Source: Christiangramia sediminis (lineage in GTDB: Bacteria; Bacteroidota; Bacteroidia; Flavobacteriales; Flavobacteriaceae). From it: a DNA stretch of 64,000 bases. The position numbers and the translations under genes are program-made. The notes below the pieces were generated by a model. That model was given only the letters and a program-made list of their open reading frames with translations, searched no databases and was not told the origin of the DNA. Location of the stretch: positions 682,001 to 746,000 of the forward strand of contig NZ_JAJBZG010000001.1 in the NCBI RefSeq assembly GCF_020552705.1. The letters are read 5' to 3'. Shown here one piece after another: positions 1 to 64,000 of the stretch; position 1 is the first letter of the stretch; the number at the start of each line of letters is the position of its first letter.

Positions 1-531
1 GAGCTTCACGAAAAAAGTCTTGGACACTATTCCCCTATTTATTTGTAATACATTGACAGTTCAAAATGTCAAAGAAGTGTGCTACTCTCACAATCCCAAA
101 AGTGGAATAGAGTCCGCCAGATTGAAATATTATTGCAATTATTCTTCCACTTCAAATTTTTTCATACTCCTCATAATTATTTAAGACTACTACCCAGCCA
201 TCCCGATTTACCTTTTTTGTAATGCAAAATACCATGATTTAGAAGTTAGCCGGAGTGCATAACCGGTCGGCTACGCTTTCCCTTTTATAACTCCTCTCTA
301 ATTCTAAATCATGAAACTGTATCGGCATCAAAAAAGGTAACAGCGACGGCACTACGGGAAGTAAATTTTAAATCAGAAATCATGAAATCGTATCAAATCC
401 ATAAAACTGAAACGGAAAGAAAGTTAAAAAATCAAAAAAGGAAAACGCTCAGGATACAATAAGTAAATTTTTAAACCTACCCGTGGGTGAAAGCGGGATT
501 CATAAATATTTTAATCTAAATTTTTTCAATC
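1..531. other. Non-coding region upstream of ssb
   Basis: No convincing gene is seen. A 6-bp inverted repeat TAGCCG/CGGCTA lies at 247-273. Two similar start-like stretches (ATCATGAAA near 308 and 379) open very short frames; the second encodes about 26 basic residues and ends near 461. These look like duplicated leader sequence rather than clear genes. The region probably holds the ssb promoter, but no clear TAnnTTTG element was found. Confidence 0.4.
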
Positions 532-885
532 ATGAGTACACTTAGAAACAAAGTACAGTTAATCGGAAATGTAGGGAACGCTCCCGAAATCAAGAACCTT
601 GAAAGCGGCAAAAAAGTAGCCAGTTTTTCAATCGCCACTAATGAATTTTATAAAAATTCTAATGGTGAGAAAGTGCAGAATACCCAATGGCATAGTATTG
701 TGGCATGGGGTAAAACTGCGGAAATCATTGAAAATTATGTAGGTAAGGGAAAAGAAATAGCTATTGAAGGCAAACTGACTTCCCGCTCCTATGAAACTAA
801 AGAAGGTGAGAAAAGATACGTAACCGAAATTTTAGCCAGCGAAATTCTTCTACTGGGTGCAAATGCCAGTAATGGTAACAATTAA
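532..885 (+). CDS. ssb: Single-stranded DNA-binding protein
   Basis: 117 residues with the OB fold of bacterial SSB across residues 1-105 (MSTLRNKVQLIGNVG start, then the WHSIVAWGKTAEI core and a YVTEI strand). The C-terminal tail ends NASNGNN and lacks the acidic DDDIPF-type tip that recruits partner proteins, a common state in SSBs of mobile elements. It probably coats single-stranded DNA during conjugative transfer. It lies just upstream of a RadC-like gene, a frequent pairing in conjugative elements, and is followed directly by a strong hairpin terminator. The ATG is preceded by an A/T-rich leader typical of Bacteroidota. Confidence 0.93.
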   Translation: MSTLRNKVQLIGNVGNAPEIKNLESGKKVASFSIATNEFYKNSNGEKVQNTQWHSIVAWGKTAEIIENYVGKGKEIAIEGKLTSRSYETKEGEKRYVTEILASEILLLGANASNGNN

Positions 886-895
886 TTTTTAAATT

Positions 896-931
896 AAAGA
901 GGGCGGCCTTGCTCAAAGATCCGCCCTCTTT
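896..931 (+). terminator. Rho-independent terminator after ssb
   Basis: An 11-bp perfect stem AAAGAGGGCGG (896-906) / CCGCCCTCTTT (921-931) followed by T residues, 11 nt after the ssb stop codon. Confidence 0.85.
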
Positions 932-961
932 TCATTATTAATCCAGTTAAACGAGATCAAC

Positions 962-1411
962 ATGAAAACCAAAGTTAATGAAATATCGATAAAATATCAG
1001 GGCAATTTTAAAATAAGCCAGGCACCTAAAATCACATCTTCCCAAAGTGCCACCGAACTTTTATTCAGCTCCTGGAATAGGGATCAAATAGGGCTACAGG
1101 AATGTTTTAAGGTTATGCTTTTAAATAACGCCAATAAAGTAAAAGGAATATTTGAAGTCTCTACAGGCGGAATTACCGGAACCCTAGTAGACTTACGTAT
1201 TGTATTTGCAGTTATCTTAAAAAGTCTGACAACTTCTGTTATTCTGGCGCATAACCATCCTAGTGGCACCTTAACACCGAGTAATGCAGATAAAGCCCTC
1301 ACTACGAAAATAAAAAATGCAGCGATCCTTTTTGATATTAAAGTCCTTGATCATCTTATAATAACTCCAGATGGTAACTATTTTAGTTTTGCCGATGAGG
1401 GTCTTTTGTAA
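962..1411 (+). CDS. RadC-family JAB/MPN-domain protein
   Basis: 149 residues forming a single JAB1/MPN-type RadC domain. The JAMM metal-binding pattern is visible: Glu near residue 65 (GIFEVS), His97-x-His99 in AHNHPSG, and Asp110 in SNAD. Chromosomal RadC proteins are about 220 residues with an N-terminal HhH region. This is the short form carried by plasmids and ICEs, which lacks it. The biochemical role of the family is still unclear, and the name should not be read as proven DNA repair. It is flanked by terminators on both sides, so it is probably transcribed alone. Confidence 0.88.
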   Translation: MKTKVNEISIKYQGNFKISQAPKITSSQSATELLFSSWNRDQIGLQECFKVMLLNNANKVKGIFEVSTGGITGTLVDLRIVFAVILKSLTTSVILAHNHPSGTLTPSNADKALTTKIKNAAILFDIKVLDHLIITPDGNYFSFADEGLL

Positions 1412-1430
1412 ACAATCAAAACAAATTTTT

Positions 1431-1459
1431 AACCGGGTCTTGATCTTTAAGGCCCGGTT
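1431..1459 (+). terminator. Rho-independent terminator after radC-like gene
   Basis: An 11-bp stem AACCGGGTCTT (1431-1441) / AAGGCCCGGTT (1449-1459) with one G-U pair and a 7-nt loop, followed by TTCT. Confidence 0.85.
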
Positions 1460-1567
1460 TTCTATTTGAAAAATTCGCAATCAATTTTTCCAAATTCTAA
1501 GATTAGTTCAATAAGATAAAATTCTACATCTTAAAAAATACAATTCATTATTGGGACATATAAAAGG

Positions 1568-1664
1568 CTATTAAATTCTGTTTAATAGTTTGAATTTTTT
1601 GTCCCTGCGGGACGAAAAGGCAAAGCAAGAGGATAACCCGCGAAGCGAGGTTAAGCATGCCTTT
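1568..1664. other. Cluster of three hairpins, candidate oriT
   Basis: Three inverted repeats lie in tandem ahead of the mobilization genes. CTATTAAA/TTTAATAG is at 1568-1588 (5-nt loop), GTCCC-tgc-GGGAC at 1601-1613, and a longer hairpin with outer stem AAAGGCA/TGCCTTT at 1616-1664 contains an inner TAACC...GGTTA repeat. The stretch is more G+C rich than its surroundings and has no open frame. Origins of transfer in Bacteroidota mobile elements usually lie upstream of the relaxase genes and carry such repeats. The oriT call is inference; no nick site can be recognised. Confidence 0.4.
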
Positions 1665-1725
1665 AAAGTTTCAAATAGCTGTTATTTAGATACTTATAAA
1701 ATATCGAAGTTTTTAAAATTTTCGA

Positions 1726-1780
1726 ATTTACAGTAAATGGCTTCTAAACCCCTGCAAAATGGTCAATATTTACTGTAAAT
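1726..1780. promoter_or_regulatory. Paired 13-bp palindromes upstream of mobilization operon
   Basis: ATTTACAGTAAAT (1726-1738) and ATTTACTGTAAAT (1768-1780) are each perfect 6+1+6 palindromes and exact reverse complements of one another. Their centres are 42 bp apart, about four helical turns, which would place two protein dimers on the same DNA face. They end 22 bp before the btgA start. Likely a binding site for a repressor or relaxosome protein, perhaps the BtgA product itself. Confidence 0.55.
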
Positions 1781-1802
1781 GCTAAAAATAAAAAGAAGAA
1801 TT

Positions 1803-2153
1803 ATGGAAAAATCTACAAATATAACCATCAAGAAAAATATCGCTCAGCGATTCATAAAATTTTCTAGAAGGCACTACAAAACCCACACTGAAACTTTAGC
1901 CGGTATGCTGGACTTTTTTTATTACAATGAAATCTCACCTAAAGAAAAATTTGGACCTACCGGAAGACGGATTGAAAATACCCTAAAAAAAAGAATAAAT
2001 GCAGTGATTGCTATAATGAAAGATGTAGAAAAGAACAAAGCTAATCCTACGCTAGCAATTCTTGAGTCTCTCATGGAAGCCGCAGATCCTAAAAATAAAA
2101 ACCAGATAAGGGATTATGAAGAAGATGATACTCATCCCGATTTCTATAAATAA
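1803..2153 (+). CDS. BtgA/BfmA-type mobilization accessory protein
   Basis: 116 residues from the ATG at 1803. An earlier in-frame ATG at 1779 lies inside a palindromic operator-like site, so the later start, preceded by AAAAAGAAGAAT, is preferred. The N-terminal part (NITIKKNIAQRFIKFSRRHYKTHTETL) resembles a ribbon-helix-helix DNA-binding module; the C-terminal half is charged and helical. It matches the small BtgA/BfmA mobilization proteins of Bacteroidota transposons, which act with the relaxase at oriT. The stop codon lies 6 nt before the btgB start, so the two are almost certainly co-transcribed. Confidence 0.75.
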   Translation: MEKSTNITIKKNIAQRFIKFSRRHYKTHTETLAGMLDFFYYNEISPKEKFGPTGRRIENTLKKRINAVIAIMKDVEKNKANPTLAILESLMEAADPKNKNQIRDYEEDDTHPDFYK

Positions 2154-2159
2154 TTCATT

Positions 2160-3194
2160 ATGTATATCACTATTTCAGCACAAAAATTAGGAGGTAATTA
2201 TTCACAGAGTGTCGCAGGCTATGTGGATTATTTGGAAAAAGAGAACCAGATACCAGAACAAGATCAGAAATTGGAAAATTTCTTTAACCAGTATGAAGAT
2301 GATATAATCCCGGAGGAAGTGGTGCAGGAAATTGATTCCAATACTTCTAAATTAAAGAAAATTGAGCCCAAATTTTACTCTATTACGGTAAACCCCTCCC
2401 AGTATGAACTTAGAAGACTGGAGGACAATAGCGAGTCTCTAAAGCGCTATACGAGGGAACTTATGAAAGATTACGCTTCCTGCTTTAACCGTGAAATTAA
2501 TGGACGTCCAATCAGTATTAATGATATTAAATATTACGCCAAAATTGAACATCATCGCACCTTTAAAGGAAGTGATTTTCAGGTGAAGGAGAACCAGGAA
2601 TATGCTACCAAAATACTTCAGCTGAAGAACGATATTCAAAAAATTCATAGGGTTGAAAAAGAAGGGAATATCAAGAAAATTGAGCTGCAAATAAAACAGC
2701 TGGAAAAAGTGGCTCCTCATCAACAGAACGGAAGCCGTATTGTACAGGGAATGCTCAAAGAAGGTAATCAAAGCCATATTCATATTATCGTGAGTCGAAA
2801 GGATGTCTCCAATTCAGTCAGCTTGTCCCCCGGGAGCAAATACAAATCTTCCGAAGTCGAAATGAATGGGAGATTAGTGAAAAGAGGGTTTAACAGGGAT
2901 GCTTTTTTTCAGAAGGCAGAAAAAACGTTTGATAAAAATTTCGGGTACCAGCGCAATTATGTCGAGACATATCAGGCTCGCAAAACTTATATCCATAATC
3001 CCAAATTATATTTTTCAGCAGTAATAGGTCTACCTGCTTCTGAAAAAGCCATGGCGATGAAAATAGTACGGGAAAGTGGTCTGCCAATTCTTCCTGTTAT
3101 TCCCGTATCCCAGGCTCAGCTAACAGTAAAACTGATTAGAACTCTTCAGAAAAGTATTGGCGTTGCGATAAGATCTGGTTCAATAGGAATTTAA
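2160..3194 (+). CDS. BtgB-type mobilization protein / putative relaxase (DUF5712-like)
   Basis: 344 residues. The MYITISAQKLGG start and the downstream HIHIIVSRKD motif (His206, His208) fit the two-histidine metal site of HUH relaxases; a further HH pair lies at residues 131-132. Residues 140-185 form a charged, probably coiled-coil stretch. The protein resembles the BtgB/DUF5712 mobilization proteins that pair with BtgA. It probably nicks oriT and leads the strand into the recipient. It sits 6 nt after btgA and 11 nt before the coupling-protein gene. The catalytic tyrosine cannot be assigned by eye. Confidence 0.72.
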   Translation: MYITISAQKLGGNYSQSVAGYVDYLEKENQIPEQDQKLENFFNQYEDDIIPEEVVQEIDSNTSKLKKIEPKFYSITVNPSQYELRRLEDNSESLKRYTRELMKDYASCFNREINGRPISINDIKYYAKIEHHRTFKGSDFQVKENQEYATKILQLKNDIQKIHRVEKEGNIKKIELQIKQLEKVAPHQQNGSRIVQGMLKEGNQSHIHIIVSRKDVSNSVSLSPGSKYKSSEVEMNGRLVKRGFNRDAFFQKAEKTFDKNFGYQRNYVETYQARKTYIHNPKLYFSAVIGLPASEKAMAMKIVRESGLPILPVIPVSQAQLTVKLIRTLQKSIGVAIRSGSIGI

Positions 3195-3205
3195 ACTAAA
3201 AAATT

Positions 3206-4828
3206 ATGGAAACTTTTAATCTGTATTCAATCATTTTCCTCATTGCGGCTATAATTTTGATTTATTATCGTGTCTATAAAATATCTACTTACGCTTTCCT
3301 AATCAATTCACTGCTTACCGCTCTTCTACTTTGGGGAATTCTAGCCGCTACTCCATCCATTAATGAAATAGCTACGGTAGCACTTTATTTGGGCTGCCCT
3401 TTAATTCTAGGGAATACAATACTATATGTATTTCTGCCTAAAAATGAGAAAACAAATATACCTGCCAAGTACGAGGTCCATTTTAAAACTATAAAATCAA
3501 AATTTAAAATTGGGAATATAAAACGTGGAGTTTCTATTATTGGTGCTGCAGGTAGTGGCAAAACAGAAAGCGTTGTTTACAATTTATTGGAACATTTCAG
3601 TAAGCATGCCTTTTGTGGGGTTATTCATGATTACAAGGATTATGAAATCACAGAAATGGCTTACCCCCTATTTAAGAATCCAAATCTACCCTTCTATATC
3701 CTATCATTTGATAAAATATGTAACCGTGTAAATCCTATCGCACCGAGGTATATGGAAAACGAAGAGGATATAAATGAAGTATCCAGAGTTCTTTTGGAAA
3801 ATCTGCTGGAACAAAAAGAAACAGGTGCTACAGGTACAGGTAAATTTTTTAACGATGCCGCTCAGGGGTTAATTAGCGGTTTGATCTGGAAATTAAAAGT
3901 ATCATTTCCTCAATATTGTACCCTGCCACATCTTATAGCCGTTTATCAATATTTAAATACCGATGAGCTTATTAGTTTTTTAAAATCCAACCAGACTTCA
4001 AGGGCTTTTGCAGATGCTTTTATTAGCGGAAAGGATTCTGACAGACAAACCGCCGGGGTAAAAAGTACAATTTCCAATGCTCTTATGAAGATTAGTAGCA
4101 AACGTATTTTTATGGCTCTTGCAGCCGATGATATCCCACTCAATATTAATGCCTCTGAAAATCCAGCGGTAATCTCCTTGGTGAACAATCCAAAATATGA
4201 TACCGTTTACTCCCCTATTATCGCAACGGTTATGCACACCATTGTAAAGCAAATGAGTATTCGCCATGCCCAATCTTCGTTTCTCCTTATTGAAGAGGCG
4301 CCCACAATAAGGCTATTGAATATGCATCGAATTCCGGCCACCTTGAGAAGTTATGATATTGCAACTATTTATGTGATGCAGGATAAAGTACAAAATGATA
4401 TGATGTATGGAGATAAAGCCAGCAAAGCAATATTGAGTAATTTGTCCTATCAGTTCTTCGGAAAAGTTAACGATCCTGATACCGCCAGATATTATGAAAG
4501 ATTTTTTGAGATTATAAAAGATGAAACCAAAACGGTGATGCGAGGAACGGGATTGGATTTTGACACCAAAATTTCTACCGGTGAAAAAGAGATTTATAAA
4601 GTTCGGGCCAATACCTTTTTTGGGCTGAAACAGGGTGAATTCGTTACGTATGCCGATGGAAAAGATGAAAAGGTATATTTCCAGAAGCAAAAAATTCAGC
4701 GACAACTGCCAGAAGATGGTCAGTTTTATTCAGAAGAAGAAATCAATGCCAACTACATAAAAATATACAGGGAAGTCCGGTTTATTTGCAAAAAGGAAAA
4801 AGAAAAACCAAATAAGAATAACTCATAA
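3206..4828 (+). CDS. Type IV coupling protein (VirD4/TraG-like ATPase)
   Basis: 540 residues. Hydrophobic segments at about 5-22 and 30-78 anchor it in the inner membrane. A Walker A motif GAAGSGKT is at 113-120, a Walker B-like FLLIEEAPT near 355, and the TraM-recognition/TraG-like ATPase fold lies between. It delivers the relaxase-DNA complex to the type IV secretion channel. It follows btgB at 11 nt, completing a btgA-btgB-coupling protein operon. The rest of the transfer channel lies 16-23 kb in the window on the opposite strand, separated by cargo genes. Confidence 0.85.
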   Translation: METFNLYSIIFLIAAIILIYYRVYKISTYAFLINSLLTALLLWGILAATPSINEIATVALYLGCPLILGNTILYVFLPKNEKTNIPAKYEVHFKTIKSKFKIGNIKRGVSIIGAAGSGKTESVVYNLLEHFSKHAFCGVIHDYKDYEITEMAYPLFKNPNLPFYILSFDKICNRVNPIAPRYMENEEDINEVSRVLLENLLEQKETGATGTGKFFNDAAQGLISGLIWKLKVSFPQYCTLPHLIAVYQYLNTDELISFLKSNQTSRAFADAFISGKDSDRQTAGVKSTISNALMKISSKRIFMALAADDIPLNINASENPAVISLVNNPKYDTVYSPIIATVMHTIVKQMSIRHAQSSFLLIEEAPTIRLLNMHRIPATLRSYDIATIYVMQDKVQNDMMYGDKASKAILSNLSYQFFGKVNDPDTARYYERFFEIIKDETKTVMRGTGLDFDTKISTGEKEIYKVRANTFFGLKQGEFVTYADGKDEKVYFQKQKIQRQLPEDGQFYSEEEINANYIKIYREVRFICKKEKEKPNKNNS

Positions 4829-4839
4829 TAATAAAATTT

Positions 4840-4883
4840 GGATTAATTCCTATTTTATGGATAATATCCTTTTTGTAGCTTTG
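4840..4883 (+). promoter_or_regulatory. umuD promoter with repeated GGA-N5-TCC boxes
   Basis: A Bacteroidota-type -7 element TAGCTTTG (4876-4883) ends 4 nt before the umuD ATG, so the mRNA would be nearly leaderless. Upstream lie GGATTAATTCC (4840-4850) and GGATAATATCC (4859-4869), two similar 11-bp dyads 19 bp centre to centre. They bracket the expected -33 region and could be the operator for an SOS-type repressor. The operator role is inference. Confidence 0.5.
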
Positions 4884-4887
4884 TAGG

Positions 4888-5307
4888 ATGATTGAAATCA
4901 TTAAATATTCAGAATATCCTATTTTTTTGGTTCGGCCTTTTATTGGCGGAATAACTGCCGGATTTCCTTCACCTGCCGATGATCACCTGGATAACAACAT
5001 AGATCTGAATATCGAATTCATTAAGGATAAGGACGCTACTTTTTTTGGAAGGGTGCAGGGTGACTCAATGACGGGTGCTGGGATAGACCATGGAGATCTT
5101 CTAATCATAAATAAAAGCCTAGAACCCAGAAATGGGAAGATTGCTGTGTGTTTTATAGATGGTGAGTTTACCGTCAAAAGAATAAAAATCGAAAAGGAAA
5201 TTGTGTGGTTAATTGCCGAAAATAAAAATTACCCTCCTATTAAAGTAGGCAAGGATAATGATTTTCTTATCTGGGGGATTGTTACCAACGTAATAAAATA
5301 TTTCTAA
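4888..5307 (+). CDS. umuD: UmuD-like LexA/S24-family self-cleaving peptidase
   Basis: 139 residues, the usual UmuD length. The catalytic dyad is Ser60 (GDSMTGAG) and Lys97 (FTVKRI), the same numbers as in E. coli UmuD. A likely cleavage site Ala24-Gly25 lies in ITAGFPSP. RecA-stimulated cleavage would give UmuD', the partner of UmuC in translesion polymerase V. Its TAA stop overlaps the ATG of umuC (TAATG), a sign of translational coupling. Placement between transfer genes and a defence island suggests ICE cargo. Confidence 0.92.
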
Positions 5308-6566
5308 TGTATGCTTTGATAGACTGCAATAACTTTTATGCTTCCTGTGAAAGGGTATTCAATCCTGATCTAAATAATAAACCTGTAGTGGTGCTTTCAA
5401 ATAATGATGGATGCGTCATAGCCCGTAGTAATGAAGCAAAAGCTTTAAATATTCCTATGGGTGCGCCAGCCTTCCATTATGAGAAAATATTCAACGAGAA
5501 CAAGGTGCATGTATTTTCCTCTAACTATGTGCTGTATGGGGATATGAGTAACAGGGTAATGAATATTCTTGCTAACTATACCCCCGATATTGAAATTTAC
5601 TCCATAGATGAAGCATTCCTTTTATTTAAAGGCTTTAGTCAACATTTTGATTTAGATAGTTATAGTAAAGATATAATTCGAAAAGTGAAGACCTCTACCG
5701 GAATACCAATAAGTATTGGAATAGCTCCTACGAAAGCATTGGCAAAAGTAGCGAATAAAATAGCAAAGAAATTCTCAGACCGCACCGAAGGAGTGTATGT
5801 AATAAATACTGATGAAAAAAGGACAAAAGCCTTGAAATGGACCAAGATAGGTGATGTATGGGGAATTGGAAGGCAACATGAAAAACGCCTGCTAAAAATA
5901 GATATTGATAATGCTTTTAAATTTACTCAGCTACCTGATGAATATGTAAAGAATGAAATGAGTATTGTGGGACTAAGACTCAAAAGGGATTTAGCAGGTC
6001 TCCCTACATTAGCACTTGAGGAGGTTTCAACCAAAAAGAACATCGCGGTTACCAGGGCTTTCGAGAAAATGTATTCTAATTACGATGATTTAAAAGAAAG
6101 AGTATCTACTTATACAGTTAAAGCAGCTGAAAAACTTCGTCGACAGAATTCCAATTGCTCTTTAATACATGTCTTTTTACTCACTAATCCTTTTAGAATG
6201 GATCTGCCGCAATATCGTGCAAATATTACCTTACATACTCCCTTCCCTACCAATTCCAGTATAGTTTTGACAAAATCCGCACTGCTGGCATTATCCAAAA
6301 TTTATAGAAAAGGATATCAATATAAGAAAGCTGGAATCATGGTAATGGGCCTAGCCCCCGAGAACCAACGTCAATTAGATTTATTTACCAGTGAAAATCC
6401 AAGCCATCAGGCCTTAATGAAAACCATTGATCGACTTAATAAATCAGAAAACGGTAAAATAAAATTTGGCGGCCAGGATCTTGGCCGCACCTGGAAAATG
6501 AAACAGGAAAGACTTTCAAAAAGGTATTCTACTCGGCTTGATGAAGTAATTATTGTCAAGGCCTAA
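5307..6566 (+). CDS. umuC: Y-family DNA polymerase V catalytic subunit UmuC
   Basis: 419 residues, normal for UmuC. Palm residues are intact: Asp6 in [13 protein letters not shown] and Asp101-Glu102 in YSIDEAF. The helix-hairpin-helix region ([12 protein letters not shown]) and little-finger domain follow, with a C-terminal [10 protein letters not shown] motif that probably contacts the beta clamp. It makes error-prone translesion DNA synthesis with UmuD'. It is coupled to umuD by a 1-nt overlap. The gene is complete with no visible lesions. Confidence 0.94.
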
Positions 6567-6593
6567 ATAGGAGATATTTTAAACTTCTCCCAT

Positions 6594-7016
6594 CTAATCC
6601 ACATGATACCTGGTTATTAAGCTTTTATCTTTACTGCCTTCCGGTAATAATAACTCTCTCTCAATTAAAAAGATCATCCCTTCTGTATTACCAACAAATC
6701 TAAATATACTTTCTAACCTTACATTATCAAAAATCAAGTAAGTGTAAAAGGTTCTGATTAAGTTATTTTCGCTTCTCGAAAAGTTTACTTCAGGATCTAT
6801 TTTATCCCAAATTTCAATATCTGTGTCACCTTCAGTCCGGTAAGTTTTGATTAAAATCGTGTCATCTTCAAGGATGATTTCCCTATCTATCCATTTATGC
6901 GGTGAAGCAGCAGAAGCGGGAACGGTTATATATTCTGTTAACTTGGAAGTAAATGTCGCCTGCCCCCAGCCAATTGAAGTTATACAGATGAGTAAAGTAA
7001 AGTATAAAGTTCTCAT
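6594..7016 (-). CDS. Secreted protein of unknown function
   Basis: 140 residues. Residues 1-19 (MRTLYFTLLICITSIGWGQ) form a signal peptide with a probable cleavage after GWGQ. The rest is a mix of beta-rich stretches ending with ITRYHVD, and I recognise no family. It is convergent with umuC, whose stop is 27 bp away, and divergent from the next gene. It may be a periplasmic cargo protein. No partner genes suggest a role. Confidence 0.6.
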   Translation of the reverse strand: MRTLYFTLLICITSIGWGQATFTSKLTEYITVPASAASPHKWIDREIILEDDTILIKTYRTEGDTDIEIWDKIDPEVNFSRSENNLIRTFYTYLIFDNVRLESIFRFVGNTEGMIFLIERELLLPEGSKDKSLITRYHVD

Positions 7017-7166
7017 TTAAATAAGTATCAATTCACTTGTAATTATCTTTTTATTCATCATTAAATTAAGCTATATATTTAACTGAAAATCAAGTTAAAA
7101 AGAAAATTTTTAAATTTTAGTTGTGTAAACTTAATACTGGAAGGTAATATTAAAAGCTCTTCTAAA

Positions 7167-7502
7167 ATGGAACGTTTAACTATACCAGTTGCTGAAATAG
7201 AATTGAAAAGCGGGACTCATTTTGATTTAGCGGAAATTTACGATTCAACTAACCTAAGTGGTTTATATATCATCCCATCTGATAACCAGCGATATATTTA
7301 TCCTGCGAAGGAAATTCCAAAACTTCCCAAAGGTCAAATGCTCCCATGCATAGTTCTGGCAGGTGAAGCCGAATTAACTGGATATAAAGCTCAGTGTGTG
7401 GATGATGGCGGTGGGAATAATTATCTAGTAGAATTAATTAGTGAAGACGGAATGCTGATTGAATATACTCAGGAACAAATAAAGGAATTTAGTAATTCCT
7501 GA
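7167..7502 (+). CDS. Small protein of unknown function
   Basis: 111 residues, soluble, acidic, with no signal peptide or membrane segment. The predicted pattern is mostly beta (VAEIELKSGTHF, GLYIIPSDNQRYIYP, NYLVELISEDGMLIEY), as in small barrel-like regulators, but I cannot assign a family. The ATG follows a short A-rich leader. It stands alone between a divergent secreted-protein gene and a 640-bp non-coding stretch. Confidence 0.55.
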   Translation: MERLTIPVAEIELKSGTHFDLAEIYDSTNLSGLYIIPSDNQRYIYPAKEIPKLPKGQMLPCIVLAGEAELTGYKAQCVDDGGGNNYLVELISEDGMLIEYTQEQIKEFSNS

Positions 7503-7670
7503 ATTCCAACAATTTTAAATTTTGTAAATCTTATCTATTAATAAGTAAATTCCCTGCTATCTGGCTTTCTAAAGCTTAATGGTAATCTGAATCTATAGAA
7601 AACAACAAATTAAACCATATTACATTAAAAAGGAGGAGGCTTGATAGCTTTCGCCCTCGCGCCCCCATAA

Positions 7671-7698
7671 AATAAGTCCCGGAAAACCAGGACTTATT
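7671..7698 (-). terminator. Hairpin terminator (minus-strand sense)
   Basis: A perfect 9-bp stem AATAAGTCC (7671-7679) / GGACTTATT (7690-7698) lies just after the stop of a short minus-strand frame at 7705. Read on the minus strand it continues into TTTTAT. It suggests that a real gene once ended here. Confidence 0.55.
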
Positions 7699-7704
7699 TG
7701 CAGA

Positions 7705-7827
7705 TTAATATCCAACAGCGCTGTCTTTATCAGCCGGACCCGCCCCCATCATCTGCCAGGTGTTGGCCGCTCCTTGTACCGCTATTATCAACTTGATTTC
7801 AAATTTACTTAAATTAACTTTAAGACA
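7705..7827 (-). pseudogene. Short frame, probable 3' remnant of a lost gene
   Basis: About 40 codons on the minus strand end in MMGAGPADKDSAVGY and are followed at once by a hairpin terminator. The frame is closed upstream by a stop near 7828, and the only plausible internal start is a TTG. Local G+C is higher than in the flanks (the 7640-7790 stretch). This looks like the tail of a gene truncated when neighbouring cargo was inserted; a very small intact peptide gene cannot be excluded. The rest of 7503-8145 shows no gene. Confidence 0.3.
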
Positions 7828-8002
7828 TTAAAATAATAATCTGACATTGAATTGAAGCAGTTTAGTTTACTATGATAGTTTCTGAAATCACTCAACTTTC
7901 GGAATATAAAAAGTTTCGATTATAAATACTTAAGCTCCCAAAATTAGTGGCGGTGCAAAGTTCATTTCAATTATTTGAAATTTTATTTACATCCGTTTTT
8001 GG

Positions 8003-8031
8003 CACAAGTGATTCTTTCACTCGTGTTTTTT
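8003..8031 (+). terminator. Hairpin terminator
   Basis: CACAAGTGA (8003-8011) pairs with TCACTCGTG (8017-8025) with one internal mismatch, followed by TTTTTT. It would stop plus-strand transcription coming from the 7167 gene before the restriction gene at 8146. Confidence 0.5.
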
Positions 8032-8145
8032 CAATGATAATTATCCTCTTTTTCATCTTAATAGCTATCAACTTTTACTTGTTGAAAGCTTTTTTGTCTC
8101 CAATGTTAAGGTTTTGAATCTTCTTTATATATTGTTAAAAAATTA

Positions 8146-11100
8146 ATGCAATTACAAATGGGCAGTATTCCCTACGCACTGCTCCAAAAAATAACCCATT
8201 TCTGCATGCAGCCTGAACAGGAAATCAATTCGGGGAACCTACAAATACTTAAACCAAGGAAGGCGCTCAACAAAGCTTTTCTTAAGGTGAAGCCTAACCG
8301 GTCCCAGATAGAACAATTCAAAGAGAATCTTAAGGAGTTGCTGGACAGGACCAACGACACCGAGTCTGAAGAGTTTCACAAGAACCTGGTCATAGATTTT
8401 TTAAAGAAGACCTATTACGATCCTAATCACTATATCAATACTAAAGGGCGTAATGACCTGGTGATCCATAACGGGAACAAGGCTAAAAGTGCGGTGGGGG
8501 TTATTATTGAAGCCAAGAAGCCTACTAATCGGGCAGAGATGCTCAGTAAGGAAAAGATTAATGTCAAGGCTTTCCAGGAGCTTGTTTTATATTATTTGCG
8601 GGAACGAATTACTCAAAAGAATCTGGAGGTTAAATACGTAATCGCCACCAATATAAATGAGTGGTTTATCTTCAATGCAAATGTTTTTGAAAAAGCTTTT
8701 GCTCAAAACAAAAAGCTGGTAAAACAGTTTGAAGATTTTGAAGCGGGAAGGCTGGCCGGGAAAACGACCGACTTCTTTTATAAGGAAATAGCAGAGCCTT
8801 TTATTGCTGAAATGCAGCAGGAGGTGGAATTCACCTGGTTCGATATTCGTAATTATGAGAGACCGCTTCGGAACAATAATCCAAAAGACGATAATAAACT
8901 TATCTCTTTATTTAAGCTATTATCACCCGAACATCTTTTAAAACTGCCGTTCACGAATGACAGTAACAGCCTGGACAAACGTTTTTACGGGGAGTTGCTG
9001 CATATCATCGGCCTTACTGAAACCAAACAGGGCGGCAAGAAAATCATTGAAAGGCAAAAGAAAGGTCAGCGTAACTCCGGCTCTTTCCTGGAAAATGCGA
9101 TCATCCAGCTGGACAGTATGGATAAGATAGGCCGCTTGGAGAGTCCATCGCAATTTGGGGAGACCAAAGAAGAACGATTGTTCAATGTGGGACTGGAACT
9201 TAGCATCACCTGGCTTAACAGGATCTTATTCTTAAAACTGCTCGAAGCGCAGCTGGTTAGTTACCACAATGGCGACAGGTCTTATGAATTTTTAAGCCTG
9301 GACAGGATCCACAATTATGATGATCTTAATAGTTTGTTCTTCCAGGTTTTGGCGCGGCAATATTCTGAAAGAAACGAAGATGTAAAAGCACTTTTTGAAA
9401 AAGTTCCTTACCTGAATTCTTCGCTTTTTGAGCCTACAGATATTGAGCACGCTACATTGTTTATCAGTAATCTTCGTGATGATAAGACACTGCCTATCTA
9501 TAGCGCCACCGTTCTAAAGGATAAAAAAGGTAAAAAACGCAGCGGGGAACTTAATGCGCTGGAATATTTATTTGAATTCCTAAACGCCTATGATTTTAGC
9601 AGTGAGGGCGGGGAAACCATACAGGAAGATAACAAAACGCTCATCAACGCTTCGGTGCTTGGGCTTATCTTTGAAAAGATCAATGGTTATAAAGATGGTT
9701 CTTTCTTTACACCGGGTTTTATTACCATGTACATGTGCCGTGAAACCATCAGGAAAGCGGTGGTGCAAAAGTTTAATGATACCAAAAACTGGGACTGTAA
9801 AAACCTGGATGAACTTTATGATTGTATAGAAGACCGTAAGGAAGCCAATGAGCTCATAAATAGTTTAAAGATCTGTGATCCCGCAGTGGGATCGGGGCAT
9901 TTTCTGGTATCGGCGCTAAATGAGATGATCGCTATTAAAAATGATCTAAATATTCTGCAGGATCGCTCGGGTAGAAGACTGAAGGAATACCAGGTGGAAG
10001 TAGTGAACGATGAACTTATTGTTACCGACGAGGAGGGAGAACTCTTTGAATATAATCCCACGGCCAAAGAAAGCCAGCGCATACAGGAAGCACTTTTCCA
10101 TGAGAAGCAACAAATCATTGAAAACTGTCTTTTTGGAGTAGATATAAATCCAAACTCGGTAAAGATTTGCCGTTTAAGATTATGGATCGAACTACTAAAA
10201 AACGCGTATTATAAGAATGAGACGGAACTAGAAACCCTGCCAAATATCGATATTAATATTAAATGCGGGAACTCACTGATAAGCCGGTTTGACCTGGATG
10301 CCGACTTAAGCAAGGCACTGAAAGAAAGTAAATGGAACATTGACAGTTACCGGGTGGCGGTAGATACCTACCGTAACGCCCAGAACAAGGAGCAGAAGCG
10401 GGAGATGGAAAAGATCATCCACGATATCAAGAACGATTTTAGGAGCGAGATCTCTTCCAACGACCCCAAAGTAAAGCGGCTGCAAAAAGTAAAAGGTGAG
10501 ATCTTTATGATGAGCAATCAAACCCAGATGTTTGAAATGTCTAAAAGAGAAAAAGCCGCCTGGAACAAGAAGCTGAAAAAGTTTACAACCGAAGCAGGTA
10601 AACTGGAAACACAGATCCAGGAGATCAAAGATAATAAGATCTACGAAAACGCTTTTGAATGGCGTTTTGAATTCCCAGAGGTTTTAAATGAGGATGGAGA
10701 ATATATAGGCTTTGATGTGGTGATTGGGAATCCGCCGTATATTTCTATTCAAGAGTTAAAAAAAATAGATCCAAATCAAAGTCTTTACTACTCAAAAAAC
10801 TACCATACAGCAGCAAAAGGTAATTTTGACATCTATCTTCCATTTACTGAAATTTCATTTGCAATAACAAATCCAAAAGGAATAGTTGATTTTATAATGC
10901 CTTCTCTTTGGATTTACAATGATTACGGTGGTAATTTGAGAGGCTTACTTTTGTCAAATAATTATTTATCAAGGTTTTTGGATTTTGGCTCAAGCCAGGT
11001 TTTTGATGATGCTACAGTTTATACAGCCTGTCAACAATTCACGAAAAATGATAACCAAGGCTTTGAATATTCAAAAATTGAAGTTGGAAATTTTGGACAA

Positions 11101-12003
11101 GAAGTTTGGAATAAAATCGAGTATGCTGATTTGGGACCCTCCAATTGGAACTTAGCTACTCGAGAAGTTACTTCAATTTTAAAGAAATTAGAAAATGATT
11201 CCGAAAAACTCGGTGATCTCTGCTCTATCTTCGTTGGCATCCAAACAAGTGCTGATAATTTCTACCACTTGATTAGAAAAGAAAATGGAAATTACTATTC
11301 CAAAATTCTTGATAAAGAAATTGAGATGGAAGAAGATTTAATGAGACCTATAGTTACAGGTACTGACGCGAAGAGATATTTGCCTCCTCAAATAAAGAAA
11401 TATCTTCTACATCCGTATAAAGAAACTGGATCTTACGATTTAATAGATCTCAACGAACACTCATTACCCAAGACATTCCAATACTTTAAAGCTAACGAAA
11501 ATTTTTTAAGGAGTAGAGAGAAAAGTAAAATGGATCATGAGAAATGGTATGGATATAATTATCCAAAAAATTTGGAAAAGCAGACGATTCCTAAAATTGG
11601 AATTGCACAGACGGTTCAAAATTTACAATGTTTCTTGGATGAAAAAGGTGAATATTATTTCCATAATGTTAGAGTAAATGGTATTTCACCTCTAAATGAA
11701 ACTTTAAAACCAAAATATCTTTTAGGGCTACTGAATTCTTCTGTATTGAACTTTTATTTCACTAATACAGCCAAACCGAAAGACAATGGTTATTATGAAG
11801 CAAATAAACAGTTCATTTATCCTTTACCAATCAAATTTGCAACCGATTTTATTCAAGAGCAAATCATTGAATTAGTAACCCATATTCTCGAACTTAAAAT
11901 TGAAAACCGCGCAGCCGACACCTCTTTATTAGAAGCAGAAATTGATCGGCTAGTCTATGAGCTTTATGGGTTGACGGAGGAGGAGATTGAGATTGTGGAA
12001 TAG
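8146..12003 (+). CDS. Type IIG restriction-modification enzyme (Eco57I-like)
   Basis: 1285 residues. An N-terminal PD-(D/E)XK-like nuclease pattern is seen (RNDLVI near 101-106, IIEAKK near 119-124). The adenine-N6 methyltransferase core follows, with motif I DPAVGSGHF (about 578-586) and catalytic motif IV NPPY (about 861-864). The C-terminal third (GIQTSADNFYHL onwards) resembles a TaqI/Eco57I-type DNA-recognition domain. Cleavage and methylation would thus be done by one polypeptide that protects self DNA and cuts foreign DNA. It heads a defence island, with ABC-3C genes 78 bp downstream. No lesion is visible. The substrate site cannot be read from the sequence. The ATG at 8146 is the first good start. 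Confidence 0.88.
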   Translation: MQLQMGSIPYALLQKITHFCMQPEQEINSGNLQILKPRKALNKAFLKVKPNRSQIEQFKENLKELLDRTNDTESEEFHKNLVIDFLKKTYYDPNHYINTKGRNDLVIHNGNKAKSAVGVIIEAKKPTNRAEMLSKEKINVKAFQELVLYYLRERITQKNLEVKYVIATNINEWFIFNANVFEKAFAQNKKLVKQFEDFEAGRLAGKTTDFFYKEIAEPFIAEMQQEVEFTWFDIRNYERPLRNNNPKDDNKLISLFKLLSPEHLLKLPFTNDSNSLDKRFYGELLHIIGLTETKQGGKKIIERQKKGQRNSGSFLENAIIQLDSMDKIGRLESPSQFGETKEERLFNVGLELSITWLNRILFLKLLEAQLVSYHNGDRSYEFLSLDRIHNYDDLNSLFFQVLARQYSERNEDVKALFEKVPYLNSSLFEPTDIEHATLFISNLRDDKTLPIYSATVLKDKKGKKRSGELNALEYLFEFLNAYDFSSEGGETIQEDNKTLINASVLGLIFEKINGYKDGSFFTPGFITMYMCRETIRKAVVQKFNDTKNWDCKNLDELYDCIEDRKEANELINSLKICDPAVGSGHFLVSALNEMIAIKNDLNILQDRSGRRLKEYQVEVVNDELIVTDEEGELFEYNPTAKESQRIQEALFHEKQQIIENCLFGVDINPNSVKICRLRLWIELLKNAYYKNETELETLPNIDINIKCGNSLISRFDLDADLSKALKESKWNIDSYRVAVDTYRNAQNKEQKREMEKIIHDIKNDFRSEISSNDPKVKRLQKVKGEIFMMSNQTQMFEMSKREKAAWNKKLKKFTTEAGKLETQIQEIKDNKIYENAFEWRFEFPEVLNEDGEYIGFDVVIGNPPYISIQELKKIDPNQSLYYSKNYHTAAKGNFDIYLPFTEISFAITNPKGIVDFIMPSLWIYNDYGGNLRGLLLSNNYLSRFLDFGSSQVFDDATVYTACQQFTKNDNQGFEYSKIEVGNFGQEVWNKIEYADLGPSNWNLATREVTSILKKLENDSEKLGDLCSIFVGIQTSADNFYHLIRKENGNYYSKILDKEIEMEEDLMRPIVTGTDAKRYLPPQIKKYLLHPYKETGSYDLIDLNEHSLPKTFQYFKANENFLRSREKSKMDHEKWYGYNYPKNLEKQTIPKIGIAQTVQNLQCFLDEKGEYYFHNVRVNGISPLNETLKPKYLLGLLNSSVLNFYFTNTAKPKDNGYYEANKQFIYPLPIKFATDFIQEQIIELVTHILELKIENRAADTSLLEAEIDRLVYELYGLTEEEIEIVE

Positions 12004-12080
12004 GAAAACGAATTTCTTAATTTCTAGAAATTAGTTCAAAATAGAGTATATAGAGTAATGTCGGTCATTATAAATATAAT

Positions 12081-13166
12081 ATGAGTAAATATCATAATAT
12101 ACCCAAACCTAAAGGAAAAGGTAGACTTTCAACCAATGACATACTTGGCGGTCAAATTACGCCTGCAATTGAAAAAATGAGAAGTTTATCCGAAGATGAA
12201 TTCGAAGACTTAGTACTTGAATGGGCTGATGGATATTTGAAGAACAAATATGATAAAATAAGACAATATGGTGGTTCTGGAGATAAAGGCAGAGATATAG
12301 TGGGATTTTACCAAAATGGTGATATCGATATTTATCAATGTAAACACTACTCAGCAATCTTATCACCTTCTTTATTTTGGATTGAGCTGGGTAAACTATG
12401 TTACTATACCTTCACAAACCAATATAAAATTCCAAAAGCATATTATATAGTTACTACTAAAGGAGTCGGAACAAAATTGTTAGATTACATTAATAATCCA
12501 ACTGAATTCAATGACTTACTTATTTCAGAATGGGAAGATAAGTGTGAAACTAAAATAAAATCTACAAAAACAATCCTAACTAAGGAATTTAAAGAATACA
12601 TAGAAAATTTTGATTTTTCGATAATAAAAGATAAATCACCATTAGAGCTTATTAATGAGCACAAGCAAACTACTTACCACCCACAGCGTTTTGGAGGTGG
12701 GTTAATCAAATATCGAAATCTTATACCAAAACCAACTAAAAAAATTCAAAAACACGAGCTGCGTTACACTACCTTATTATTTGATGCATATTCAATTAAA
12801 ACAGGTGTGGACATAAAAAATCAAATAATTTTAGGAAATACAGACAAAGAGTTAACGGAGCATTTTGAAGACGAAAGAACTTCATTTTACTGCACCGAAT
12901 CCTTAGATAGATTTAGTAGAGATAATTTTGCCGATTTGACAACACCACCATTTGAAGAAATGAAAGAAGATTCTTTACTAGTTATTAAATCAAAATTAAG
13001 ATTAAGTAGTTATGTGGAAGCTTTGGATAGATTAGAAGATGCTAAATTGGAAATACTATCTCAGCAATTTTCAAGCAATCCATTACATAAAGAAATCCGC
13101 AATCTTGACAAGGTCGGGATGTGCCATTATTTAGCCAATGAAAAAAGTATAAAATGGAAAAAGTAA
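12081..13166 (+). CDS. ABC-3C system effector: Mrr-like PD-(D/E)XK nuclease
   Basis: 361 residues. An N-terminal restriction-endonuclease fold is indicated by FEDLVLEWADGYL, then GSGDKGRDIVGF and DIYQCKHY (residues about 67-91), the D...QxK active site of Mrr-type nucleases. The C-terminal half (from about 200) is the probable interaction domain that links to the ABC ATPase. Gene order nuclease, small middle component, SMC-like ATPase, with overlapping ends, is the signature of ABC three-component conflict systems. It overlaps the next gene by 13 nt. Confidence 0.8.
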   Translation: MSKYHNIPKPKGKGRLSTNDILGGQITPAIEKMRSLSEDEFEDLVLEWADGYLKNKYDKIRQYGGSGDKGRDIVGFYQNGDIDIYQCKHYSAILSPSLFWIELGKLCYYTFTNQYKIPKAYYIVTTKGVGTKLLDYINNPTEFNDLLISEWEDKCETKIKSTKTILTKEFKEYIENFDFSIIKDKSPLELINEHKQTTYHPQRFGGGLIKYRNLIPKPTKKIQKHELRYTTLLFDAYSIKTGVDIKNQIILGNTDKELTEHFEDERTSFYCTESLDRFSRDNFADLTTPPFEEMKEDSLLVIKSKLRLSSYVEALDRLEDAKLEILSQQFSSNPLHKEIRNLDKVGMCHYLANEKSIKWKK

Positions 13167-13648
13167 ACTCCAAAAACAAAGTTTACAATAGCAACATTGA
13201 AATTGCTATTAGAATACTTGTCATTCTCTTAAATCTTCCATTAAAAAGATCTTCAACATATAAATTGATGGTTTTGGACCATATATCGTTAAACACATAT
13301 GATGTAGGTGGACCAGCTAGCCTTCATGCACCAATACCAAACAGAGGTGTTCAAATATATTCTAGAAAAGAAATATTAAATGAAAGTATAAAGTTGTTGA
13401 TATCAAAAGACTTGATTAGTATAAATCCGTCTAAGAATGGTTTGCTTTATGAAATAACAGAGAACGGTATTAATTATTTAAAATATTTTGAGTCAAAATA
13501 TTTTAATAAATTAAAAGATAAAGTTGAGTGGACATCTGAGAAATTTGGAAATTTATCAGATGGTGATTTAAAAACTTATGTTAATCAAAATTTATCCAAA
13601 TGGGGAGAAGAATTTATGACTGACGGTAATCAAGCAAATCAGGTATGA
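13154..13648 (+). CDS. ABC-3C system middle component
   Basis: 164 residues. The middle of the protein (DHISLNTYDVGGPASLHAPIPNRG, then a helix-rich region and NPSKNGLLYEITENG) matches the small winged-helix-like middle components of ABC-3C systems. It is thought to bridge the ATPase and the effector nuclease. It overlaps the nuclease gene upstream by 13 nt and the ATPase gene downstream by 4 nt (ATGA), so the three products are probably made in fixed ratio. Confidence 0.75.
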   Translation: MEKVNSKNKVYNSNIEIAIRILVILLNLPLKRSSTYKLMVLDHISLNTYDVGGPASLHAPIPNRGVQIYSRKEILNESIKLLISKDLISINPSKNGLLYEITENGINYLKYFESKYFNKLKDKVEWTSEKFGNLSDGDLKTYVNQNLSKWGEEFMTDGNQANQV

Positions 13649-15483
13649 AAGGATTTTGGATATATAAAATAATAGCAAGTGGTGAAGACAAAGAAGATGC
13701 TTCAATAACTTTAAAAAAAGGAGCGAATATTATTACAGGCCCTTCAGATACAGGAAAGTCCTATTTATTTTCAGTTATTAACTATATATTAGGACGAACT
13801 GCTCCCCCTGATGATGATATTCCAGAAGGTGTGAACTATGATATTTTTAGCTTAGAAATAGAAACTTTTGAATCAAGCGACAAATTTAAACTTCAAAGAA
13901 AATTAGGTGAAAATAAAATTGCTGTTTGGAATATAAATGCACCAGAACAAAGGAATGTTTTAATTGATACATTTAGTACAACTGCTAACTTATCTAATGA
14001 AAATCATATTTCTAATTTTCTTCTTAATCTTTGTGGTTTAAAGAATAAAATTCTTTTAAAAAACAGATTAAAAGGTGTGAAAATACCCTTAAGTTTTAAA
14101 AATTTAATTCAATTTACCAATATTGCTGAAGATAGAATAATTACGAAAGGTTCACCATTCTATTTTACTAATGTTAACTCACTTCATACAGTTGAACAAT
14201 CTATGATAAGTTCAATATTAGAGGAAACTGATTTTTCAAATGTTGATTCAATTGAAGACCCAAAAAAGAAAGAAACAAAAATTTCAGGAAAATTAGAATT
14301 TATAGATAAACAAATTGTCGATTACTCAGAGCAAAGGCAAAAGTTGGTTGAAAAATTTGAAAAGCTTATTACAAATAAAACTTCATTGGATAAAGCTCTT
14401 ATAAATGACCAAATTCAAAAACGAATTGAGGATTCGTATAATTTAGAATCGCAAGTAACTAAATATTTAAATGACGTTAATTCTGTTACAGAACAAAAAA
14501 TTTACTCCTTAGAATTAATAAAAAGATTTGAAATACTCGAAAGACAATATTTAAGTGACTTAGATAGGCTCGCCTTCATTCTGGAAGCAGAATCACTTAC
14601 ATCACAATTGCCCAGCCAATTATGCCCAATCTGTTCAAATCCAATGAATAATGATGAAATTCAGCATTTAAATGAAATAGAAAATTTTAAAGAAGGAGTA
14701 ATTGCGGAGATAGCTCTTATTAAAGAAAAATTAGAAGACCTAAAAGAGAGTATAACTGAGTCCGAAGAAAATGTTTTAAAGCTTGAAGCTGAATCAAATA
14801 ACCTAAAAAAAACTTTAGAAAAATTACAAAACCGCTTAGAAAGTATAAAACCAGAGATTCAGAATTTAAAAACTATTCTAAATGATTATATAGAAATTGA
14901 AAAAATTAGTAATTATATAGAATTTATTGATACGGAAACTACTACTCTTTATGAAACAAAAGATTCTCTGGAAATTTTAAAATCTGAAAAAGAATCAACG
15001 GACATAGTAAATGTTTGCGATTATGAAATTTTAAAAAAGCTATCGGGATATATTGAGCAGAGATTAAACACTTGGAACTATAATGTTAATCCTAAAGTAA
15101 TATTTAACTCAGATTTTAAAACATTCGATATTGTTATTTCCAATAAAAGTAGAGGTAGTTATGGGAAAGGGAGAAGAGCAATTTCTTATACCGCTTGTTT
15201 ATTAGGTTTCTTAGATTATTGTTTAGATGAAAAAAAGAATTTTAGCAACTTTATAGTTATTGACTCACCTTTAACAACATTCAAAGACAAAGAAGTTTCT
15301 GAAATTGAAGATGACTCGATTGAATTAGATGACTTATTTTTTGATGACATCAGAAAAACTTCGTTAGAAAGTCAATTAATAATATTTGAAAATAAGATTC
15401 CAAAAAAAGTAGAAGGTATTAACATCATTGAATTTACAAAAAGCAAGAATCAAGGTAGATATGGGTTTTTTCCAATAGAATGA
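13645..15483 (+). CDS. ABC-3C system SMC/Rad50-like ATPase (DUF3732-like)
   Basis: 612 residues. Walker A GPSDTGKS is at about 32-39. A long coiled coil (about 200-440) is broken by a zinc-hook motif CPIC near 327, as in Rad50. The signature-like region and Walker B (FIVIDSPLTTF, near 535) lie in the C-terminal head. The protein probably senses DNA ends or replication intermediates of invading DNA and licenses the nuclease encoded upstream. It starts by ATGA overlap with the middle component. Codon use is very A/T rich compared with the type IIG gene upstream, suggesting separate acquisition. Confidence 0.83.
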   Translation: MKGFWIYKIIASGEDKEDASITLKKGANIITGPSDTGKSYLFSVINYILGRTAPPDDDIPEGVNYDIFSLEIETFESSDKFKLQRKLGENKIAVWNINAPEQRNVLIDTFSTTANLSNENHISNFLLNLCGLKNKILLKNRLKGVKIPLSFKNLIQFTNIAEDRIITKGSPFYFTNVNSLHTVEQSMISSILEETDFSNVDSIEDPKKKETKISGKLEFIDKQIVDYSEQRQKLVEKFEKLITNKTSLDKALINDQIQKRIEDSYNLESQVTKYLNDVNSVTEQKIYSLELIKRFEILERQYLSDLDRLAFILEAESLTSQLPSQLCPICSNPMNNDEIQHLNEIENFKEGVIAEIALIKEKLEDLKESITESEENVLKLEAESNNLKKTLEKLQNRLESIKPEIQNLKTILNDYIEIEKISNYIEFIDTETTTLYETKDSLEILKSEKESTDIVNVCDYEILKKLSGYIEQRLNTWNYNVNPKVIFNSDFKTFDIVISNKSRGSYGKGRRAISYTACLLGFLDYCLDEKKNFSNFIVIDSPLTTFKDKEVSEIEDDSIELDDLFFDDIRKTSLESQLIIFENKIPKKVEGINIIEFTKSKNQGRYGFFPIE

Positions 15484-15597
15484 AATAGATCCAGCACAAC
15501 ATCTGTTGCTGAGTTGAATTTCCTAATCTTGAATATGCTACATTGAAACGGTGAAAGAAAGGTAAAGCTGAAAAGAATAAAATAAATCAATTATACC

Positions 15598-16028
15598 GTG
15601 AAACTATACCACCAAATTAACAACGCTTCGCTTTCCAATTTAAAGGAGAAACTCTTCAAACTAGAGAGTTGAAGCCAATCTACAGGAGGTGATGGGACTG
15701 CAGTTGGTAAAGTCGGAATTCAGTATTAAAAATAAGAGGATAGATACCCTGGCATTCGATCTGGAAACGTAAGCTTTTATCATTATCGAGTATAAATGGA
15801 ATAATAACATCAGCGTAGTAGACCAGGGATTTACCTACCTGAGTTTAATGCTGGAAAATAAGGCAGACTTTATTATTGAGTACAATGAAACCTTAAAAGG
15901 TAGCCTAAAGCGTAATGAAGTGGACTGGACACAAACCCGGGTTGATTTTGTTTCCACCGGCTTTACAGAAAACCGCAACCAACTTTAAGGATATTGCCAT
16001 TGAGCTTTGGGAAGTAAAGCCGATTTAA
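15598..16028 (+). pseudogene. Decayed PD-(D/E)XK nuclease-like gene (NucS/DUF5655-type)
   Basis: Conceptual translation from GTG 15598 gives KLYHQINNASL, then a stop; LQEVMGLQLVKSEFSIKNKR and IDTLAFDLET, then a stop; AFIIIEYKWNNNISVVDQGF and FIIEYNETLKGSLKRNEVDW; and finally, after a frameshift, FKDIAIELWEVKPI. The D...ExK active-site pattern (IDTLAFD / IIEYK) is still legible. At least two in-frame stops and one or two frameshifts make it non-functional. Such nucleases often accompany type IIG systems, so this is probably a dead third part of the defence island. Confidence 0.75.
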
Positions 16029-16040
16029 GAAAATAATAGT

Positions 16041-16409
16041 TTAAAACGGACTCTTCTCCCTCAATCCAGTCTCCGTAACCTTCCACATTCCATCTTCCTG
16101 GATCAGCTTAAATGTTTCAGGATTATCTTCAAAATTGGTACTGAATTTAACCCAGGCGGTTTTGTCATCCATAGATTCCTCCAGCACCTTAAAATTCGAT
16201 GCAGATGAATTTTGAGATTCAAACATATCCTGTACAGATATGAAAGATTCATAACTTGCTGAAGTGGTATATTTTTTCAGCTGCGAGTTATCCTTAGAAT
16301 AAAAACTTTCCACGACTTTCTGAGCAGTCATCGCAGGGCTCATCTGGGATTCCGCACAGGAAATACACATAGCCAGAATCAAGATAAATACATGATTTTT
16401 CATAATCAA
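16041..16409 (-). CDS. Small lipoprotein, DUF4878-like, at end of tra operon
   Basis: 122 residues. The signal peptide ends in the lipobox CISC, giving an acylated cysteine. The rest resembles DUF4878/NTF2-like secreted domains (VVESFYSKDNSQLKKYT, TAWVKFSTNFEDNPETFKL, MWKVTETGL). It is separated from traN by 2 nt and is the last gene of the transfer operon. It may be a surface or periplasmic accessory of the conjugation channel; entry-exclusion is possible but unproven. Confidence 0.6.
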   Translation of the reverse strand: MIMKNHVFILILAMCISCAESQMSPAMTAQKVVESFYSKDNSQLKKYTTSASYESFISVQDMFESQNSSASNFKVLEESMDDKTAWVKFSTNFEDNPETFKLIQEDGMWKVTETGLREKSPF

Positions 16410-16411
16410 TA

Positions 16412-17269
16412 CTAATTAGGGTTATTAACGAACCGCTGTTTTATTTTCAATTTCATATTCCGTTCGCCGTTCCTTTCATTTAAATCCAGCATCACTAATT
16501 TATCATCAGCAATCGAGAATTTTGGCATTACATATACAAAACGGGCGGTTTCCCCTACTCCAATCTTATCCGGCATTTCATATTTAAAAACCGGATCCAT
16601 ATTCAGATTTTGCATAGATTTCTTTTTTCCATTTTTTCGAGTTTTTACCGAAACCTTCAAAAAATTTACTTCGTAATCGATGGCCGATCTGTTTTGTATT
16701 TCCATAACAAAGTATAAATGCTCATTATGGAATACAATATTTTCAAGCTTTAAAACAACTTTTTCATTCCGCTTGCGAAGCTTTGCAGACTTTGAACTCT
16801 TATTCAACAAATACGAACTAAACTTATCGAGATAAAGTCGGTCATTCAATGATGGTTTTATTTCAGCATTGAGAGGTAAATCAGTCTCGATTTTAACATT
16901 TCCAGAATCAACCACCACCCTGTTAACATTGCCTATACTTCCTGACTTTTCAATAAAATAATTAAGGTTTTGAAGCTCTTCGGAATACTTAACAATATAC
17001 GAAAAAACAGCCCCTGAATTACTGATAAACAGCAAATTACTTTCTTTTCCTGGAGTTGCCTGAAGCAGTGCAAATGTCTGTTCTTTTTCCCTATTATAGG
17101 TCAATATAAAATTATCGGAGCCTGCAATTCCCTGTTGGATTGGCTCCGGAAAAAATAGTGCCACGTTTTTGATATCATTAGCGTAAATAGTATCTAATTT
17201 CACCTGAGCATTTATCCGGGAAAAGGAAAAAGCGACAAGAATGATTGATAATATGAGTGAATTTTTCAT
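16412..17269 (-). CDS. traN: Conjugative transfer protein TraN (DUF4138)
   Basis: 285 residues with a signal peptide (cleavage after SFSRINAQ) and a beta-rich periplasmic domain. The patterns TIYANDIKNVALFFPEPIQQGI near the start and NEHLYFVMEIQNRSAIDYEVNFLKVSVK later match Bacteroidota TraN, the VirB9-like part of the outer-membrane core. It is 12 nt downstream of traM in the same operon. Confidence 0.85.
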   Translation of the reverse strand: MKNSLILSIILVAFSFSRINAQVKLDTIYANDIKNVALFFPEPIQQGIAGSDNFILTYNREKEQTFALLQATPGKESNLLFISNSGAVFSYIVKYSEELQNLNYFIEKSGSIGNVNRVVVDSGNVKIETDLPLNAEIKPSLNDRLYLDKFSSYLLNKSSKSAKLRKRNEKVVLKLENIVFHNEHLYFVMEIQNRSAIDYEVNFLKVSVKTRKNGKKKSMQNLNMDPVFKYEMPDKIGVGETARFVYVMPKFSIADDKLVMLDLNERNGERNMKLKIKQRFVNNPN

Positions 17270-17281
17270 GATTGAAGTGTG

Positions 17282-18208
17282 TTAATGAGTCTTTAAAATG
17301 AGTTTATAGTTATTGGTGATAGTGACTTTAATATTTTTGTTATCTCTTTGGAATATTTTTTTAATTCCCGAAATCTGCGGAACTCCGGTTACATTGATAT
17401 CTTCCACCACATCACTTATGACTTCCCTGGTGGCATCATTGCGGAAACTATTTTCAACATAGATTCCTTCACTGCCATCCTGCAGGTCGAAAGCTTTTAA
17501 TTTCACTGGTTGATGTTGGATGTTTTCAATTTCAATTAACGCCCTATTTGGCTTAAAACTGATAAACCCATAGATAAGGGTGTTTTTCTGAACAGATTTA
17601 GCATTTATCACTGCATTTTCTATCAGGCGCATACGCAGTCTGGAATTAGTTTTAACCACCTGTTCGCCATCTACTTCTACGTAGATATATGGATCTGTAT
17701 TGATTGAAGCTACCTCCGTTTTATTTTTCAAAGGTTGTGTAGAGAAGAATAACTGATGTTTCAGCCCAATTTTTTTAGTTTCCAGACTTTCCTTTATCTC
17801 TGGAATAATGGAATCGGCTAATTGAACTTCAGGTTTTCTTAACTCAGTGCTTGCTCGTCGAAAGCTGTTCTCGTTATAATCGATCCTACCAGATTTATAG
17901 ATACTATCAACGATCCGCTCCTTTTCCTTGCTTTGAAGATCCGGATCATAAAAGCCCAGGGAATCGATCAGTCTTTCATCATAAATACTGGGAGCATTGG
18001 TTTCCCTGACCTCCTTCAATGCATTAATGGCATCGAGTTTTGATTTGTACTGCTCCTGCTCTTCTTCCAGTTCCGGTACGTTGGTTTGTTTTAGTTGTTC
18101 AAATTCTTCAGAATCATCACCCAAAACCAAAACGGAATAGGAAACGATAAAAATGATTACAAATGCCAGTATACTCCCGAAGACGACTTTATTCTTTTCT
18201 ATTTTCAT
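17282..18208 (-). CDS. traM: Conjugative transfer protein TraM
   Basis: 308 residues. A transmembrane segment (about 8-30, VVFGSILAFVIIFIVSYSVLVL) follows a short cytoplasmic N terminus. A charged linker leads to a C-terminal periplasmic domain. This layout matches Bacteroidota TraM, the VirB10-like scaffold spanning the two membranes. The start overlaps traK by 20 nt. Length is below that of the typical CTnDOT TraM (about 450), mainly in the linker. Confidence 0.82.
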   Translation of the reverse strand: MKIEKNKVVFGSILAFVIIFIVSYSVLVLGDDSEEFEQLKQTNVPELEEEQEQYKSKLDAINALKEVRETNAPSIYDERLIDSLGFYDPDLQSKEKERIVDSIYKSGRIDYNENSFRRASTELRKPEVQLADSIIPEIKESLETKKIGLKHQLFFSTQPLKNKTEVASINTDPYIYVEVDGEQVVKTNSRLRMRLIENAVINAKSVQKNTLIYGFISFKPNRALIEIENIQHQPVKLKAFDLQDGSEGIYVENSFRNDATREVISDVVEDINVTGVPQISGIKKIFQRDNKNIKVTITNNYKLILKTH

Positions 18209-18812
18209 ATTCGATCTTTTTTAAACTGTTTTCAAAATAATTGGTGATTAAAATTCCGTGGGTATTATTCGGGAAATTGCGATCCACCTGAATCAGATTA
18301 CCGGTAGAGACCAGTTCATAGGTATCTACAATACTTCCCCGATTAATTTCAAAAATGGTAGTGGTTTTAAATTGGAACGGCTCCTGTTCCAGGTCAAGTT
18401 CAGAGTTTATGCTCAACACATTTTGTACGAGGGAATATTGAAGTAAGCGATTATAAACTCCATCGGCTTTCTTCTGTCGGTACACATTGTCCACCGAACT
18501 ATTCCCCAACCAGAGGGCTTTCTCGAGATTCTTTTCGTAATTACTGGCATCGATATCATAAAAATTTCGGTGAAATAATTCCAGATGTGCCAAGGCTTCA
18601 ACCTTAAGATTTTCCTTTTGGCTTACCCACTTTAGCGGAATCACAGCTCCATCTGTACTTACTGCAAATGCATTATTAAGAGCTTCCCGGTGCATATCAT
18701 ATACCAGCCAGCCAGAAAACAGGCTGATAACAACTGCTCCGCATACCACCGTAATTACTATAAGGCGGTTGATTTTTAAAACACTGAAAATATTGTGATA
18801 AGCTGTTTTCAT
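18189..18812 (-). CDS. traK: Conjugative transfer protein TraK (VirB8-like)
   Basis: 207 residues. An N-terminal membrane anchor (about 16-38) is followed by a VirB8-like periplasmic domain (ALNNAFAVSTDGAVIPLKWV, then FKTTTIFEINRGSIVDTYELVSTGNLIQVDR). The NPHG-like end (NFPNNTHGILITNYFENSLKKI) is typical of Bacteroidota TraK. It assembles the inner-membrane complex of the channel. It overlaps traJ by one base (TAATG). Confidence 0.87.
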   Translation of the reverse strand: MKTAYHNIFSVLKINRLIVITVVCGAVVISLFSGWLVYDMHREALNNAFAVSTDGAVIPLKWVSQKENLKVEALAHLELFHRNFYDIDASNYEKNLEKALWLGNSSVDNVYRQKKADGVYNRLLQYSLVQNVLSINSELDLEQEPFQFKTTTIFEINRGSIVDTYELVSTGNLIQVDRNFPNNTHGILITNYFENSLKKIEYENRKE

Positions 18813-19648
18813 TAGGCGGTAAAGAGTTTAAAGGTGAATGATGTGGCACGGGTATAGAGTTTGAATTTCAGAAATACGATAAAGGCTATAGACCCGGCTT
18901 CTACAATGATTTTTATAATTCCATTATCGGTTGATGATCCTAGTAAGTTCGACCAGAAATTGATGTTGATTTCCGCATAAAGCTCATTTACAAATATGTT
19001 TACCAGGAAAAAGGCAGGAACGAGCATATAAACCGCGGCATACATCCTGAAAAAATTATAGGCCATACTTCGGAATTTCTCAAAAACGGCCAGGCTGATA
19101 ACTAAAGGGAAAAAAGCCTGCATGATGCCAAGTAGAAAATAGCGTTCCGCCAGAAACAACGGATAAATAAAAAGATCTAAAACCCATAAAAACAATCCGA
19201 TTATAAATGAGATCACTTTGACCGGGTAAAGCGGAGTTACCAGAGCTTCATATAATAAAGCCATCGCCTTTTTTGCAGCTTCTATAGCACCTACATCCTG
19301 TTCGATATCAATATCCTGTAGCTGAAGTGGTATAAGCGCAGGTGCTGTATCGCGATAATTAGATTCAATTGCCACCAAAATACCGTCGAAGACACCCAGC
19401 ACCTGCGTTGAAAATATGACCAGTAAAACGATTACAAAATTTTTAGCGAGTTCTCCAGGGCTCAATCCCCAGGTATACCCATCCCTGTCTGCAATTCCTT
19501 CATTGTATTTTTTTAAAATATTTACCAGGAAAAACATCACCCCGAGACTTTTCATCCCGGCTATGGTGTATTGCGAAAAATCACTGCTTTTGATCGTCTG
19601 AAAAACAGCATCCACATATTCCAGCCCTATTCCTAAAAAAACTCCCAT
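18812..19648 (-). CDS. traJ: Conjugative transfer membrane protein TraJ (VirB6-like)
   Basis: 278 residues with about six hydrophobic segments (near 28-45, 80-100, 140-185, 205-225, 250-270). The C-terminal pattern matches the Bacteroidota TraJ family, the polytopic inner-membrane part of the type IV channel. It is shorter than the usual 330 residues. It lies 6 nt after the traI-like gene and is coupled to traK. Confidence 0.82.
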   Translation of the reverse strand: MGVFLGIGLEYVDAVFQTIKSSDFSQYTIAGMKSLGVMFFLVNILKKYNEGIADRDGYTWGLSPGELAKNFVIVLLVIFSTQVLGVFDGILVAIESNYRDTAPALIPLQLQDIDIEQDVGAIEAAKKAMALLYEALVTPLYPVKVISFIIGLFLWVLDLFIYPLFLAERYFLLGIMQAFFPLVISLAVFEKFRSMAYNFFRMYAAVYMLVPAFFLVNIFVNELYAEININFWSNLLGSSTDNGIIKIIVEAGSIAFIVFLKFKLYTRATSFTFKLFTA

Positions 19649-19654
19649 AGCCTT

Positions 19655-20236
19655 TTAATAGTCAGTTTCCCTGTTGTTGATTTTATCCTGCATTTCCCGA
19701 AAGGAAATGATATCGCGATAGCGCTGGGTCTTCTGGTTGATCTCGGCCACCATTTCTTTAGAATTCATTTCCTTTTCTTTAAGGATGGCCGCTCTTTCAG
19801 CATCGGTCATTTTTAAATAATCGCTGGAGAGTATCTGGTCTATAAAATCCAGGTCTTCCAATGAGTTTTCAATAATGGAATTAAAGGAATCTGAAATACG
19901 GTTCACTTCCTCCGGTTTGATATACGGTGAATTCAAAATCTCCCTGAGATCATCCCGAACTATATCAAAAAGCCGTTGATTATTCTCTGCAATCTCCTGG
20001 ACCGCTTTCAACTGTTTTACAACACTATTTACCTTCTCCAGATTCTCCTTTTGTTGCTTCAGGAAATTGACAGTTTTCAGTAACTGTGAGGTTTGTTTGG
20101 CCGATTCTATAAGCGATTTTGCAAGGCTTATAAAATTGGTGTTGTCATAAACAGGCATTCCCTGGCTCGCAGCCCGCGCGGGCATTATTAAAGCAATTAT
20201 TATTGCCAGCATTGCAATTTTAGTTTGATGATTCAT
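19655..20236 (-). CDS. TraI-like transfer protein (DUF4141, VirB5-like)
   Basis: 193 residues with a signal peptide (cleavage after ARAASQ). The mature protein is almost wholly helical and coiled-coil (about 45-190), with QTSQLLKTVNFLKQQKENLEKV typical of the DUF4141 family that sits between traG and traJ in Bacteroidota conjugative transposons. It is probably a minor pilus or periplasmic component, like VirB5. It lies 4 nt after traG. Confidence 0.78.
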   Translation of the reverse strand: MNHQTKIAMLAIIIALIMPARAASQGMPVYDNTNFISLAKSLIESAKQTSQLLKTVNFLKQQKENLEKVNSVVKQLKAVQEIAENNQRLFDIVRDDLREILNSPYIKPEEVNRISDSFNSIIENSLEDLDFIDQILSSDYLKMTDAERAAILKEKEMNSKEMVAEINQKTQRYRDIISFREMQDKINNRETDY

Positions 20237-20240
20237 AGTT

Positions 20241-22643
20241 TTAGTTTTTTGATGTGAATTCAGTTATTGCTTTTTCCATATTAGAATGTTTTTCATAAAG
20301 CCTCATGATCTCTTCATTCTCCCATCCATCTGTCAGATAGGCTGCATATGCTTCTTTCGGTACTTCCAGGCGGAAAATATTGCTCTCCTTACCGATTTTT
20401 ATAAATATTTCAGTGTAGATCCTGGGGCCGACAAAGTTGTTTTTAATAGATTTCAGCTGATTTAAATCATGCATGGAAAGGTTCAGACGCTTTTTCAACT
20501 CGTCATATCCCTTTTCATTTTGGAGGCTATAAATGACCTGTGTGTTCTCCAAAATACTTGCTGAAGTGGAATTATTGGGAAGCTGATTGATGGATTGAAG
20601 TATGATCCCTATTGCCCCATTCTGTTTACGGATAGCCTGGTAATAAAATTCCACGCTTTCCAGGACATTTTCGAATTTTAGTTGTTTAGCAAATTCATCA
20701 AAAAGGATAATTCCCTTTTCAGCACGGTTTCTCCAAATTGTCCTTTGTATAGCAGATTTAATTAATTTCAGCATTACAGAAAGGATCTCCTTGTTATCCT
20801 TGACTTCATCCAATTCAAAGACGATAAGTCTTTTATCTTCAATTTTATAGGTTAGATCTAATCCTTCTTTAAACAGGAAACTATAAATTCCATTTCCAAC
20901 ATACTCAGACATGATGTGGAGGAAGTCGGTTATATTGAAATAATCCGGATGAACTTTTAATTGAACATGTAGATCATTTTGATTCTCTTCTATAAAGCGA
21001 TAAAAACTGCCTAATGAATGTGGGATAGGAACATTCTGATAATAATGGAGTAAGATCTTTTTAGTGGAAACAGATTGCGCCTTAGTTACTTTCAAACCGG
21101 AAGCGAACAGTTCAAAAAGGAAATCTGCCAGATCTTCCAGACGCTGAGGAGTCAGATCTTTCAGATCATTTATATAAAAGGGATTGATACCTAAATTTGT
21201 TCCCTTTTTATAGCGTAGAATAGCATAACTGCCAGGGTATAATTTGGCAAATTTGGCATAAGAGCCTCCAAGATCAATGATCACCAGACGTACCCCGCTT
21301 TCAAAATACTGACGGAGAATATTATTGGCCAGAAAGGATTTGCCTTCTCCCGTAGGGGCAAAAATTGCAAAATTTCTCGCCTTGATCCGCTTTTTTTTCG
21401 CATCCCATACATCCTTAAAAACCGGGATATTATATTCCCTGTCATTAAAAATAATTCCGGTTGAATCTGATTTATAATTTGTATTATTTATTAGCATACA
21501 CAAGGCATGCTTTAAATCGGTGACATATAAATCTTCATTTGAAAAATTGGAGGAAAAGCAGAAATAGCTGTTCAGGAAATAGTTCTTACGTTCTTCACCA
21601 CCCGGATAATACGGTATGATATCCAGTTCTTTAAATTCAGACTTTATCCTGGAAGTTATCCTCTGCAACTTGCTGGCATCATCGGTCCAATAAATGATAT
21701 TCAAATGCCCCCGGATAATCCTGGAACTATCATCATTATTTATCTGATCCTGTATATGCTGAATTTTCTGAAGAACCACTTTATTCTGTGATCCGAAATT
21801 GGAACTTTTGCTGAGCTCTTCTATTTTTTTGTCCAGCAGCTTTCTCCATTTTTGTTTATCGTCCAGATAAATGATCTGGTTTACAATATGGTTTTCATTT
21901 AAGGTCAGGCCTAAGCCGTCAATAAAGCCCTGGTGAAAAATGAAATCATCCGAGGTGAAATGCTCGTTTCTTTTGCTGCTTTGAACACTTTCCCCGAAAC
22001 ACAATTCACTGTTTATGGATAATAAATCGAAATAATTATCGCCAATATGGATGCCTGATTTATCAAGCAATATATCTGTGTCACAAGCTTCATTGAAACC
22101 ATTGAAATAGGATTCACTAAAGCTTTTGATTTTATCTGCGTTAAGCGGAACTAAACTGATTTTACGGCTATTATTGATGTATGAAACCGAATCTGAAACC
22201 GTACTTACAAATTCCTGGATATTCTCCTCTAGTGTCTCAGGAATCGCTTTTAAAACATTTCTGAAAGGATTTTTATATTTCGCATTGTTCAAAGTTTTGT
22301 TTTTTGTCAGTACGAAAAACAAATAGCTTTGGTGATCTATATACTCCCGCCCTTTAAAATGATCGTGTGTAGCCTTTTCCAAAAAAGTTTTATCAGGCAG
22401 CTCTTCTGAAGAATACTTCTGTTTCAAATAAACATCCTGTTTGTGAATAACACAGGATGCAGGTAGTGACTTAAACGCTTGAAAAAAAGTACTGTGCAGT
22501 TCATCAAAATCCTTTTCTGATAATGAATAGATTTCTGGAAGCATAACTTGGTAGCAAAGAATCAGATTCCCATTACTGGCAAAAACCAAATTCTCCTGAA
22601 TATCTGAGATCGGCGAATAGGATGCGAGGTTAATTTTCTTCAT
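20241..22643 (-). CDS. traG: Conjugation ATPase TraG (VirB4-like)
   Basis: 800 residues. Walker A APTGEGKS lies at about 428-436 and Walker B IILFDEFAK near 645. The VirB4 N-terminal domain is at 1-350. It energises pilus assembly and substrate transfer at the inner membrane. The gene overlaps traF by 14 nt. No lesions are visible and the length matches Bacteroidota TraG proteins. Confidence 0.93.
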   Translation of the reverse strand: MKKINLASYSPISDIQENLVFASNGNLILCYQVMLPEIYSLSEKDFDELHSTFFQAFKSLPASCVIHKQDVYLKQKYSSEELPDKTFLEKATHDHFKGREYIDHQSYLFFVLTKNKTLNNAKYKNPFRNVLKAIPETLEENIQEFVSTVSDSVSYINNSRKISLVPLNADKIKSFSESYFNGFNEACDTDILLDKSGIHIGDNYFDLLSINSELCFGESVQSSKRNEHFTSDDFIFHQGFIDGLGLTLNENHIVNQIIYLDDKQKWRKLLDKKIEELSKSSNFGSQNKVVLQKIQHIQDQINNDDSSRIIRGHLNIIYWTDDASKLQRITSRIKSEFKELDIIPYYPGGEERKNYFLNSYFCFSSNFSNEDLYVTDLKHALCMLINNTNYKSDSTGIIFNDREYNIPVFKDVWDAKKKRIKARNFAIFAPTGEGKSFLANNILRQYFESGVRLVIIDLGGSYAKFAKLYPGSYAILRYKKGTNLGINPFYINDLKDLTPQRLEDLADFLFELFASGLKVTKAQSVSTKKILLHYYQNVPIPHSLGSFYRFIEENQNDLHVQLKVHPDYFNITDFLHIMSEYVGNGIYSFLFKEGLDLTYKIEDKRLIVFELDEVKDNKEILSVMLKLIKSAIQRTIWRNRAEKGIILFDEFAKQLKFENVLESVEFYYQAIRKQNGAIGIILQSINQLPNNSTSASILENTQVIYSLQNEKGYDELKKRLNLSMHDLNQLKSIKNNFVGPRIYTEIFIKIGKESNIFRLEVPKEAYAAYLTDGWENEEIMRLYEKHSNMEKAITEFTSKN

Positions 22644-22914
22644 AATTCAAAAGACTTAATTTCTTATTGCTGATAATACCTGGAAAGACACTTGAGAATT
22701 GAAAGAGCCTGGGATTGTTGGAGATTCTGGTCAGGACTATATAGAGGACGGTATTACTAATACAGACTCCAACGATTACGGTCAAACTGAAGGAGAAAAT
22801 AATTACCATAAGGGAACCTACGATAGAGATCATCATCAATGCGAACATGGTGATGGGAAGTCCCCAAATCATGGCTCTTTTTCTAATATTTCTATATACC
22901 TCAAACTGTTTCAT
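22630..22914 (-). CDS. traF: Conjugative transfer protein TraF (DUF4133, VirB3-like)
   Basis: 94 residues. Two adjacent transmembrane segments (about 17-38 and 42-62) are flanked by basic residues, ending with FSSVFPGIISNKK. This is the DUF4133 layout, thought to equal VirB3 beside the VirB4 ATPase. It overlaps traE by one base and traG by 14 nt. Confidence 0.88.
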   Translation of the reverse strand: MKQFEVYRNIRKRAMIWGLPITMFALMMISIVGSLMVIIFSFSLTVIVGVCISNTVLYIVLTRISNNPRLFQFSSVFPGIISNKKLSLLNYEEN

Positions 22915-23201
22915 TATACAACGATGCTTATGAGGTAAGTAAAAATTCCTACTACTGCTCCGGCGATGAGTACAAAAACCAATACACGGGTAATTCCCTT
23001 TTTCAAATCGGCATTTTCACCAAAAAAATGACCCGCATTGAAAAGAAATCCCACCAGAAAGATCACTCCGAGAATGATTGGAAAAATGGTTCTAATAGTG
23101 TCGGAAATGTCTGCGACAGAATTTTCTATTCCGCCTATTTGTGCGAAAAGAGGAATAGTAAAAAGGGACAAAAAAAGCGTGGTGTAAATAGATCTTTTCA
23201 T
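22914..23201 (-). CDS. traE: Conjugative transfer protein TraE (DUF4134, pilin-like VirB2)
   Basis: 95 residues: a cleavable signal peptide (after PLFAQ) and two hydrophobic helices (about 38-58 and 70-92), as in VirB2-type prepilins and the DUF4134 family. First gene of the transfer operon, so the promoter should lie in 23202-23396, a 195-bp gap shared with the divergent amidase gene. Confidence 0.88.
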   Translation of the reverse strand: MKRSIYTTLFLSLFTIPLFAQIGGIENSVADISDTIRTIFPIILGVIFLVGFLFNAGHFFGENADLKKGITRVLVFVLIAGAVVGIFTYLISIVV

Positions 23202-23396
23202 GATGTTTCGTTTTTTGACTGTTTATTAAAACAGGTCGTTGATGACTACTTGATGAATGGATTTTTATTGAATCTATTATGAAACTGGAGGGCTCATTTT
23301 AAATGTTCAAATTTTAACTTGAGTTGATGTTAAACTTTGAGATATTCTCATTAAAACTTTTGATTGACTGAGTTTTGAATAATCAAATAAGAAATT

Positions 23397-24074
23397 ATGA
23401 AGCTCATAAAATCAATCTTCGGGATCTTTTTCATGGCAGGAATAATCCTAACGCCCCAGTATATTTCTGCGCAATTAAAAAGCAGTGAGAAAATAATTAT
23501 TGTTGTTGATCCCGGACATGGAGGCAGGGATTCCGGAGCTATAGGAGTGAATGGGATCCAGGAAAAAGAGGTCGTGCTGAAATTAGCGCTGCATATGCAA
23601 AAGCTAAATCAGGAAGTCTTCCAGAATAAATTTGAAATTTATCTTACGCGCTATTCAGATACTTTAATTTCTCTAAGCGACAGATCTAAAATTGCCAGAT
23701 CGCTGAATGCAGATCTATTTATTTCCCTGCATTGCAACCACTCCCCTGTTCCGGGTTCGAGAGGAATTGAAGTTTATGTTTCACGGAAAATTGGCATTAA
23801 TCAAAACGAATCTATCTACTTAGCATACCAAATTGAAAAATCAATCGCTCAAAGGACTGGTATAAAGAGCCGAGGAGTAAAATTTTCAGATTTCCAGGTT
23901 CTTCGGGAAACAACTGATATTTCCTCATCTGTATTGATAGAATTAGGTTTTTTGAGTAATTCGGATGAGGCAGATTATTTAAGAGATACAAGTAATTTTG
24001 TAGTTTTATGTTTGGGAATATTAAACTCTATAAATAAAGTAGACTTGCGTTTATCCCGGAACATACTCGAATAA
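23397..24074 (+). CDS. N-acetylmuramoyl-L-alanine amidase (Amidase_3)
   Basis: 225 residues with a signal peptide (cleavage after ISAQ). The zinc amidase motifs are complete: VVDPGHGGRDSGA with His, QEKEVVLKLAL with Glu, ISLHCNHS with the second His, and VLIELGFLSN with the catalytic Glu. It cleaves the stem peptide from muramic acid in the periplasm. Being divergent from traE across a 195-bp gap, it probably opens peptidoglycan for the conjugation channel. The stop codon lies about 10 nt before the first cassette-array sequence. Confidence 0.9.
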   Translation: MKLIKSIFGIFFMAGIILTPQYISAQLKSSEKIIIVVDPGHGGRDSGAIGVNGIQEKEVVLKLALHMQKLNQEVFQNKFEIYLTRYSDTLISLSDRSKIARSLNADLFISLHCNHSPVPGSRGIEVYVSRKIGINQNESIYLAYQIEKSIAQRTGIKSRGVKFSDFQVLRETTDISSSVLIELGFLSNSDEADYLRDTSNFVVLCLGILNSINKVDLRLSRNILE

Positions 24075-24082
24075 AAGTGTAT

Positions 24083-24110
24083 ATTGCTCCGCATATAACG
24101 AGTTGGCAAC
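24083..24110 (+). repeat. Truncated attC-like site, left end of cassette array
   Basis: GCATATAACGAG followed by GTTGGCAAC (24102-24110) resembles the right half of the attC sites further on (GATAATCGAGACCGTTTTGGGCAC). GTTGGCAAC is the exact reverse complement of GTTGCCAAC at 25002-25010, as expected for the two ends of one cassette. The left half of the site is missing. Confidence 0.5.
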
Positions 24111-24136
24111 AAGCTTTTAATGAAAATTCTGCTCAA

Positions 24137-24514
24137 ATGATTAAAATAAATATTGGTCCGGATTGTGGAAATTCTCCAAAAAAACAATTTCTAAAAGAAA
24201 TAAATATTGCTTTTGCAAAAGGTGATTCTGATTTTCTAATCGCGAGTGTATCCGACAAAATTATTTGGGATATCATCGGAGACAGAAAAATTGAAGGAAA
24301 AGAAAATTTTGCTGAGGAACTAGAAAAAATGAAATCACAAAAGGCATCCGAACTAATTATCAACCGAATTTTAACTCACGGAAAAGAAGGTGCTGTAAGT
24401 GGAATTATGAAAATATCAAACGATAAAAAATATGCATTTTCAGACTTTTACGATTTTAGTGGAGCAAAAGGTGCAAAAGTGAAAGCCATTACCTCATACA
24501 TAATTGAAATTTAA
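24137..24514 (+). CDS. NTF2/SnoaL-like protein (cassette gene)
   Basis: 125 residues from ATG 24137; a frame extension upstream to 24077 would run through the cassette junction and is rejected. The pattern FLKEINIAFAKGDSDFLIASVSDKIIWDIIGDRKIEGKENFAEEL matches the SnoaL-like fold of small polar-ligand-binding or isomerase-like proteins. The function is open. It lies in the first cassette of an attC-bounded array, with an SRPBCC gene 51 nt downstream. Confidence 0.7.
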   Translation: MIKINIGPDCGNSPKKQFLKEINIAFAKGDSDFLIASVSDKIIWDIIGDRKIEGKENFAEELEKMKSQKASELIINRILTHGKEGAVSGIMKISNDKKYAFSDFYDFSGAKGAKVKAITSYIIEI

Positions 24515-24565
24515 ATTAAGTTAGCAATCAATTATAATCACGGATTGGATATTAAAACTAACAAG

Positions 24566-24994
24566 ATGAAAAATAAAAATCCCGGAACAATAACAGTTAA
24601 AACAATTATTAGAGCAGACATTAATAAAGTTTGGAATAGCTGGACAAATTCGGAGCACATAACTAAGTGGAATTTTGCAAATGACGAATGGTGCTGCCCA
24701 AATGCCGAAAATGACTTAAAACCAAATGGTAAGTTTTCCTGGAGAATGGAAGCAAAAGATGGAAGTGCCGGATTCGATTTTACTGGAGAATATGAAAAAG
24801 TGATTGAAAAAGAATTAATCACTTATAAAATGTCTGATGGTAGATTGGTAAGAATTGATTTTGTGGAAAATGGAGATAAAGTAACTTTAAGTGAAACTTT
24901 TAATGCAGAAGGAACAAACTCAGATGAACAACAAAGAGCAGGATGGCAAGCAATTTTGGAGAATTTCAAAAAATATGTAGAAGCGAAAAAATAA
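24566..24994 (+). CDS. SRPBCC / AHSA1-family protein (cassette gene)
   Basis: 142 residues from ATG 24566. TITVKTIIRADINKVWNSWT at the start, HITKWNF, GKFSWRMEAKDGSAGFDFTGEY and WQAILENFKKYVEAK at the end match the AHSA1 (START-like) fold. These are small hydrophobic-ligand-binding proteins, some acting with Hsp90. The stop lies 8 nt before an attC-like site, as in integron cassettes. Confidence 0.8.
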   Translation: MKNKNPGTITVKTIIRADINKVWNSWTNSEHITKWNFANDEWCCPNAENDLKPNGKFSWRMEAKDGSAGFDFTGEYEKVIEKELITYKMSDGRLVRIDFVENGDKVTLSETFNAEGTNSDEQQRAGWQAILENFKKYVEAKK

Positions 24995-25002
24995 AAAGCC
25001 AG

Positions 25003-25138
25003 TTGCCAACAACGGCTCATCGCAAATAACGGGTAGTTTGCTGAAAATTGCTATTTTAGAAACCAATTATTAAACAATTAATCCGACTAATCCGCATCCT
25101 AATTCCCGCAACTTGCGATAGCCGGGACCGTTGGCAAA
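25003..25138. repeat. attC-like recombination site 1
   Basis: Outer inverted repeat TTGCCAAC (25003-25010) / GTTGGCAA (25130-25138), with inner repeat ATCGCAA (25019-25025) / TTGCGAT (25113-25119), enclosing about 90 bp. The layout, AAC at the left boundary, GTT at the right, and position straight after a gene fit attC sites of integron cassettes. Site 2 shares about 80% of the sequence. Confidence 0.65.
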
Positions 25139-25319
25139 AATTTATCTGAAACTAATAGATGAATAATTTAAATTAAATATTTAAGACTAAATTGTTCTAA
25201 GAAAATCATTAAAAACCAGATTTGAGTTTCGTTTTGAGTATTTTGAAGAATAATTAAAAAAATTTATATAAATATAAAAGTTCAAAAACGAGAAGTATTA
25301 ATTAAAGATATCAGTCTAA

Positions 25320-25514
25320 ATGATAAAAGTTTTAAAATATCTTTATGTTTTAAGTGTACTTTACTTCACAGGATTATTTCTATTTGTAATACTAAATATA
25401 ATCCTACGTGGAACAGATATCTTTAATGTTAGTATTGAAGATGTTTTATATATTTTATTAATTCCTTCTCTAATATTGTTGGCTTCAAAGATTTTAATAA
25501 ACCGTATGAGTTAA
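25320..25514 (+). CDS. Small membrane protein (cassette gene)
   Basis: 64 residues with two transmembrane segments (about 5-28 and 40-58). No family recognised. It lies between two attC-like sites, and small membrane proteins of unknown role are common cassette cargo. The next gene starts 19 nt later, so they may be translated together. 25139-25319 contains no other frame of note. Confidence 0.5.
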   Translation: MIKVLKYLYVLSVLYFTGLFLFVILNIILRGTDIFNVSIEDVLYILLIPSLILLASKILINRMS

Positions 25515-25533
25515 GTAAATTCTAAAGTAAAAA

Positions 25534-25854
25534 ATGAAAAATCCATATGCAATAATCTTCTCTGGATTCATATTCATATTAATGGGTATTGGTGACAATC
25601 AAATAGAAATAATTCCTTCTGAGATAAAATTGATCTCTGGATTTTTAATCATATGTTACGGTATATTTCTCTTTAATAAAAACAACTCGAAAAATGATAA
25701 ATCAATAGTAGAAAATAAAAGGAAATTTAAGACAAGATATTCTTTCATCTATTTAGCAATAGGTGCTTTACTCTTAAAAAGTTCCAAATTTATTTTTCCT
25801 GATCAATATTTAAAATTGAATATTATAACAACAAGCTCCTATGAAAAGCAATAA
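25534..25854 (+). CDS. Small membrane protein with IS-altered C terminus
   Basis: 106 residues with hydrophobic segments at about 5-22, 32-48 and 70-82. No family recognised. The last codons come from the end of the insertion sequence: without it the frame would run through the attC-like site for about 16 further codons before a TAA. It is the second gene after attC-like site 1. Confidence 0.5.
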   Translation: MKNPYAIIFSGFIFILMGIGDNQIEIIPSEIKLISGFLIICYGIFLFNKNNSKNDKSIVENKRKFKTRYSFIYLAIGALLLKSSKFIFPDQYLKLNIITTSSYEKQ

Positions 25855-25857
25855 TCG

Positions 25858-26153
25858 CTTCTCTCAAATTTAATATTTTATTTTCTCTTATCTCATTATG
25901 ATGATGATTTTGTAGTGTTGAATTGGTTGACAAGCCTTTTCACTCCTCGAGTTGCTTGTCAATAATTCAATACTTAATAACCTGCCCGGGCTCCTATTTG
26001 TGGTCATTTGTTTTTGAAACGCCACCTGCATCGCTATGATTCCGGTTATATAATCCTGTCCACTTGCTCATAAAAATGTGATCCACTATGGTCACCACCG
26101 TTGTTGTGTGATACAGGATAAGTTTGTCTAGGGCTTGGTCATTTATATTATTT
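25858..26153 (-). ncRNA. Candidate bridge RNA region of the IS110-family element
   Basis: The 3' non-coding end of the element carries strong inverted repeats, e.g. TTGACAAGC (25929-25937) with GCTTGTCAA about 15 nt later. GCTCCTAT at 25990-25997 is identical to the left element junction at 25835-25842. CCGTTGTTG at 26097-26105 is the reverse complement of CAACAACGG found in the left arm of attC-like site 1. These are plausible donor and target guides of a bridge RNA. RNA ends are unknown. Confidence 0.45.
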
Positions 26154-27209
26154 TCATGCTACCACTCCTATCACATAAGGAGTTTCTGTTTTTATAACTG
26201 CTAAAGTCCGACTCAGTAACTTATGAGCCACCTTAATAATGATCTTCTTACTATCTTTTCCAACATGCTTACGGTAATAGGCCTGCATGATAGGATCTGT
26301 TCGTACAGCCTGCCAAGAGGCTTCTACAAAATAGGATCGCATTAAACGCTGAGCCCTGGGGGTCATCCCGGTGGTTCGAGAAGTAGTCCCACTCTGATAG
26401 ATACCAGGTGCTATTCCAACATAACCAGCCAGATGCTTCAGGGTATTGAAACGTCGCAGGTCACCTAATTCGGCTAGAATACCAGCTGCCACGATACCAC
26501 CGATTCCAGGAACACTCTTTAGCAAATAATAATCCTTTTTATAGTGCTTGCGCGCGTAAGACCGAAGCTGATTTGAAATATGACGAAATTCCTGGTCCAG
26601 AAACCGAAAACTTCGAAGTTTACTAGCCAGACTCTCGTTAGCCGTCCCATGGGAGAATTCCTGAACTTCCAGCCAATTGCGAAAGGCATGGCTCCAGTGA
26701 TTATTATCGAATTCTGCAGGAAGCTTTACTCCAAAATACAAGAGTTGCATCTTGATCATACTTTTGATCCGGCGAAGATCCTTGCTCAGACTATACCGTC
26801 TTCTAAATAAGCTTCGAAAACATTCCTGTTCTTCCCCAACAATTCCGATACTATCCAGACGCCCATCTTTGAGTTCCCGACTAATGAGTTGGGCATCGAT
26901 ACGATCGGTCTTGGTATACTGTTCTTTTCCCTTACGATGGATATCTGCTGGATTTACTACCAGGGACTGCCATCCGTAAGATTCAAACTCCCGGTGTGCA
27001 GCATAGCCAAAGCATCCTGCTTCGTAGGCAATACTAACCTGGTGATCCGGATAATGCTTCTGGACATATTTATAAAGAATCTCACAATGGGGCTCCATAC
27101 TGAAGGATTTACCAGAAAAAAGATCAGTACTACAGTGAATCTTCCAGCTTGACTTGTGGATATCAAGCCCAATGAATAACTTTGGTAAGGCAGTAACTCG
27201 GGTTTCCAT
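26154..27209 (-). CDS. IS110-family transposase (DEDD recombinase)
   Basis: 351 residues. The N-terminal DEDD (RuvC-like) domain shows GLDIHKSSW, AYEAGCFGY and KTDRIDAQLISREL. The C-terminal Transposase_20 domain shows LKSVPGIGGIVAAGILAELGD, LAGYVGIAPG and SGTTSRTTGMTP with the serine nucleophile candidate. It would catalyse RNA-guided recombination of the element. The gene is intact; only about 55 bp separate its start from the element end, against about 300 bp after its stop. Confidence 0.93.
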   Translation of the reverse strand: METRVTALPKLFIGLDIHKSSWKIHCSTDLFSGKSFSMEPHCEILYKYVQKHYPDHQVSIAYEAGCFGYAAHREFESYGWQSLVVNPADIHRKGKEQYTKTDRIDAQLISRELKDGRLDSIGIVGEEQECFRSLFRRRYSLSKDLRRIKSMIKMQLLYFGVKLPAEFDNNHWSHAFRNWLEVQEFSHGTANESLASKLRSFRFLDQEFRHISNQLRSYARKHYKKDYYLLKSVPGIGGIVAAGILAELGDLRRFNTLKHLAGYVGIAPGIYQSGTTSRTTGMTPRAQRLMRSYFVEASWQAVRTDPIMQAYYRKHVGKDSKKIIIKVAHKLLSRTLAVIKTETPYVIGVVA

Positions 27210-27265
27210 ATCTTTAATGTTTATCGTGAATTTTAAAGATAACCGATTACTGCTTTTTCATTGAT

Positions 27266-27393
27266 GCTCATCGCAAATAACGGGTAGTTTGCTGAAAATG
27301 GTTATTTTAGAGACCAATTATTAAAACAACTAAGCCGACAACTCCGTGTCCCTTACTCCGCCAACTTGCGATAATCGAGACCGTTTTGGGCAC
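27266..27393. repeat. attC-like recombination site 2 (interrupted by IS)
   Basis: GCTCATCGCAAATAACGGG at 27266-27284 and AACTTGCGATAATCGAGACC near 27363-27382 align with site 1. The right edge GTTTTGGGCAC (27383-27393) starts the next cassette. The outermost left arm lies beyond the insertion sequence at about 25828-25838. The inner repeat ATCGCAA/TTGCGAT is intact. Confidence 0.65.
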
Positions 27394-27432
27394 AATACCA
27401 GAAAAAACCGATCTTTGTAAGAAAGTTTGAAA

Positions 27433-28182
27433 ATGGGAAATATTAGATTAATAATTACTTTAATTTTTACATCGTTATTAATTGGTTGTAATACGGAAAA
27501 AACAAAAGTAGAAGATCCAGAATTCACGAAAACCGAACAAAAAGGTGATACGCTGATCAAACACTTGAAGCCATTTAAAAAAGATTTACCTACCATAGGT
27601 CTATTGATGTATAATGGAGTTTTACAAAGTGAGGTAATAGCAGCATCAGACGTATTTGCAAAACCATCTGAGGACGGAAAACAACTTTTCAATGTAATTA
27701 CGATTGCAGAGACTAAAAATCCAATCACAACGGAAGAAGGAATTAGAATTATTCCAGACTATACATTTAAAAATACGCCAAAATTAGAAGCCCTTTTTGT
27801 TCCTAGTGCTTATGATGTGTATGCACAAGTTCATAATGATAAGATTGTAAATTTCATAAAAGAAAAAAATAAAGAAACTAAATATACTGTTAGTAATTGC
27901 GCAGGTGCTCAATTAATAGGTAAATCTGGAATTGCGAACGGACACAAAATTGTAACCTGGATTGGAGGAGGAGAACAATTACAAAAGGATTACCCGGAAT
28001 TAAAAGTTCAGAATGATAGCCTGGTAACTTATGTTAAAGATGGAAAATTTCTATCTTCAAATGGAAATTTAGCTAGTTACATTTCAGCATTAAATTTAGT
28101 TGAAATAATGACAAGTCCAGAACATAGAAAATTTGTAGAATCTTATTTATATCTGGACAGATTACAAAATTGGAAAAAGTAA
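27433..28182 (+). CDS. DJ-1/PfpI-family lipoprotein (cassette gene)
   Basis: 249 residues from ATG 27433 (a TTG two codons earlier is less likely). The signal peptide ends in the lipobox LLIGC, so the protein is lipid-anchored. The DJ-1/PfpI domain covers about 45-240 with the nucleophile elbow SNCAGAQ (Cys near 157). Members are glyoxalases, chaperones or amidotransferase-like; the substrate here is unknown. It fills one cassette: GTTTTGGGCAC precedes it and the complementary GTGCCCAAC follows its stop by 5 nt. Confidence 0.82.
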   Translation: MGNIRLIITLIFTSLLIGCNTEKTKVEDPEFTKTEQKGDTLIKHLKPFKKDLPTIGLLMYNGVLQSEVIAASDVFAKPSEDGKQLFNVITIAETKNPITTEEGIRIIPDYTFKNTPKLEALFVPSAYDVYAQVHNDKIVNFIKEKNKETKYTVSNCAGAQLIGKSGIANGHKIVTWIGGGEQLQKDYPELKVQNDSLVTYVKDGKFLSSNGNLASYISALNLVEIMTSPEHRKFVESYLYLDRLQNWKK

Positions 28183-28187
28183 GTACT

Positions 28188-28260
28188 GTGCCCAACATCG
28201 ATTCATCGTAAGTAATGGTTTACTCGAAAAAGTCTAATTTTAAGAACTAGGGAACCAACA
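28188..28260. repeat. Truncated attC-like site 3, right end of cassette array
   Basis: GTGCCCAAC (28188-28196) is complementary to the cassette start TTGGGCAC at 27386-27393. ATTCATCGTAAGTAATGG (28201-28218) is a diverged version of the inner arm seen in sites 1 and 2. No matching right half with GTT is found before the next gene, so the site is broken off. Confidence 0.5.
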
Positions 28261-28310
28261 AGTTCTTGTCTCTCGAGAATTTCAGGGTAATATCTTTAGA
28301 TTTATTTTTT

Positions 28311-29438
28311 TTATACATCTATCTCCACCCAAATCGCAGGATGCTCACTGGCAGCCTGATTTTTTATTTGCATACTGGGATAAATAGACCACATAGGCTG
28401 ATTTTCAGGCCATACTCCCCTCCTATTTAATCCACATTTTATCACTTTGGTAAAAAGTTCTGGGGACAGTAATAAATAATCCTTTTGTTTAATATTCACT
28501 CCTTTCTGGTAAGCGCCCAGGCTAAAATAGCCAGCGTCTTTCCCTTTATCATAGTCCACTTTAAAGGAATGGTGTCTGGTAACATCTCTTAAATTGGTTT
28601 CCTGCAGAAGGGGTATTATAGAATTACTAAAACATGCGGCATTGAGGGTACCAACTAGGGCTATATAATTTTTGCCTTCCTCAAGTAAATTCATGTATAT
28701 CTCTGCAGCTCGTTCAGCCTGTTTTCTTCTATAAATTTCTGAAAGATCATTAGCAATCCCGGTTTCCTGTAAATGAGCGGCAAGAATGAAAATTGTATTT
28801 CCTGCTTTGGTCCTGATATCATATTCTAACAAGTCTTTATTAAAAATGTTTCTTCCTGAGATATCCTGGTCAAAAATATGACTTCTCACAGACCTAATTT
28901 CAAACCCTTTCCTGGTCAAAATCCCAATTTCCCGACCTCTCTTATCATTTCCCTGCACCACAAAAGAATCCTTAAATGGAGTACAGTTAAATTTAGGCAG
29001 TAAAATCGTATTAAATTCCTCCAAGGAAGCCCGATCTTCAATTTCCTGCAGAATGAGGATATCCGGATTTATATCTGCAATTACCCTCGCTTTGTTTTCA
29101 ATTGCTAAAGGCTCTATGGGAACATTTTGCAAGGCTATCCACCCATTCCAGTCGGTAAGTTCCCCTGCTTTTAATTCTTTTGAATAATTCATTCCTTTAA
29201 GAAAAAGAAAACCCGATTTTCTTTTAACAACAGCATAGGGTAATTGCAGTGAATTATCTATTCCTAACATACATGAGAGTTCTCTTAGACGTAGGTTATC
29301 CTTATCCGTTCTTTTGATTTTCGCCATTAATTGATCTATCTCTATAGTCCATTCTGCTGAGCAATCATCAAAAGGTTTATCCAATAAACTTCTATCTCTA
29401 TGAAATAAATTCTGAATATTAAAAGTTGCTATTTTCAT
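28311..29438 (-). CDS. Endonuclease/exonuclease/phosphatase (EEP) family protein
   Basis: 375 residues. EEP-fold motifs: MKIATFNIQNLF at the start (Asn), ILILQEIEDRASLEEFN (Glu), FILAAHLQETG (His) and IALVGTLNAA where a Gly-Asp-Phe-Asn motif is usual. ASEHPAIWVEID supplies the terminal His. The aspartate of the GDFN motif appears replaced by Thr, so activity may be altered. Last gene of the HTH-wHTH-ATPase-nuclease run; it overlaps the ATPase gene by 4 nt. Substrate unknown, possibly DNA. Confidence 0.78.
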   Translation of the reverse strand: MKIATFNIQNLFHRDRSLLDKPFDDCSAEWTIEIDQLMAKIKRTDKDNLRLRELSCMLGIDNSLQLPYAVVKRKSGFLFLKGMNYSKELKAGELTDWNGWIALQNVPIEPLAIENKARVIADINPDILILQEIEDRASLEEFNTILLPKFNCTPFKDSFVVQGNDKRGREIGILTRKGFEIRSVRSHIFDQDISGRNIFNKDLLEYDIRTKAGNTIFILAAHLQETGIANDLSEIYRRKQAERAAEIYMNLLEEGKNYIALVGTLNAACFSNSIIPLLQETNLRDVTRHHSFKVDYDKGKDAGYFSLGAYQKGVNIKQKDYLLLSPELFTKVIKCGLNRRGVWPENQPMWSIYPSMQIKNQAASEHPAIWVEIDV

Positions 29439-30091
29439 TTTCTTTTGTCTTTTGTTTTAAAATCAAAAGCGATTAGATTGAATAAGATTTTCATTCTGCT
29501 TCTTACCCTTGTGCCATACTTATTTTCAAATTCCTTAGCAATTAGATTAGTAGTTCCATGAGTTTTTAAATTTGTTTCTAGAAACAGTTCATAACGAGAC
29601 ACCATAATTTCACCTATTACGTTGCAATCCCTCCCGTAGTATCTTCCTACTGGCTCCATACCCATATCATCAAAGCAGAAATAGCTATCATCCCCATAAT
29701 CCTCAATAGTTTTATAACCAAGATGGTTAAAGGCAAATACTACATTTCTACAGGGCATCACCACATAACTTCTTTGATGGGGCACCATGAATCGCATAAG
29801 TTTCATCAGGCTTGTTTTTCCACATCCTACAGGGCCTGTCAGCAAAATTCCTTTATCAGGATCTATTCCTAATTTTTCGCAGTTTGCTTGATCTTTTATA
29901 AAATAGTTAGATAGCTTAAACAGAACCTCTTTATCCTCTTCATATATTTTAAAATGCTGCCCAAAAAGCATTTTACCTTTGGCTTCGAGATAGATAAGGA
30001 TTTTTGGAAAATCGTAGATTATCTTCTTACCATCGAACCTTCCAAGGGAATATTCAATTCCATCTTCCAAAATACTAGAGGGGTTCGGCAT
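29435..30091 (-). CDS. DnaC-like P-loop ATPase
   Basis: 218 residues. Walker A GPVGCGKTS is at about 90-98 and Walker B YFCFDDMG near 140. The size and single AAA-type core resemble DnaC/IstB helicase loaders. It overlaps the winged-helix gene upstream by 17 nt, suggesting a replication-initiation pair. It probably helps load a helicase on the ICE, or acts in its maintenance; this is inference from fold and context. Confidence 0.75.
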   Translation of the reverse strand: MPNPSSILEDGIEYSLGRFDGKKIIYDFPKILIYLEAKGKMLFGQHFKIYEEDKEVLFKLSNYFIKDQANCEKLGIDPDKGILLTGPVGCGKTSLMKLMRFMVPHQRSYVVMPCRNVVFAFNHLGYKTIEDYGDDSYFCFDDMGMEPVGRYYGRDCNVIGEIMVSRYELFLETNLKTHGTTNLIAKEFENKYGTRVRSRMKILFNLIAFDFKTKDKRK

Positions 30092-30722
30092 AATTCTTAT
30101 ATTTAGTTGTTTTTAGGTTGTCACTATTTTGAAATACTGATGACTGACTTTGGAATTCGTTTACTTTCAACATCCAATTTTCAGCAGTTGCGTGCCAATT
30201 AGTAATCGTTATTTTCCCTCTTACTAACCATCCAATTGAAGTGTAGTGATTGTAGAATTTTCGCGCCTCCAGTTCAGGCCAATTTTTATTTCTAAAAAAA
30301 ATTAAAACTTCATTTTCATTTTGCGGGAGCTCTAGTTTATTAATGTTTTTATTTTGTTTATTTAAGTTTACTAAAGGAGTTAATGCTTGTTTTGAGGTTG
30401 ATTCAAGCTTGTTTACTACTTGTTTAGAGCTTGCATCAAAAATGAACATCCTAACTCTACTCCCCTTATATGGATTATGAGAAGGCAGATATTGAATATA
30501 TTTTTGATCGTGTAATTTTCTCAGACATCGATGGTAAGTTGGATTGGAACCAATTTTGGCCATTTCCATGATTTCATCTCTATGGATATAGAATAATTCT
30601 TTAAAACGGTGAATATTCCAGGATTGAAATAAAGCCATATATACACTGATATGAGTGGCATTAAGGCTGGAATCCTTGGAGAATCTCTGAAATATCGCAT
30701 TCAAGTGTTTTATATAATTCAT
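30075..30722 (-). CDS. Winged-helix protein, possible replication initiator
   Basis: 215 residues. The N-terminal 100 (SSLNATHISVYMALFQSWN, FYIHRDEIMEMAKIGSNPTYHRCLRKLHDQKYIQYLPS) form a winged-helix DNA-binding domain typical of DnaD/Rep-like proteins. The C-terminal part (VLIFFRNKNWPELEARKFYNHYTSIGW) resembles a DnaD-type tail. It sits between the excisionase-like gene (3 nt gap) and a DnaC-like ATPase (17-nt overlap). A regulator is the alternative. Confidence 0.65.
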   Translation of the reverse strand: MNYIKHLNAIFQRFSKDSSLNATHISVYMALFQSWNIHRFKELFYIHRDEIMEMAKIGSNPTYHRCLRKLHDQKYIQYLPSHNPYKGSRVRMFIFDASSKQVVNKLESTSKQALTPLVNLNKQNKNINKLELPQNENEVLIFFRNKNWPELEARKFYNHYTSIGWLVRGKITITNWHATAENWMLKVNEFQSQSSVFQNSDNLKTTKYKNYAEPL

Positions 30723-30725
30723 GGC

Positions 30726-31001
30726 TTATTCATTTTGGATTAGATTATCTGCCAATATTTTTTGAATAATAGCTGAATCATAGTAAATAAGCCCTCCAAT
30801 CTTGCTATACGGTAGTATACCCTTAGTTCTAAAACCATTCAGAGTTCCGGCGCTAATCTTAAGCATTTCTATGACTTCGGTGGATTTGAGCCATCTTTTA
30901 GAAATATTTCCAGATTCCTTTTCGAGTAGTTTCTGAATTTCTTCCAGGAGCTCCATTTTAAACTCCATTAAATCATCTGTAGTAATAATTGATGTTGGCA
31001 T
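30726..31001 (-). CDS. Excisionase-like HTH protein (HTH_17)
   Basis: 91 residues from ATG 31001 (a longer frame to 31028 would start inside an upstream hairpin). An amphipathic helix at 12-35 precedes a MerR-type winged HTH: RWLKSTEVIEMLKISAGTLNGFRTKGILPYSKIGGLIYYD. Such proteins are Xis2c/Xis2d-like factors of CTnDOT-type elements. It is directly downstream of rteC, the known activator of the xis operon in CTnDOT, which supports a role in excision. Confidence 0.75.
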   Translation of the reverse strand: MPTSIITTDDLMEFKMELLEEIQKLLEKESGNISKRWLKSTEVIEMLKISAGTLNGFRTKGILPYSKIGGLIYYDSAIIQKILADNLIQNE

Positions 31002-31019
31002 AATAATTTTGTTTTTAAA

Positions 31020-31060
31020 CAATCCCACCGCAGATTATAAAGTTTAAAGCAGTGGGATTG
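31020..31060 (-). promoter_or_regulatory. 5' leader hairpin of the excisionase-like operon
   Basis: CAATCCCACCGC (31020-31031) and GCAGTGGGATTG (31049-31060) form a 12-bp stem with one wobble pair. It ends 18 nt before the ATG at 31001. It may be a leader-RNA structure controlling translation, or a protein-binding dyad. Confidence 0.5.
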
Positions 31061-31107
31061 GAATTAATTTTCATTACAAAATTGATAGATACCAATTGAA
31101 GATTTAG

Positions 31108-31231
31108 CCAAGTAATAACCAACTTGGTAAAATTATTTTTCAGGGAAATAGTGATATAATTAGATATAAAATAAAGAGATTCCTAAAAGTCTGGAATGTA
31201 ATTCCATAATTCAAGTAAAATACCCACTTGG
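31108..31231 (-). promoter_or_regulatory. Two similar inverted repeats, candidate RteC sites
   Basis: CCAAGT-N8-ACTTGG (31108-31127) and TCAAGT-N9-ACTTGG (31211-31231) lie in the 250-bp gap between rteC and the excisionase-like gene. In CTnDOT, RteC binds an inverted repeat upstream of the xis2c promoter. The match to that arrangement is inferred from position; the sites themselves are visible. Confidence 0.45.
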
Positions 31232-31251
31232 CTTCACCTTGGTTGTTCAGT

Positions 31252-32073
31252 TCATGCATCGAGTTCTTCCATATATTCAAGCATGGAATTTCTCATCTTG
31301 TCGATAAATTTTAAAGGTTCAGAGCGACCCCTAAGCCTTGAAAAGGTATGAGGGTAGTCTCCCAAATCTAAGCCTGTTAAAGTCTCAAATATTACCATAA
31401 GTTCTTTCAGGGTGCTATTCCCATTATTTACACTGCCACTTAAATGTAGGGCATAGATCAGTTCTGTTAGTGCAACCTTAGAAGAAGTCCAGTTTATTTT
31501 TACCGGTTCTTCAAAAGCTATAGAAGAAGTTTGTTTATCCTGGGATAATTTGTTCAAATATTCCAGCAAGAAATTCCGGGCATTCAGCTCACTTAATAGC
31601 AAATCGTGGGAGGAGCTAAATAAAGGATCTCTTTCATATTGATTATAATTTGCAATATGATCTTTACTGAAATATTTTCGGGTAAAATAGATCTCATCGA
31701 GGTATTCTTGATCCAGTGCGATATACTGAAGAAAATTTTTATGCGCAGAAAGGAAACTATTTATTTTTTGAATTTTTTTTCGGATAAATTTCGACCGTAA
31801 AGATTCGCCTATAGATGAAATTTCCAATTCAATAGATAGCAAGTTTTCGTAATAAATCTGATATGTTAAAGGAATCGTTTTCTGTTCTCTAAAAAACTGA
31901 ATTTCTGAAGGAGTATCCGGGAAGTCTTTTAAATAAATCTCTTTCCGATAAATTTCTAATACTTTACGACAGTAGTTAATTACTTCGAAGTATGCAGTAT
32001 TCTTATTTAGGAATGTCTGCTCAATTTCGTGGATCTTATTTTTTAGCTCATACTCGGTAATAAGAAAATCCAT
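31252..32073 (-). CDS. rteC: RteC-family regulator
   Basis: 273 residues matching the RteC domain over almost the full length: a helical N-terminal half (EQTFLNKNTAYFEVINYCRKVLEIYR) and a C-terminal winged-helix-like half (WTSSKVALTELIYALHLSGSVNNG, then LKELMVIFETLTGLDLGDYPHTFSRLRGR). RteC activates excision genes of tetracycline-inducible conjugative transposons. Here no rteA/rteB or tetQ is visible. It sits upstream of the excisionase-like gene in the same direction. Confidence 0.88.
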   Translation of the reverse strand: MDFLITEYELKNKIHEIEQTFLNKNTAYFEVINYCRKVLEIYRKEIYLKDFPDTPSEIQFFREQKTIPLTYQIYYENLLSIELEISSIGESLRSKFIRKKIQKINSFLSAHKNFLQYIALDQEYLDEIYFTRKYFSKDHIANYNQYERDPLFSSSHDLLLSELNARNFLLEYLNKLSQDKQTSSIAFEEPVKINWTSSKVALTELIYALHLSGSVNNGNSTLKELMVIFETLTGLDLGDYPHTFSRLRGRSEPLKFIDKMRNSMLEYMEELDA

Positions 32074-32225
32074 TAGATTAATATTTAAAGAATACTACCT
32101 TAAATATCCTGCAATTCTTCCACTTTATATAATATTAGAAATCTGCCTTTATAAATGAATGCGTTGCATTTATAAACAATCGGAAAGAGAAAGAAGAAAA
32201 AATATTGTTAACCTGGACGAAATAA

Positions 32226-34394
32226 CTAATGCTTCATATTGGATTTGGCGAAGCTGAAGATTTTACTATACAGTTGGACAGATTCATCATAATCACCAAC
32301 GGATTCATGCCCATTTTGATAATTGATATCCATTAAAACAGGATTGTTTGTATGATTGCTATTTTGCAGTTTAGCAATATATTTACCACTATCCCATAAT
32401 GGAATGCGGTCATCGTTATAGCTTGGCATGACAAGAACTGCCGGATAAAGCATTTGAGACCGTATGTTTAAGTATGGATCCATTTTTAGGAGACCTGTAA
32501 ATTCTGTACTGTCTTTAACCGTTCCGTACTCAAGGTAACTTGTACTGCTTGCGGTACTGGAAGATTCTAAACCAAGAGGATTCAAACGTGGAACTTCTGC
32601 TATAAAGGAAGAAAAGAGATCGGGACGTTCATTTACAGCCATTCCGGCAGTGATCCCTCCTGCACTGCTGGTATAAAGAGAAATTAATCCTGCTTCTGTC
32701 AAATTTAAATTTATTAGAGCTTCGGTACAGGCGATAAGGTCTTTCCAGGAATTATATTTAAGATTCTTCATTCCCTGTTCGTGCCATTCCTTCCCTTTTT
32801 CACCACCACCTCTAACATGAGGAAAAGCCAGAACACCCCCCTGTTCAGCCCAATCTAAAAATATAGGAGAGAAAAAGGGACTCATACTTTCCCCGTAGGC
32901 CCCATAGACATAGATAAATACCTCATTTGCTGAATTTCTCTCCATACCTTGCTTATAAACAAGCGATAAGGGAACTTCTACCCCATCATGGGAGGTAATC
33001 ATTATTTGCTCAGTTATAATGTTTTCAAACTCTGGATAAGTCAATAGAGGTGAAAGAACTTCTCTTGAAAAACTTCCATCTTTGTGTATTAAATAACGGG
33101 TATAATCGGTAGTCCAACCATCCAATCCCACTCCAATGTTATTGTGCATTATAGATCCCCCAAAAAAGGTAGCATAACCGGGATCAAAAGGAGGTTGTAA
33201 TTGTTGTATCTCATTTGAAGAGTTGAGGACGTATAAAGAAACATTCGAGCCATATAAGGACCGTGCATAATAGATATTGCTCTTAGTTACCTCAAATTTA
33301 ATTATAGGGTTATCAGTACTTCCTTCTGCTAAAATAATCGGGTTATTGAAATCAGGATTTTTGATACTTACTTTTCCTAATAAATTTCCTTTTAAATTTC
33401 CTTGGCGAAAAATAAAATCTCCACCACGAACCTCACCCTGATCATAAAATATCGCGTCTTCCTTTTTAAAAAATGGTTTCCAATCTGGTTTTCCTTGTAA
33501 AACATCTGAAATTGTAGCTATGTAGCTGTCATAATAATCATCAGAACTGGCTACATAACCAATTATATGTTTATCCAGGCTCGATCCTATTTTTACTTTA
33601 GGGTAAAAATCTTCAGAAATTAGTAAGTCTTCATTTGTCTGAAAAATCGGTATCCTGCTTTCGGGATTCTTACCTAATTTATGAATAACAGAAAAGGAGT
33701 TCTTCTTATATTCGGGTTGGGTTTTATCTACTTCAGGAAAATATAAATAGATAAATCCGGAACTGTCCGGCAACCATTCTATTCCTCCAAAATCTGGATT
33801 GATTTTAGTAATTACGTCTTCTAAAACCTTTTTCTTTTCAAGATCATAGATTAAAACCTTACTGGAAAAACCACCATTTTCATTAAACCCTATTGCTATC
33901 TTTTTGCCGTCAAAGGAGGGTTTGAGATAGGTAATTGATAAATTCTCTCCGCCGTACTGAAAAGGATTATACAATTCTTTTTCATTGTCAGCCAAGTTCT
34001 CCCTAAAAAACAACTTTTCATATCCCAGACTATCATCATATTTTAAATAAAAATAATTTCCTGCTTCATTAATCCTAATCATACTCACGGAAGATTCAGC
34101 ATTATTTTGCAATTTTCTAAGCCTTTCCAGGTAATTCTTCATTATATCATTGGCAGCAAAATATGATTCAGCTAGCGAATCCTGGGCTTTGAACCATTCC
34201 TTCACTACGCTATCTTCAAGCTTATTTAAATTTGAATACTCGTCTATAATCTTAATTCCATAATGTATTTCGATAGCAGGTTCTTTAGAGATTTTGGGAT
34301 AAACCAATTGATTGTCTTTTCCTTCCTGGGCAAAAGAAACCGAAAGGAATAACCAGAAAAAATAGAATTGAAAAAGTCTGATAATGTTTTTCAT
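32226..34394 (-). CDS. Secreted prolyl oligopeptidase (S9 family)
   Basis: 722 residues. A signal peptide (cleavage after SVSFAQ) sends it to the periplasm. The N-terminal part (about 60-450) is a seven-bladed beta-propeller, and the C-terminal alpha/beta-hydrolase carries the triad: Ser near 576 (YTSSAGGITAG), Asp near 658 (YNDDRIP) and His near 695 (NGHESVGD). The nucleophile motif reads SSAGG instead of the usual GGSNGG. The family cleaves short peptides after proline. It lies 66 bp behind a 42-residue peptide gene whose core has two prolines, separated by a terminator-like hairpin. It may mature, degrade or detoxify the peptide. Confidence 0.88.
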   Translation of the reverse strand: MKNIIRLFQFYFFWLFLSVSFAQEGKDNQLVYPKISKEPAIEIHYGIKIIDEYSNLNKLEDSVVKEWFKAQDSLAESYFAANDIMKNYLERLRKLQNNAESSVSMIRINEAGNYFYLKYDDSLGYEKLFFRENLADNEKELYNPFQYGGENLSITYLKPSFDGKKIAIGFNENGGFSSKVLIYDLEKKKVLEDVITKINPDFGGIEWLPDSSGFIYLYFPEVDKTQPEYKKNSFSVIHKLGKNPESRIPIFQTNEDLLISEDFYPKVKIGSSLDKHIIGYVASSDDYYDSYIATISDVLQGKPDWKPFFKKEDAIFYDQGEVRGGDFIFRQGNLKGNLLGKVSIKNPDFNNPIILAEGSTDNPIIKFEVTKSNIYYARSLYGSNVSLYVLNSSNEIQQLQPPFDPGYATFFGGSIMHNNIGVGLDGWTTDYTRYLIHKDGSFSREVLSPLLTYPEFENIITEQIMITSHDGVEVPLSLVYKQGMERNSANEVFIYVYGAYGESMSPFFSPIFLDWAEQGGVLAFPHVRGGGEKGKEWHEQGMKNLKYNSWKDLIACTEALINLNLTEAGLISLYTSSAGGITAGMAVNERPDLFSSFIAEVPRLNPLGLESSSTASSTSYLEYGTVKDSTEFTGLLKMDPYLNIRSQMLYPAVLVMPSYNDDRIPLWDSGKYIAKLQNSNHTNNPVLMDINYQNGHESVGDYDESVQLYSKIFSFAKSNMKH

Positions 34395-34407
34395 ATTTTC
34401 GTTCTTT

Positions 34408-34447
34408 AAAAAATTCCCGAAACAATATTTTGATCCGGGAATTTTTT
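34408..34447 (-). terminator. Hairpin between peptide gene and peptidase gene
   Basis: A 12-bp perfect stem AAAAAATTCCCG (34408-34419) / CGGGAATTTTTT (34436-34447), 13 nt after the peptide stop. The stem sequence gives a T tract on either strand. It would let most transcripts end after the peptide gene, with some reading through to the peptidase. Confidence 0.7.
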
Positions 34448-34460
34448 TACGAATTAATAT

Positions 34461-34589
34461 TTAATCTCGTTTACCAACCTTAGGAACTTTGATCTTATCT
34501 CTGTCAATTGGGCCCGCTACTCCACCTCCTTTAATTTGTTTTAAATTTTTAAGAGCTCTTCCTTTAAAATCTTTTAGTTCTTTCTTCAT
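34461..34589 (-). CDS. Double-glycine leader peptide (secreted peptide precursor)
   Basis: 42 residues from ATG 34589. The leader (MKKELKDFKGRALKNLKQIK, residues 1-20) is basic and amphipathic and ends in a GGG motif (21-23), the cleavage signal for C39 peptidase exporters. The mature part, residues 23-42, is a short basic core with prolines at positions 28 and 36 and no Cys, Ser or Thr, so lanthipeptide or disulfide rings are excluded. A longer in-frame extension to 34658 is unlikely. The exporter gene of the matching type lies 3-5 kb upstream on the same strand with a shared promoter box. A bacteriocin or a signal peptide are both possible. Confidence 0.75.
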   Translation of the reverse strand: MKKELKDFKGRALKNLKQIKGGGVAGPIDRDKIKVPKVGKRD

Positions 34590-34623
34590 GATTATAATAT
34601 TAAAATGGTTTATAATAAATTTC

Positions 34624-34687
34624 AGTACTAAATAATCACATTTGGGTACAAACTGCAAAAAGCTTAGCCGTCCATTTATAAATGACG
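34624..34687 (-). promoter_or_regulatory. Peptide gene promoter with shared 23-bp box
   Basis: Read on the minus strand, a box beginning CGTCATTTATAAATGGAC and ending GGCTA (34687-34665) is followed after 32 nt by TTTAGTACT (34632-34624), 35 nt before the ATG. The exporter gene has the same box (20 of 23 bases) and the same 32-nt gap to TTTAGTGCT. The central ATTTATAAAT is a palindrome. Confidence 0.7.
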
Positions 34688-34693
34688 TGTTGT

Positions 34694-35641
34694 TTAGCGC
34701 GATTTAAGTTCATTTAAAAACTTAGATGGATATACCCCTGTTTTCTTATAAAAGGCTTTCGAAAATGATTCCCCTGTTTTGAAACCAAAAACTTCCGCTA
34801 AACCTTGATAATTATATTTTAATAAATCAGGATTTTTACTCAACTGATTTATTGCCGCTTTGATTTTTAAATCCTTGATATAAGTAGGAAAGCTTATCTT
34901 CTTATAATGATTAATTACAGTGGATAAATAGGTAGTGTTGGTTCCTATTTGTTGTGCCAGTCCATACATATCTAAATCTTTGCTCATAAAGCCCTCTGAT
35001 GTTTCAAATACAGCAAGTTTTTCTAAAATATCCTTTCTGATTTCCTCTGGAACAGAAGAGGGGTGCTCAGTAATGGTCTTAGTTTTTTCCTCCCCCATTT
35101 CCGATCCTTGCATAAGTAGTTTTAATCTGGTATTCATTTTTCTGGATCGCATATAGAAATATAATCCCATAAGCATGGCAAGACCGGCTAGAATTGCAAT
35201 CAATGCCACGTATATATTTTTTGCTTGAAGCTGATTTTCAGCTTTAAGTTTTTGCCTTTTTAAATCCGGGATATCATATGCTACTACAGCTTGATTTGCT
35301 ATGTTTTCATGCTCCGAGGACAAAACACTATCATAATAAATTAGTTTTTCTATATAATCTATCTGCTCCTTCTCATCATCTTCTAATATTGAACTAATTA
35401 TTAATTGCTGATAAACATCCTTAACTTCATCAAAAGGATCCTCTGTTGAGGAAACGATGGAATCAATGGTTTTAAAATACGTAGTGGCAGCCTTTTCATT
35501 TCCGAAATGTTTTTCAATTTTGCCCAAATAATAAAGCTTGATCGCCTTACTGGTACCCTCAAAATCATTAATATATTTTAGTAATGTATCCTTAGCCTTT
35601 TTGAAATCCCTTTTATAAAAGTTTATCTGGGCATCCACCAA
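34694..35641 (-). CDS. TPR-TM-AraC regulator, C-terminal part (frameshifted gene)
   Basis: 315 residues from a GTG that is probably not a true start. It carries TPR-like helices (QINFYKRDFKKAKDTLLKYI), a transmembrane segment (about 127-147, IYVALIAILAGLAMLMGLYFY) and a C-terminal AraC-type HTH (GLAQQIGTNTTYLSTVINHY and the YQGLAEVFGFKTGESFSKAF helix pair). The frame continues upstream through RLEHKKEDFKDFVLVDAQ, so it is the rear of the gene at 35674-36393. One added T in GATTAGAG near 35675-35682 would join the two. In the intact form it would sense a periplasmic ligand and bind DNA in the cytoplasm. Confidence 0.75.
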   Translation of the reverse strand: MVDAQINFYKRDFKKAKDTLLKYINDFEGTSKAIKLYYLGKIEKHFGNEKAATTYFKTIDSIVSSTEDPFDEVKDVYQQLIISSILEDDEKEQIDYIEKLIYYDSVLSSEHENIANQAVVAYDIPDLKRQKLKAENQLQAKNIYVALIAILAGLAMLMGLYFYMRSRKMNTRLKLLMQGSEMGEEKTKTITEHPSSVPEEIRKDILEKLAVFETSEGFMSKDLDMYGLAQQIGTNTTYLSTVINHYKKISFPTYIKDLKIKAAINQLSKNPDLLKYNYQGLAEVFGFKTGESFSKAFYKKTGVYPSKFLNELKSR

Positions 35642-35673
35642 AACAAAATCCTTAAAATCTTCTTTTTTGTGCT

Positions 35674-36393
35674 CTAATCTCGCAACTCAATCCCCTTCTG
35701 AACATAATATTTTGAGGTATCCAATTGAGACAATCTCAAGTAGGTAAGTGATAGATTATAAAACAGTGTGGCATAATCATCATAAAAACCTTCAGTTGAA
35801 CTTGATTTCTGTTTTAAAAGATTAAGGGATCGATTATATAAATCGGCGGCGGCGTAATGCTGACCATTAATATTCCTTATGGCAGCAATGGCCAAAGAAA
35901 TTTCACGTTGATCTTCTATATTATTCTTTTCTAAAGCCAGATCATGGGCCTTTAAAAAATTATCTAATGCAAGTTGGAATTTACCCTGATCATAAAATAT
36001 ATTTGCCTTAAGAATATAGCCAAGAGTTGGATAATTCGGATGTACGCTGTTTTCAGTAATCTGGATCATAGAATCTGAATAAACTAAAGCAACGTGCGGT
36101 TTTTCATTCAAAATTCTGTAGTAATAAGCCCTTGCTACTTCAATGGGATCATTCTCCTTTTTTGCTTTTTTTAGGTGGACTTTTACAATCTCTTTAAGTT
36201 CGTCAATTCTAGAATCTGCCATAGCGACTGATTCAAGTTCATGCAATTCTGAAAAGGTTGAGTTAATCGAGTAATTAGAGGTAGTCTGTTCTGAATTATC
36301 CTGGGAAAACAATGCTTGGGAAATACATAAAGTCAAAACCACGAACATCAGCACGCGGCACAGGAAAAACTTTATTTCAGAATACAAAATCAT
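35674..36393 (-). CDS. TPR sensor part of the regulator (frameshifted gene)
   Basis: 239 residues: signal peptide or anchor (about 8-30, cleavage after ALFSQ), then tandem TPR helices (about 60-235, e.g. GYILKANIFYDQGKFQLALDNFLKAHDLAL and LFYNLSLTYLRLSQLDTSKYYVQKGIELRD). It ends abruptly at TAG after ELRD, where the reading frame of the next gene takes over with LEHKKEDF. It represents the N-terminal, periplasmic sensor half of a TPR-TM-AraC protein of about 560 residues. Its start lies 10 nt after the adaptor gene. Confidence 0.72.
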   Translation of the reverse strand: MILYSEIKFFLCRVLMFVVLTLCISQALFSQDNSEQTTSNYSINSTFSELHELESVAMADSRIDELKEIVKVHLKKAKKENDPIEVARAYYYRILNEKPHVALVYSDSMIQITENSVHPNYPTLGYILKANIFYDQGKFQLALDNFLKAHDLALEKNNIEDQREISLAIAAIRNINGQHYAAADLYNRSLNLLKQKSSSTEGFYDDYATLFYNLSLTYLRLSQLDTSKYYVQKGIELRD

Positions 36394-36403
36394 CTTTAAC
36401 CAT

Positions 36404-37636
36404 TTAAAAATCCCCGTTTGACCATAAATGTCGGAATTGATAAAAAATCCGTTCTATCAGCGTAACTTCCTTTAGTAAAATTTCTGCTGTTCCATTTAAT
36501 TCCTGATAAAATTCTAATTCTTTTCCATAAGAGGTTTTCAGGTCCTCAACAACTAAGTAAACAACATAGCCAGGATTATTCCCTCCTTTTGGCACTTCCG
36601 AAATAGATCCTACCTTCGCTCTTAGCATTCCCCATTCATGATATGGATAATTTTCCAGCTTTAAATTCACTTTTTGTCCCTTCTTCAACTTTCCTGCATT
36701 CCGAATGGGTATTATACACTTCCCTATCAGATCCTGTTGAATTTGGGGAACAACACTATATATTAATTCCCCTTTTTCTACATTCTGATATTCTCCCCAA
36801 ACTTCGAAATAAGATAATCGTCCATCTATTGGGCTTTTCAAAAGGTAGGTATCTTCCCATTTTTGAATAGCATTGATTAAATTCTGTTGAGATAGCAAAA
36901 GATCAATCTCCAGATTAAGCTTAGTTCTCAAAGAACTATTTGTTGTGAGCTGTAATTTGGTGTGTATGCCTTTATTCTCCAGAATTAACTGATTATATTG
37001 TTGATTTATAAAATGAAATTGACGCTGCTCCATCAGGAAATCCTTTTCTATATTTTCCAGATCAACCTGGGAAATTACTCCCTTACTGTACAATTCCTGA
37101 AACCTCTTATAATTGGCTTTCGATACTTCCAGATTTCTATTGGCAAGAAATAACTCCGCTTTTTTACTATCAATGGAATGAAACTGATTTAATAATTCCT
37201 GTTTTATTTGTTGATCATAAACAATTTCGTCATTAATGGAAGCGTCAAGTAGCAATTGATGATAATTACTTAAAAAAGCATTATAATATAATTGTAGATC
37301 ATTGCCCAAAATTAATTGTGAAGGATAAATCTCACTTAAAACTTTAAGGGAATGGGTATTGAAAAGGGTATCTAATTTAGCTTTTAACTGTAATACATTC
37401 TCGGTATTTGAATCATTTTCCAGTTCGCCTAAAATATCCCCTTTTAGAACTAGATCACCAGGCTGAAAATTCATGGCTAAGATTTTACCTTCAGTTTTTG
37501 CTTTGATATGAACCGGAGGATTTTTCGAGGTGACAATTACCTCTCCTTGAATAACTTCATTAAATGGAAAATTGGAAGCAAATATTAGTAATATTACAAA
37601 GAAACCGAATGTCAACTTAGTGCCATTCCGTAACAT
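36404..37636 (-). CDS. HlyD-type periplasmic adaptor of peptide exporter
   Basis: 410 residues. A membrane anchor at about 9-24 is followed by a biotinyl-lipoyl half (VKAKTEGKILAMNFQPGDLVLKGDILGELEN), a long coiled-coil hairpin (about 75-260) and the second lipoyl half with a beta-barrel (SPIDGRLSYFEVWGEYQNVEKGELIYSVVP). It links the ABC exporter to an outer-membrane channel; no TolC gene is next to it. The frame stays open upstream of ATG 37636 into the exporter gene (REPSW and further) without ATG, GTG or TTG, so the true start may be non-standard or the ATG given. Confidence 0.85.
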   Translation of the reverse strand: MLRNGTKLTFGFFVILLIFASNFPFNEVIQGEVIVTSKNPPVHIKAKTEGKILAMNFQPGDLVLKGDILGELENDSNTENVLQLKAKLDTLFNTHSLKVLSEIYPSQLILGNDLQLYYNAFLSNYHQLLLDASINDEIVYDQQIKQELLNQFHSIDSKKAELFLANRNLEVSKANYKRFQELYSKGVISQVDLENIEKDFLMEQRQFHFINQQYNQLILENKGIHTKLQLTTNSSLRTKLNLEIDLLLSQQNLINAIQKWEDTYLLKSPIDGRLSYFEVWGEYQNVEKGELIYSVVPQIQQDLIGKCIIPIRNAGKLKKGQKVNLKLENYPYHEWGMLRAKVGSISEVPKGGNNPGYVVYLVVEDLKTSYGKELEFYQELNGTAEILLKEVTLIERIFYQFRHLWSNGDF

Positions 37637-37704
37637 CCAACTCGGTTCACGTTGAAGATTATTATCATCTTTATTTTTGTTGAAGTTTTTGATAATCGCT
37701 GATT

Positions 37705-39882
37705 TTAAAGTTGATTTCTTATTAATTTGTAGTAAACACCTTTCCTAGAAAGCAACTCTAGATGATTTCCCTTTTCCACTATATTTCCTTTATCCATCAC
37801 CAATATTTGATCAGCATTTTTCACCGTGGAAAGCCTATGGGCTACAATAATTACTGTTTTGTTCAAATAAAAATGGCTTAAGTTTTCCGTAATCACTTTT
37901 TCATTTTCAGCATCTAAAGAACTTGTAGCCTCATCGAAAAATAAATATTTAGGATTTTTGTATATCGCCCTTGCAATTAGAAGCCTTTGTTTCTCACCTC
38001 CGCTTAAAAGCTGTCCCTGTTCACCAATCCTGGTCTGATATCCAAGTGGGAGTGAATTAATTAAGCTGGTCAAATTGGTCTTTTCAACCGATTCTATTAA
38101 CCGATTTTGGTTTAAAGGTTCATCAGATTTTGATTCTGTGATATTTCGTTCTATCGTATCATTGAACAAAATTCCATCCTGTAAAACTACCCCACACATC
38201 CTTCTCCAATTGTCAACTTCAATATGCTCGAAATTTTCATTTCCAATACTTATCCTGCCGTCACTAGGCTTATATAATTTCAATAATATTTTCAGTAAAC
38301 TTGTCTTACCAGACCCACTAGGTCCGACAATGGCAGTAACTTTCCCGTATGCAAACACTGTAGAAACATTCTTAAGAACAGCGTTTGATCCCTGTTCCCC
38401 ATAATTGAATGATATATTTTCGAGTTTTATATCGCCTCCCAATTCGACCACATTGCTATCATCCTGATAAACTTCAGATTTTTGATTATGAATTTCAGCC
38501 AATCTCTTTAAAGAAAGTTTTGCTTTCTGGTAGCCCACTAAAAAATCTATGGTATTAGAAACTGGAATATAGAGGCTGCCTACGATGAATTGAATGGCCA
38601 ACATGGTCCCCAATGATATTTCACCTGATATGACTGCTTTTGCGGACCAAAAAACAATCAAGATGCCTGTAACTTCATTAATAAATTTCCCACCCTTAAT
38701 TTGACTATGATCAACTTTTAAGATGGTTGATTGCAGTCCAAAGAGCCTAGACTGATTCATCTTCCACTCCGATTTTCTTCTTTCTTCTGAATTGTTAAGT
38801 TTGATTTCCTTCACCGCCATAATAATTTGAAGAAAATGGGATTGCTCTTTTCTATTTAAATCAAATTGCTGGTGATCCAGAATTTCCTTTCTTTTCATAA
38901 ATAAAAGGGACCAACCCAAAAACAAAGCTGTTCCAGTCAGGAAAATCAGAAGAATCGTACTATTAAAAATTCCTAAAACAAAAGCAAAAACTATTATACT
39001 AAGCAAGTCAAAAAATATAGTTAGGGATTGACCGCTCAGGAATTCCTCCACTCTCTGATGATCGTAAATCCTCTGCATAAAATCGCCAGTGGTTTTTGAA
39101 TCAAAAAAAGTAATTGGAAGCTTCAGGAGTTTATCCAAAAAATCTGATACCATCGCTATGGTTACTTTTGTGCTTATGTGTAATAAGAGCCAATCCCGAA
39201 TGACCTCAGTAACGGAACGGGTTAGAAATAAAAATAGTTGTGCTATAACGATCAGGTATATAAAATCAAGATTTTCATAATTGATTCCGTAATCCACAAT
39301 ACTTTGGGTTAGAAAAGGAAGAATCAACTGAATTAACATCGCAGTAAATAATCCCAAAGTAATCTGTCCTATAAATTTTTTATATGGACTAAGATATTCG
39401 AATAAGAATCCTATTCCTTCCGGTTTAGTTTCTTCATTTTCGTTATTCAGAAAATTCTCCTTAGGTTGGACAAGCAGTAAAACACCCTCATTTTCGATTG
39501 CACCAGACCATCGAACCTGAAATTCATTATGAGAATATTTTATTCTCCCTATGGCTGGATCGGAAACAAAGACATTCTTATTATCTGTTTTATATACCAC
39601 CAGAAAATGATTATGCTCCCAATGGGCTATAGCTGGAAGTGGGATGTCATCGATCAGTTCCTGAAAGTTTGCTTTGATACCCACTGAATCTAAACCAATT
39701 TTTTCTAATGCCCTGGAGAGACCCTCGAAGGACACACCTCCTTTTTGTTGGGATGAAATTTCACGTAAAAAATTTAAATTGAAATTTTTGCCATAATATT
39801 CCGTAATAATTTTTAGGCAGGTCGGCCCGCAATCCATTTGATCAAGCTGATGGTAAACCGGAAAATTAACTGTTCCAAACAT
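37705..39882 (-). CDS. C39 peptidase-containing ABC exporter (PCAT)
   Basis: 725 residues from ATG 39882; a TTG three codons earlier is also possible. The N-terminal C39 protease has Cys18 (DQMDCGPTC), His near 93 (HWEHNHFLVVYK) and Asp near 109 (SDPAIG). Six membrane helices (about 165-430) and the ATPase domain follow, with Walker A GPSGSGKTS near 520, signature LSGGEKQR near 625 and Walker B LFFDEATSS. It cuts precursor leaders after GG while exporting the core peptide. The precursor candidate is the 42-residue gene at 34461-34589. Confidence 0.92.
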   Translation of the reverse strand: MFGTVNFPVYHQLDQMDCGPTCLKIITEYYGKNFNLNFLREISSQQKGGVSFEGLSRALEKIGLDSVGIKANFQELIDDIPLPAIAHWEHNHFLVVYKTDNKNVFVSDPAIGRIKYSHNEFQVRWSGAIENEGVLLLVQPKENFLNNENEETKPEGIGFLFEYLSPYKKFIGQITLGLFTAMLIQLILPFLTQSIVDYGINYENLDFIYLIVIAQLFLFLTRSVTEVIRDWLLLHISTKVTIAMVSDFLDKLLKLPITFFDSKTTGDFMQRIYDHQRVEEFLSGQSLTIFFDLLSIIVFAFVLGIFNSTILLIFLTGTALFLGWSLLFMKRKEILDHQQFDLNRKEQSHFLQIIMAVKEIKLNNSEERRKSEWKMNQSRLFGLQSTILKVDHSQIKGGKFINEVTGILIVFWSAKAVISGEISLGTMLAIQFIVGSLYIPVSNTIDFLVGYQKAKLSLKRLAEIHNQKSEVYQDDSNVVELGGDIKLENISFNYGEQGSNAVLKNVSTVFAYGKVTAIVGPSGSGKTSLLKILLKLYKPSDGRISIGNENFEHIEVDNWRRMCGVVLQDGILFNDTIERNITESKSDEPLNQNRLIESVEKTNLTSLINSLPLGYQTRIGEQGQLLSGGEKQRLLIARAIYKNPKYLFFDEATSSLDAENEKVITENLSHFYLNKTVIIVAHRLSTVKNADQILVMDKGNIVEKGNHLELLSRKGVYYKLIRNQL

Positions 39883-39902
39883 GATACCCAATTAATAATC
39901 AT

Positions 39903-39966
39903 AGCACTAAATTAATCTAGAATAAAAATGAAAGAAAGCGAAATAGCAGTCTATTTATAAATAACG
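39903..39966 (-). promoter_or_regulatory. Exporter promoter with shared 23-bp box
   Basis: On the minus strand a box beginning CGTTATTTATAAATAGAC and ending TGCTA (39966-39944) is followed after 32 nt by TTTAGTGCT (39911-39903). The ATG is 21 nt further on. Box, gap and TTTAGTRCT element match the peptide gene promoter. Confidence 0.7.
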
Positions 39967-40371
39967 GCGTATTCGTCGAAACTCTACAAATCTATGATTT
40001 GGGTGATTATAGATTTTATCAGGGACATAAAAGAAAATTTTACGTAGCGGTTTAAAAAGCTTTGTAAGAAATTGAATTTTATAAATTTATATAAAAAATG
40101 GACACGTTGATACTACAAATTTCAAAAAAGCAATTTTGCTATATAGGAAGGTCTTCAAATTCGAATGCTAATAATCCGTTTTCTCAATGCTGCACTTACC
40201 GGTGACAATTTTTTTAATTTGAAAACTATTTTTTAAAGCCCCTAAATTATCAGAGACAACATAGTTATAACAATTCATGCATTCAAATGAACTATATGGA
40301 AATAAGTAATTTGATTAATGTTTTATCTTGCTGTATTTAAGAACTTTAAATAACATTTATAAGTTGATCAT
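39967..40371. other. Gene-poor region at edge of ICE cargo
   Basis: A/T-rich, with no convincing open frame on either strand. A plus-strand frame at 40098 gives only about 25 residues with no recognisable motif. It separates the peptide module from the tRNA-like remnant. Confidence 0.4.
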
Positions 40372-40425
40372 AATACTTCCGAAACCGGAGGTCACGAGTT
40401 CAAATATAAGTCTCTCTGTAAGTAA
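40372..40425 (+). other. tRNA-like 3' remnant, possible attachment site
   Basis: ACTTCCGAAACCGGAGG resembles an anticodon arm and GGTCACGAGTTCAAAT a T-arm with a TTCAAAT loop. The T-stem partner is mutated (ATAAG where CTCGT would pair) and there is no acceptor or D-arm upstream. It is followed at once by a terminator, as tRNA genes often are. It may mark an old integration edge. Confidence 0.25.
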
Positions 40426-40427
40426 AT

Positions 40428-40457
40428 AAAAGGCTCTCGATTTCTCGAGATCCTTTT
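40428..40457 (+). terminator. Hairpin terminator after tRNA-like remnant
   Basis: AAAAGG-c-TCTCGA (40428-40440) pairs with TCGAGA-t-CCTTTT (40445-40457), loop TTTC. Confidence 0.65.
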
Positions 40458-40561
40458 ATATTTTGTCCTAATACCGGATTATTAAAAAGTTTTTATATCT
40501 GGTTTCATTTGATATAAAAAGCTACTAACTAAATGGAATATCAGCTAAGCTGTCCTAACAA

Positions 40562-40592
40562 ATGGGGGTACTTCACTCGACCTCCATCTTTT
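40562..40592 (+). terminator. Hairpin terminator
   Basis: ATGGGGGT (40562-40569) pairs with ACCTCCAT (40580-40587) with one G-U pair, followed by CTTTTTATTTTT on the plus strand. No plus-strand gene is seen before it. Confidence 0.5.
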
Positions 40593-40690
40593 TATTTTTC
40601 CAAACAACCTATATTATAGGATAGTTTCATTTCATTGAATTTTTCGGATCAGAATTACAATATATTTTTTTGATTGGATTTAATTCATGT

Positions 40691-40725
40691 AATTAAACTA
40701 CCATCTAAAAGACGGTAGTTTAATT
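40691..40725 (-). terminator. Terminator of the Cus-type efflux operon
   Basis: A 15-bp stem with one wobble: AATTAAACTACCATC (40691-40705) / GACGGTAGTTTAATT (40711-40725), 17 nt past the RND pump stop on the minus strand. Confidence 0.7.
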
Positions 40726-40741
40726 TTCATACATATAAGTT

Positions 40742-43700
40742 TCACTTTTTATTTATAGCCAAGTTGTAAACGCAAGGTATTACGACGAGGTTCAGAACGG
40801 TTGCAGAAAGCAACCCTCCAAGTATCACCACCGCCATTGGACTCTGAATCTCACTTCCTGGCTCACCTCCTTTTAACGCAAGTGGAATAAGTGCCAACCC
40901 TGTGGTAAAAGCCGTCATCAGAATTGGATTTAACCTGTCAAGTGCACCAGATTTGATGAGTTCATATCCCCTAAGGCCTTCCTTCCGAAGATCTTCATAT
41001 CTCGATACCAGTAAAATTCCGTTTCGTGTCGCGATCCCAAATAAACTGATAAAACCAATGGTTGAAGCAATACTTACAATTCCTGATGTGAAATAAACGA
41101 TCAGAATTCCTCCGATAAGGGCGAGGGGCAAATTGATAAGCACGACAAAAGCCAGTTTCACATTATTAAATTCAAAATACAGTAAAAGAAAGATCACAAA
41201 AATTGCAATAATAGCAGTGATTAACAGCATTTGTGAAGCTCTGGATTCACTTTCAAATTGTCCGCCATATTGTACCCTGTAACCTTCGGGAATAGTCACT
41301 GAAGAACTAACGGTTTCGCGAATTTCCTCCACTGCACTTCTCAAATCCCGACCCTGCACGTTGGCAGCAACCACGATCTTCCTTTGCACATCTTCCCGAC
41401 TGATGGTATTAGGGCTGCTTACCGACGAAACGCTCGCGAGCTGTTCCAGTGGTACCTGTGAACCATTTGGCAATCCAATCAAAGCGGTTTTGATTTTCTC
41501 AATGCTGTTTCTAACATCCTCCTTATAACGCACCACCAGGTCAAAATACTTCTGACCTTCATAAATTTCACCTACCTCATGACCGGCAAAGGCGATATCT
41601 ATCTGCTCCATTAACTGTCCTACGGTCATTCCATAAGCTGAAAGAATCTGGCGTTTTGGCGTAATCTTAATCTGAGGCACTTCGATCTGCTGATCAACAG
41701 CTACATCGGCAAGCCCCTCGATAGGAGTAATATTCTCCTCTACACTTTTACCAATTTCATATAGCTGTTGTAAATCGGGTCCAAAGATCTTAATCGCGAT
41801 ATTGGCTCTCGTACCTGAAAGCATATGATCGATACGGTGGGCAATTGGCTGCCCCAGCGTAATATTAACACCCGGAACGATACTTAATTTCTCCCTTACA
41901 TCTTCAAAAAATTCTTCCTTCGATTTATCTTCCAGGGTGAATGGTACATCGATCTCGGCGGCATTTACTCCCTGGGCATGCTCGTCCAGTTCAGCCCTAC
42001 CGGTCCTTCTGGTAACCACATCCACTTCAGGCATTTCAAGCAATATTTGCTCTACCTGGTTTCCAGTCTTATTACTTTCTTCCAAAGACATAGATGGAGG
42101 TCCCACAACACTTATCACGAGTGATCCCTCATTAAATTCAGGAAGGAAACTTCTTCCTAATTGCGTAAATAACGCAATACTCAGTAAAAAAGCAACCACT
42201 GTTACCGCGATCACTGTCTTTGGGATCTGTAAGGCTCGATTTAGAATATCGGCGTAAGCCTTCTGTAACCATCTTTCCACTTTTGTTCCTTCGGACTGCT
42301 TTTTCAGCATTTTCTCCTTTTTCAGAAGATAACTACACAGCACCGGAGTAACCGTTACCGCTACAATCAGCGACGTCAATACAGAAGTAATAAAAGCAAT
42401 TCCCAGTGGTTTGAGCAATCGACCTTCCATTCCACCAAGGAAAAACAGCGGCACAAAAGAGACGATAATTATAAGGGTTGCTATGATGATGGAACTTCTA
42501 ATTTCAACCGATGCATCCCTTACCACGGTGATCACCGACTGCCTTTCAGCTTTTGGTTTTCGAATATTTTCGCGCAGGCGTTTATAAACATTCTCCACAT
42601 CAATGATAGCATCATCTACCAGTGCTCCAATTGCAATTGCCATCCCTCCCAAACTCATGGTATTGATGGTATAGCCCAGCATTTTTAATACGATAATCGA
42701 TACGAGTAACGAAATTGGGATCGCTAATAGCGAAATTAGGGTAGTACGCCAATTCATCAGGAAAATGAATAACACAATGACCACAAAAAAAGCTCCTTCA
42801 AGCAAGGTCATATTCAGGTTACTGATGGAAGCATCAATAAAATCTGCCTGTCGGAAGATCTGACTTTTGATCTCGACGCTTTCCGGCAGACTGGTTTCCA
42901 GTTCGGCAATGGCTTCATCCAGTCTTTCCGTAAGCTCGAGGGTATTTACATCGGGCTGCTTGGAAATTGTTAGGATAACCGCCGGTTCCGCATTCAGCGA
43001 ACCATCACCTATCTTATCAGCAGCTCCTATTTTCACTTCTGCCACATCCTTGATCTTGATACTCTGGCCGTTCACCTGTTTTACCACAGCTTCTTCCAGA
43101 TCATCTATCGCATAAGCCCTACCACTTCCTTTGATGATGTATTGATTTCCGTATTGATTAAGAAAACCACCGGGAGCATTCGTATTCGCCTCTTTAACCT
43201 TCTCGGTTAATTCGTCGAGACTTACATCGTAATATTTCATTTTTCCGGGATCGGCAAAAACCTGGTATTGTTTATAGTCTCCTCCAATCACCACCACGTT
43301 TGCAATCCCTCCGATGGCTTTAATCCGTGGACGGATCTGCCAATCAGAAAGGGTTCTTAATTCCATTGGGCTAAGACTGTCTGAAGTAACCCCCAATAGC
43401 ATGACTTCTCCCATAATCGAGGAGATGGGTGCCATGGTAGGAGCTCCTATTCCTGTTGGTAAGTTTTCACGAACCATTGGAATACGTTCACTTACAATCT
43501 GTCTTGCCTTGTAAATATCGGTGCCCCAGTCGAATTCAACCCAAACGATGGAAATCCCTGCGGCTGAGGAAGAACGAATCCTTCTTACATTCGGCGAACC
43601 GTTCATCGCGGTTTCGAGCTGATAGGTCACTAGTTTCTCTACCTCTTCACTTTCCATTCCGTGTGCTTCCGTTAGTATGGTCACGGTAGGCGCGGTAAGG

Positions 43701-43822
43701 TCTGGGAATACATCCACGTTCATATTACGTGCGAGGTAAAACCCGGTGACGCTCAGTACCACAGCCGCCAGAAGAACCAGAAGCCGGTTTTGAAGCGAAA
43801 TCGATAATATTTTATTTAACAT
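40742..43822 (-). CDS. CusA/CzcA-type RND heavy-metal efflux pump
   Basis: 1026 residues, the usual RND length, with 12 predicted membrane helices and two large periplasmic loops. HME-RND signatures include VFPDLTAPTVTILTEAHGMESEEVE near the start, the TM4 motif IAIGALVDDAIIDVENVYKR and the late GIATRNGILLVSRYEDLRKEG. It drives metal ions out of the periplasm or cytoplasm using the proton gradient, with the CusB-like adaptor and TolC-like channel encoded upstream. Monovalent (Cu/Ag) or divalent specificity is not settled by eye. Confidence 0.92.
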   Translation of the reverse strand: MLNKILSISLQNRLLVLLAAVVLSVTGFYLARNMNVDVFPDLTAPTVTILTEAHGMESEEVEKLVTYQLETAMNGSPNVRRIRSSSAAGISIVWVEFDWGTDIYKARQIVSERIPMVRENLPTGIGAPTMAPISSIMGEVMLLGVTSDSLSPMELRTLSDWQIRPRIKAIGGIANVVVIGGDYKQYQVFADPGKMKYYDVSLDELTEKVKEANTNAPGGFLNQYGNQYIIKGSGRAYAIDDLEEAVVKQVNGQSIKIKDVAEVKIGAADKIGDGSLNAEPAVILTISKQPDVNTLELTERLDEAIAELETSLPESVEIKSQIFRQADFIDASISNLNMTLLEGAFFVVIVLFIFLMNWRTTLISLLAIPISLLVSIIVLKMLGYTINTMSLGGMAIAIGALVDDAIIDVENVYKRLRENIRKPKAERQSVITVVRDASVEIRSSIIIATLIIIVSFVPLFFLGGMEGRLLKPLGIAFITSVLTSLIVAVTVTPVLCSYLLKKEKMLKKQSEGTKVERWLQKAYADILNRALQIPKTVIAVTVVAFLLSIALFTQLGRSFLPEFNEGSLVISVVGPPSMSLEESNKTGNQVEQILLEMPEVDVVTRRTGRAELDEHAQGVNAAEIDVPFTLEDKSKEEFFEDVREKLSIVPGVNITLGQPIAHRIDHMLSGTRANIAIKIFGPDLQQLYEIGKSVEENITPIEGLADVAVDQQIEVPQIKITPKRQILSAYGMTVGQLMEQIDIAFAGHEVGEIYEGQKYFDLVVRYKEDVRNSIEKIKTALIGLPNGSQVPLEQLASVSSVSSPNTISREDVQRKIVVAANVQGRDLRSAVEEIRETVSSSVTIPEGYRVQYGGQFESESRASQMLLITAIIAIFVIFLLLYFEFNNVKLAFVVLINLPLALIGGILIVYFTSGIVSIASTIGFISLFGIATRNGILLVSRYEDLRKEGLRGYELIKSGALDRLNPILMTAFTTGLALIPLALKGGEPGSEIQSPMAVVILGGLLSATVLNLVVIPCVYNLAINKK

Positions 43823-43840
43823 CTAATTTCTATTTCTTTA

Positions 43841-45337
43841 TTAATGATCATGACCGTGTGCGGGTGTTTGTCCGGACATTGAAGCCATCTTAACCTGATA
43901 ATTTCCGGTGGTCACGACAACGTCTCCGGCATCAAGTCCGCTAAGGACCTGCGCATTCTTTCCGTTTCGTTTCCCGATCTTTACAGGTCTCCTCTCGAAA
44001 CTTTCACCACCGGTTTGTACGATCACAGAATAATTCCCGTAATCTTCCAGCAGTGCAGCTTCAGGTACTACAATTCCGGTTTCAGCTTCTCCAAGTGCAA
44101 TTTGAACTTCAGTAAAACTGCCTTTGGGCATTTCAACTACATCGTTCACTTTGATATACACCGGGATCATTGGTTTGCGATCCTCCACTTCCTTACCTAC
44201 GGAAACTATAGATCTATCTTCCACTTCACTCCAGTTCCCTTTATCATTTCTGTACCAGACACCCGAAATAGCTTCCTTACTTGGATTGTGGGATGCATTT
44301 AACTGTGTTTTCAACAGGCGTGATCTGTCAGTTCCAATAGAGACGAGATTAGCTCCTTGTTCCACATAAGCCCCGTTCGAGGTGCTGATGGATTTAATGA
44401 ATCCGGCAAAAGGTGCACGGATTTGCTTTCCTCCAGCTCCGTAATTGGAGGCAAGTGCGCGGTAATTTGATTCAGCTACCCGAAAATCGCTTTCCACCCT
44501 TTCAAATTCCGCTTTGGGCACAATCTTATCCTCATAAAGTTCCTTTTTCCGATCATATTCAGCTTTCGCCTGATTGAACCTTGCTTTGGCCTGGGCTATC
44601 TCTGCCTGGATATTATTGGAAGAAAGTCCTTCGCTACTCAAATTCATCAATAGCTGACCTCTTTTAACTTCCATTCCTTCGGTCAAATTTTCTAAAACGA
44701 AATTTACCATTCCATTGGCTCCTGCAACAAGGGTCTTATAAGTTCCCGGCGCGGCTTGCCAGACTCCGGAAGTATGAACGATATCATAAACTTCTCCTTT
44801 AATCACAGGTGCTGTCTGAAAATCGATCTTCCAGGCCTGTTCCTTTAAAAAACTAATACCTGCGTCTTCTGCTTCCGCTACATTTTCTGAAGCTTCCTCA
44901 GCGGAGGCATATACCTGAACGTCTTCTATCACGATCCGGTCTGAATATTCAGTAGTTTTCAGATCAAAAATGAGGTCATAAGTTCCCGGTTGTTTTGGCT
45001 GTAAGGCCGGAGAAAAAATCCCAGGTGAAGAAGGCGAGTCTACCTTATGCCGAATTCCGCTATCTCCCTGAATGAGACTTACCGTAACCGAACCATTTCG
45101 AACCGGCTGGTGCTTATCCAGAACAGTAAAATGAGCGGCAAATTTGCTGGTTTTGCCTTCCACTAAAGCCGGAAACTCTACGAAAAGCTCCGTCTGGTCT
45201 GTCCAGATAGTTTTGCTGATCGCAGGAACTTCTGAGCCTACGTGATTTCCTTCTGCATCGTGCGCATGGCCTTCCTCCTCATTATTTCCGCAGGAAAAAA
45301 GGAAAAGCGAGATACATACTATATAAATATATTTCAT
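43841..45337 (-). CDS. CusB-type RND periplasmic adaptor lipoprotein
   Basis: 498 residues. Lipobox LFSC, followed by an acidic His-containing tail (GHAHDAEGNH). An additional N-terminal beta domain (about 40-150) precedes the typical adaptor: lipoyl half, alpha-hairpin (LSSNNIQAEIAQAKARFNQAKAEYDRKKELYEDK), lipoyl half (IRAPFAGFIKSISTSNGAYVEQG) and beta-barrel. The C terminus is TPAHGHDH, possibly metal-binding. It lies 18 nt upstream of the pump gene. Confidence 0.9.
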   Translation of the reverse strand: MKYIYIVCISLFLFSCGNNEEEGHAHDAEGNHVGSEVPAISKTIWTDQTELFVEFPALVEGKTSKFAAHFTVLDKHQPVRNGSVTVSLIQGDSGIRHKVDSPSSPGIFSPALQPKQPGTYDLIFDLKTTEYSDRIVIEDVQVYASAEEASENVAEAEDAGISFLKEQAWKIDFQTAPVIKGEVYDIVHTSGVWQAAPGTYKTLVAGANGMVNFVLENLTEGMEVKRGQLLMNLSSEGLSSNNIQAEIAQAKARFNQAKAEYDRKKELYEDKIVPKAEFERVESDFRVAESNYRALASNYGAGGKQIRAPFAGFIKSISTSNGAYVEQGANLVSIGTDRSRLLKTQLNASHNPSKEAISGVWYRNDKGNWSEVEDRSIVSVGKEVEDRKPMIPVYIKVNDVVEMPKGSFTEVQIALGEAETGIVVPEAALLEDYGNYSVIVQTGGESFERRPVKIGKRNGKNAQVLSGLDAGDVVVTTGNYQVKMASMSGQTPAHGHDH

Positions 45338-45352
45338 GTCTAATATTGTTTT

Positions 45353-45634
45353 TTAATGATCCTTATGCTCCGTCCCGTCATCATGCGAATGATGATCAGA
45401 CTCTTCATGCATATCAAGTGAGTCTTCACCAACCTTGAATTCTTCCTGTTCCATATGATTTTCGTCCATATGACTACCGTCTTCATTATGTGGATGACCA
45501 TGCTCTTCTTCCTCATGGGCGTGAGCTTCAGCTCCTTCCTCATGTTCATGTCCATGATCTTCTTTTGCAGTATCTCTACAAGCTGAAAACCCTAATACTA
45601 ATATTGCCGCGAAAAATAAATTCTTGAAATTCAT
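45353..45634 (-). CDS. His/Glu-rich metal-binding lipoprotein
   Basis: 93 residues. Signal peptide with lipobox GFSAC, then a low-complexity mature part with about 20 His and many Asp/Glu (HGHEHEEGAEAHAHEEEEHG). It has no folded-domain signature and probably buffers metal ions in the periplasm for the efflux complex. It sits between the channel and adaptor genes of the Cus-type operon, 15 nt from each. Confidence 0.75.
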   Translation of the reverse strand: MNFKNLFFAAILVLGFSACRDTAKEDHGHEHEEGAEAHAHEEEEHGHPHNEDGSHMDENHMEQEEFKVGEDSLDMHEESDHHSHDDGTEHKDH

Positions 45635-45649
45635 ATTATTTAATTTTAA

Positions 45650-46834
45650 TTATAATTGATGTTTTAAAAGTGTTGCTTTAAGCTGAAGGAGTTCTTTTTC
45701 CATCTCAAGCATATTGTTAAAAGCCTGCCGGTAGAACTCCACTTCCCGGTAATAATCCAGAAATGAAAATTCCCCCAGCTCGTAGGCTTTAAATAAAAGT
45801 TCTTCAGAATTCAGATCCTGAAAAGTTTCCAGATATTGATCGTATTTTCTCTTTAATAATTGATATTGCTGATAGTCTTCCTGAAAACGGGTGTATAGTT
45901 CAGCAGTTTCAGCGCCAGTGTTCGCCTGGTTGTATTCCAAATTTGCCTCTGCCGCTTTTACCTTATTCTTGCTGTTCCAAAGCGGAATTGATAGTCCGCC
46001 TAAGAAACCGGAATAATTGCTAGAATTCACTCCCTGGTAATTATACCCAATGCTTAGATCTGGAAGAATCTTATTCTTTTCCAGTTTTACCTGCTGCTGA
46101 GCAAGATTCTCTCGAGCTTTTAACTGCTGAATTTCGGCATCTTCGGAAAGTTTTTCTTCCCAAAGCGTCTGCATTTCGGCCAATTCAGGATCTTCGAAAA
46201 ATTGGACCTCTTCAGCCTCAATTGTATTTCCACCGTTCAATTTCTGAAGTTCCAGCAATGTGTTCCTAATCCTGATGTTGACCTGATCCAGTTCAAACTG
46301 CTCCTGTAACCAGGCTACTTTGGCTTTATTCAATTCCAGGATACCAATCTGTTCTGCATCGAATAAACGCTGAATTTGATCATACACCTGTTTGGCCTGC
46401 TCCACTCTTTTTTCCTCCAGCTTTTTTCGTTTCTGCAGGGTCTGCAGTTCTAGAAGCTGTTCCTTGGCATTCAGTAATACTTCTTCACGTAGCGTTTCAT
46501 ACTCTAGTTCCTGCAATTCCTTTTGCTTTTCAATACGCTTACTTCGCGCTCCATAAACTGTAGGAAACTCAAATTGCTGAGAAACCTGATATTCTGTATA
46601 ATCACCAGTTTGATGCTCGCCGAATGGAAGGTAAAATGCTGAAACCTCGGGATCCTGCAAGTTATTCTCTGACTTATTAGCAAGATTCTGACTAGCCATA
46701 TAAGACTGATATGCCTTAAGTTGCCTGTTATTCTGGCTTATCTGCTGCAAAATACCATTCATACCGGTATCCTGGGCAAATGAGCCCATAGATATTAGTA
46801 TTCCGCATACAGCGGAAACTATATTTCTGTACAT
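45650..46834 (-). CDS. TolC-like outer-membrane channel (CusC-type)
   Basis: 394 residues with a signal peptide (cleavage after GSFAQ). Two outer-membrane efflux (OEP) repeats with long coiled-coil helices (LEYETLREEVLLNAKEQLLELQTLQKRKKLEEKR and its second copy towards the end) form the trimeric tunnel. The distal part of the tripartite metal pump. It is downstream of a His-rich protein gene and upstream of the 93-residue lipoprotein in one operon. Confidence 0.88.
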   Translation of the reverse strand: MYRNIVSAVCGILISMGSFAQDTGMNGILQQISQNNRQLKAYQSYMASQNLANKSENNLQDPEVSAFYLPFGEHQTGDYTEYQVSQQFEFPTVYGARSKRIEKQKELQELEYETLREEVLLNAKEQLLELQTLQKRKKLEEKRVEQAKQVYDQIQRLFDAEQIGILELNKAKVAWLQEQFELDQVNIRIRNTLLELQKLNGGNTIEAEEVQFFEDPELAEMQTLWEEKLSEDAEIQQLKARENLAQQQVKLEKNKILPDLSIGYNYQGVNSSNYSGFLGGLSIPLWNSKNKVKAAEANLEYNQANTGAETAELYTRFQEDYQQYQLLKRKYDQYLETFQDLNSEELLFKAYELGEFSFLDYYREVEFYRQAFNNMLEMEKELLQLKATLLKHQL

Positions 46835-46905
46835 AAATTTTGATTTTAGTTTAATCTATACGATAAGGTCAGCCAGCTATTTTAAATAGTGGCCTGACTA
46901 GTTGA

Positions 46906-47340
46906 TCAAACTAAGTCGGGAGGTCCCCGAAGTGAGAGTAAGGATAAATAAGGATTGAAATATTCATTTGGAGGCTGATAATTTTCAAAATTTTCTGAAT
47001 CCTGATCAGCTAAAATCCAATTCCCTAAATAGTTTTTGTTTGAAGTTTTCTTTTTGGCTTCTGTCTTTTGTGCCCTGACGTCCTCGGTATATTCCTTAAT
47101 TACCGGAATTTCATTGGAAGCACTCGTATGAGAATGAATAGCCAGCAAATAAGATAAGAATCCGCCCTGCTTATCTTCCTGCTTCTTTTTGTGGTGATGA
47201 GCTTCACCGGAATGATGATGTGCAACCTCGTTATTCTCCTCCTGATGTTCATGGTGTGCATGCGGTATGACCTGATGAAAAGACATCAGCATAAATATAC
47301 CTAGAAGGAATAATGCTTTTATTTGATTTTGTATTTGCAC
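46906..47340 (-). CDS. His-rich secreted protein at head of efflux operon
   Basis: 144 residues with an N-terminal hydrophobic segment (about 8-22). Residues 26-55 are rich in His (HAHHEHQEENNEVAHHHSGE). The C-terminal end LSLLSLRGPPDLV is unlike known domains. Likely a periplasmic or surface metal-binding protein. First gene of the Cus-type operon; the promoter should lie in 47341-47448, which also holds a terminator. Confidence 0.65.
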   Translation of the reverse strand: MQIQNQIKALFLLGIFMLMSFHQVIPHAHHEHQEENNEVAHHHSGEAHHHKKKQEDKQGGFLSYLLAIHSHTSASNEIPVIKEYTEDVRAQKTEAKKKTSNKNYLGNWILADQDSENFENYQPPNEYFNPYLSLLSLRGPPDLV

Positions 47341-47384
47341 TGATTACAAAAGTAATAATTTATCACAGAGATTTGAGGAAAAAT

Positions 47385-47424
47385 AGTATAAACCATAAGA
47401 ACCTTAGCTCCTATGGTTTATACT
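47385..47424 (-). terminator. Terminator between DsrE-like gene and efflux operon
   Basis: A perfect 13-bp stem AGTATAAACCATA (47385-47397) / TATGGTTTATACT (47412-47424), 24 nt after the DsrE-like stop on the minus strand. Only a short T-run follows. Confidence 0.6.
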
Positions 47425-47448
47425 TCAACTAATTAACTTACTGACTAT

Positions 47449-47814
47449 TTAGAGTTCTATACTCAAATAACCTTTCTTCTGAAGTTGGAAATCATGTAAA
47501 ATACCATTGTCCACAACTTCAAGTTCTTCGGGAATACATTCCTTATTAACTTTGAACTTTTTCAAAGAAAAGCCGCAAACCACTATTTTCACGTGTGCTT
47601 TTTCAGCTTTCTCAATAAAACGCTTCATCACTTCTTTATCATTAAGATCTTCCAGGGTTTTTCCACAGATAATCGCTTGGAAATCCCCGAAACTCTTCCC
47701 ATCTTCTTCCACCAGCGCTTCAGCGGTTAAAATAATTGGCTGAAGTTGGGGGATCTTTTTCGTAAGTACCACATAATTATGTGAGTGATCCTCTTGTTTG
47801 GATGTTTGTGTCAC
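47449..47814 (-). CDS. DsrE-family sulfur-relay-like protein
   Basis: 121 residues starting with GTG at 47814. The DsrE-like alpha/beta fold is seen in IILTAEALVEEDGKSFGDFQAIICGKTLEDLND, then HVKIVVCGFSLKKFKV with one Cys at the family's active-site position. Such proteins carry persulfide or regulate sulfur and metal metabolism. The GTG overlaps the TGA stop of a 23-residue frame upstream (GTGA), which indicates translational coupling. Confidence 0.7.
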   Translation of the reverse strand: MTQTSKQEDHSHNYVVLTKKIPQLQPIILTAEALVEEDGKSFGDFQAIICGKTLEDLNDKEVMKRFIEKAEKAHVKIVVCGFSLKKFKVNKECIPEELEVVDNGILHDFQLQKKGYLSIEL

Positions 47815-47882
47815 TTATCAAAACTTGTTTTAAATTCTACGAAAGTCCATTCCATAATTTCATTTAATTCTAAAGAAGTCAT
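47811..47882 (-). CDS. 23-residue coupled leader peptide or small ORF
   Basis: The frame MTSLELNEIMEWTFVEFKTS.. begins with ATG at 47882 inside the stop of the upstream 57-residue gene (ATGA) and stops inside the start of the DsrE-like gene (GTGA). The chain of overlaps suggests it is translated, perhaps only to couple ribosomes from one gene to the next. A separate function cannot be judged. Confidence 0.4.
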   Translation of the reverse strand: MTSLELNEIMEWTFVEFKTSFDK

Positions 47883-48052
47883 AATTTTCTATTGGCTATT
47901 TCAGCCTTAGTTATTCCACGCTCAATAGCTTCTTCTTTTGAACAATTTTTATTCAAATGGAAATCCCTTGCATGTTTCAATGCTACCGCTCTAATATTTT
48001 CATCTAGCGAATTGAGCCTCTCCTGGTAATCCTTAAATATATCCTCCTTCAT
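47879..48052 (-). CDS. Small helical protein of unknown function
   Basis: 57 residues from ATG 48052, preceded by a purine-poor leader. Charged and helical (MKEDIFKDYQERLNSLDENI, then ALKHARDFHLNKNCSKEEAIERGITKAEIANRKL). The end looks like short proteins encoded near metal-resistance genes in flavobacteria, but I cannot name a family. Coupled to the downstream frame by ATGA. Confidence 0.55.
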   Translation of the reverse strand: MKEDIFKDYQERLNSLDENIRAVALKHARDFHLNKNCSKEEAIERGITKAEIANRKL

Positions 48053-48374
48053 TTTTTAAAATAGTTTTAGAACAAAAAAGACCATAGTTAATATATTTAC
48101 TCTGCATCACACAAAAAAAATTGCCAGCGGAGAAATCGGCTTATCCAAATTATTGTTTTTATTTCCGTGCAAATTCCTAAATCTACCATGGTTTCAACTT
48201 TATGATACGTAAGACGAAGTGTGCACATTGATTTCTTAATTTTGCCATTGTAACTAATAAGAAGATTCCTGGAACCATCTATCTCTGTCTGCAACAAGCA
48301 GGCACGAGGCAAGCCGTAGAGGAATTTTATAGATTAAATATTTTACAGATTTTTTCTTTCTGTTTGCACCATTT
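48053..48374. other. Spacer between small gene and CDF transporter
   Basis: Minus-strand fragments such as LIYKIPLRLASCLLVADRDR appear in one frame but are stopped early and have no good start. They could be the remains of a small protein. No clear gene, promoter or hairpin is seen. Confidence 0.35.
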
Positions 48375-49007
48375 TTAATTCGTATTATATTCAATGTTTC
48401 TGGCTTTATTGAAAGCTTCCCAACCTTCTTTGGCTGCATAGGGAACAATAAGCAGTGCTGCAACCGGGTCTGCCCACCACCAGCCTAGCCAATTGACCAG
48501 CAGTAATCCTGCAAGTACTACCACAGTTTGGTACAAACAGATAAAAGTGTCTTTGGCATCGGCCAGCATAGCCGGACTGTCCAATTTATTTCCGTATTTT
48601 CTTTTGTAATAGATTAAAATAGGATTAACTACCAATGAAACAAGCAAGATGATTAAACCCAATGTACTCCAACGTGCCGTTTCTTGATTAACTAGCTTTG
48701 TGATTGAATCATAGGAAATAAAAAGGCAAACCAGTGTAAAAGATGCTGCAATAACATATAATGTAATTTTCTTACGACGCTTAACCTTTTCCTCTTCTAT
48801 GTCGTTAAGCTCGCCGTGCAACCGCCAGCCTAAAGTTGCTGCGCTTATTACTTCTATGGTGCTATCCAGTGCCCATCCTATGAGTGCAGAACTATTTGCA
48901 GTTATTCCAGCAATAAGTGAAACGACCACTTCTATCGTGTCGTAAATGACATTCCATATTTGAAGTGTTCTTGCTTGTTTAAGATTCTTTTTTCTTGATG
49001 ATTCCAT
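48375..49007 (-). CDS. Cation diffusion facilitator-like transporter (short form)
   Basis: 210 residues with about five or six membrane helices. CDF features: TANSSALIGWALDSTIEVISAATLGWRL in the second helix region and SPAMLADAKDTFICLYQTVVVLAGLLL with ADPVAALLIV near the end, where Asp and His residues normally bind Zn/Co/Cd. The cytoplasmic C-terminal metallochaperone-like domain is absent. It probably exports divalent metal into the periplasm for the RND systems. Confidence 0.82.
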   Translation of the reverse strand: MESSRKKNLKQARTLQIWNVIYDTIEVVVSLIAGITANSSALIGWALDSTIEVISAATLGWRLHGELNDIEEEKVKRRKKITLYVIAASFTLVCLFISYDSITKLVNQETARWSTLGLIILLVSLVVNPILIYYKRKYGNKLDSPAMLADAKDTFICLYQTVVVLAGLLLVNWLGWWWADPVAALLIVPYAAKEGWEAFNKARNIEYNTN

Positions 49008-49091
49008 ATTTAATTCGTCTGTATAGTTCCCTCTTTTTTCATTTTTTTCATTAAGTAATAGGCATTTTGATAGATGATTTTTTTTCCGGAT

Positions 49092-49883
49092 TTACCTTGA
49101 TAATTTCAATATTTTAATCGCCCCACGCATCACAAATGTGAAGACAATAGCGCCAATGATCAAATCTGGCCATTTACTTCCTAAAAAATAAACCAAAACA
49201 CCCGCCAAAATTACTCCGCCGTTCACGATAATATCATTTGAAGTAAAAATGGCACTGGCTTGCATGTGGACTTCGTTACTTTTAGCCTTGTTGATTAGCC
49301 ATAATGAGATTAAGTTTCCGGCAAGTGCCAAAGAAGAAATAATAATCATCCACTGGAATAAAGGAGTTTCACTACTCATAAAAAACCTGCGCAAGACTTC
49401 TATAAATCCAAGAGTCGCCAGTAACATTTGAAAGTACCCACTAAATTTTGCGACCTCCTTTTTTCTTGAAACTGCACCACCTACTGCAAATAAACTCAGC
49501 GCATATACTATCGAATCTGCCAGCATATCAAGAGAATCTGCAATAAGGCCCATCGAAGAAGATATCCAACCCGTAATCATTTCAACGAGAAAAAACCCAA
49601 AATTAATACCCAACACCCACCAAAGAATATTTTTTTGTTTGGTTTCGTTTTCCATAACTGGAACTTCCGCCTCTTCTGATCCTATAAATTTATCGCCTAA
49701 TTTTAATTCTGAAATCGAGGAATGAATAACCTCAATCCCTTCTCGATGATACACTTCAAGTTTTCGATTGGGAATATCAAAGTCTAGATATTTTATCTGT
49801 TCATAAGATTCCAGTTTCATCCTAATCATCTGCTCCTCAGAAGGGCAGTCCATTTGACTGACTATAAAAGTGCTTTTGTTCAT
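49092..49883 (-). CDS. CDF-family transporter with N-terminal HMA-like domain
   Basis: 263 residues. Residues 1-65 look like a heavy-metal-associated ferredoxin fold without the CxxC pair but with MDCPSEEQMIRMKLE. Six membrane helices follow with the CDF Asp pattern SMGLIADSLDMLADSIVYALSLF and ASAIFTSNDIIVNGGVILAG. It should move Zn, Co or Cd. The gene start overlaps the P-type ATPase stop by 4 nt, so the two form an operon. Confidence 0.82.
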   Translation of the reverse strand: MNKSTFIVSQMDCPSEEQMIRMKLESYEQIKYLDFDIPNRKLEVYHREGIEVIHSSISELKLGDKFIGSEEAEVPVMENETKQKNILWWVLGINFGFFLVEMITGWISSSMGLIADSLDMLADSIVYALSLFAVGGAVSRKKEVAKFSGYFQMLLATLGFIEVLRRFFMSSETPLFQWMIIISSLALAGNLISLWLINKAKSNEVHMQASAIFTSNDIIVNGGVILAGVLVYFLGSKWPDLIIGAIVFTFVMRGAIKILKLSR

Positions 49884-52426
49884 TTTTTATAGGCTAAAAG
49901 TCTTAAAGCGTTGAAAACTACCAGAAGTGTGGAACCTTCATGTATAACTACCGCCACTCCAATGTTAGCGAAACCAAAAATGGTAGCAGGGATAAGCAGA
50001 GCTACAATTCCCAGACTTACCCAAAGGTTCTGCTTGATTATAGCTTTTGCCTTTCTACTCAGTCCAATGGCAAAGGGCAGGGTTTCCAATTTATCGGCCA
50101 TTAGGGCAATATCTGCGGTTTCCAGGGCAACATCGCTACCAGCAGCTCCCATAGCTATTCCTACGGTGCTATTTGCCATGGCAGGGGCATCGTTCACACC
50201 ATCACCTACCATTGCTACCTTAGATTCTTTTTCTTTTAGTTTTTTTATGGCTTCCACCTTTTCTTCCGGCAGTAAACTACCCCAGGCATCGGTCAATCCT
50301 ATCTCTTCTGCTACTGCGTCTGCTACCTTCTGGTTATCACCGGTAAGCATGATCATTCGTTTAATTCCTATTTTCTTCAATTCAGAAAGGGTCCTTTTGG
50401 CTGCCTCCCGGGGGGTATCCATTAAAGCAAGGATGCCTATATATTCTTCATTCTTACGAAGAAGCATCGTTGTGTTTCCACCACCTTCAAGATCTCGTAC
50501 TTTAGTAGTTATTTCTTCTGATGGAATAGTATCATTTAGTTCTTCGTATAGATCCAAATTACCAACATAGATCTTATCATTTCCCAATGTTGCTTTAATA
50601 CCTTTTCCTAACACGGCTTCCAGATTGGAGGCATCCGGGATTTCCTCGCCTTCCATCCGCTCCTTTCCATCGCGAACTACAGCTTTTGCCAGGGGATGAT
50701 CACTCAAACTTTCCACGGCTACTGCTATTTTGAGAAGTTCATTTTCTGAAATACCCCCAAGTGGTACTACTTGCGTAAGTTTTGGCTTTCCTTCCGTTAG
50801 AGTCCCGGTCTTATCAAAGGCGAGGGCGGTCAATTCTCCCAGATCCTCTAGTGGTCGGCCTCCTTTAATTAATACCCCACCTCGAGCCGCCCGGGCCACA
50901 CCACTCAATACAGCACTTGGGGTCGAGATCGCCAAAGCACAGGGACTTGCAGCTACCAATACAGCCATTGCTCTGTAAAAGCTGGCGCTAAATGGCTCGT
51001 CAATTACTAAAAATGCGAATAAAAGAGCTCCGACCAAAATAAGAACGGACGGCACAAAATATTTTTCGAATTTATCGGTCAGCAACTGGGTAGGTGATTT
51101 TTGGGTCTGGGCTTCATTAACCAATTTGACCAGCCTTGACAATGTAGAATCCTTGGCTGCTTTGATCACTTTAATTTCCAAAGTATTGTTCCCATTGATA
51201 GTTCCGGCAAAAACGCGGTTTTCATCTTTGATATCATCTACCTCTGAGTAATCCTTCTCAACATCTTCTACGGGAATTTTATCTACCGGTACACTCTCCC
51301 CGGTTATTGGAGCCTGGTTTACACTACTCTGCCCATCTACAACTACGCCATCTGCGGATATTTTACTATTAGGTTTCACCACAATGATATCCCCAATATT
51401 GAGTTTTTCGATACCAACTTCTTCCGTTTTACCATTTTTTTTAACCAAAGCTGTTTTAGGTGCCAATTCTGCCAATGCGGCTATAGATTTTCGTGCTTTG
51501 TTCATCGCATAATGCTCCAGGGCATGTCCCAGGCTAAAGAGAAATAATAACAAAGCACCTTCAGCCCATTCCCCTAATATAGCTGCTCCAATAGCAGCGA
51601 CCAACATTAGAAAATCAATTTCAAAACCACCTTTGGCCACTGTTTCCACAGCTTCTTTCGCGGTATAAAAGCCACCAAAGGAATAGGCTCCAATATAAAG
51701 TGCAAGGCTAACCCATTGGGGAACTGAATCTACAAAGGATAATCCAAAACCTATCCCTAGTAAAACACCACAAATAATGGCAAATATAAGTTCTGTATTT
51801 TTTCCAAAAATACCTCCGTGGGAGTGTGAATGTTCTTCCCCGGCTCCGTGACTATCACCCTCTTTATGATTCAGTTCATCTTCATCTTCATGTTGGTGTT
51901 TCTGACTCATCTTATTTTTTTCATATAATTCATCAGAGGTTTTTTCCGAGGATTTAAAACCATTCTTATGGCCAGAGGAGCTTTTTTTAACTTGTAGGTT
52001 TTCCTTTTCAAGCCTTGCATTTATCGCTTCAAAACTAGTCTCACGCTTATCATATTCTAAACGGATCATTCCTCCGGCATTGGCGGAAGCTTCCAAAACG
52101 CCTTCGATATTCAGCAGACTCTTTTCTATAGTTCTTGCATGGCGGGTATGTCTAATCCCCTCAACCTCTAAAAGAAGATGACCATATTTTTCTGTAATTT
52201 CTGCCCCGGCATTTTCCGCCAAAGATTGAATTCGGTCAATAGAGATAATGTCCGGATCATAATGAAAGCACAGTTGTGGCACCGTATCTTCCTGATCATC
52301 TACTATATGTACTTTTTCAAGACCCTCTTTGGCCTCTAATCCAGCAATGAGCCTTTGCACACAAGTATCTTTTTCATTTGGCACCTGAGGTAGCAATACC
52401 GGAATTTTTAGTTGTAGCTTTTTCAT
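49880..52426 (-). CDS. P1B-type heavy-metal ATPase (SPC/HEGST, P1B-4-like)
   Basis: 848 residues. Two HMA-like domains at the N terminus lack CxxC; the second has GIRHTRHARTIEK in its place. A His/Asp-rich linker follows (about 165-200, HQHEDEDELNHKEGDSHG). The TM metal site reads SPCAL near 490, the phosphorylation motif DKTGTLTEGKP near 538, the hinge GDGVNDAP near 735, and the last helices carry HEGST. SPC plus HEGxT marks the P1B-4 group, linked to Co, Zn or Fe export. First gene of the pair with the CDF transporter. Confidence 0.9.
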   Translation of the reverse strand: MKKLQLKIPVLLPQVPNEKDTCVQRLIAGLEAKEGLEKVHIVDDQEDTVPQLCFHYDPDIISIDRIQSLAENAGAEITEKYGHLLLEVEGIRHTRHARTIEKSLLNIEGVLEASANAGGMIRLEYDKRETSFEAINARLEKENLQVKKSSSGHKNGFKSSEKTSDELYEKNKMSQKHQHEDEDELNHKEGDSHGAGEEHSHSHGGIFGKNTELIFAIICGVLLGIGFGLSFVDSVPQWVSLALYIGAYSFGGFYTAKEAVETVAKGGFEIDFLMLVAAIGAAILGEWAEGALLLFLFSLGHALEHYAMNKARKSIAALAELAPKTALVKKNGKTEEVGIEKLNIGDIIVVKPNSKISADGVVVDGQSSVNQAPITGESVPVDKIPVEDVEKDYSEVDDIKDENRVFAGTINGNNTLEIKVIKAAKDSTLSRLVKLVNEAQTQKSPTQLLTDKFEKYFVPSVLILVGALLFAFLVIDEPFSASFYRAMAVLVAASPCALAISTPSAVLSGVARAARGGVLIKGGRPLEDLGELTALAFDKTGTLTEGKPKLTQVVPLGGISENELLKIAVAVESLSDHPLAKAVVRDGKERMEGEEIPDASNLEAVLGKGIKATLGNDKIYVGNLDLYEELNDTIPSEEITTKVRDLEGGGNTTMLLRKNEEYIGILALMDTPREAAKRTLSELKKIGIKRMIMLTGDNQKVADAVAEEIGLTDAWGSLLPEEKVEAIKKLKEKESKVAMVGDGVNDAPAMANSTVGIAMGAAGSDVALETADIALMADKLETLPFAIGLSRKAKAIIKQNLWVSLGIVALLIPATIFGFANIGVAVVIHEGSTLLVVFNALRLLAYKK

Positions 52427-52430
52427 ATCC

Positions 52431-52790
52431 CTATTGGTTTAATATCCATCTTTTAGCTTCTTCCTTTTCATTAAGGTCGAAATATTTAACTTCCGAGCTT
52501 GTAAAAAAATCAGTGGCTTTAGCAGCCCATTGCTGCCATTCTTTTTCACCCACAAAGGCCATTTTTCCATAATCTGAAATATGGGCGGTATCAACTTTTA
52601 AATCTTCCCATAAGCCTTTGAGATCGTAGCCCTTAAAGTTAACTAGTTCAAAAAAGAAATCCACCTTATTTCCATTTTTGACAATATTATGTATCAAAGG
52701 ATGGATTTTCTCTACATCCTCTTTAGTAATCTTACCGCTTATTGAAGCGTATATCAAATTGCTTTTTTCGACATTTTTGATTCGTATCAT
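52431..52790 (-). CDS. SpoIIAA-like STAS-domain protein
   Basis: 119 residues with the SpoIIAA-like pattern: IYASISGKITKEDVEKIHPLI, KVDFFFELVNFKGYDLKGLWEDLK, ISDYGKMAFVGEKEWQQWAAKATDFF and VKYFDLNEKEEAKRWI. The fold binds lipids or partner proteins; its role here is unknown. It overlaps the Fur-like gene upstream by 4 nt (ATGA) and lies 4 nt before the P-type ATPase. Confidence 0.8.
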   Translation of the reverse strand: MIRIKNVEKSNLIYASISGKITKEDVEKIHPLIHNIVKNGNKVDFFFELVNFKGYDLKGLWEDLKVDTAHISDYGKMAFVGEKEWQQWAAKATDFFTSSEVKYFDLNEKEEAKRWILNQ

Positions 52791-53251
52791 TGTTTTAACT
52801 TTTTATGAGCAGATTGGTCTATGTTATATTTCAGCTTCTTTGCTTTGAGGCAATTTGCACATGCCCCCTTCAAAACTAAATTTACTTCGGTTATTTCGTA
52901 TTTGTCAGGTAAATTTTCCTGTGGAACTTTATTGGGCAAACAGAAGGTTTTGCTGCAATTCATAAAGTGAAGGTGTAAGTGTAGATCCAGCGAATTCTTA
53001 TCAGAATATGCATATTTTGCGATAGCCGTACCGTCATCAATTTGATGTATAATCCCTTTCTTTAGAAATAATTTTATACTCCGATAAATTGTTGTTCTAT
53101 CTCGTGTATGTTCACTTTTTTTAACGAAAGCCGTTTCTATTTCCCTTAATGTTACAGCATAAAACTTTCTTTTGAGATATCTATAAATAAATAATCTCAT
53201 TTTGGTAGGTCTAATCCCGTTGTTTCTAAGTGTTTTTTCGGCTTTGGTCAT
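52787..53251 (-). CDS. Fur-family metal-responsive regulator
   Basis: 154 residues. Winged helix NNGIRPTKMRLFIYRYLKRK, TTIYRSIKLFLKKGIIHQIDDG and a dimerization/metal domain with HLHLHFMNCSKTFCLPN and CANCLKAKKL, which supply a structural CxxC zinc pair and His ligands. It should repress the metal-export operon and respond to Zn, Fe or another metal. Encoded next to a second Fur paralog. Confidence 0.87.
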   Translation of the reverse strand: MTKAEKTLRNNGIRPTKMRLFIYRYLKRKFYAVTLREIETAFVKKSEHTRDRTTIYRSIKLFLKKGIIHQIDDGTAIAKYAYSDKNSLDLHLHLHFMNCSKTFCLPNKVPQENLPDKYEITEVNLVLKGACANCLKAKKLKYNIDQSAHKKLKQ

Positions 53252-53260
53252 CTCATAAAA

Positions 53261-53683
53261 TTAAACGCCACTACATTTCTCACATATTCCCTTTACTACC
53301 AGGTTCACATTTTCTGCCATATATCCCTCTGGTAAATTAATATGCGGAATTTTATGATCGGTCAAACAAACAGTTTCATCACAATTATTGCAATGAAAGT
53401 GGATGTGTAAATCCTGTTCTACCTCACAGTTACAATTATTTTCACAGAGCGCATATTTTGGTATCCCTGTGCCATCATCTATTTGATGAACAATATTCTT
53501 GGTCTCGAATGTTCTTACTGTTCTGGATAGTGTAGCCCGGTCTGCTTTTCCAAAGGCATTTTCAATTTCAGTAAGCGTTACAGCCCTGTCTTTTTTAGCC
53601 ATAAATTTATAGATCAGAATACGCATGGCTGTTGGTCGAACTTCGTGTGCCTCTAATATTTTCTCGATTTCATTCATTTTCAT
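53261..53683 (-). CDS. Fur-family regulator, second copy
   Basis: 140 residues (ATG 53683 or, three codons shorter, 53677). Winged helix AHEVRPTAMRILIYKFMAKK, then ATLSRTVRTFETKNIVHQIDDG and the metal domain DLHIHFHCNNCDETVCL with CEKC near the end. The two Fur copies share order, spacing and the HQIDDGT sequence, pointing to tandem duplication. It overlaps the PII-like gene upstream by 14 nt. Confidence 0.87.
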   Translation of the reverse strand: MKMNEIEKILEAHEVRPTAMRILIYKFMAKKDRAVTLTEIENAFGKADRATLSRTVRTFETKNIVHQIDDGTGIPKYALCENNCNCEVEQDLHIHFHCNNCDETVCLTDHKIPHINLPEGYMAENVNLVVKGICEKCSGV

Positions 53684-54026
53684 CCTTATTTAAATCAGAT
53701 ATTTTAAGCGATTTTCCTGTCTTTATTTGAAAAGCATTTTCAATATCTGATAGATAAATGATCCCATCCCCGGGTTCAGTTGTTTTTGCATTTTCAAGGA
53801 TAATATCGATTGCTGATTGTGCTTCTTCATTTTGACATACCAGTTCCAACTTTACCACCGGACTGTCGGTTACACGAAAATCCAAAGAAGGCGACGCACC
53901 TTTTGCTTTAAATGCCCCGGTGCCTTCCCCCTGAGACAGCGTCATACTTTTGAATCCACTTTCACTAAGGGATTCTATCACTTTTTGAACCCGTTTTGGT
54001 TTTATAAATGCTTTTATTTCTTTCAT
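53670..54026 (-). CDS. PII-like signalling protein
   Basis: 118 residues with PII fold signatures: MKEIKAFIKPKRVQKVIESLSESGFKSMTLSQGEGTG at the start and TTEPGDGIIYLSDIENAFQIKTGK towards the end. The T-loop residues (DFRVTDSPVVKLEL) differ from GlnB, so uridylylation is unlikely. PII paralogs next to heavy-metal RND genes are known. It may tie metal efflux to energy or ligand status. First gene before the Fur pair. Confidence 0.82.
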   Translation of the reverse strand: MKEIKAFIKPKRVQKVIESLSESGFKSMTLSQGEGTGAFKAKGASPSLDFRVTDSPVVKLELVCQNEEAQSAIDIILENAKTTEPGDGIIYLSDIENAFQIKTGKSLKISDLNKDENE

Positions 54027-54127
54027 CGCTGTTTTATTAATTCTTTATTAAGAATGAACCCTCTGGAATTGTAATTAAGACAAACATTTTACAGAGAGCC
54101 CATCCATCTAAATTTTTAAAGCTCTAT

Positions 54128-55351
54128 TTAATGACCATGAGAGGTTTGGTTTTTCTGCATTTCAGATACCAGGTAATAGGCATTGTTATACGCAACTAAA
54201 GTACCTTCTGGAAGGGGCTCCAACAGTTTAATTTCTACCCATCCATCTTCACTGATCCCCGTTCTTACCTGCACCGGTTTTAATTCCCATTCTGTTTTAC
54301 CCTCTTCCTGATGTTTTTGAGCCGTAAATATGTAAGGATTTCCCTCTTCTTCTATCACCGCCTCTTCTGGTAATGCAGGTACTGCTTCTTCTCCTGTCCT
54401 AATTTTTCCTTTGATATACATTCCCGGAATGAGGTAATCTTCCTTATTATCTATCTCTGCGTGAACGTGCACCGCTTTAGGATTTTGTTCAAATTGTTTC
54501 CCCACTGAATATATTTTTCCGGTGAGTTCACTTCCAGGGACTGACTCCAGCTTAAAAGAAATCTTTTGGCCTTCTTTTACCTTATAAATATCTTTTTCGA
54601 AAACCATTAGATCGGCATGAACATGCTCATTATCTACCACCATAAACATGCTGGTTTGAGGTTCCACATATTGGCCAATTTGCACCTTTACTTTTTCTAT
54701 ATAGCCAGCAATAGGACTAACTACAGGCACGTATTCGTAGAGGGTGCCGTTTCTTATTTGGGAAGCACCTAAATTTAACTGCCTTAATTGGGATTCGTAA
54801 CCACTCACCTCTCCTTTTACCGACTGAAAATCTGCCTGTGTTTGTTGAAAAGTTTTCCCGGAACCAACTTCTGCCTCATACAAACGTTTTTGTCTATCAA
54901 ATTCCTTTTCCAAAAACTGCATCCGGTTATAGGCATTTATATAGTCCGTTTGTATTTTAGTTAAATTGGGATGGGATAGATACGCCAGTACCTGACCTTT
55001 ATTTACCTTATCCCCTTCAATAACTTTTATTGAATTAATATTACCTCCTAATACAGCTGTAACGGTAGCTTCATATTGAGGAGGAACCTCTAATTGTCCA
55101 TTTGCTTCTACTATTCCTGATAATGCTTTACTTGGTAAGGTATCCACTTTGACCCCTAAACTATTGAATTTCATTTCTGAAAGATGAACCGAGCGTATCC
55201 CGCCTTCTTCTCCTTCAGGTCCTTCTTCATTCGTAGTTGAATCTTCAGTTTCGTGAGAAGTTGTTTCTGATGTATCAGAATTTTCTTTACACCCAAAGAA
55301 CAGGCTGAATGATAGGGCAAGCATTAGAATATTTATTGATCTTTTATTCAT
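54128..55351 (-). CDS. RND periplasmic adaptor lipoprotein (CzcB-like)
   Basis: 407 residues from ATG 55351; a longer frame to 55444 would overlap the pump gene by 74 nt and is rejected. Lipobox FFGC, followed by an acidic Ser/Thr/Glu-rich stretch (about 25-55). Lipoyl and hairpin motifs: NINSIKVIEGDKVNKGQVLAYLSH, YNRMQFLEKEFDRQKRLYEAEVGSGK, VVSPIAGYIEKVKVQIGQY. It joins the fused pump encoded 19 nt upstream. Confidence 0.9.
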   Translation of the reverse strand: MNKRSINILMLALSFSLFFGCKENSDTSETTSHETEDSTTNEEGPEGEEGGIRSVHLSEMKFNSLGVKVDTLPSKALSGIVEANGQLEVPPQYEATVTAVLGGNINSIKVIEGDKVNKGQVLAYLSHPNLTKIQTDYINAYNRMQFLEKEFDRQKRLYEAEVGSGKTFQQTQADFQSVKGEVSGYESQLRQLNLGASQIRNGTLYEYVPVVSPIAGYIEKVKVQIGQYVEPQTSMFMVVDNEHVHADLMVFEKDIYKVKEGQKISFKLESVPGSELTGKIYSVGKQFEQNPKAVHVHAEIDNKEDYLIPGMYIKGKIRTGEEAVPALPEEAVIEEEGNPYIFTAQKHQEEGKTEWELKPVQVRTGISEDGWVEIKLLEPLPEGTLVAYNNAYYLVSEMQKNQTSHGH

Positions 55352-55370
55352 ATCGTTTTTCTTTCTAATT

Positions 55371-58300
55371 TTAGTTTGATTTTTCGAGGTAATATTCGAG
55401 TTGATAACGGCTATCGAGATAATTATCAAAAGCACTCCAGGCATTTACCTCGATTCTAATGGCATCTCTTATATTTTGAAGGAAGGTTACATAATCTATA
55501 GCACCTTCCTTAAATGCCAATACAGATCCTTCCTGTTGCTCTTTAGCCAAGGGAAGCGCTTCATCCTTATAATAATTCCATGAATTTCTCCATTTGATGA
55601 ATTCTTCCCGCATATTTTTATAGGCAGTTTCCAATTCGAGTTTATCCTGGTAAAAATTTTGCTCTGCAATCTTTCGATTCACTTTTGCTTCCTGAGTACG
55701 GCCTAATTCAGGCCCAAAGAATAACGGAATTTGAATTCCTATTTGATATTGGAAGAAACCCGATTGCCCATTAATTTCCTGCCTGGCATACTGTCCCTGA
55801 AATTTTGGTAGAAATTCAGATTTCCGTTCTCTGGTTAAAGCTTTTGCAACATTAACTCTCTGTTCTGAAACCTCAAGAGCCGGGTGGGTTTTGAGTGACT
55901 CTGTCAGAAAATTTAAAGGTTCATCTAATGCTTCGGCAGGTAAATCTGGTACATCATAGATCGTATCACTAACAAACCATAAATTTAAACGCTGCAATGA
56001 TTTCAGGTAATTTCGATAAGCTTGTTCCAGTTGTATTTTTACTTCGTTTCCCTGATTGGACGTAGCAAGATACTCCAGTTTAGAAGTAGCTTCTGTCTCA
56101 TATCGGATTCTTGCAGCCCTTTCAATGTCTTCAAAAATTGAATCCATTTTCTTATATACCTGATACCTCTTTTTACTTGTATAAACTGAAGCCCAGGCCC
56201 TGCTTACTTCACGTTCCACTTCTAAGGTATTTAGTTCTAAAGCATTTTCAGCAAGGGCCACCCTTTCTTTTTGCAATTTTAACCGGGGGGCAATTCCAAA
56301 AATATCTATGCCTTGTTGTTGAACACCAATTTGAGTATAGATCCCATCTGAACCATTTCCTACCTCTTCTTTTCCAGTAAAGATTTGGGTATTCCCAAAA
56401 TCATAAGCGGTTTTACGCAGTACTTCTTCACTTTCAATTTCAAGCTGAGCGGCTTTTAGCTGAGGAAAGTTTTTGATTGCTATTTCGCGGGCTTTTTCCA
56501 AACTTATGGTCTGTAAAGTATCCTGTTGTGGATATTCAGATGAAACAGCATCAGATTGTGCATTTACGGAAAAGGTTCCGCCTAACATCAAGCCAATTAT
56601 CAAAATCGTAGCTAAAGATCCTGAATTAGAAGCACCCAGCTTTTTCTGTTCTTTTTTCTCACGCTTTCTTTCCACAATGGTGTATAACACTGGTAAAACA
56701 ACCAGGGTAAGCAGTGTAGCTGTAAGCATACCACCTATAACCACCGTAGCAAGTGGTTGTTGAACTTCTGCACCGGCAGAGGTGGAAAATGCCATTGGTA
56801 GAAAACCGAAAATATCTGTTGTTGCTGTTAACATAATTGGGCGTATTCGTTCTTTGGTTCCTGTAAAAATTCTATCTCTTATACTGGTTACTCCTTCTTC
56901 TTTTAAAGAATTGAATCTATTTATTAGTACCAGTCCGTTTAAAACTGCAACACCAAATAGTACAATGAAGCCTACACCAGCGGAAATGCTAAATGGCATA
57001 CCTCTTAACCAAAGGGCAAAAACACCTCCGATAGCAGCCAATGGTATCGCCATATAGATCATGATAGATTGGGAAAAAGATTGTAGGGCAAAATATAGAA
57101 GCACGAAAATCAAGAATAAAGCTATTGGTACCACAATCACTAATCGATCTTTGGCACTCTGAAGATTTTCGAATTCTCCTCCATAGGTAATGTAATAACC
57201 GGGTGGTAATTCTAATTCTTCATCTAATTTTTGCTGGATGTCGTTAACCACAGACTCTACATCCCTTCCCCGTGCATTTACTCCTACATAGGTTCTTCTG
57301 TATGTGTCATCTCTCGAGATCTGCATAGGTCCTGGAACATAGTCAATATCTGCTATTTCTTTTATGGGTACCTGGGTTCCATCGGGCAGGTCGATATACA
57401 TTCCTCGTAAGTCATCAATATTCTTTCTATGGTTTTCATCAAATCTTACTACTAAATCGAATCGTTTTTCACCTTCAAAGATGACCCCGGCAGTTCCTCC
57501 GGCAAAAGCGGTGCTTATATAATCATTGACTTTCTGAATATCCAGTCCATATTGGGCAATTTTATCACGGTTAAATCTAACAGTCATTTGTGGGAGGCCA
57601 GAGGTTCTCTCGGCATTTACATCTCCTGCACCAGGGACGGTTTGGATAATATTGGCCATTTCCTGTACCTTCTCTGACAATACTTCTAAATCTTCACCAT
57701 ATAACTTTACCGCAATATCTTCTCTAACCCCTTCTAATAACTCATTAAACCTCAATTCTACAGGTTGGGTAAACACTAAATTAACACCCGTTAGATCTTC
57801 ATTTAATTTTTCCTTGATCTGTTCAATAAGTCCTTCTTTAGTTTCAGAAGTTTCCCATTTGTCCTTATCCTTTTCCAGGATTAGATACATATCTGCGATA
57901 TCCATGGGCATTGGATCTGTGGGAATGTCGGCCACTCCAATCCTGGCCGTTACCGTTTTAATTTCAGGGAAGTTTTCTAAGAGTATATTCTCTATTTTTT
58001 TAGAAACTTCAATAGACTCTGTTAGTGAACTACCTGGTCTTATTAAAGCCTGCATGGCGATATCCCCTTCATCTAATTGAGGCACAAATTCTCCTCCCAT
58101 TCTCGAAAAAAGAAAACCGGCTATCACAAGTAAAACAGCGGCAGATCCAATTACGATCAGTTTCAATTTTAATGCTCCTTTTAATAAAGGCATGTATACT
58201 TTTTGTATTCTGCCAATTATCCTGTCACTTATTTTTTCCAGCCATCGTTCAAACTTTCCAAACCAGTTCTTTTTATTCTGAATTGGTTTCATAAATAAGG

Positions 58301-59804
58301 CAGACATCATAGGGACATAGGTAAGGCATAAGAAGATAGCACCTATCATGGCAAATCCGAAAGTGTACGCCATTGGCTTAAACATTTTACCTTCTACCCC
58401 GGTAAGAAAAAGAATGGGTGTAAATACGATAAGTATAATAATTTGTCCAAAAAATGCAGAGCTCATCATCGTGCTCCCAGCATCATAGGCTACTTCATCC
58501 ATTTTAGCCTGATTGAATTTCAACTTGCCAGATCTTATCCGTTTTTGTATTTCATATACGGTTCCCTCGATGATAATCACTGCACCGTCTATAATGATTC
58601 CAAAATCGATTGCCCCCAAACTCATTAGATTGGCCCAGACATTGAATTGCTTCATTAAAATAAAAGCAAAAAGCAGTGATAAGGGAATAGTGGTAGCAGT
58701 AATAAGTCCACCTCTTAGACTACCTAATAACAATACCAGGGCAAAAATCACTATCAATGCACCTTCCAGTAAATTTGTTTTAACAGTATCGGTTGTTCGT
58801 GCTATTAAATCACTTCGATCAATAATTGGCTCTATGGTCAAACCTTCAGGAAGTGACTTTTCAACTTCTGCCATTCTATCTTTAACATCTTGAATTACGG
58901 CATTGGGATTGGCGCCTTTTAACATCATTATTATCCCACCTACGGCTTCCTCTCCGTCTTGAGTGAAAGCTCCGTAGCGTACCTGATTTCCAAACTGAAC
59001 ATCTTCCGCAACATCACCAATCGTTATCGGGATCGCGTTTTCTGTGGTAATTGCAATTTTCTTGATGTCCTCCAGTGAACGGATTAAGCCCTCACCCCTA
59101 ATAAAATTCGACATTTTATTTTTCTCGATATAGGCTCCTCCAGTATTTACATTATTCCGTGCCAGCGCCTCATAAACTTCAGAGATACTTATACCCATAC
59201 TGTTCAATTTTTCCGGGTTAATTGCTACCTCATATTGTTTTATAGACCCTCCAAAAGAATTTACCTCAACCACACCTTCCAGTAAAGTGAGTTGTCGCTT
59301 AACTATCCAATCCTGAATAGTTCGAAGTTCCATGGGGGAATATTCAGTTTCGTATCCTTCTTCTGGTTTAATAGTGTATTCATAAATTTGCCCTAACCCG
59401 GTTGAAATGGGTCCCATAGTAGGACTTCCAAATTTATCGGGAATGGTTTCTCCCAATTCATTAAGTTTTTCCTGTACTAGTTGACGCGGGAGATAAGTTC
59501 CCATATCATCTTTAAAAACAATAGTAACTACCGAAAGTCCAAAGCGTGAAATAGAGCGAATCTCTGTAACCCCAGGTAAATTACCCATCGACAGTTCTAC
59601 GGGATAGGTTACAAATTGTTCAATATCTTCTGTTGCAAGATTTGGTGACTGAGTGATCACCTGAACCTGATTATTAGTAATATCTGGTACCGATCCCAGA
59701 TTTACGGTAGACATGGACCAAATACCCGTGCCTATAAGTGCCAAGGTGAGTAGCCCAATAATAAATTTATTATTAATGGAAAATGAAATGATTCTATTGA
59801 TCAT
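55371..59804 (-). CDS. CzcA-type RND pump fused to a TolC-like channel
   Basis: 1477 residues, against about 1040 for a pump alone. Residues 1-1040 are an HME-RND pump (VNLGSVPDITNNQVQVITQSPNLATEDIEQ, TM4 motif LGAIDFGIIIDGAVIIIEGTVYE typical of divalent CzcA). After a basic linker (ERKREKKEQKK, about 1042-1052) comes a hydrophobic segment ending NAQS, like a signal peptide, and then an outer-membrane efflux domain (about 1080-1475). Such fusions occur in Bacteroidota. Proteolytic release by signal peptidase is plausible. It would export Zn, Co or Cd with the adaptor. Confidence 0.92.
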   Translation of the reverse strand: MINRIISFSINNKFIIGLLTLALIGTGIWSMSTVNLGSVPDITNNQVQVITQSPNLATEDIEQFVTYPVELSMGNLPGVTEIRSISRFGLSVVTIVFKDDMGTYLPRQLVQEKLNELGETIPDKFGSPTMGPISTGLGQIYEYTIKPEEGYETEYSPMELRTIQDWIVKRQLTLLEGVVEVNSFGGSIKQYEVAINPEKLNSMGISISEVYEALARNNVNTGGAYIEKNKMSNFIRGEGLIRSLEDIKKIAITTENAIPITIGDVAEDVQFGNQVRYGAFTQDGEEAVGGIIMMLKGANPNAVIQDVKDRMAEVEKSLPEGLTIEPIIDRSDLIARTTDTVKTNLLEGALIVIFALVLLLGSLRGGLITATTIPLSLLFAFILMKQFNVWANLMSLGAIDFGIIIDGAVIIIEGTVYEIQKRIRSGKLKFNQAKMDEVAYDAGSTMMSSAFFGQIIILIVFTPILFLTGVEGKMFKPMAYTFGFAMIGAIFLCLTYVPMMSALFMKPIQNKKNWFGKFERWLEKISDRIIGRIQKVYMPLLKGALKLKLIVIGSAAVLLVIAGFLFSRMGGEFVPQLDEGDIAMQALIRPGSSLTESIEVSKKIENILLENFPEIKTVTARIGVADIPTDPMPMDIADMYLILEKDKDKWETSETKEGLIEQIKEKLNEDLTGVNLVFTQPVELRFNELLEGVREDIAVKLYGEDLEVLSEKVQEMANIIQTVPGAGDVNAERTSGLPQMTVRFNRDKIAQYGLDIQKVNDYISTAFAGGTAGVIFEGEKRFDLVVRFDENHRKNIDDLRGMYIDLPDGTQVPIKEIADIDYVPGPMQISRDDTYRRTYVGVNARGRDVESVVNDIQQKLDEELELPPGYYITYGGEFENLQSAKDRLVIVVPIALFLIFVLLYFALQSFSQSIMIYMAIPLAAIGGVFALWLRGMPFSISAGVGFIVLFGVAVLNGLVLINRFNSLKEEGVTSIRDRIFTGTKERIRPIMLTATTDIFGFLPMAFSTSAGAEVQQPLATVVIGGMLTATLLTLVVLPVLYTIVERKREKKEQKKLGASNSGSLATILIIGLMLGGTFSVNAQSDAVSSEYPQQDTLQTISLEKAREIAIKNFPQLKAAQLEIESEEVLRKTAYDFGNTQIFTGKEEVGNGSDGIYTQIGVQQQGIDIFGIAPRLKLQKERVALAENALELNTLEVEREVSRAWASVYTSKKRYQVYKKMDSIFEDIERAARIRYETEATSKLEYLATSNQGNEVKIQLEQAYRNYLKSLQRLNLWFVSDTIYDVPDLPAEALDEPLNFLTESLKTHPALEVSEQRVNVAKALTRERKSEFLPKFQGQYARQEINGQSGFFQYQIGIQIPLFFGPELGRTQEAKVNRKIAEQNFYQDKLELETAYKNMREEFIKWRNSWNYYKDEALPLAKEQQEGSVLAFKEGAIDYVTFLQNIRDAIRIEVNAWSAFDNYLDSRYQLEYYLEKSN

Positions 59805-59930
59805 ATAAAAAAATTAATTCAGTTAAACATCTCGACAGTCCACGAATAGAGGAAATCGATATCGTTTTAGCCTTCAGAAAACAAGGGCTTTGGATGAAAA
59901 AGGATATAACTATCCTATAAAAAAACTGAA

Positions 59931-60248
59931 TTAAACTTTTGGAGGATCTAAAAAGGAAAGAATAGGTTCTTCCACTGAGCTGTCAAAATGGACAAAGGCT
60001 TTTGATGGAATTTCCGTAATCAATGGTTTGAAATTTGAAGAACCAAAATCTACTGTGTGCACATGGCAGCAATGGCAACTACAAAAAGGAGGGCATAAAT
60101 CCGCTACTTTATCATGTGAATGGTCGATATCAAAATTCTGGGTAGTAACCATTATCACTTCTGAGCCAGAATTATCTTGTGAAGTATCACTATCATTACA
60201 GGCTAAAAAATTAAGCCCCAGAACATATAAAGATAATATGAATGCCAT
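59931..60248 (-). CDS. Small Cys/His-rich lipoprotein (DUF6660-like)
   Basis: 105 residues from ATG 60248 (an upstream in-frame extension to 60335 lacks a good context). Lipobox LNFLAC; a central motif LCPPFCSCHCCHVHTVDF is rich in Cys and His and should bind metal, and the end is HFDSSVEEPILSFLDPPKV. Proteins of this type are found upstream of czcA in Bacteroidota. It lies 126 bp ahead of the fused pump, in the same direction. Confidence 0.7.
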   Translation of the reverse strand: MAFILSLYVLGLNFLACNDSDTSQDNSGSEVIMVTTQNFDIDHSHDKVADLCPPFCSCHCCHVHTVDFGSSNFKPLITEIPSKAFVHFDSSVEEPILSFLDPPKV

Positions 60249-60670
60249 TATTTTCACATTACAAAGATAATTAAATAGGCATGCACAGGGTGTGCAAAAA
60301 AGACCTGAGCCAATTATCGTCAAAAATTCAAACACTAAATAGATTTATCCACCACAATGGATGTAATTACAAAGTAGTTTTTAAGATCCTATGTGGATAT
60401 AATTTTTGAACCATTTCAGAACGTATAATATCTCCCGCATTAATTTAAAGATATGTTGAGCAATGTGATCGATTGATTTTTATTAATACTATAGTGACAA
60501 AACATTTATGTTAAGTACCTAAAGGCCAATTATTACTTAACATTTATTTGCGCTCTTATAATTATTCGTATAAATATTTATTAAATTTTAATGCTAATAA
60601 TAATTGTAATAACACATTTAATTAAAGCACCAAACTCTTTAGACTCTTATTCTTAGTTTTTGAATGCTAT
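60249..60670. other. Non-coding region between metal island and SusCD operon
   Basis: A/T-rich, with no open frame of note. It should hold the promoter of the minus-strand metal operon starting at 60248; a reliable element was not recognised. Confidence 0.4.
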
Positions 60671-60706
60671 AAAAATGGGCTGCCACAATTGAAGCAGCCC
60701 ATTTTT
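60671..60706 (-). terminator. Terminator of the SusCD-PepSY operon
   Basis: A perfect 13-bp stem AAAAATGGGCTGC (60671-60683) / GCAGCCCATTTTT (60694-60706) with a 10-nt loop, 29 bp past the PepSY gene stop; T tracts lie on both strands. Confidence 0.85.
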
Positions 60707-60734
60707 GGCTAATTATCTATTTTAGAATTAAAAC

Positions 60735-61478
60735 CTAATGAGAAGCTACTGCCTTCTTCTTTTTGTTTTTTTTCTTCTTTTTATTAGTGAATTTCCTAAC
60801 TGTTGGAGATGAGGTATACCATAGCAAGAATCCACTTAAAACCGTAATAAGACCGAGTAAAGAAAATGCCCTTAAAATTATATTATTAAAATCATCTCTA
60901 CCTTCGTAATCCATTGTATGAGTCATCCATAAAAAATCGAACCAGCGCCAATCTCGGTGCCTTAGAGTTCTAAAGGTTCCATCTGCTTCGGAGACGTAAG
61001 CCTTAATGTTTTCAGAAGTGTTATATGAAATAACGTAGGCTGGAAGCGGTCGTCCGCGATATTCATGATGTTCTCCTGTAGAGGTTATTCTTTCAATTCC
61101 AGTCACCTCTAATTCATCAATCATATGTTGTCTAGCTACCTCCATTGCCTCTTTCTCGGATAAACTCTCTTTAATCTCTCCTGTCCTAGCATTCTGAAGA
61201 ATTTCTTCGTTAATCCAGTAATAAGGTTCCCCAGCAACTTCTTTTAATTGTAAAGAATTAATCTCAATTTCAGGACTAAATTCTGCGGGACTTCCAAGCC
61301 CTGAGAAATTGGGATGTTTCATTTCTGTTTTAAGAAATTGATCTCCGTGTATTTCATCTATATCGGTCCAGCTGAAGTATAAACCACTTACAGTCCACAT
61401 TATAAATTGTATACCTATAAAAATACCCAGATATCTATGTGCCTGTCTTATTTTCAGGGCTGTTTTTCTTTTTACCAT
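60735..61478 (-). CDS. PepSY-domain membrane protein
   Basis: 247 residues. N-terminal helix (about 15-38, YLGIFIGIQFIMWTVSGLYFSWT), a periplasmic PepSY region (LSEKEAMEVARQHMIDELEVTGIERI) and a second helix near 205-228, then a Lys-rich tail. RHRDWRWFDFLWMTHTMDY is typical of the PepSY-associated iron-uptake proteins. Behind SusC/SusD it may support TonB-dependent uptake of an iron or metal complex. Confidence 0.8.
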   Translation of the reverse strand: MVKRKTALKIRQAHRYLGIFIGIQFIMWTVSGLYFSWTDIDEIHGDQFLKTEMKHPNFSGLGSPAEFSPEIEINSLQLKEVAGEPYYWINEEILQNARTGEIKESLSEKEAMEVARQHMIDELEVTGIERITSTGEHHEYRGRPLPAYVISYNTSENIKAYVSEADGTFRTLRHRDWRWFDFLWMTHTMDYEGRDDFNNIILRAFSLLGLITVLSGFLLWYTSSPTVRKFTNKKKKKNKKKKAVASH

Positions 61479-61547
61479 AATTATTTGATAATAAAGAGAT
61501 AGTCATTGAATTCTAAGACTATCTCATTTTAGATTTTTAATTATTTT

Positions 61548-62996
61548 TTAGTATCCTTCAGTTTGTTCCATACCCGATGCTTCTACTTCACTAGCAGGAA
61601 TTGGACAAATGGTTCTATTATCGGTGGCCTGAATATCCAGATTAGCTACATCTACTCCGGTATTTACATGCTCATCAACAGGACGATTTATATTTTTAGC
61701 TCTACGGATATAGTCATAAATTCCATGTCCCTCTAAAGCTAATTCACGTCTTCTCTCTTCTGCAATCCTTTCTTTTAATTCTTCCCCAGTTTCTGTGGCC
61801 TGATTAGAAGAGAAATTAGTGGTTCTGTTTTCTATAAGCGTATTAAGGAAGTCCTGAGCTTCTGTCTCGCCACCACCGGCACCATTTGCTGCTGATTCAG
61901 CCGCAATTAAATACATTTCAGATAATCTAATAACCGGAATATTGTGGGCACTTAATCCGCCTCCATCACTACGATTAATGTACTTAATATATGCTTGCTG
62001 GGTACCTTCCTTATCTTCTTCAAGCAATGCGGCTCTTGGATCACCTTCATAGGCACTTAATAATTCAATAAAAGTTTTAGTAGCGATTATATCTCCCTGA
62101 CCTCCATTCTTAAAATCAAATTGGGCTCCCAGCCCGTTACTACCCAAAGAATTCTGGCTTGTAATGCTTAATTCGAAGATAGATTCAGAATTATAATCTT
62201 CAAATACATACGAATTGACTCCCATAAGATTTTCGGCCCCTCTGGTAGCAATTACTTCCTTGGCATTCTTAAGAGCGTTTTCCCAATCTTGTTTATATAA
62301 ATAAACCCTTGCCAATAAAGCTTTAACTCCACTTTTTGTTAAATATTGAGTACTACCTTGTGCCCAACTATTTTCTTCTAACAAGTCTAGTGAATTCTGC
62401 ATGTCACTTATAATCTGCTCATAAGTTTCACCAAGACTACTTCTTTCGGTTACAATCTCATCCGAAGAAAGTTTCAAAGGTAATCCCTGGGATGCTGCAC
62501 CCTCCTTTATCCATGGGTAGGAGAAGGTTCTTGCCAGATCAAAATATATCATGCCTCTTAAACCCAAAGCTTCACCTAAGATCTCTTGCTTTTGCGCTTC
62601 GTTACCTTCAGCCGCCTCAATATTATTAATGATAAGGTTTAGGTTATTTATAGATTTAAAGGATTGAATCCACAAATCTTCACAGCTTCCGCTACTATTA
62701 CTACTTTCTTCATATTTATAAGCAATCAGCTCATAATTTCTGGGATTAAAAGTAGTTTTCACAAATCTAAAATCTGTACCTTTTACTGCCGCTCTTTTAT
62801 ATAAAACCCTTCCCAGATAGGTATTACGGGAGATCTCGTTGTAAGTTCCAGTTAATAGTTTATCAAGTTTTTCCACTGAATTCAGAACCAGGTTCTCTGA
62901 GATAACATGATCTGGTCTTTGGTCCAGCTTATCTTCGCTGCAACCTTGGAGCATTACTAATCCTAAGATTAGAATACTGTTTTTAAATATTTTCAT
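61548..62996 (-). CDS. SusD/RagB-family outer-membrane lipoprotein
   Basis: 482 residues. Lipobox LQGC; then SusD features: KLDKLLTGTYNEISRNTYLG, helical TPR-like pairs (EALGLRGMIYFDLARTFSY), and the C-terminal VIRLSEMYLIAAESAANGAGG and AEERRRELALEGHGIYDYIRRAKN. It captures substrate at the cell surface and hands it to the SusC channel encoded 18 nt upstream. The substrate is unknown; neighbouring PepSY argues against a glycan and for an iron or small complex. Confidence 0.9.
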   Translation of the reverse strand: MKIFKNSILILGLVMLQGCSEDKLDQRPDHVISENLVLNSVEKLDKLLTGTYNEISRNTYLGRVLYKRAAVKGTDFRFVKTTFNPRNYELIAYKYEESSNSSGSCEDLWIQSFKSINNLNLIINNIEAAEGNEAQKQEILGEALGLRGMIYFDLARTFSYPWIKEGAASQGLPLKLSSDEIVTERSSLGETYEQIISDMQNSLDLLEENSWAQGSTQYLTKSGVKALLARVYLYKQDWENALKNAKEVIATRGAENLMGVNSYVFEDYNSESIFELSITSQNSLGSNGLGAQFDFKNGGQGDIIATKTFIELLSAYEGDPRAALLEEDKEGTQQAYIKYINRSDGGGLSAHNIPVIRLSEMYLIAAESAANGAGGGETEAQDFLNTLIENRTTNFSSNQATETGEELKERIAEERRRELALEGHGIYDYIRRAKNINRPVDEHVNTGVDVANLDIQATDNRTICPIPASEVEASGMEQTEGY

Positions 62997-63014
62997 TTGA
63001 ATATGTTTTAAGTT

Positions 63015-64000
63015 CTAAAATTGTAATTGAAGTCCTAATAAAATAGTTCTTGCAGTTGGTACCTGGAAAAAGTTTACCCCATCTACAACAGCTTCCGGAT
63101 CGTAGCCATCCAATTCTGTCCATAAAAATAAATTATCCCCTTGCACATAAACTGAACCTCCTTTTAAAGAGTTACCAAGAGATGGTAGGTTATAGGTCAC
63201 TTTAAAGTTTCTGAGTTTTAGGTAATCTGAATCATACAAATGCCTGGTGGAAACATCATTCGAAAATGTTGGATTTCCGTTAATTCTAATAGGCACTGTA
63301 GCGTCCGGATTATTTGGATTCCATGGATTAAGCTGGGCAATTGTGTTAGTATACTGGGGAGCAAAACCATCGTCATCGCGCTTAAATGCGGTACGATCAT
63401 ACACTTTCCCTCCCATACCAAATGTAAATTGAAAATCTAATGTAAAATTTTTATAGTTGAACTGATTGAAAACTCCACCTTGAAAATCTTGTAAAGCGTC
63501 TCCAAAAATTCCAAATCCGGCCTCCTGAGCATTTGTAGTCAACTCTCCAGTTCTTTCACCATTTTCAAGTACATGATATTGAGCATATCCATTTGATGGA
63601 TTTACGCCTGCATAATCCCGTAAATAAAATGAATAAATACTTTCACCTTCTTTAATAATTAAGGGATCCTGACCATATCTAGAACTATATGTAGGTACTA
63701 TATCATTCTTTAATTTAGTTATTTTGTTATCAAGAAGAGTAAGGTTTGCGCTGGTACTCCACGAAAAGTCTTCTGTTGCTATAGGATTATATCCTACTTC
63801 AAACTCCCAACCTTTATTGATCATTTCTCCAAAGTTCTGTAATTGAGTCATGAAACCAGTGGTAGGTGAAACCGGAACATTCAGCAATAAATCTTCAGTT
63901 TTTTTACGGAAGTAATTTACTGTAAGATCTAATTCTCCGAATATATTGATATCCATTCCCACATTGAAATTTTTACTTAATTCCCAGGAAAGATCTGGGT
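63015..64000 (-). CDS. SusC/RagA-type TonB-dependent receptor, 3' part
   Basis: The frame is open to the window edge; residues PDLSWELSKNFNVGMDINIF precede an internal Met, so the true start lies beyond 64000. About 328 C-terminal residues are present. They show the beta-barrel strands of SusC (VNYFRKKTEDLLLNVPVSPTTGF, AQLNPWNPNNPDATVPIRIN, YLKLRNFKVTYNLP, ARTILLGLQLQF at the end). It imports the substrate bound by SusD, powered by TonB. Confidence 0.9.
   Translation of the reverse strand, partial: PDLSWELSKNFNVGMDINIFGELDLTVNYFRKKTEDLLLNVPVSPTTGFMTQLQNFGEMINKGWEFEVGYNPIATEDFSWSTSANLTLLDNKITKLKNDIVPTYSSRYGQDPLIIKEGESIYSFYLRDYAGVNPSNGYAQYHVLENGERTGELTTNAQEAGFGIFGDALQDFQGGVFNQFNYKNFTLDFQFTFGMGGKVYDRTAFKRDDDGFAPQYTNTIAQLNPWNPNNPDATVPIRINGNPTFSNDVSTRHLYDSDYLKLRNFKVTYNLPSLGNSLKGGSVYVQGDNLFLWTELDGYDPEAVVDGVNFFQVPTARTILLGLQLQF

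Follow-up and report, generated by a model that had tools for sequence, protein, structure and literature searches.

Does the run of five genes described here form a circuit in which a short exported peptide is sensed at the cell envelope, and what would such a circuit control? The genes lie in a 64,000-nt stretch of the Christiangramia sediminis genome, which we analyzed as a whole and hereafter refer to as the window. All five are on the minus strand, at the places where an earlier sequence-only reading had put them, and Pfam and hydropathy bear out the domain content described there, including a regulator split in two:

37705..39891, minus strand, C39-peptidase ABC exporter (Pfam PF03412, Peptidase_C39, E 1.2e-35; PF00664; PF00005)
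36404..37636, minus strand, HlyD-type periplasmic adaptor (HlyD_3, PF13437, 2.4e-11)
35674..36393, minus strand, TPR-TM-AraC regulator, N-terminal piece with signal/TM helix and TPR repeats (TPR_12, 8.1e-08)
34694..35641, minus strand, TPR-TM-AraC regulator, C-terminal piece with TM segment (HTH_18, 8.8e-10)
34461..34589, minus strand, double-glycine precursor peptide of 42 aa, with leader MKKELKDFKGRALKNLKQIKGGG and core VAGPIDRDKIKVPKVGKRD, which contains GPIDRDK
32226..34394, minus strand, S9-family serine peptidase with a signal-like N-terminus (Peptidase_S9, PF00326, E 1e-39; hydrophobic at 4-22)

The exporter is the sole match to Peptidase_C39 at E <= 0.001 in the 3.25-Mb genome. The adaptor scores 77.7 bits against the NCBIfam model TIGR01843, under that model's cut-off, and no separate outer-membrane channel gene lies within the cassette. 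The precursor, whose leader ends in GGG, has no match in Pfam or NCBIfam. A double-glycine leader and a C39 exporter are both present, as expected of the GG-leader peptides of C39 exporters; we presume that the exporter cuts the precursor after GG, the exact cut inside GGG runs being a guess.

Hydropathy places a hydrophobic stretch at residues 5-30 of the N-terminal regulator piece, at whose end the frame is broken, and one hydrophobic segment at residues 138-165 of the C-terminal piece. In four relatives the regulator is intact, a single uninterrupted ORF of 565-573 aa, and the split is local to the window's copy. The break may be either biological or an assembly error; with the frame broken, the circuit may be disabled in this genome.

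The S9 enzyme had been taken for one that cleaves after proline. Its family membership stands, given PF00326, but among NCBIfam models it scores best against oligopeptidase B, at 147 bits where the cut-off is 1313, which leaves cleavage after proline unproven. The Ser, Asp and His that we take, by motif, to be catalytic are aligned in all 15 loci compared, the window included. The enzymes of these loci begin with a signal-like stretch, in several cases with a Cys behind the hydrophobic run, and the enzyme is therefore probably in the envelope together with the sensor domain.

The same gene set, with a short GG peptide beside the TPR-AraC gene, was found in other genomes, as the sequence-only reading had anticipated. 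The conserved Flavobacteriaceae cassette comprises the TPR-TM-AraC regulator, a GG peptide with a GPIDRDK core, an envelope S9 peptidase and, usually, the C39 exporter and HlyD adaptor. Cassettes with a GPIDRDK-like core occur at nine further loci (Cerina, Yeosuana, Confluentibacter, Ulvibacterium, two in Leeuwenhoekiella, Flagellimonas, G597 and G080), where the same regulator is directly followed by a GG peptide, 37-46 aa long and related in its core. The cores are VAGPIDRDKIKVPKVGKRD, QDGPIDRDKVLRKGRRQG, DGPIDRDKIRTSERR, TNGPIDRDKIKIPIRR, DLGPIDKRKLNDKKKR, DDGPIDKRKVKKQNK, FADKGPIRRDKLKRPKHGF, SSVIDRDKVRRPKPGKK and HPPIDRPRRPTGGLRPPFGKKM.

With the 42-aa peptide as query against 249 family genomes, 13 had matches at E up to 1. 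The best four beyond the window (G225, G110, G144 and G217; E 4.9e-6 to 0.07) are all GG-peptide ORFs adjoining the same partners, and the remaining eight fall within frames of at least 324 aa. Relatives of the exporter lie mostly outside such a cassette, with 3 of the 59 exporter places examined (L045, L066 and L068) also matching the TPR, HTH and S9 queries. Plasmid records yielded no close relative, the one match being at 26% identity over 42% of the query.

Gene order varies. Cerina litoralis (G225) has the window's order of exporter, adaptor, regulator, peptide, S9 and rteC, and in Confluentibacter lentus (G110) and Yeosuana marina a regulator-peptide-S9-exporter-adaptor run is divergent from rteC. 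The exporter pair of Leeuwenhoekiella is convergent with the remaining cassette genes, and the flanks examined there have no match to any of the window's integrative conjugative element (ICE) genes. Ulvibacterium (G217) has no exporter near the cassette, nor is there one within 20 kb at L104, but the genome carries one elsewhere. Flagellimonas S3867, G597 and G080 contribute three additional circuits.

The neighborhood of the cassette suggests what it may control. In the window, it sits inside an ICE, beside rteC, with the following element genes:

31252..32073, minus strand, rteC, ICE excision/transfer regulator and proposed target (PF09357, 9.8e-54)
30726..31028, minus strand, HTH_17 protein adjoining rteC, a conserved ICE backbone gene
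28311..30722, minus strand, three conserved ICE backbone genes (375, 218 and 215 aa), after the HTH_17 gene
16041..22643, minus strand, ICE transfer genes, conserved in relatives: DUF4138 (TraN-like), TraM, TraG ATPase and neighbors (domain scan of all ORFs except the first of the block)
2160..4828, plus strand, DUF5712 protein and type IV coupling protein of the ICE, conserved in L196 and L198

The window lies between two integrase matches, at C2:648611 and C2:759435, which are candidates for the element; no tRNA was found in the window or in the 4 kb around one integrase. The hallmarks of a Bacteroidota tra-type ICE are present, namely transfer genes, coupling protein, RteC and candidate integrases, and the backbone is common to several genera. 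The sequence-only reading, supported as far as a peptide-sensing circuit is concerned, had missed this setting and rteC as the likely target, both of which lay outside the stretch it described.

Confluentibacter, Ulvibacterium and G597 have the window's backbone genes around the cassette as well, and the flanks examined for Yeosuana and Flagellimonas have part of them; the Cerina contig ends shortly after rteC and the HTH_17 gene. In these ICEs the cassette adjoins rteC on differing sides and in both orientations. RteC has a single match in the C. sediminis genome and was detected in 86 of 249 family genomes, and an HTH_17 relative lies near rteC in 56 of 60 RteC loci examined. A TPR-AraC gene lies beside rteC in 2 of these 60 (G080 and G212), which were a non-random choice from a list of well over 100 rows: 20 came from the low-scoring end, where circuit RteCs score, G080 was chosen since its exporter adjoins rteC, and already known circuit loci were added to the 60. 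In Chryseobacterium L154, a TPR-AraC gene likewise adjoins rteC.

In a quick tree of 64 RteC rows (made without L226 and the duplicates L247=L246 and L260=L259, which have identical RteC proteins), a single clade (SH-aLRT 84) unites eight of the nine circuit RteCs. L214 stands apart on a long branch, with a placement that the program marks as unsure. The circuit trait takes 2 changes on this tree vs 8.6 with shuffled labels, and the association between circuit and RteC looks old and maintained, not repeatedly gained.

Candidate operators suggest a link between the cassette and rteC. Three places in the window share the palindromic core TTTATAAA:

34666..34683, minus strand, candidate operator ahead of the peptide gene, with TTTATAAA at 34675-34682
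39945..39962, minus strand, candidate operator ahead of the exporter gene, with TTTATAAA at 39954-39961
32148..32176, minus strand, two TTTATAAA sites spaced 21 bp apart ahead of rteC; the genome has no other such pair

An 18-bp word common to the peptide and exporter upstream regions was spotted by eye; the pattern, being built from both sites, necessarily matches each of them exactly. With 3 mismatches allowed, no third place appears in the window, and at least two matches arose in 6 of 100 shuffles. Across relatives, TTTATAAA lies between the regulator stop and the peptide start in 8/8 peptide-bearing ICE circuits (the window, L045, L202, L066, L106, L104, L120 and L214), overlapping the end of the regulator gene in L045 and L104. 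Upstream of the exporter, the site is present in the window and G597, which are the only ICE circuits with a separate exporter upstream region to carry it there; it is absent in L045, L120 and L214, and in L066 and L106 the exporter closely follows S9.

Upstream of rteC, within 400 bp, TTTATAAA occurs in 8 of 9 regulator-bearing loci vs 4 of 58 without a regulator (Fisher 6e-7), a count in which the rteC start was misplaced and the interval shifted for L226 and L217 (the two sites of L217 are still upstream of its ORF) and in which L247=L246 and L260=L259, pairs with identical RteC proteins, were counted separately. No TTTATAAA site precedes rteC in L214. Pairs at 20-21 bp occur upstream of rteC in 5/9 regulator loci vs 0/58 (Fisher 1e-5). 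As related sequences are non-independent, these p-values overstate the case, and since eight of the nine circuit RteCs are one clade, the counts mostly reflect one origin plus conservation.

A scan of 16 whole genomes found the tandem pair in 7 genomes, at one place each: upstream of rteC in G000, G225, G212 and G597, and elsewhere in G085, G121 and G209. The circuit-bearing G110, G217 and G080 lack it. As a control, the reversed pattern turned up at six places, spread over five genomes, and the window's TTTATAAA density predicts about 0.5 pairs per genome; the pairs are thus at chance frequency, and only their position speaks for function. At L217, the locus in G212, sites precede rteC and the regulator lies between rteC and an integrase-like ORF; the 20 kb examined contain neither exporter nor adaptor nor S9, and none of the ORFs listed near the regulator is a GG peptide.

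More generally, a palindrome with arms of at least 5 lies within -40..+150 of the stop in 34/58 distinct full-length regulators vs 29/1228 control ORFs, some of the control positives (e.g., in L045 and L217) being rteC or regulator sites of circuit loci. It was also found in 5/20 stretches behind wider homologues, one having 15-base arms. In Aquimarina and others without a match to the window's RteC in the flanks examined, the palindrome core follows the regulator gene, often with long arms; in Leeuwenhoekiella circuits, no TTTATAAA follows the regulator. Because the palindrome follows the regulator in loci without an rteC match, the TPR-AraC regulator is, from these sequence patterns, the likely binder of TTTATAAA, and it likely regulates both the peptide gene and rteC.

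We modeled the receptor with AlphaFold2, using the Cerina regulator and 27 sequences (pLDDT 90, pTM 0.70). The model has a helix at 2-28, TPR helices to about 330 and one long helix at 334-422, with the TM segment, followed by the HTH; the hydrophobic N-terminus and the second hydrophobic segment, which are predicted from sequence to be membrane segments, are helices in it. The TPR fold, a high-confidence prediction, resembles those of Rap and NprR, among others. The best Foldseek matches in the PDB are LGN TPR domains with bound partners; further down are phage Rap with pheromones, RapJ with CSF, pLS20 Rap with Phr* (6t46) and NprR, and NOT10, O-GlcNAc transferase and other unrelated TPR proteins are also included. 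A regulator profile matched RapF (4.5e-11) and NprR (7.4e-5), with TONSOKU best (7e-17) and other TPR proteins present too. We note that TPR similarity alone is not proof of peptide binding; TPR folds bind many things.

The pairing of receptor and peptide genes was counted directly — a GG-leader ORF lies within 600 bp downstream of 35/58 regulators vs 75/1212 control ORFs, where the 58 loci entered partly via the exporter or via the TPR-AraC itself and the control sets, here and in the palindrome count, include cassette genes other than the regulator. L137, counted negative, has a GA-type peptide that the GG rule missed. A phylum sample of 395 genomes gave wider homologues in 30 (threshold E 1e-60); these 30 belong to the window's family or to a single further family of the same order. 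A GG peptide was found in 5 of 20 such stretches (p 0.007 vs controls), which were 19 of the top 23 wider-homologue places and one lower-ranked; four known peptide-bearing places (G317, G423, G354:C26:45868 and G446:C1:1450076) and G446:C1:2774961 were left out. With the four included, 9/24 wider homologues have a GG peptide, so the wider TPR-AraC family is only partly peptide-linked, and together with the 35/58 of the nearer set this rules out that every member of the broad family has one. Homologous loci lacking the peptide gene, which the sequence-only reading had held to count against it, thus exist to a degree: L217 is one, judging by the ORFs listed near its regulator, and many distant TPR-AraC genes are without a GG peptide.

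A peptide profile matched 15 genomes at E < 0.01, 8 in the window's family and 7 in other families. In the window's family all 8 matches are beside a TPR-AraC gene, two of them (the window and G144) being rows of the profile; outside it, 0/7 are beside one within 1.5 kb. Leader matches in family f5, with no TPR-AraC within 1.5 kb, look like a different peptide family and were rejected as circuit peptides.

We favor, with moderate confidence, the hypothesis that the cassette is a peptide-sensing circuit regulating the ICE that carries it. The GG precursor would be made in the cytosol and cut after GG by the C39 exporter, which with the HlyD adaptor would move the ~19-aa core into or through the envelope. 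There the S9 peptidase, in the same compartment, may trim or destroy the core. The TPR superhelix of the regulator, held outside the inner membrane by its signal/TM helix, would bind the peptide, which we think is, on balance, its ligand. The change on binding would travel along the long helix through the second TM to the cytoplasmic AraC-type HTH, which would bind the TTTATAAA palindrome ahead of the peptide gene and of rteC and, in certain elements, ahead of the exporter operon too. By activation or repression, the peptide level would then govern how much peptide is made as well as the excision and transfer that RteC drives. The conserved gene set and core, the predicted TPR fold and the common palindrome lend support to the central idea of the sequence-only reading, that of an exported GG peptide, a periplasmic TPR sensor and an envelope peptidase in parallel to RRNPP signaling.

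The peptide might instead be a bacteriocin carried as cargo by the ICE, with the regulator sensing something else (stress, envelope state or another ligand) and switching bacteriocin and ICE together. Bacteriocins typically have GG leaders and C39 exporters, and some TPR-AraC-linked peptides elsewhere are longer, contain cysteine and come in tandem sets. However, the cores in ICEs are charged, have no cysteine, measure about 15-22 aa and keep a GPIDRDK-like motif across genera; the cassette has no further gene-length ORF on its own strand, so no immunity gene is evident there; and a signaling role agrees with the envelope peptidase and with the site ahead of the peptide gene. We consider the bacteriocin explanation unlikely. 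That the cassette is unrelated cargo, near rteC through chance or insertion preference, appears quite improbable: the single clade of eight circuit RteCs would agree with it, as would the 58/60 rteC loci examined that lack the cassette, but the adjacency persists while order and orientation relative to rteC vary between ICEs, L214 is apart in the RteC tree (if with an unsure place on its long branch), Chryseobacterium L154 has a TPR-AraC gene next to rteC, and the circuit's own site is in the rteC upstream region.

The co-occurrence of TTTATAAA sites and rteC in ICEs could also mean that RteC, and not the TPR-AraC protein, binds these sites, so that rteC governs the cassette. We rejected this as very improbable, given the palindromes after the regulator in Aquimarina and other loci without an RteC match in the flanks examined (as judged with one divergent RteC query, which could miss distant RteCs) and the 54/58 circuit-free rteC loci that have no TTTATAAA before rteC.

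In Gram-positive bacteria, conjugative elements are known to be controlled by peptides through TPR receptors in the cytoplasm; in addition to pLS20, ICEBs1 RapI-PhrI is a case of Rap-Phr control of conjugation. Like these systems, the circuit proposed here would have a secreted peptide, a TPR receptor encoded alongside it and control over transfer of the carrying element. Unlike them, its receptor is predicted to span the membrane, with the TPR domain outside the cytoplasm and a C-terminal AraC HTH, and its peptide has a C39/GG export route, needs no import step and belongs to a Gram-negative host. The RRNPPA family shares with it a TPR receptor (here a putative peptide binder) whose gene adjoins the propeptide gene. 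RRNPPA receptors have an N-terminal HTH or effector domain followed by TPRs, whereas HTH_18 is C-terminal here, in the order TPR-TM-HTH_18. They are also cytoplasmic and described in Firmicutes, according to the part of PMC9765709 available to us, unlike a receptor with predicted membrane segments; the large RRNPP survey, as far as its available text goes, covered complete Firmicutes genomes only (PMC10075063).

Within Bacteroidota, the RteA-RteB-RteC system of CTnDOT has in common rteC and the control of excision and transfer. In the accessible portion of PMC1976400, RteB activates rteC, RteC controls excision and transfer genes, and all three proteins are produced only upon tetracycline exposure; here, by contrast, it is a TPR-AraC peptide circuit that accompanies the site before rteC. 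The Bacteroidales RiPP clusters BGC2 and BGC9 (PMC10352776) likewise have GG precursors, peptidase-containing transporters and TPR-domain genes, and the excerpt of that paper at hand mentions that TPR-type domains bind pheromones in other bacteria; it contains no TPR-AraC fusion, operator, rteC or ICE link. Our literature search, which reached few subscription journals, returned nothing on a TPR-AraC/GG-peptide pairing or on a peptide-controlled Bacteroidota ICE, the nearest report, in the part seen, being PMC10352776.

If true, the proposed circuit would be a Gram-negative parallel to Rap-Phr control, converging on the same logic with a different domain architecture. As to what triggers rteC-type ICEs in Flavobacteriaceae, it would supply candidates for the signal, the receptor, the operator and the target gene. 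Being short, both the peptides and the operator could be synthesized and tested directly. We also lean, if only slightly, toward a broader proposal: an undescribed class of Bacteroidota communication systems in which envelope-facing TPR-TM-AraC receptors are paired with GG peptides, often with a peptidase, that exist outside ICEs (Aquimarina, Leeuwenhoekiella) and were captured by ICEs, where the receptor's operator before rteC would make conjugation answer to a peptide without import. In Aquimarina, up to four tandem peptides lie by the TPR-AraC receptor.

At the following two loci from other genomes, the gene for the TPR-TM-AraC regulator (TPR-AraC), the proposed peptide sensor, lies next to rteC, the gene for a regulator of ICE excision and transfer. 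In Chryseobacterium sp. Leaf180 (L154:10001-12434), the TPR-AraC gene is followed by rteC approximately 43 bp further on, and a search downstream of TPR-AraC for a double-glycine-leader (GG) peptide found none. At L217:6082-10323, an integrase-like ORF, TPR-AraC and rteC are consecutive genes, and the exporter, the adaptor and the S9 peptidase are all absent near this row. It is possible that the L217 TPR-AraC is a receptor without a peptide of its own.

Between the TPR-AraC gene and the GG peptide, locus L276 carries a perfect 30-bp palindrome around ATTTATAAAT. The stretch 5′ of the peptide in two Leeuwenhoekiella loci (L068 and L144) carries a different palindrome, around ACTTAAGT, and TTTATAAA is absent from that stretch. 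In Aquimarina (L124, L125, L128, L129 and L141), three or four GG peptides stand in tandem 3′ of the TPR-AraC genes, with an STKT-type motif common to their C-termini.

GG peptides were also present in genomes of f5, another family in the window's order (L168, L169, L171, L175, L179 and L181-L186). Most have a leader resembling FSSLENKKLKNLQSI-GG, and no TPR-AraC was found within 1.5 kb of them.

One of the integrases flanking the window adjoins an ORF (L274:2565-3704) that, judged by eye, looks like a sensor histidine kinase. The window itself holds further genes:

8146-12003, Eco57I-type restriction-modification protein of 1285 aa, close to transfer genes
26154-27209, IS110-family transposase, flanked by transfer genes and the HTH_17 block, ICE backbone genes beside rteC
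40742-59804, metal/RND efflux cargo

Within the efflux cargo, one 1477-aa ORF encodes a single chain that combines an AcrB-type pump with an outer membrane efflux domain.
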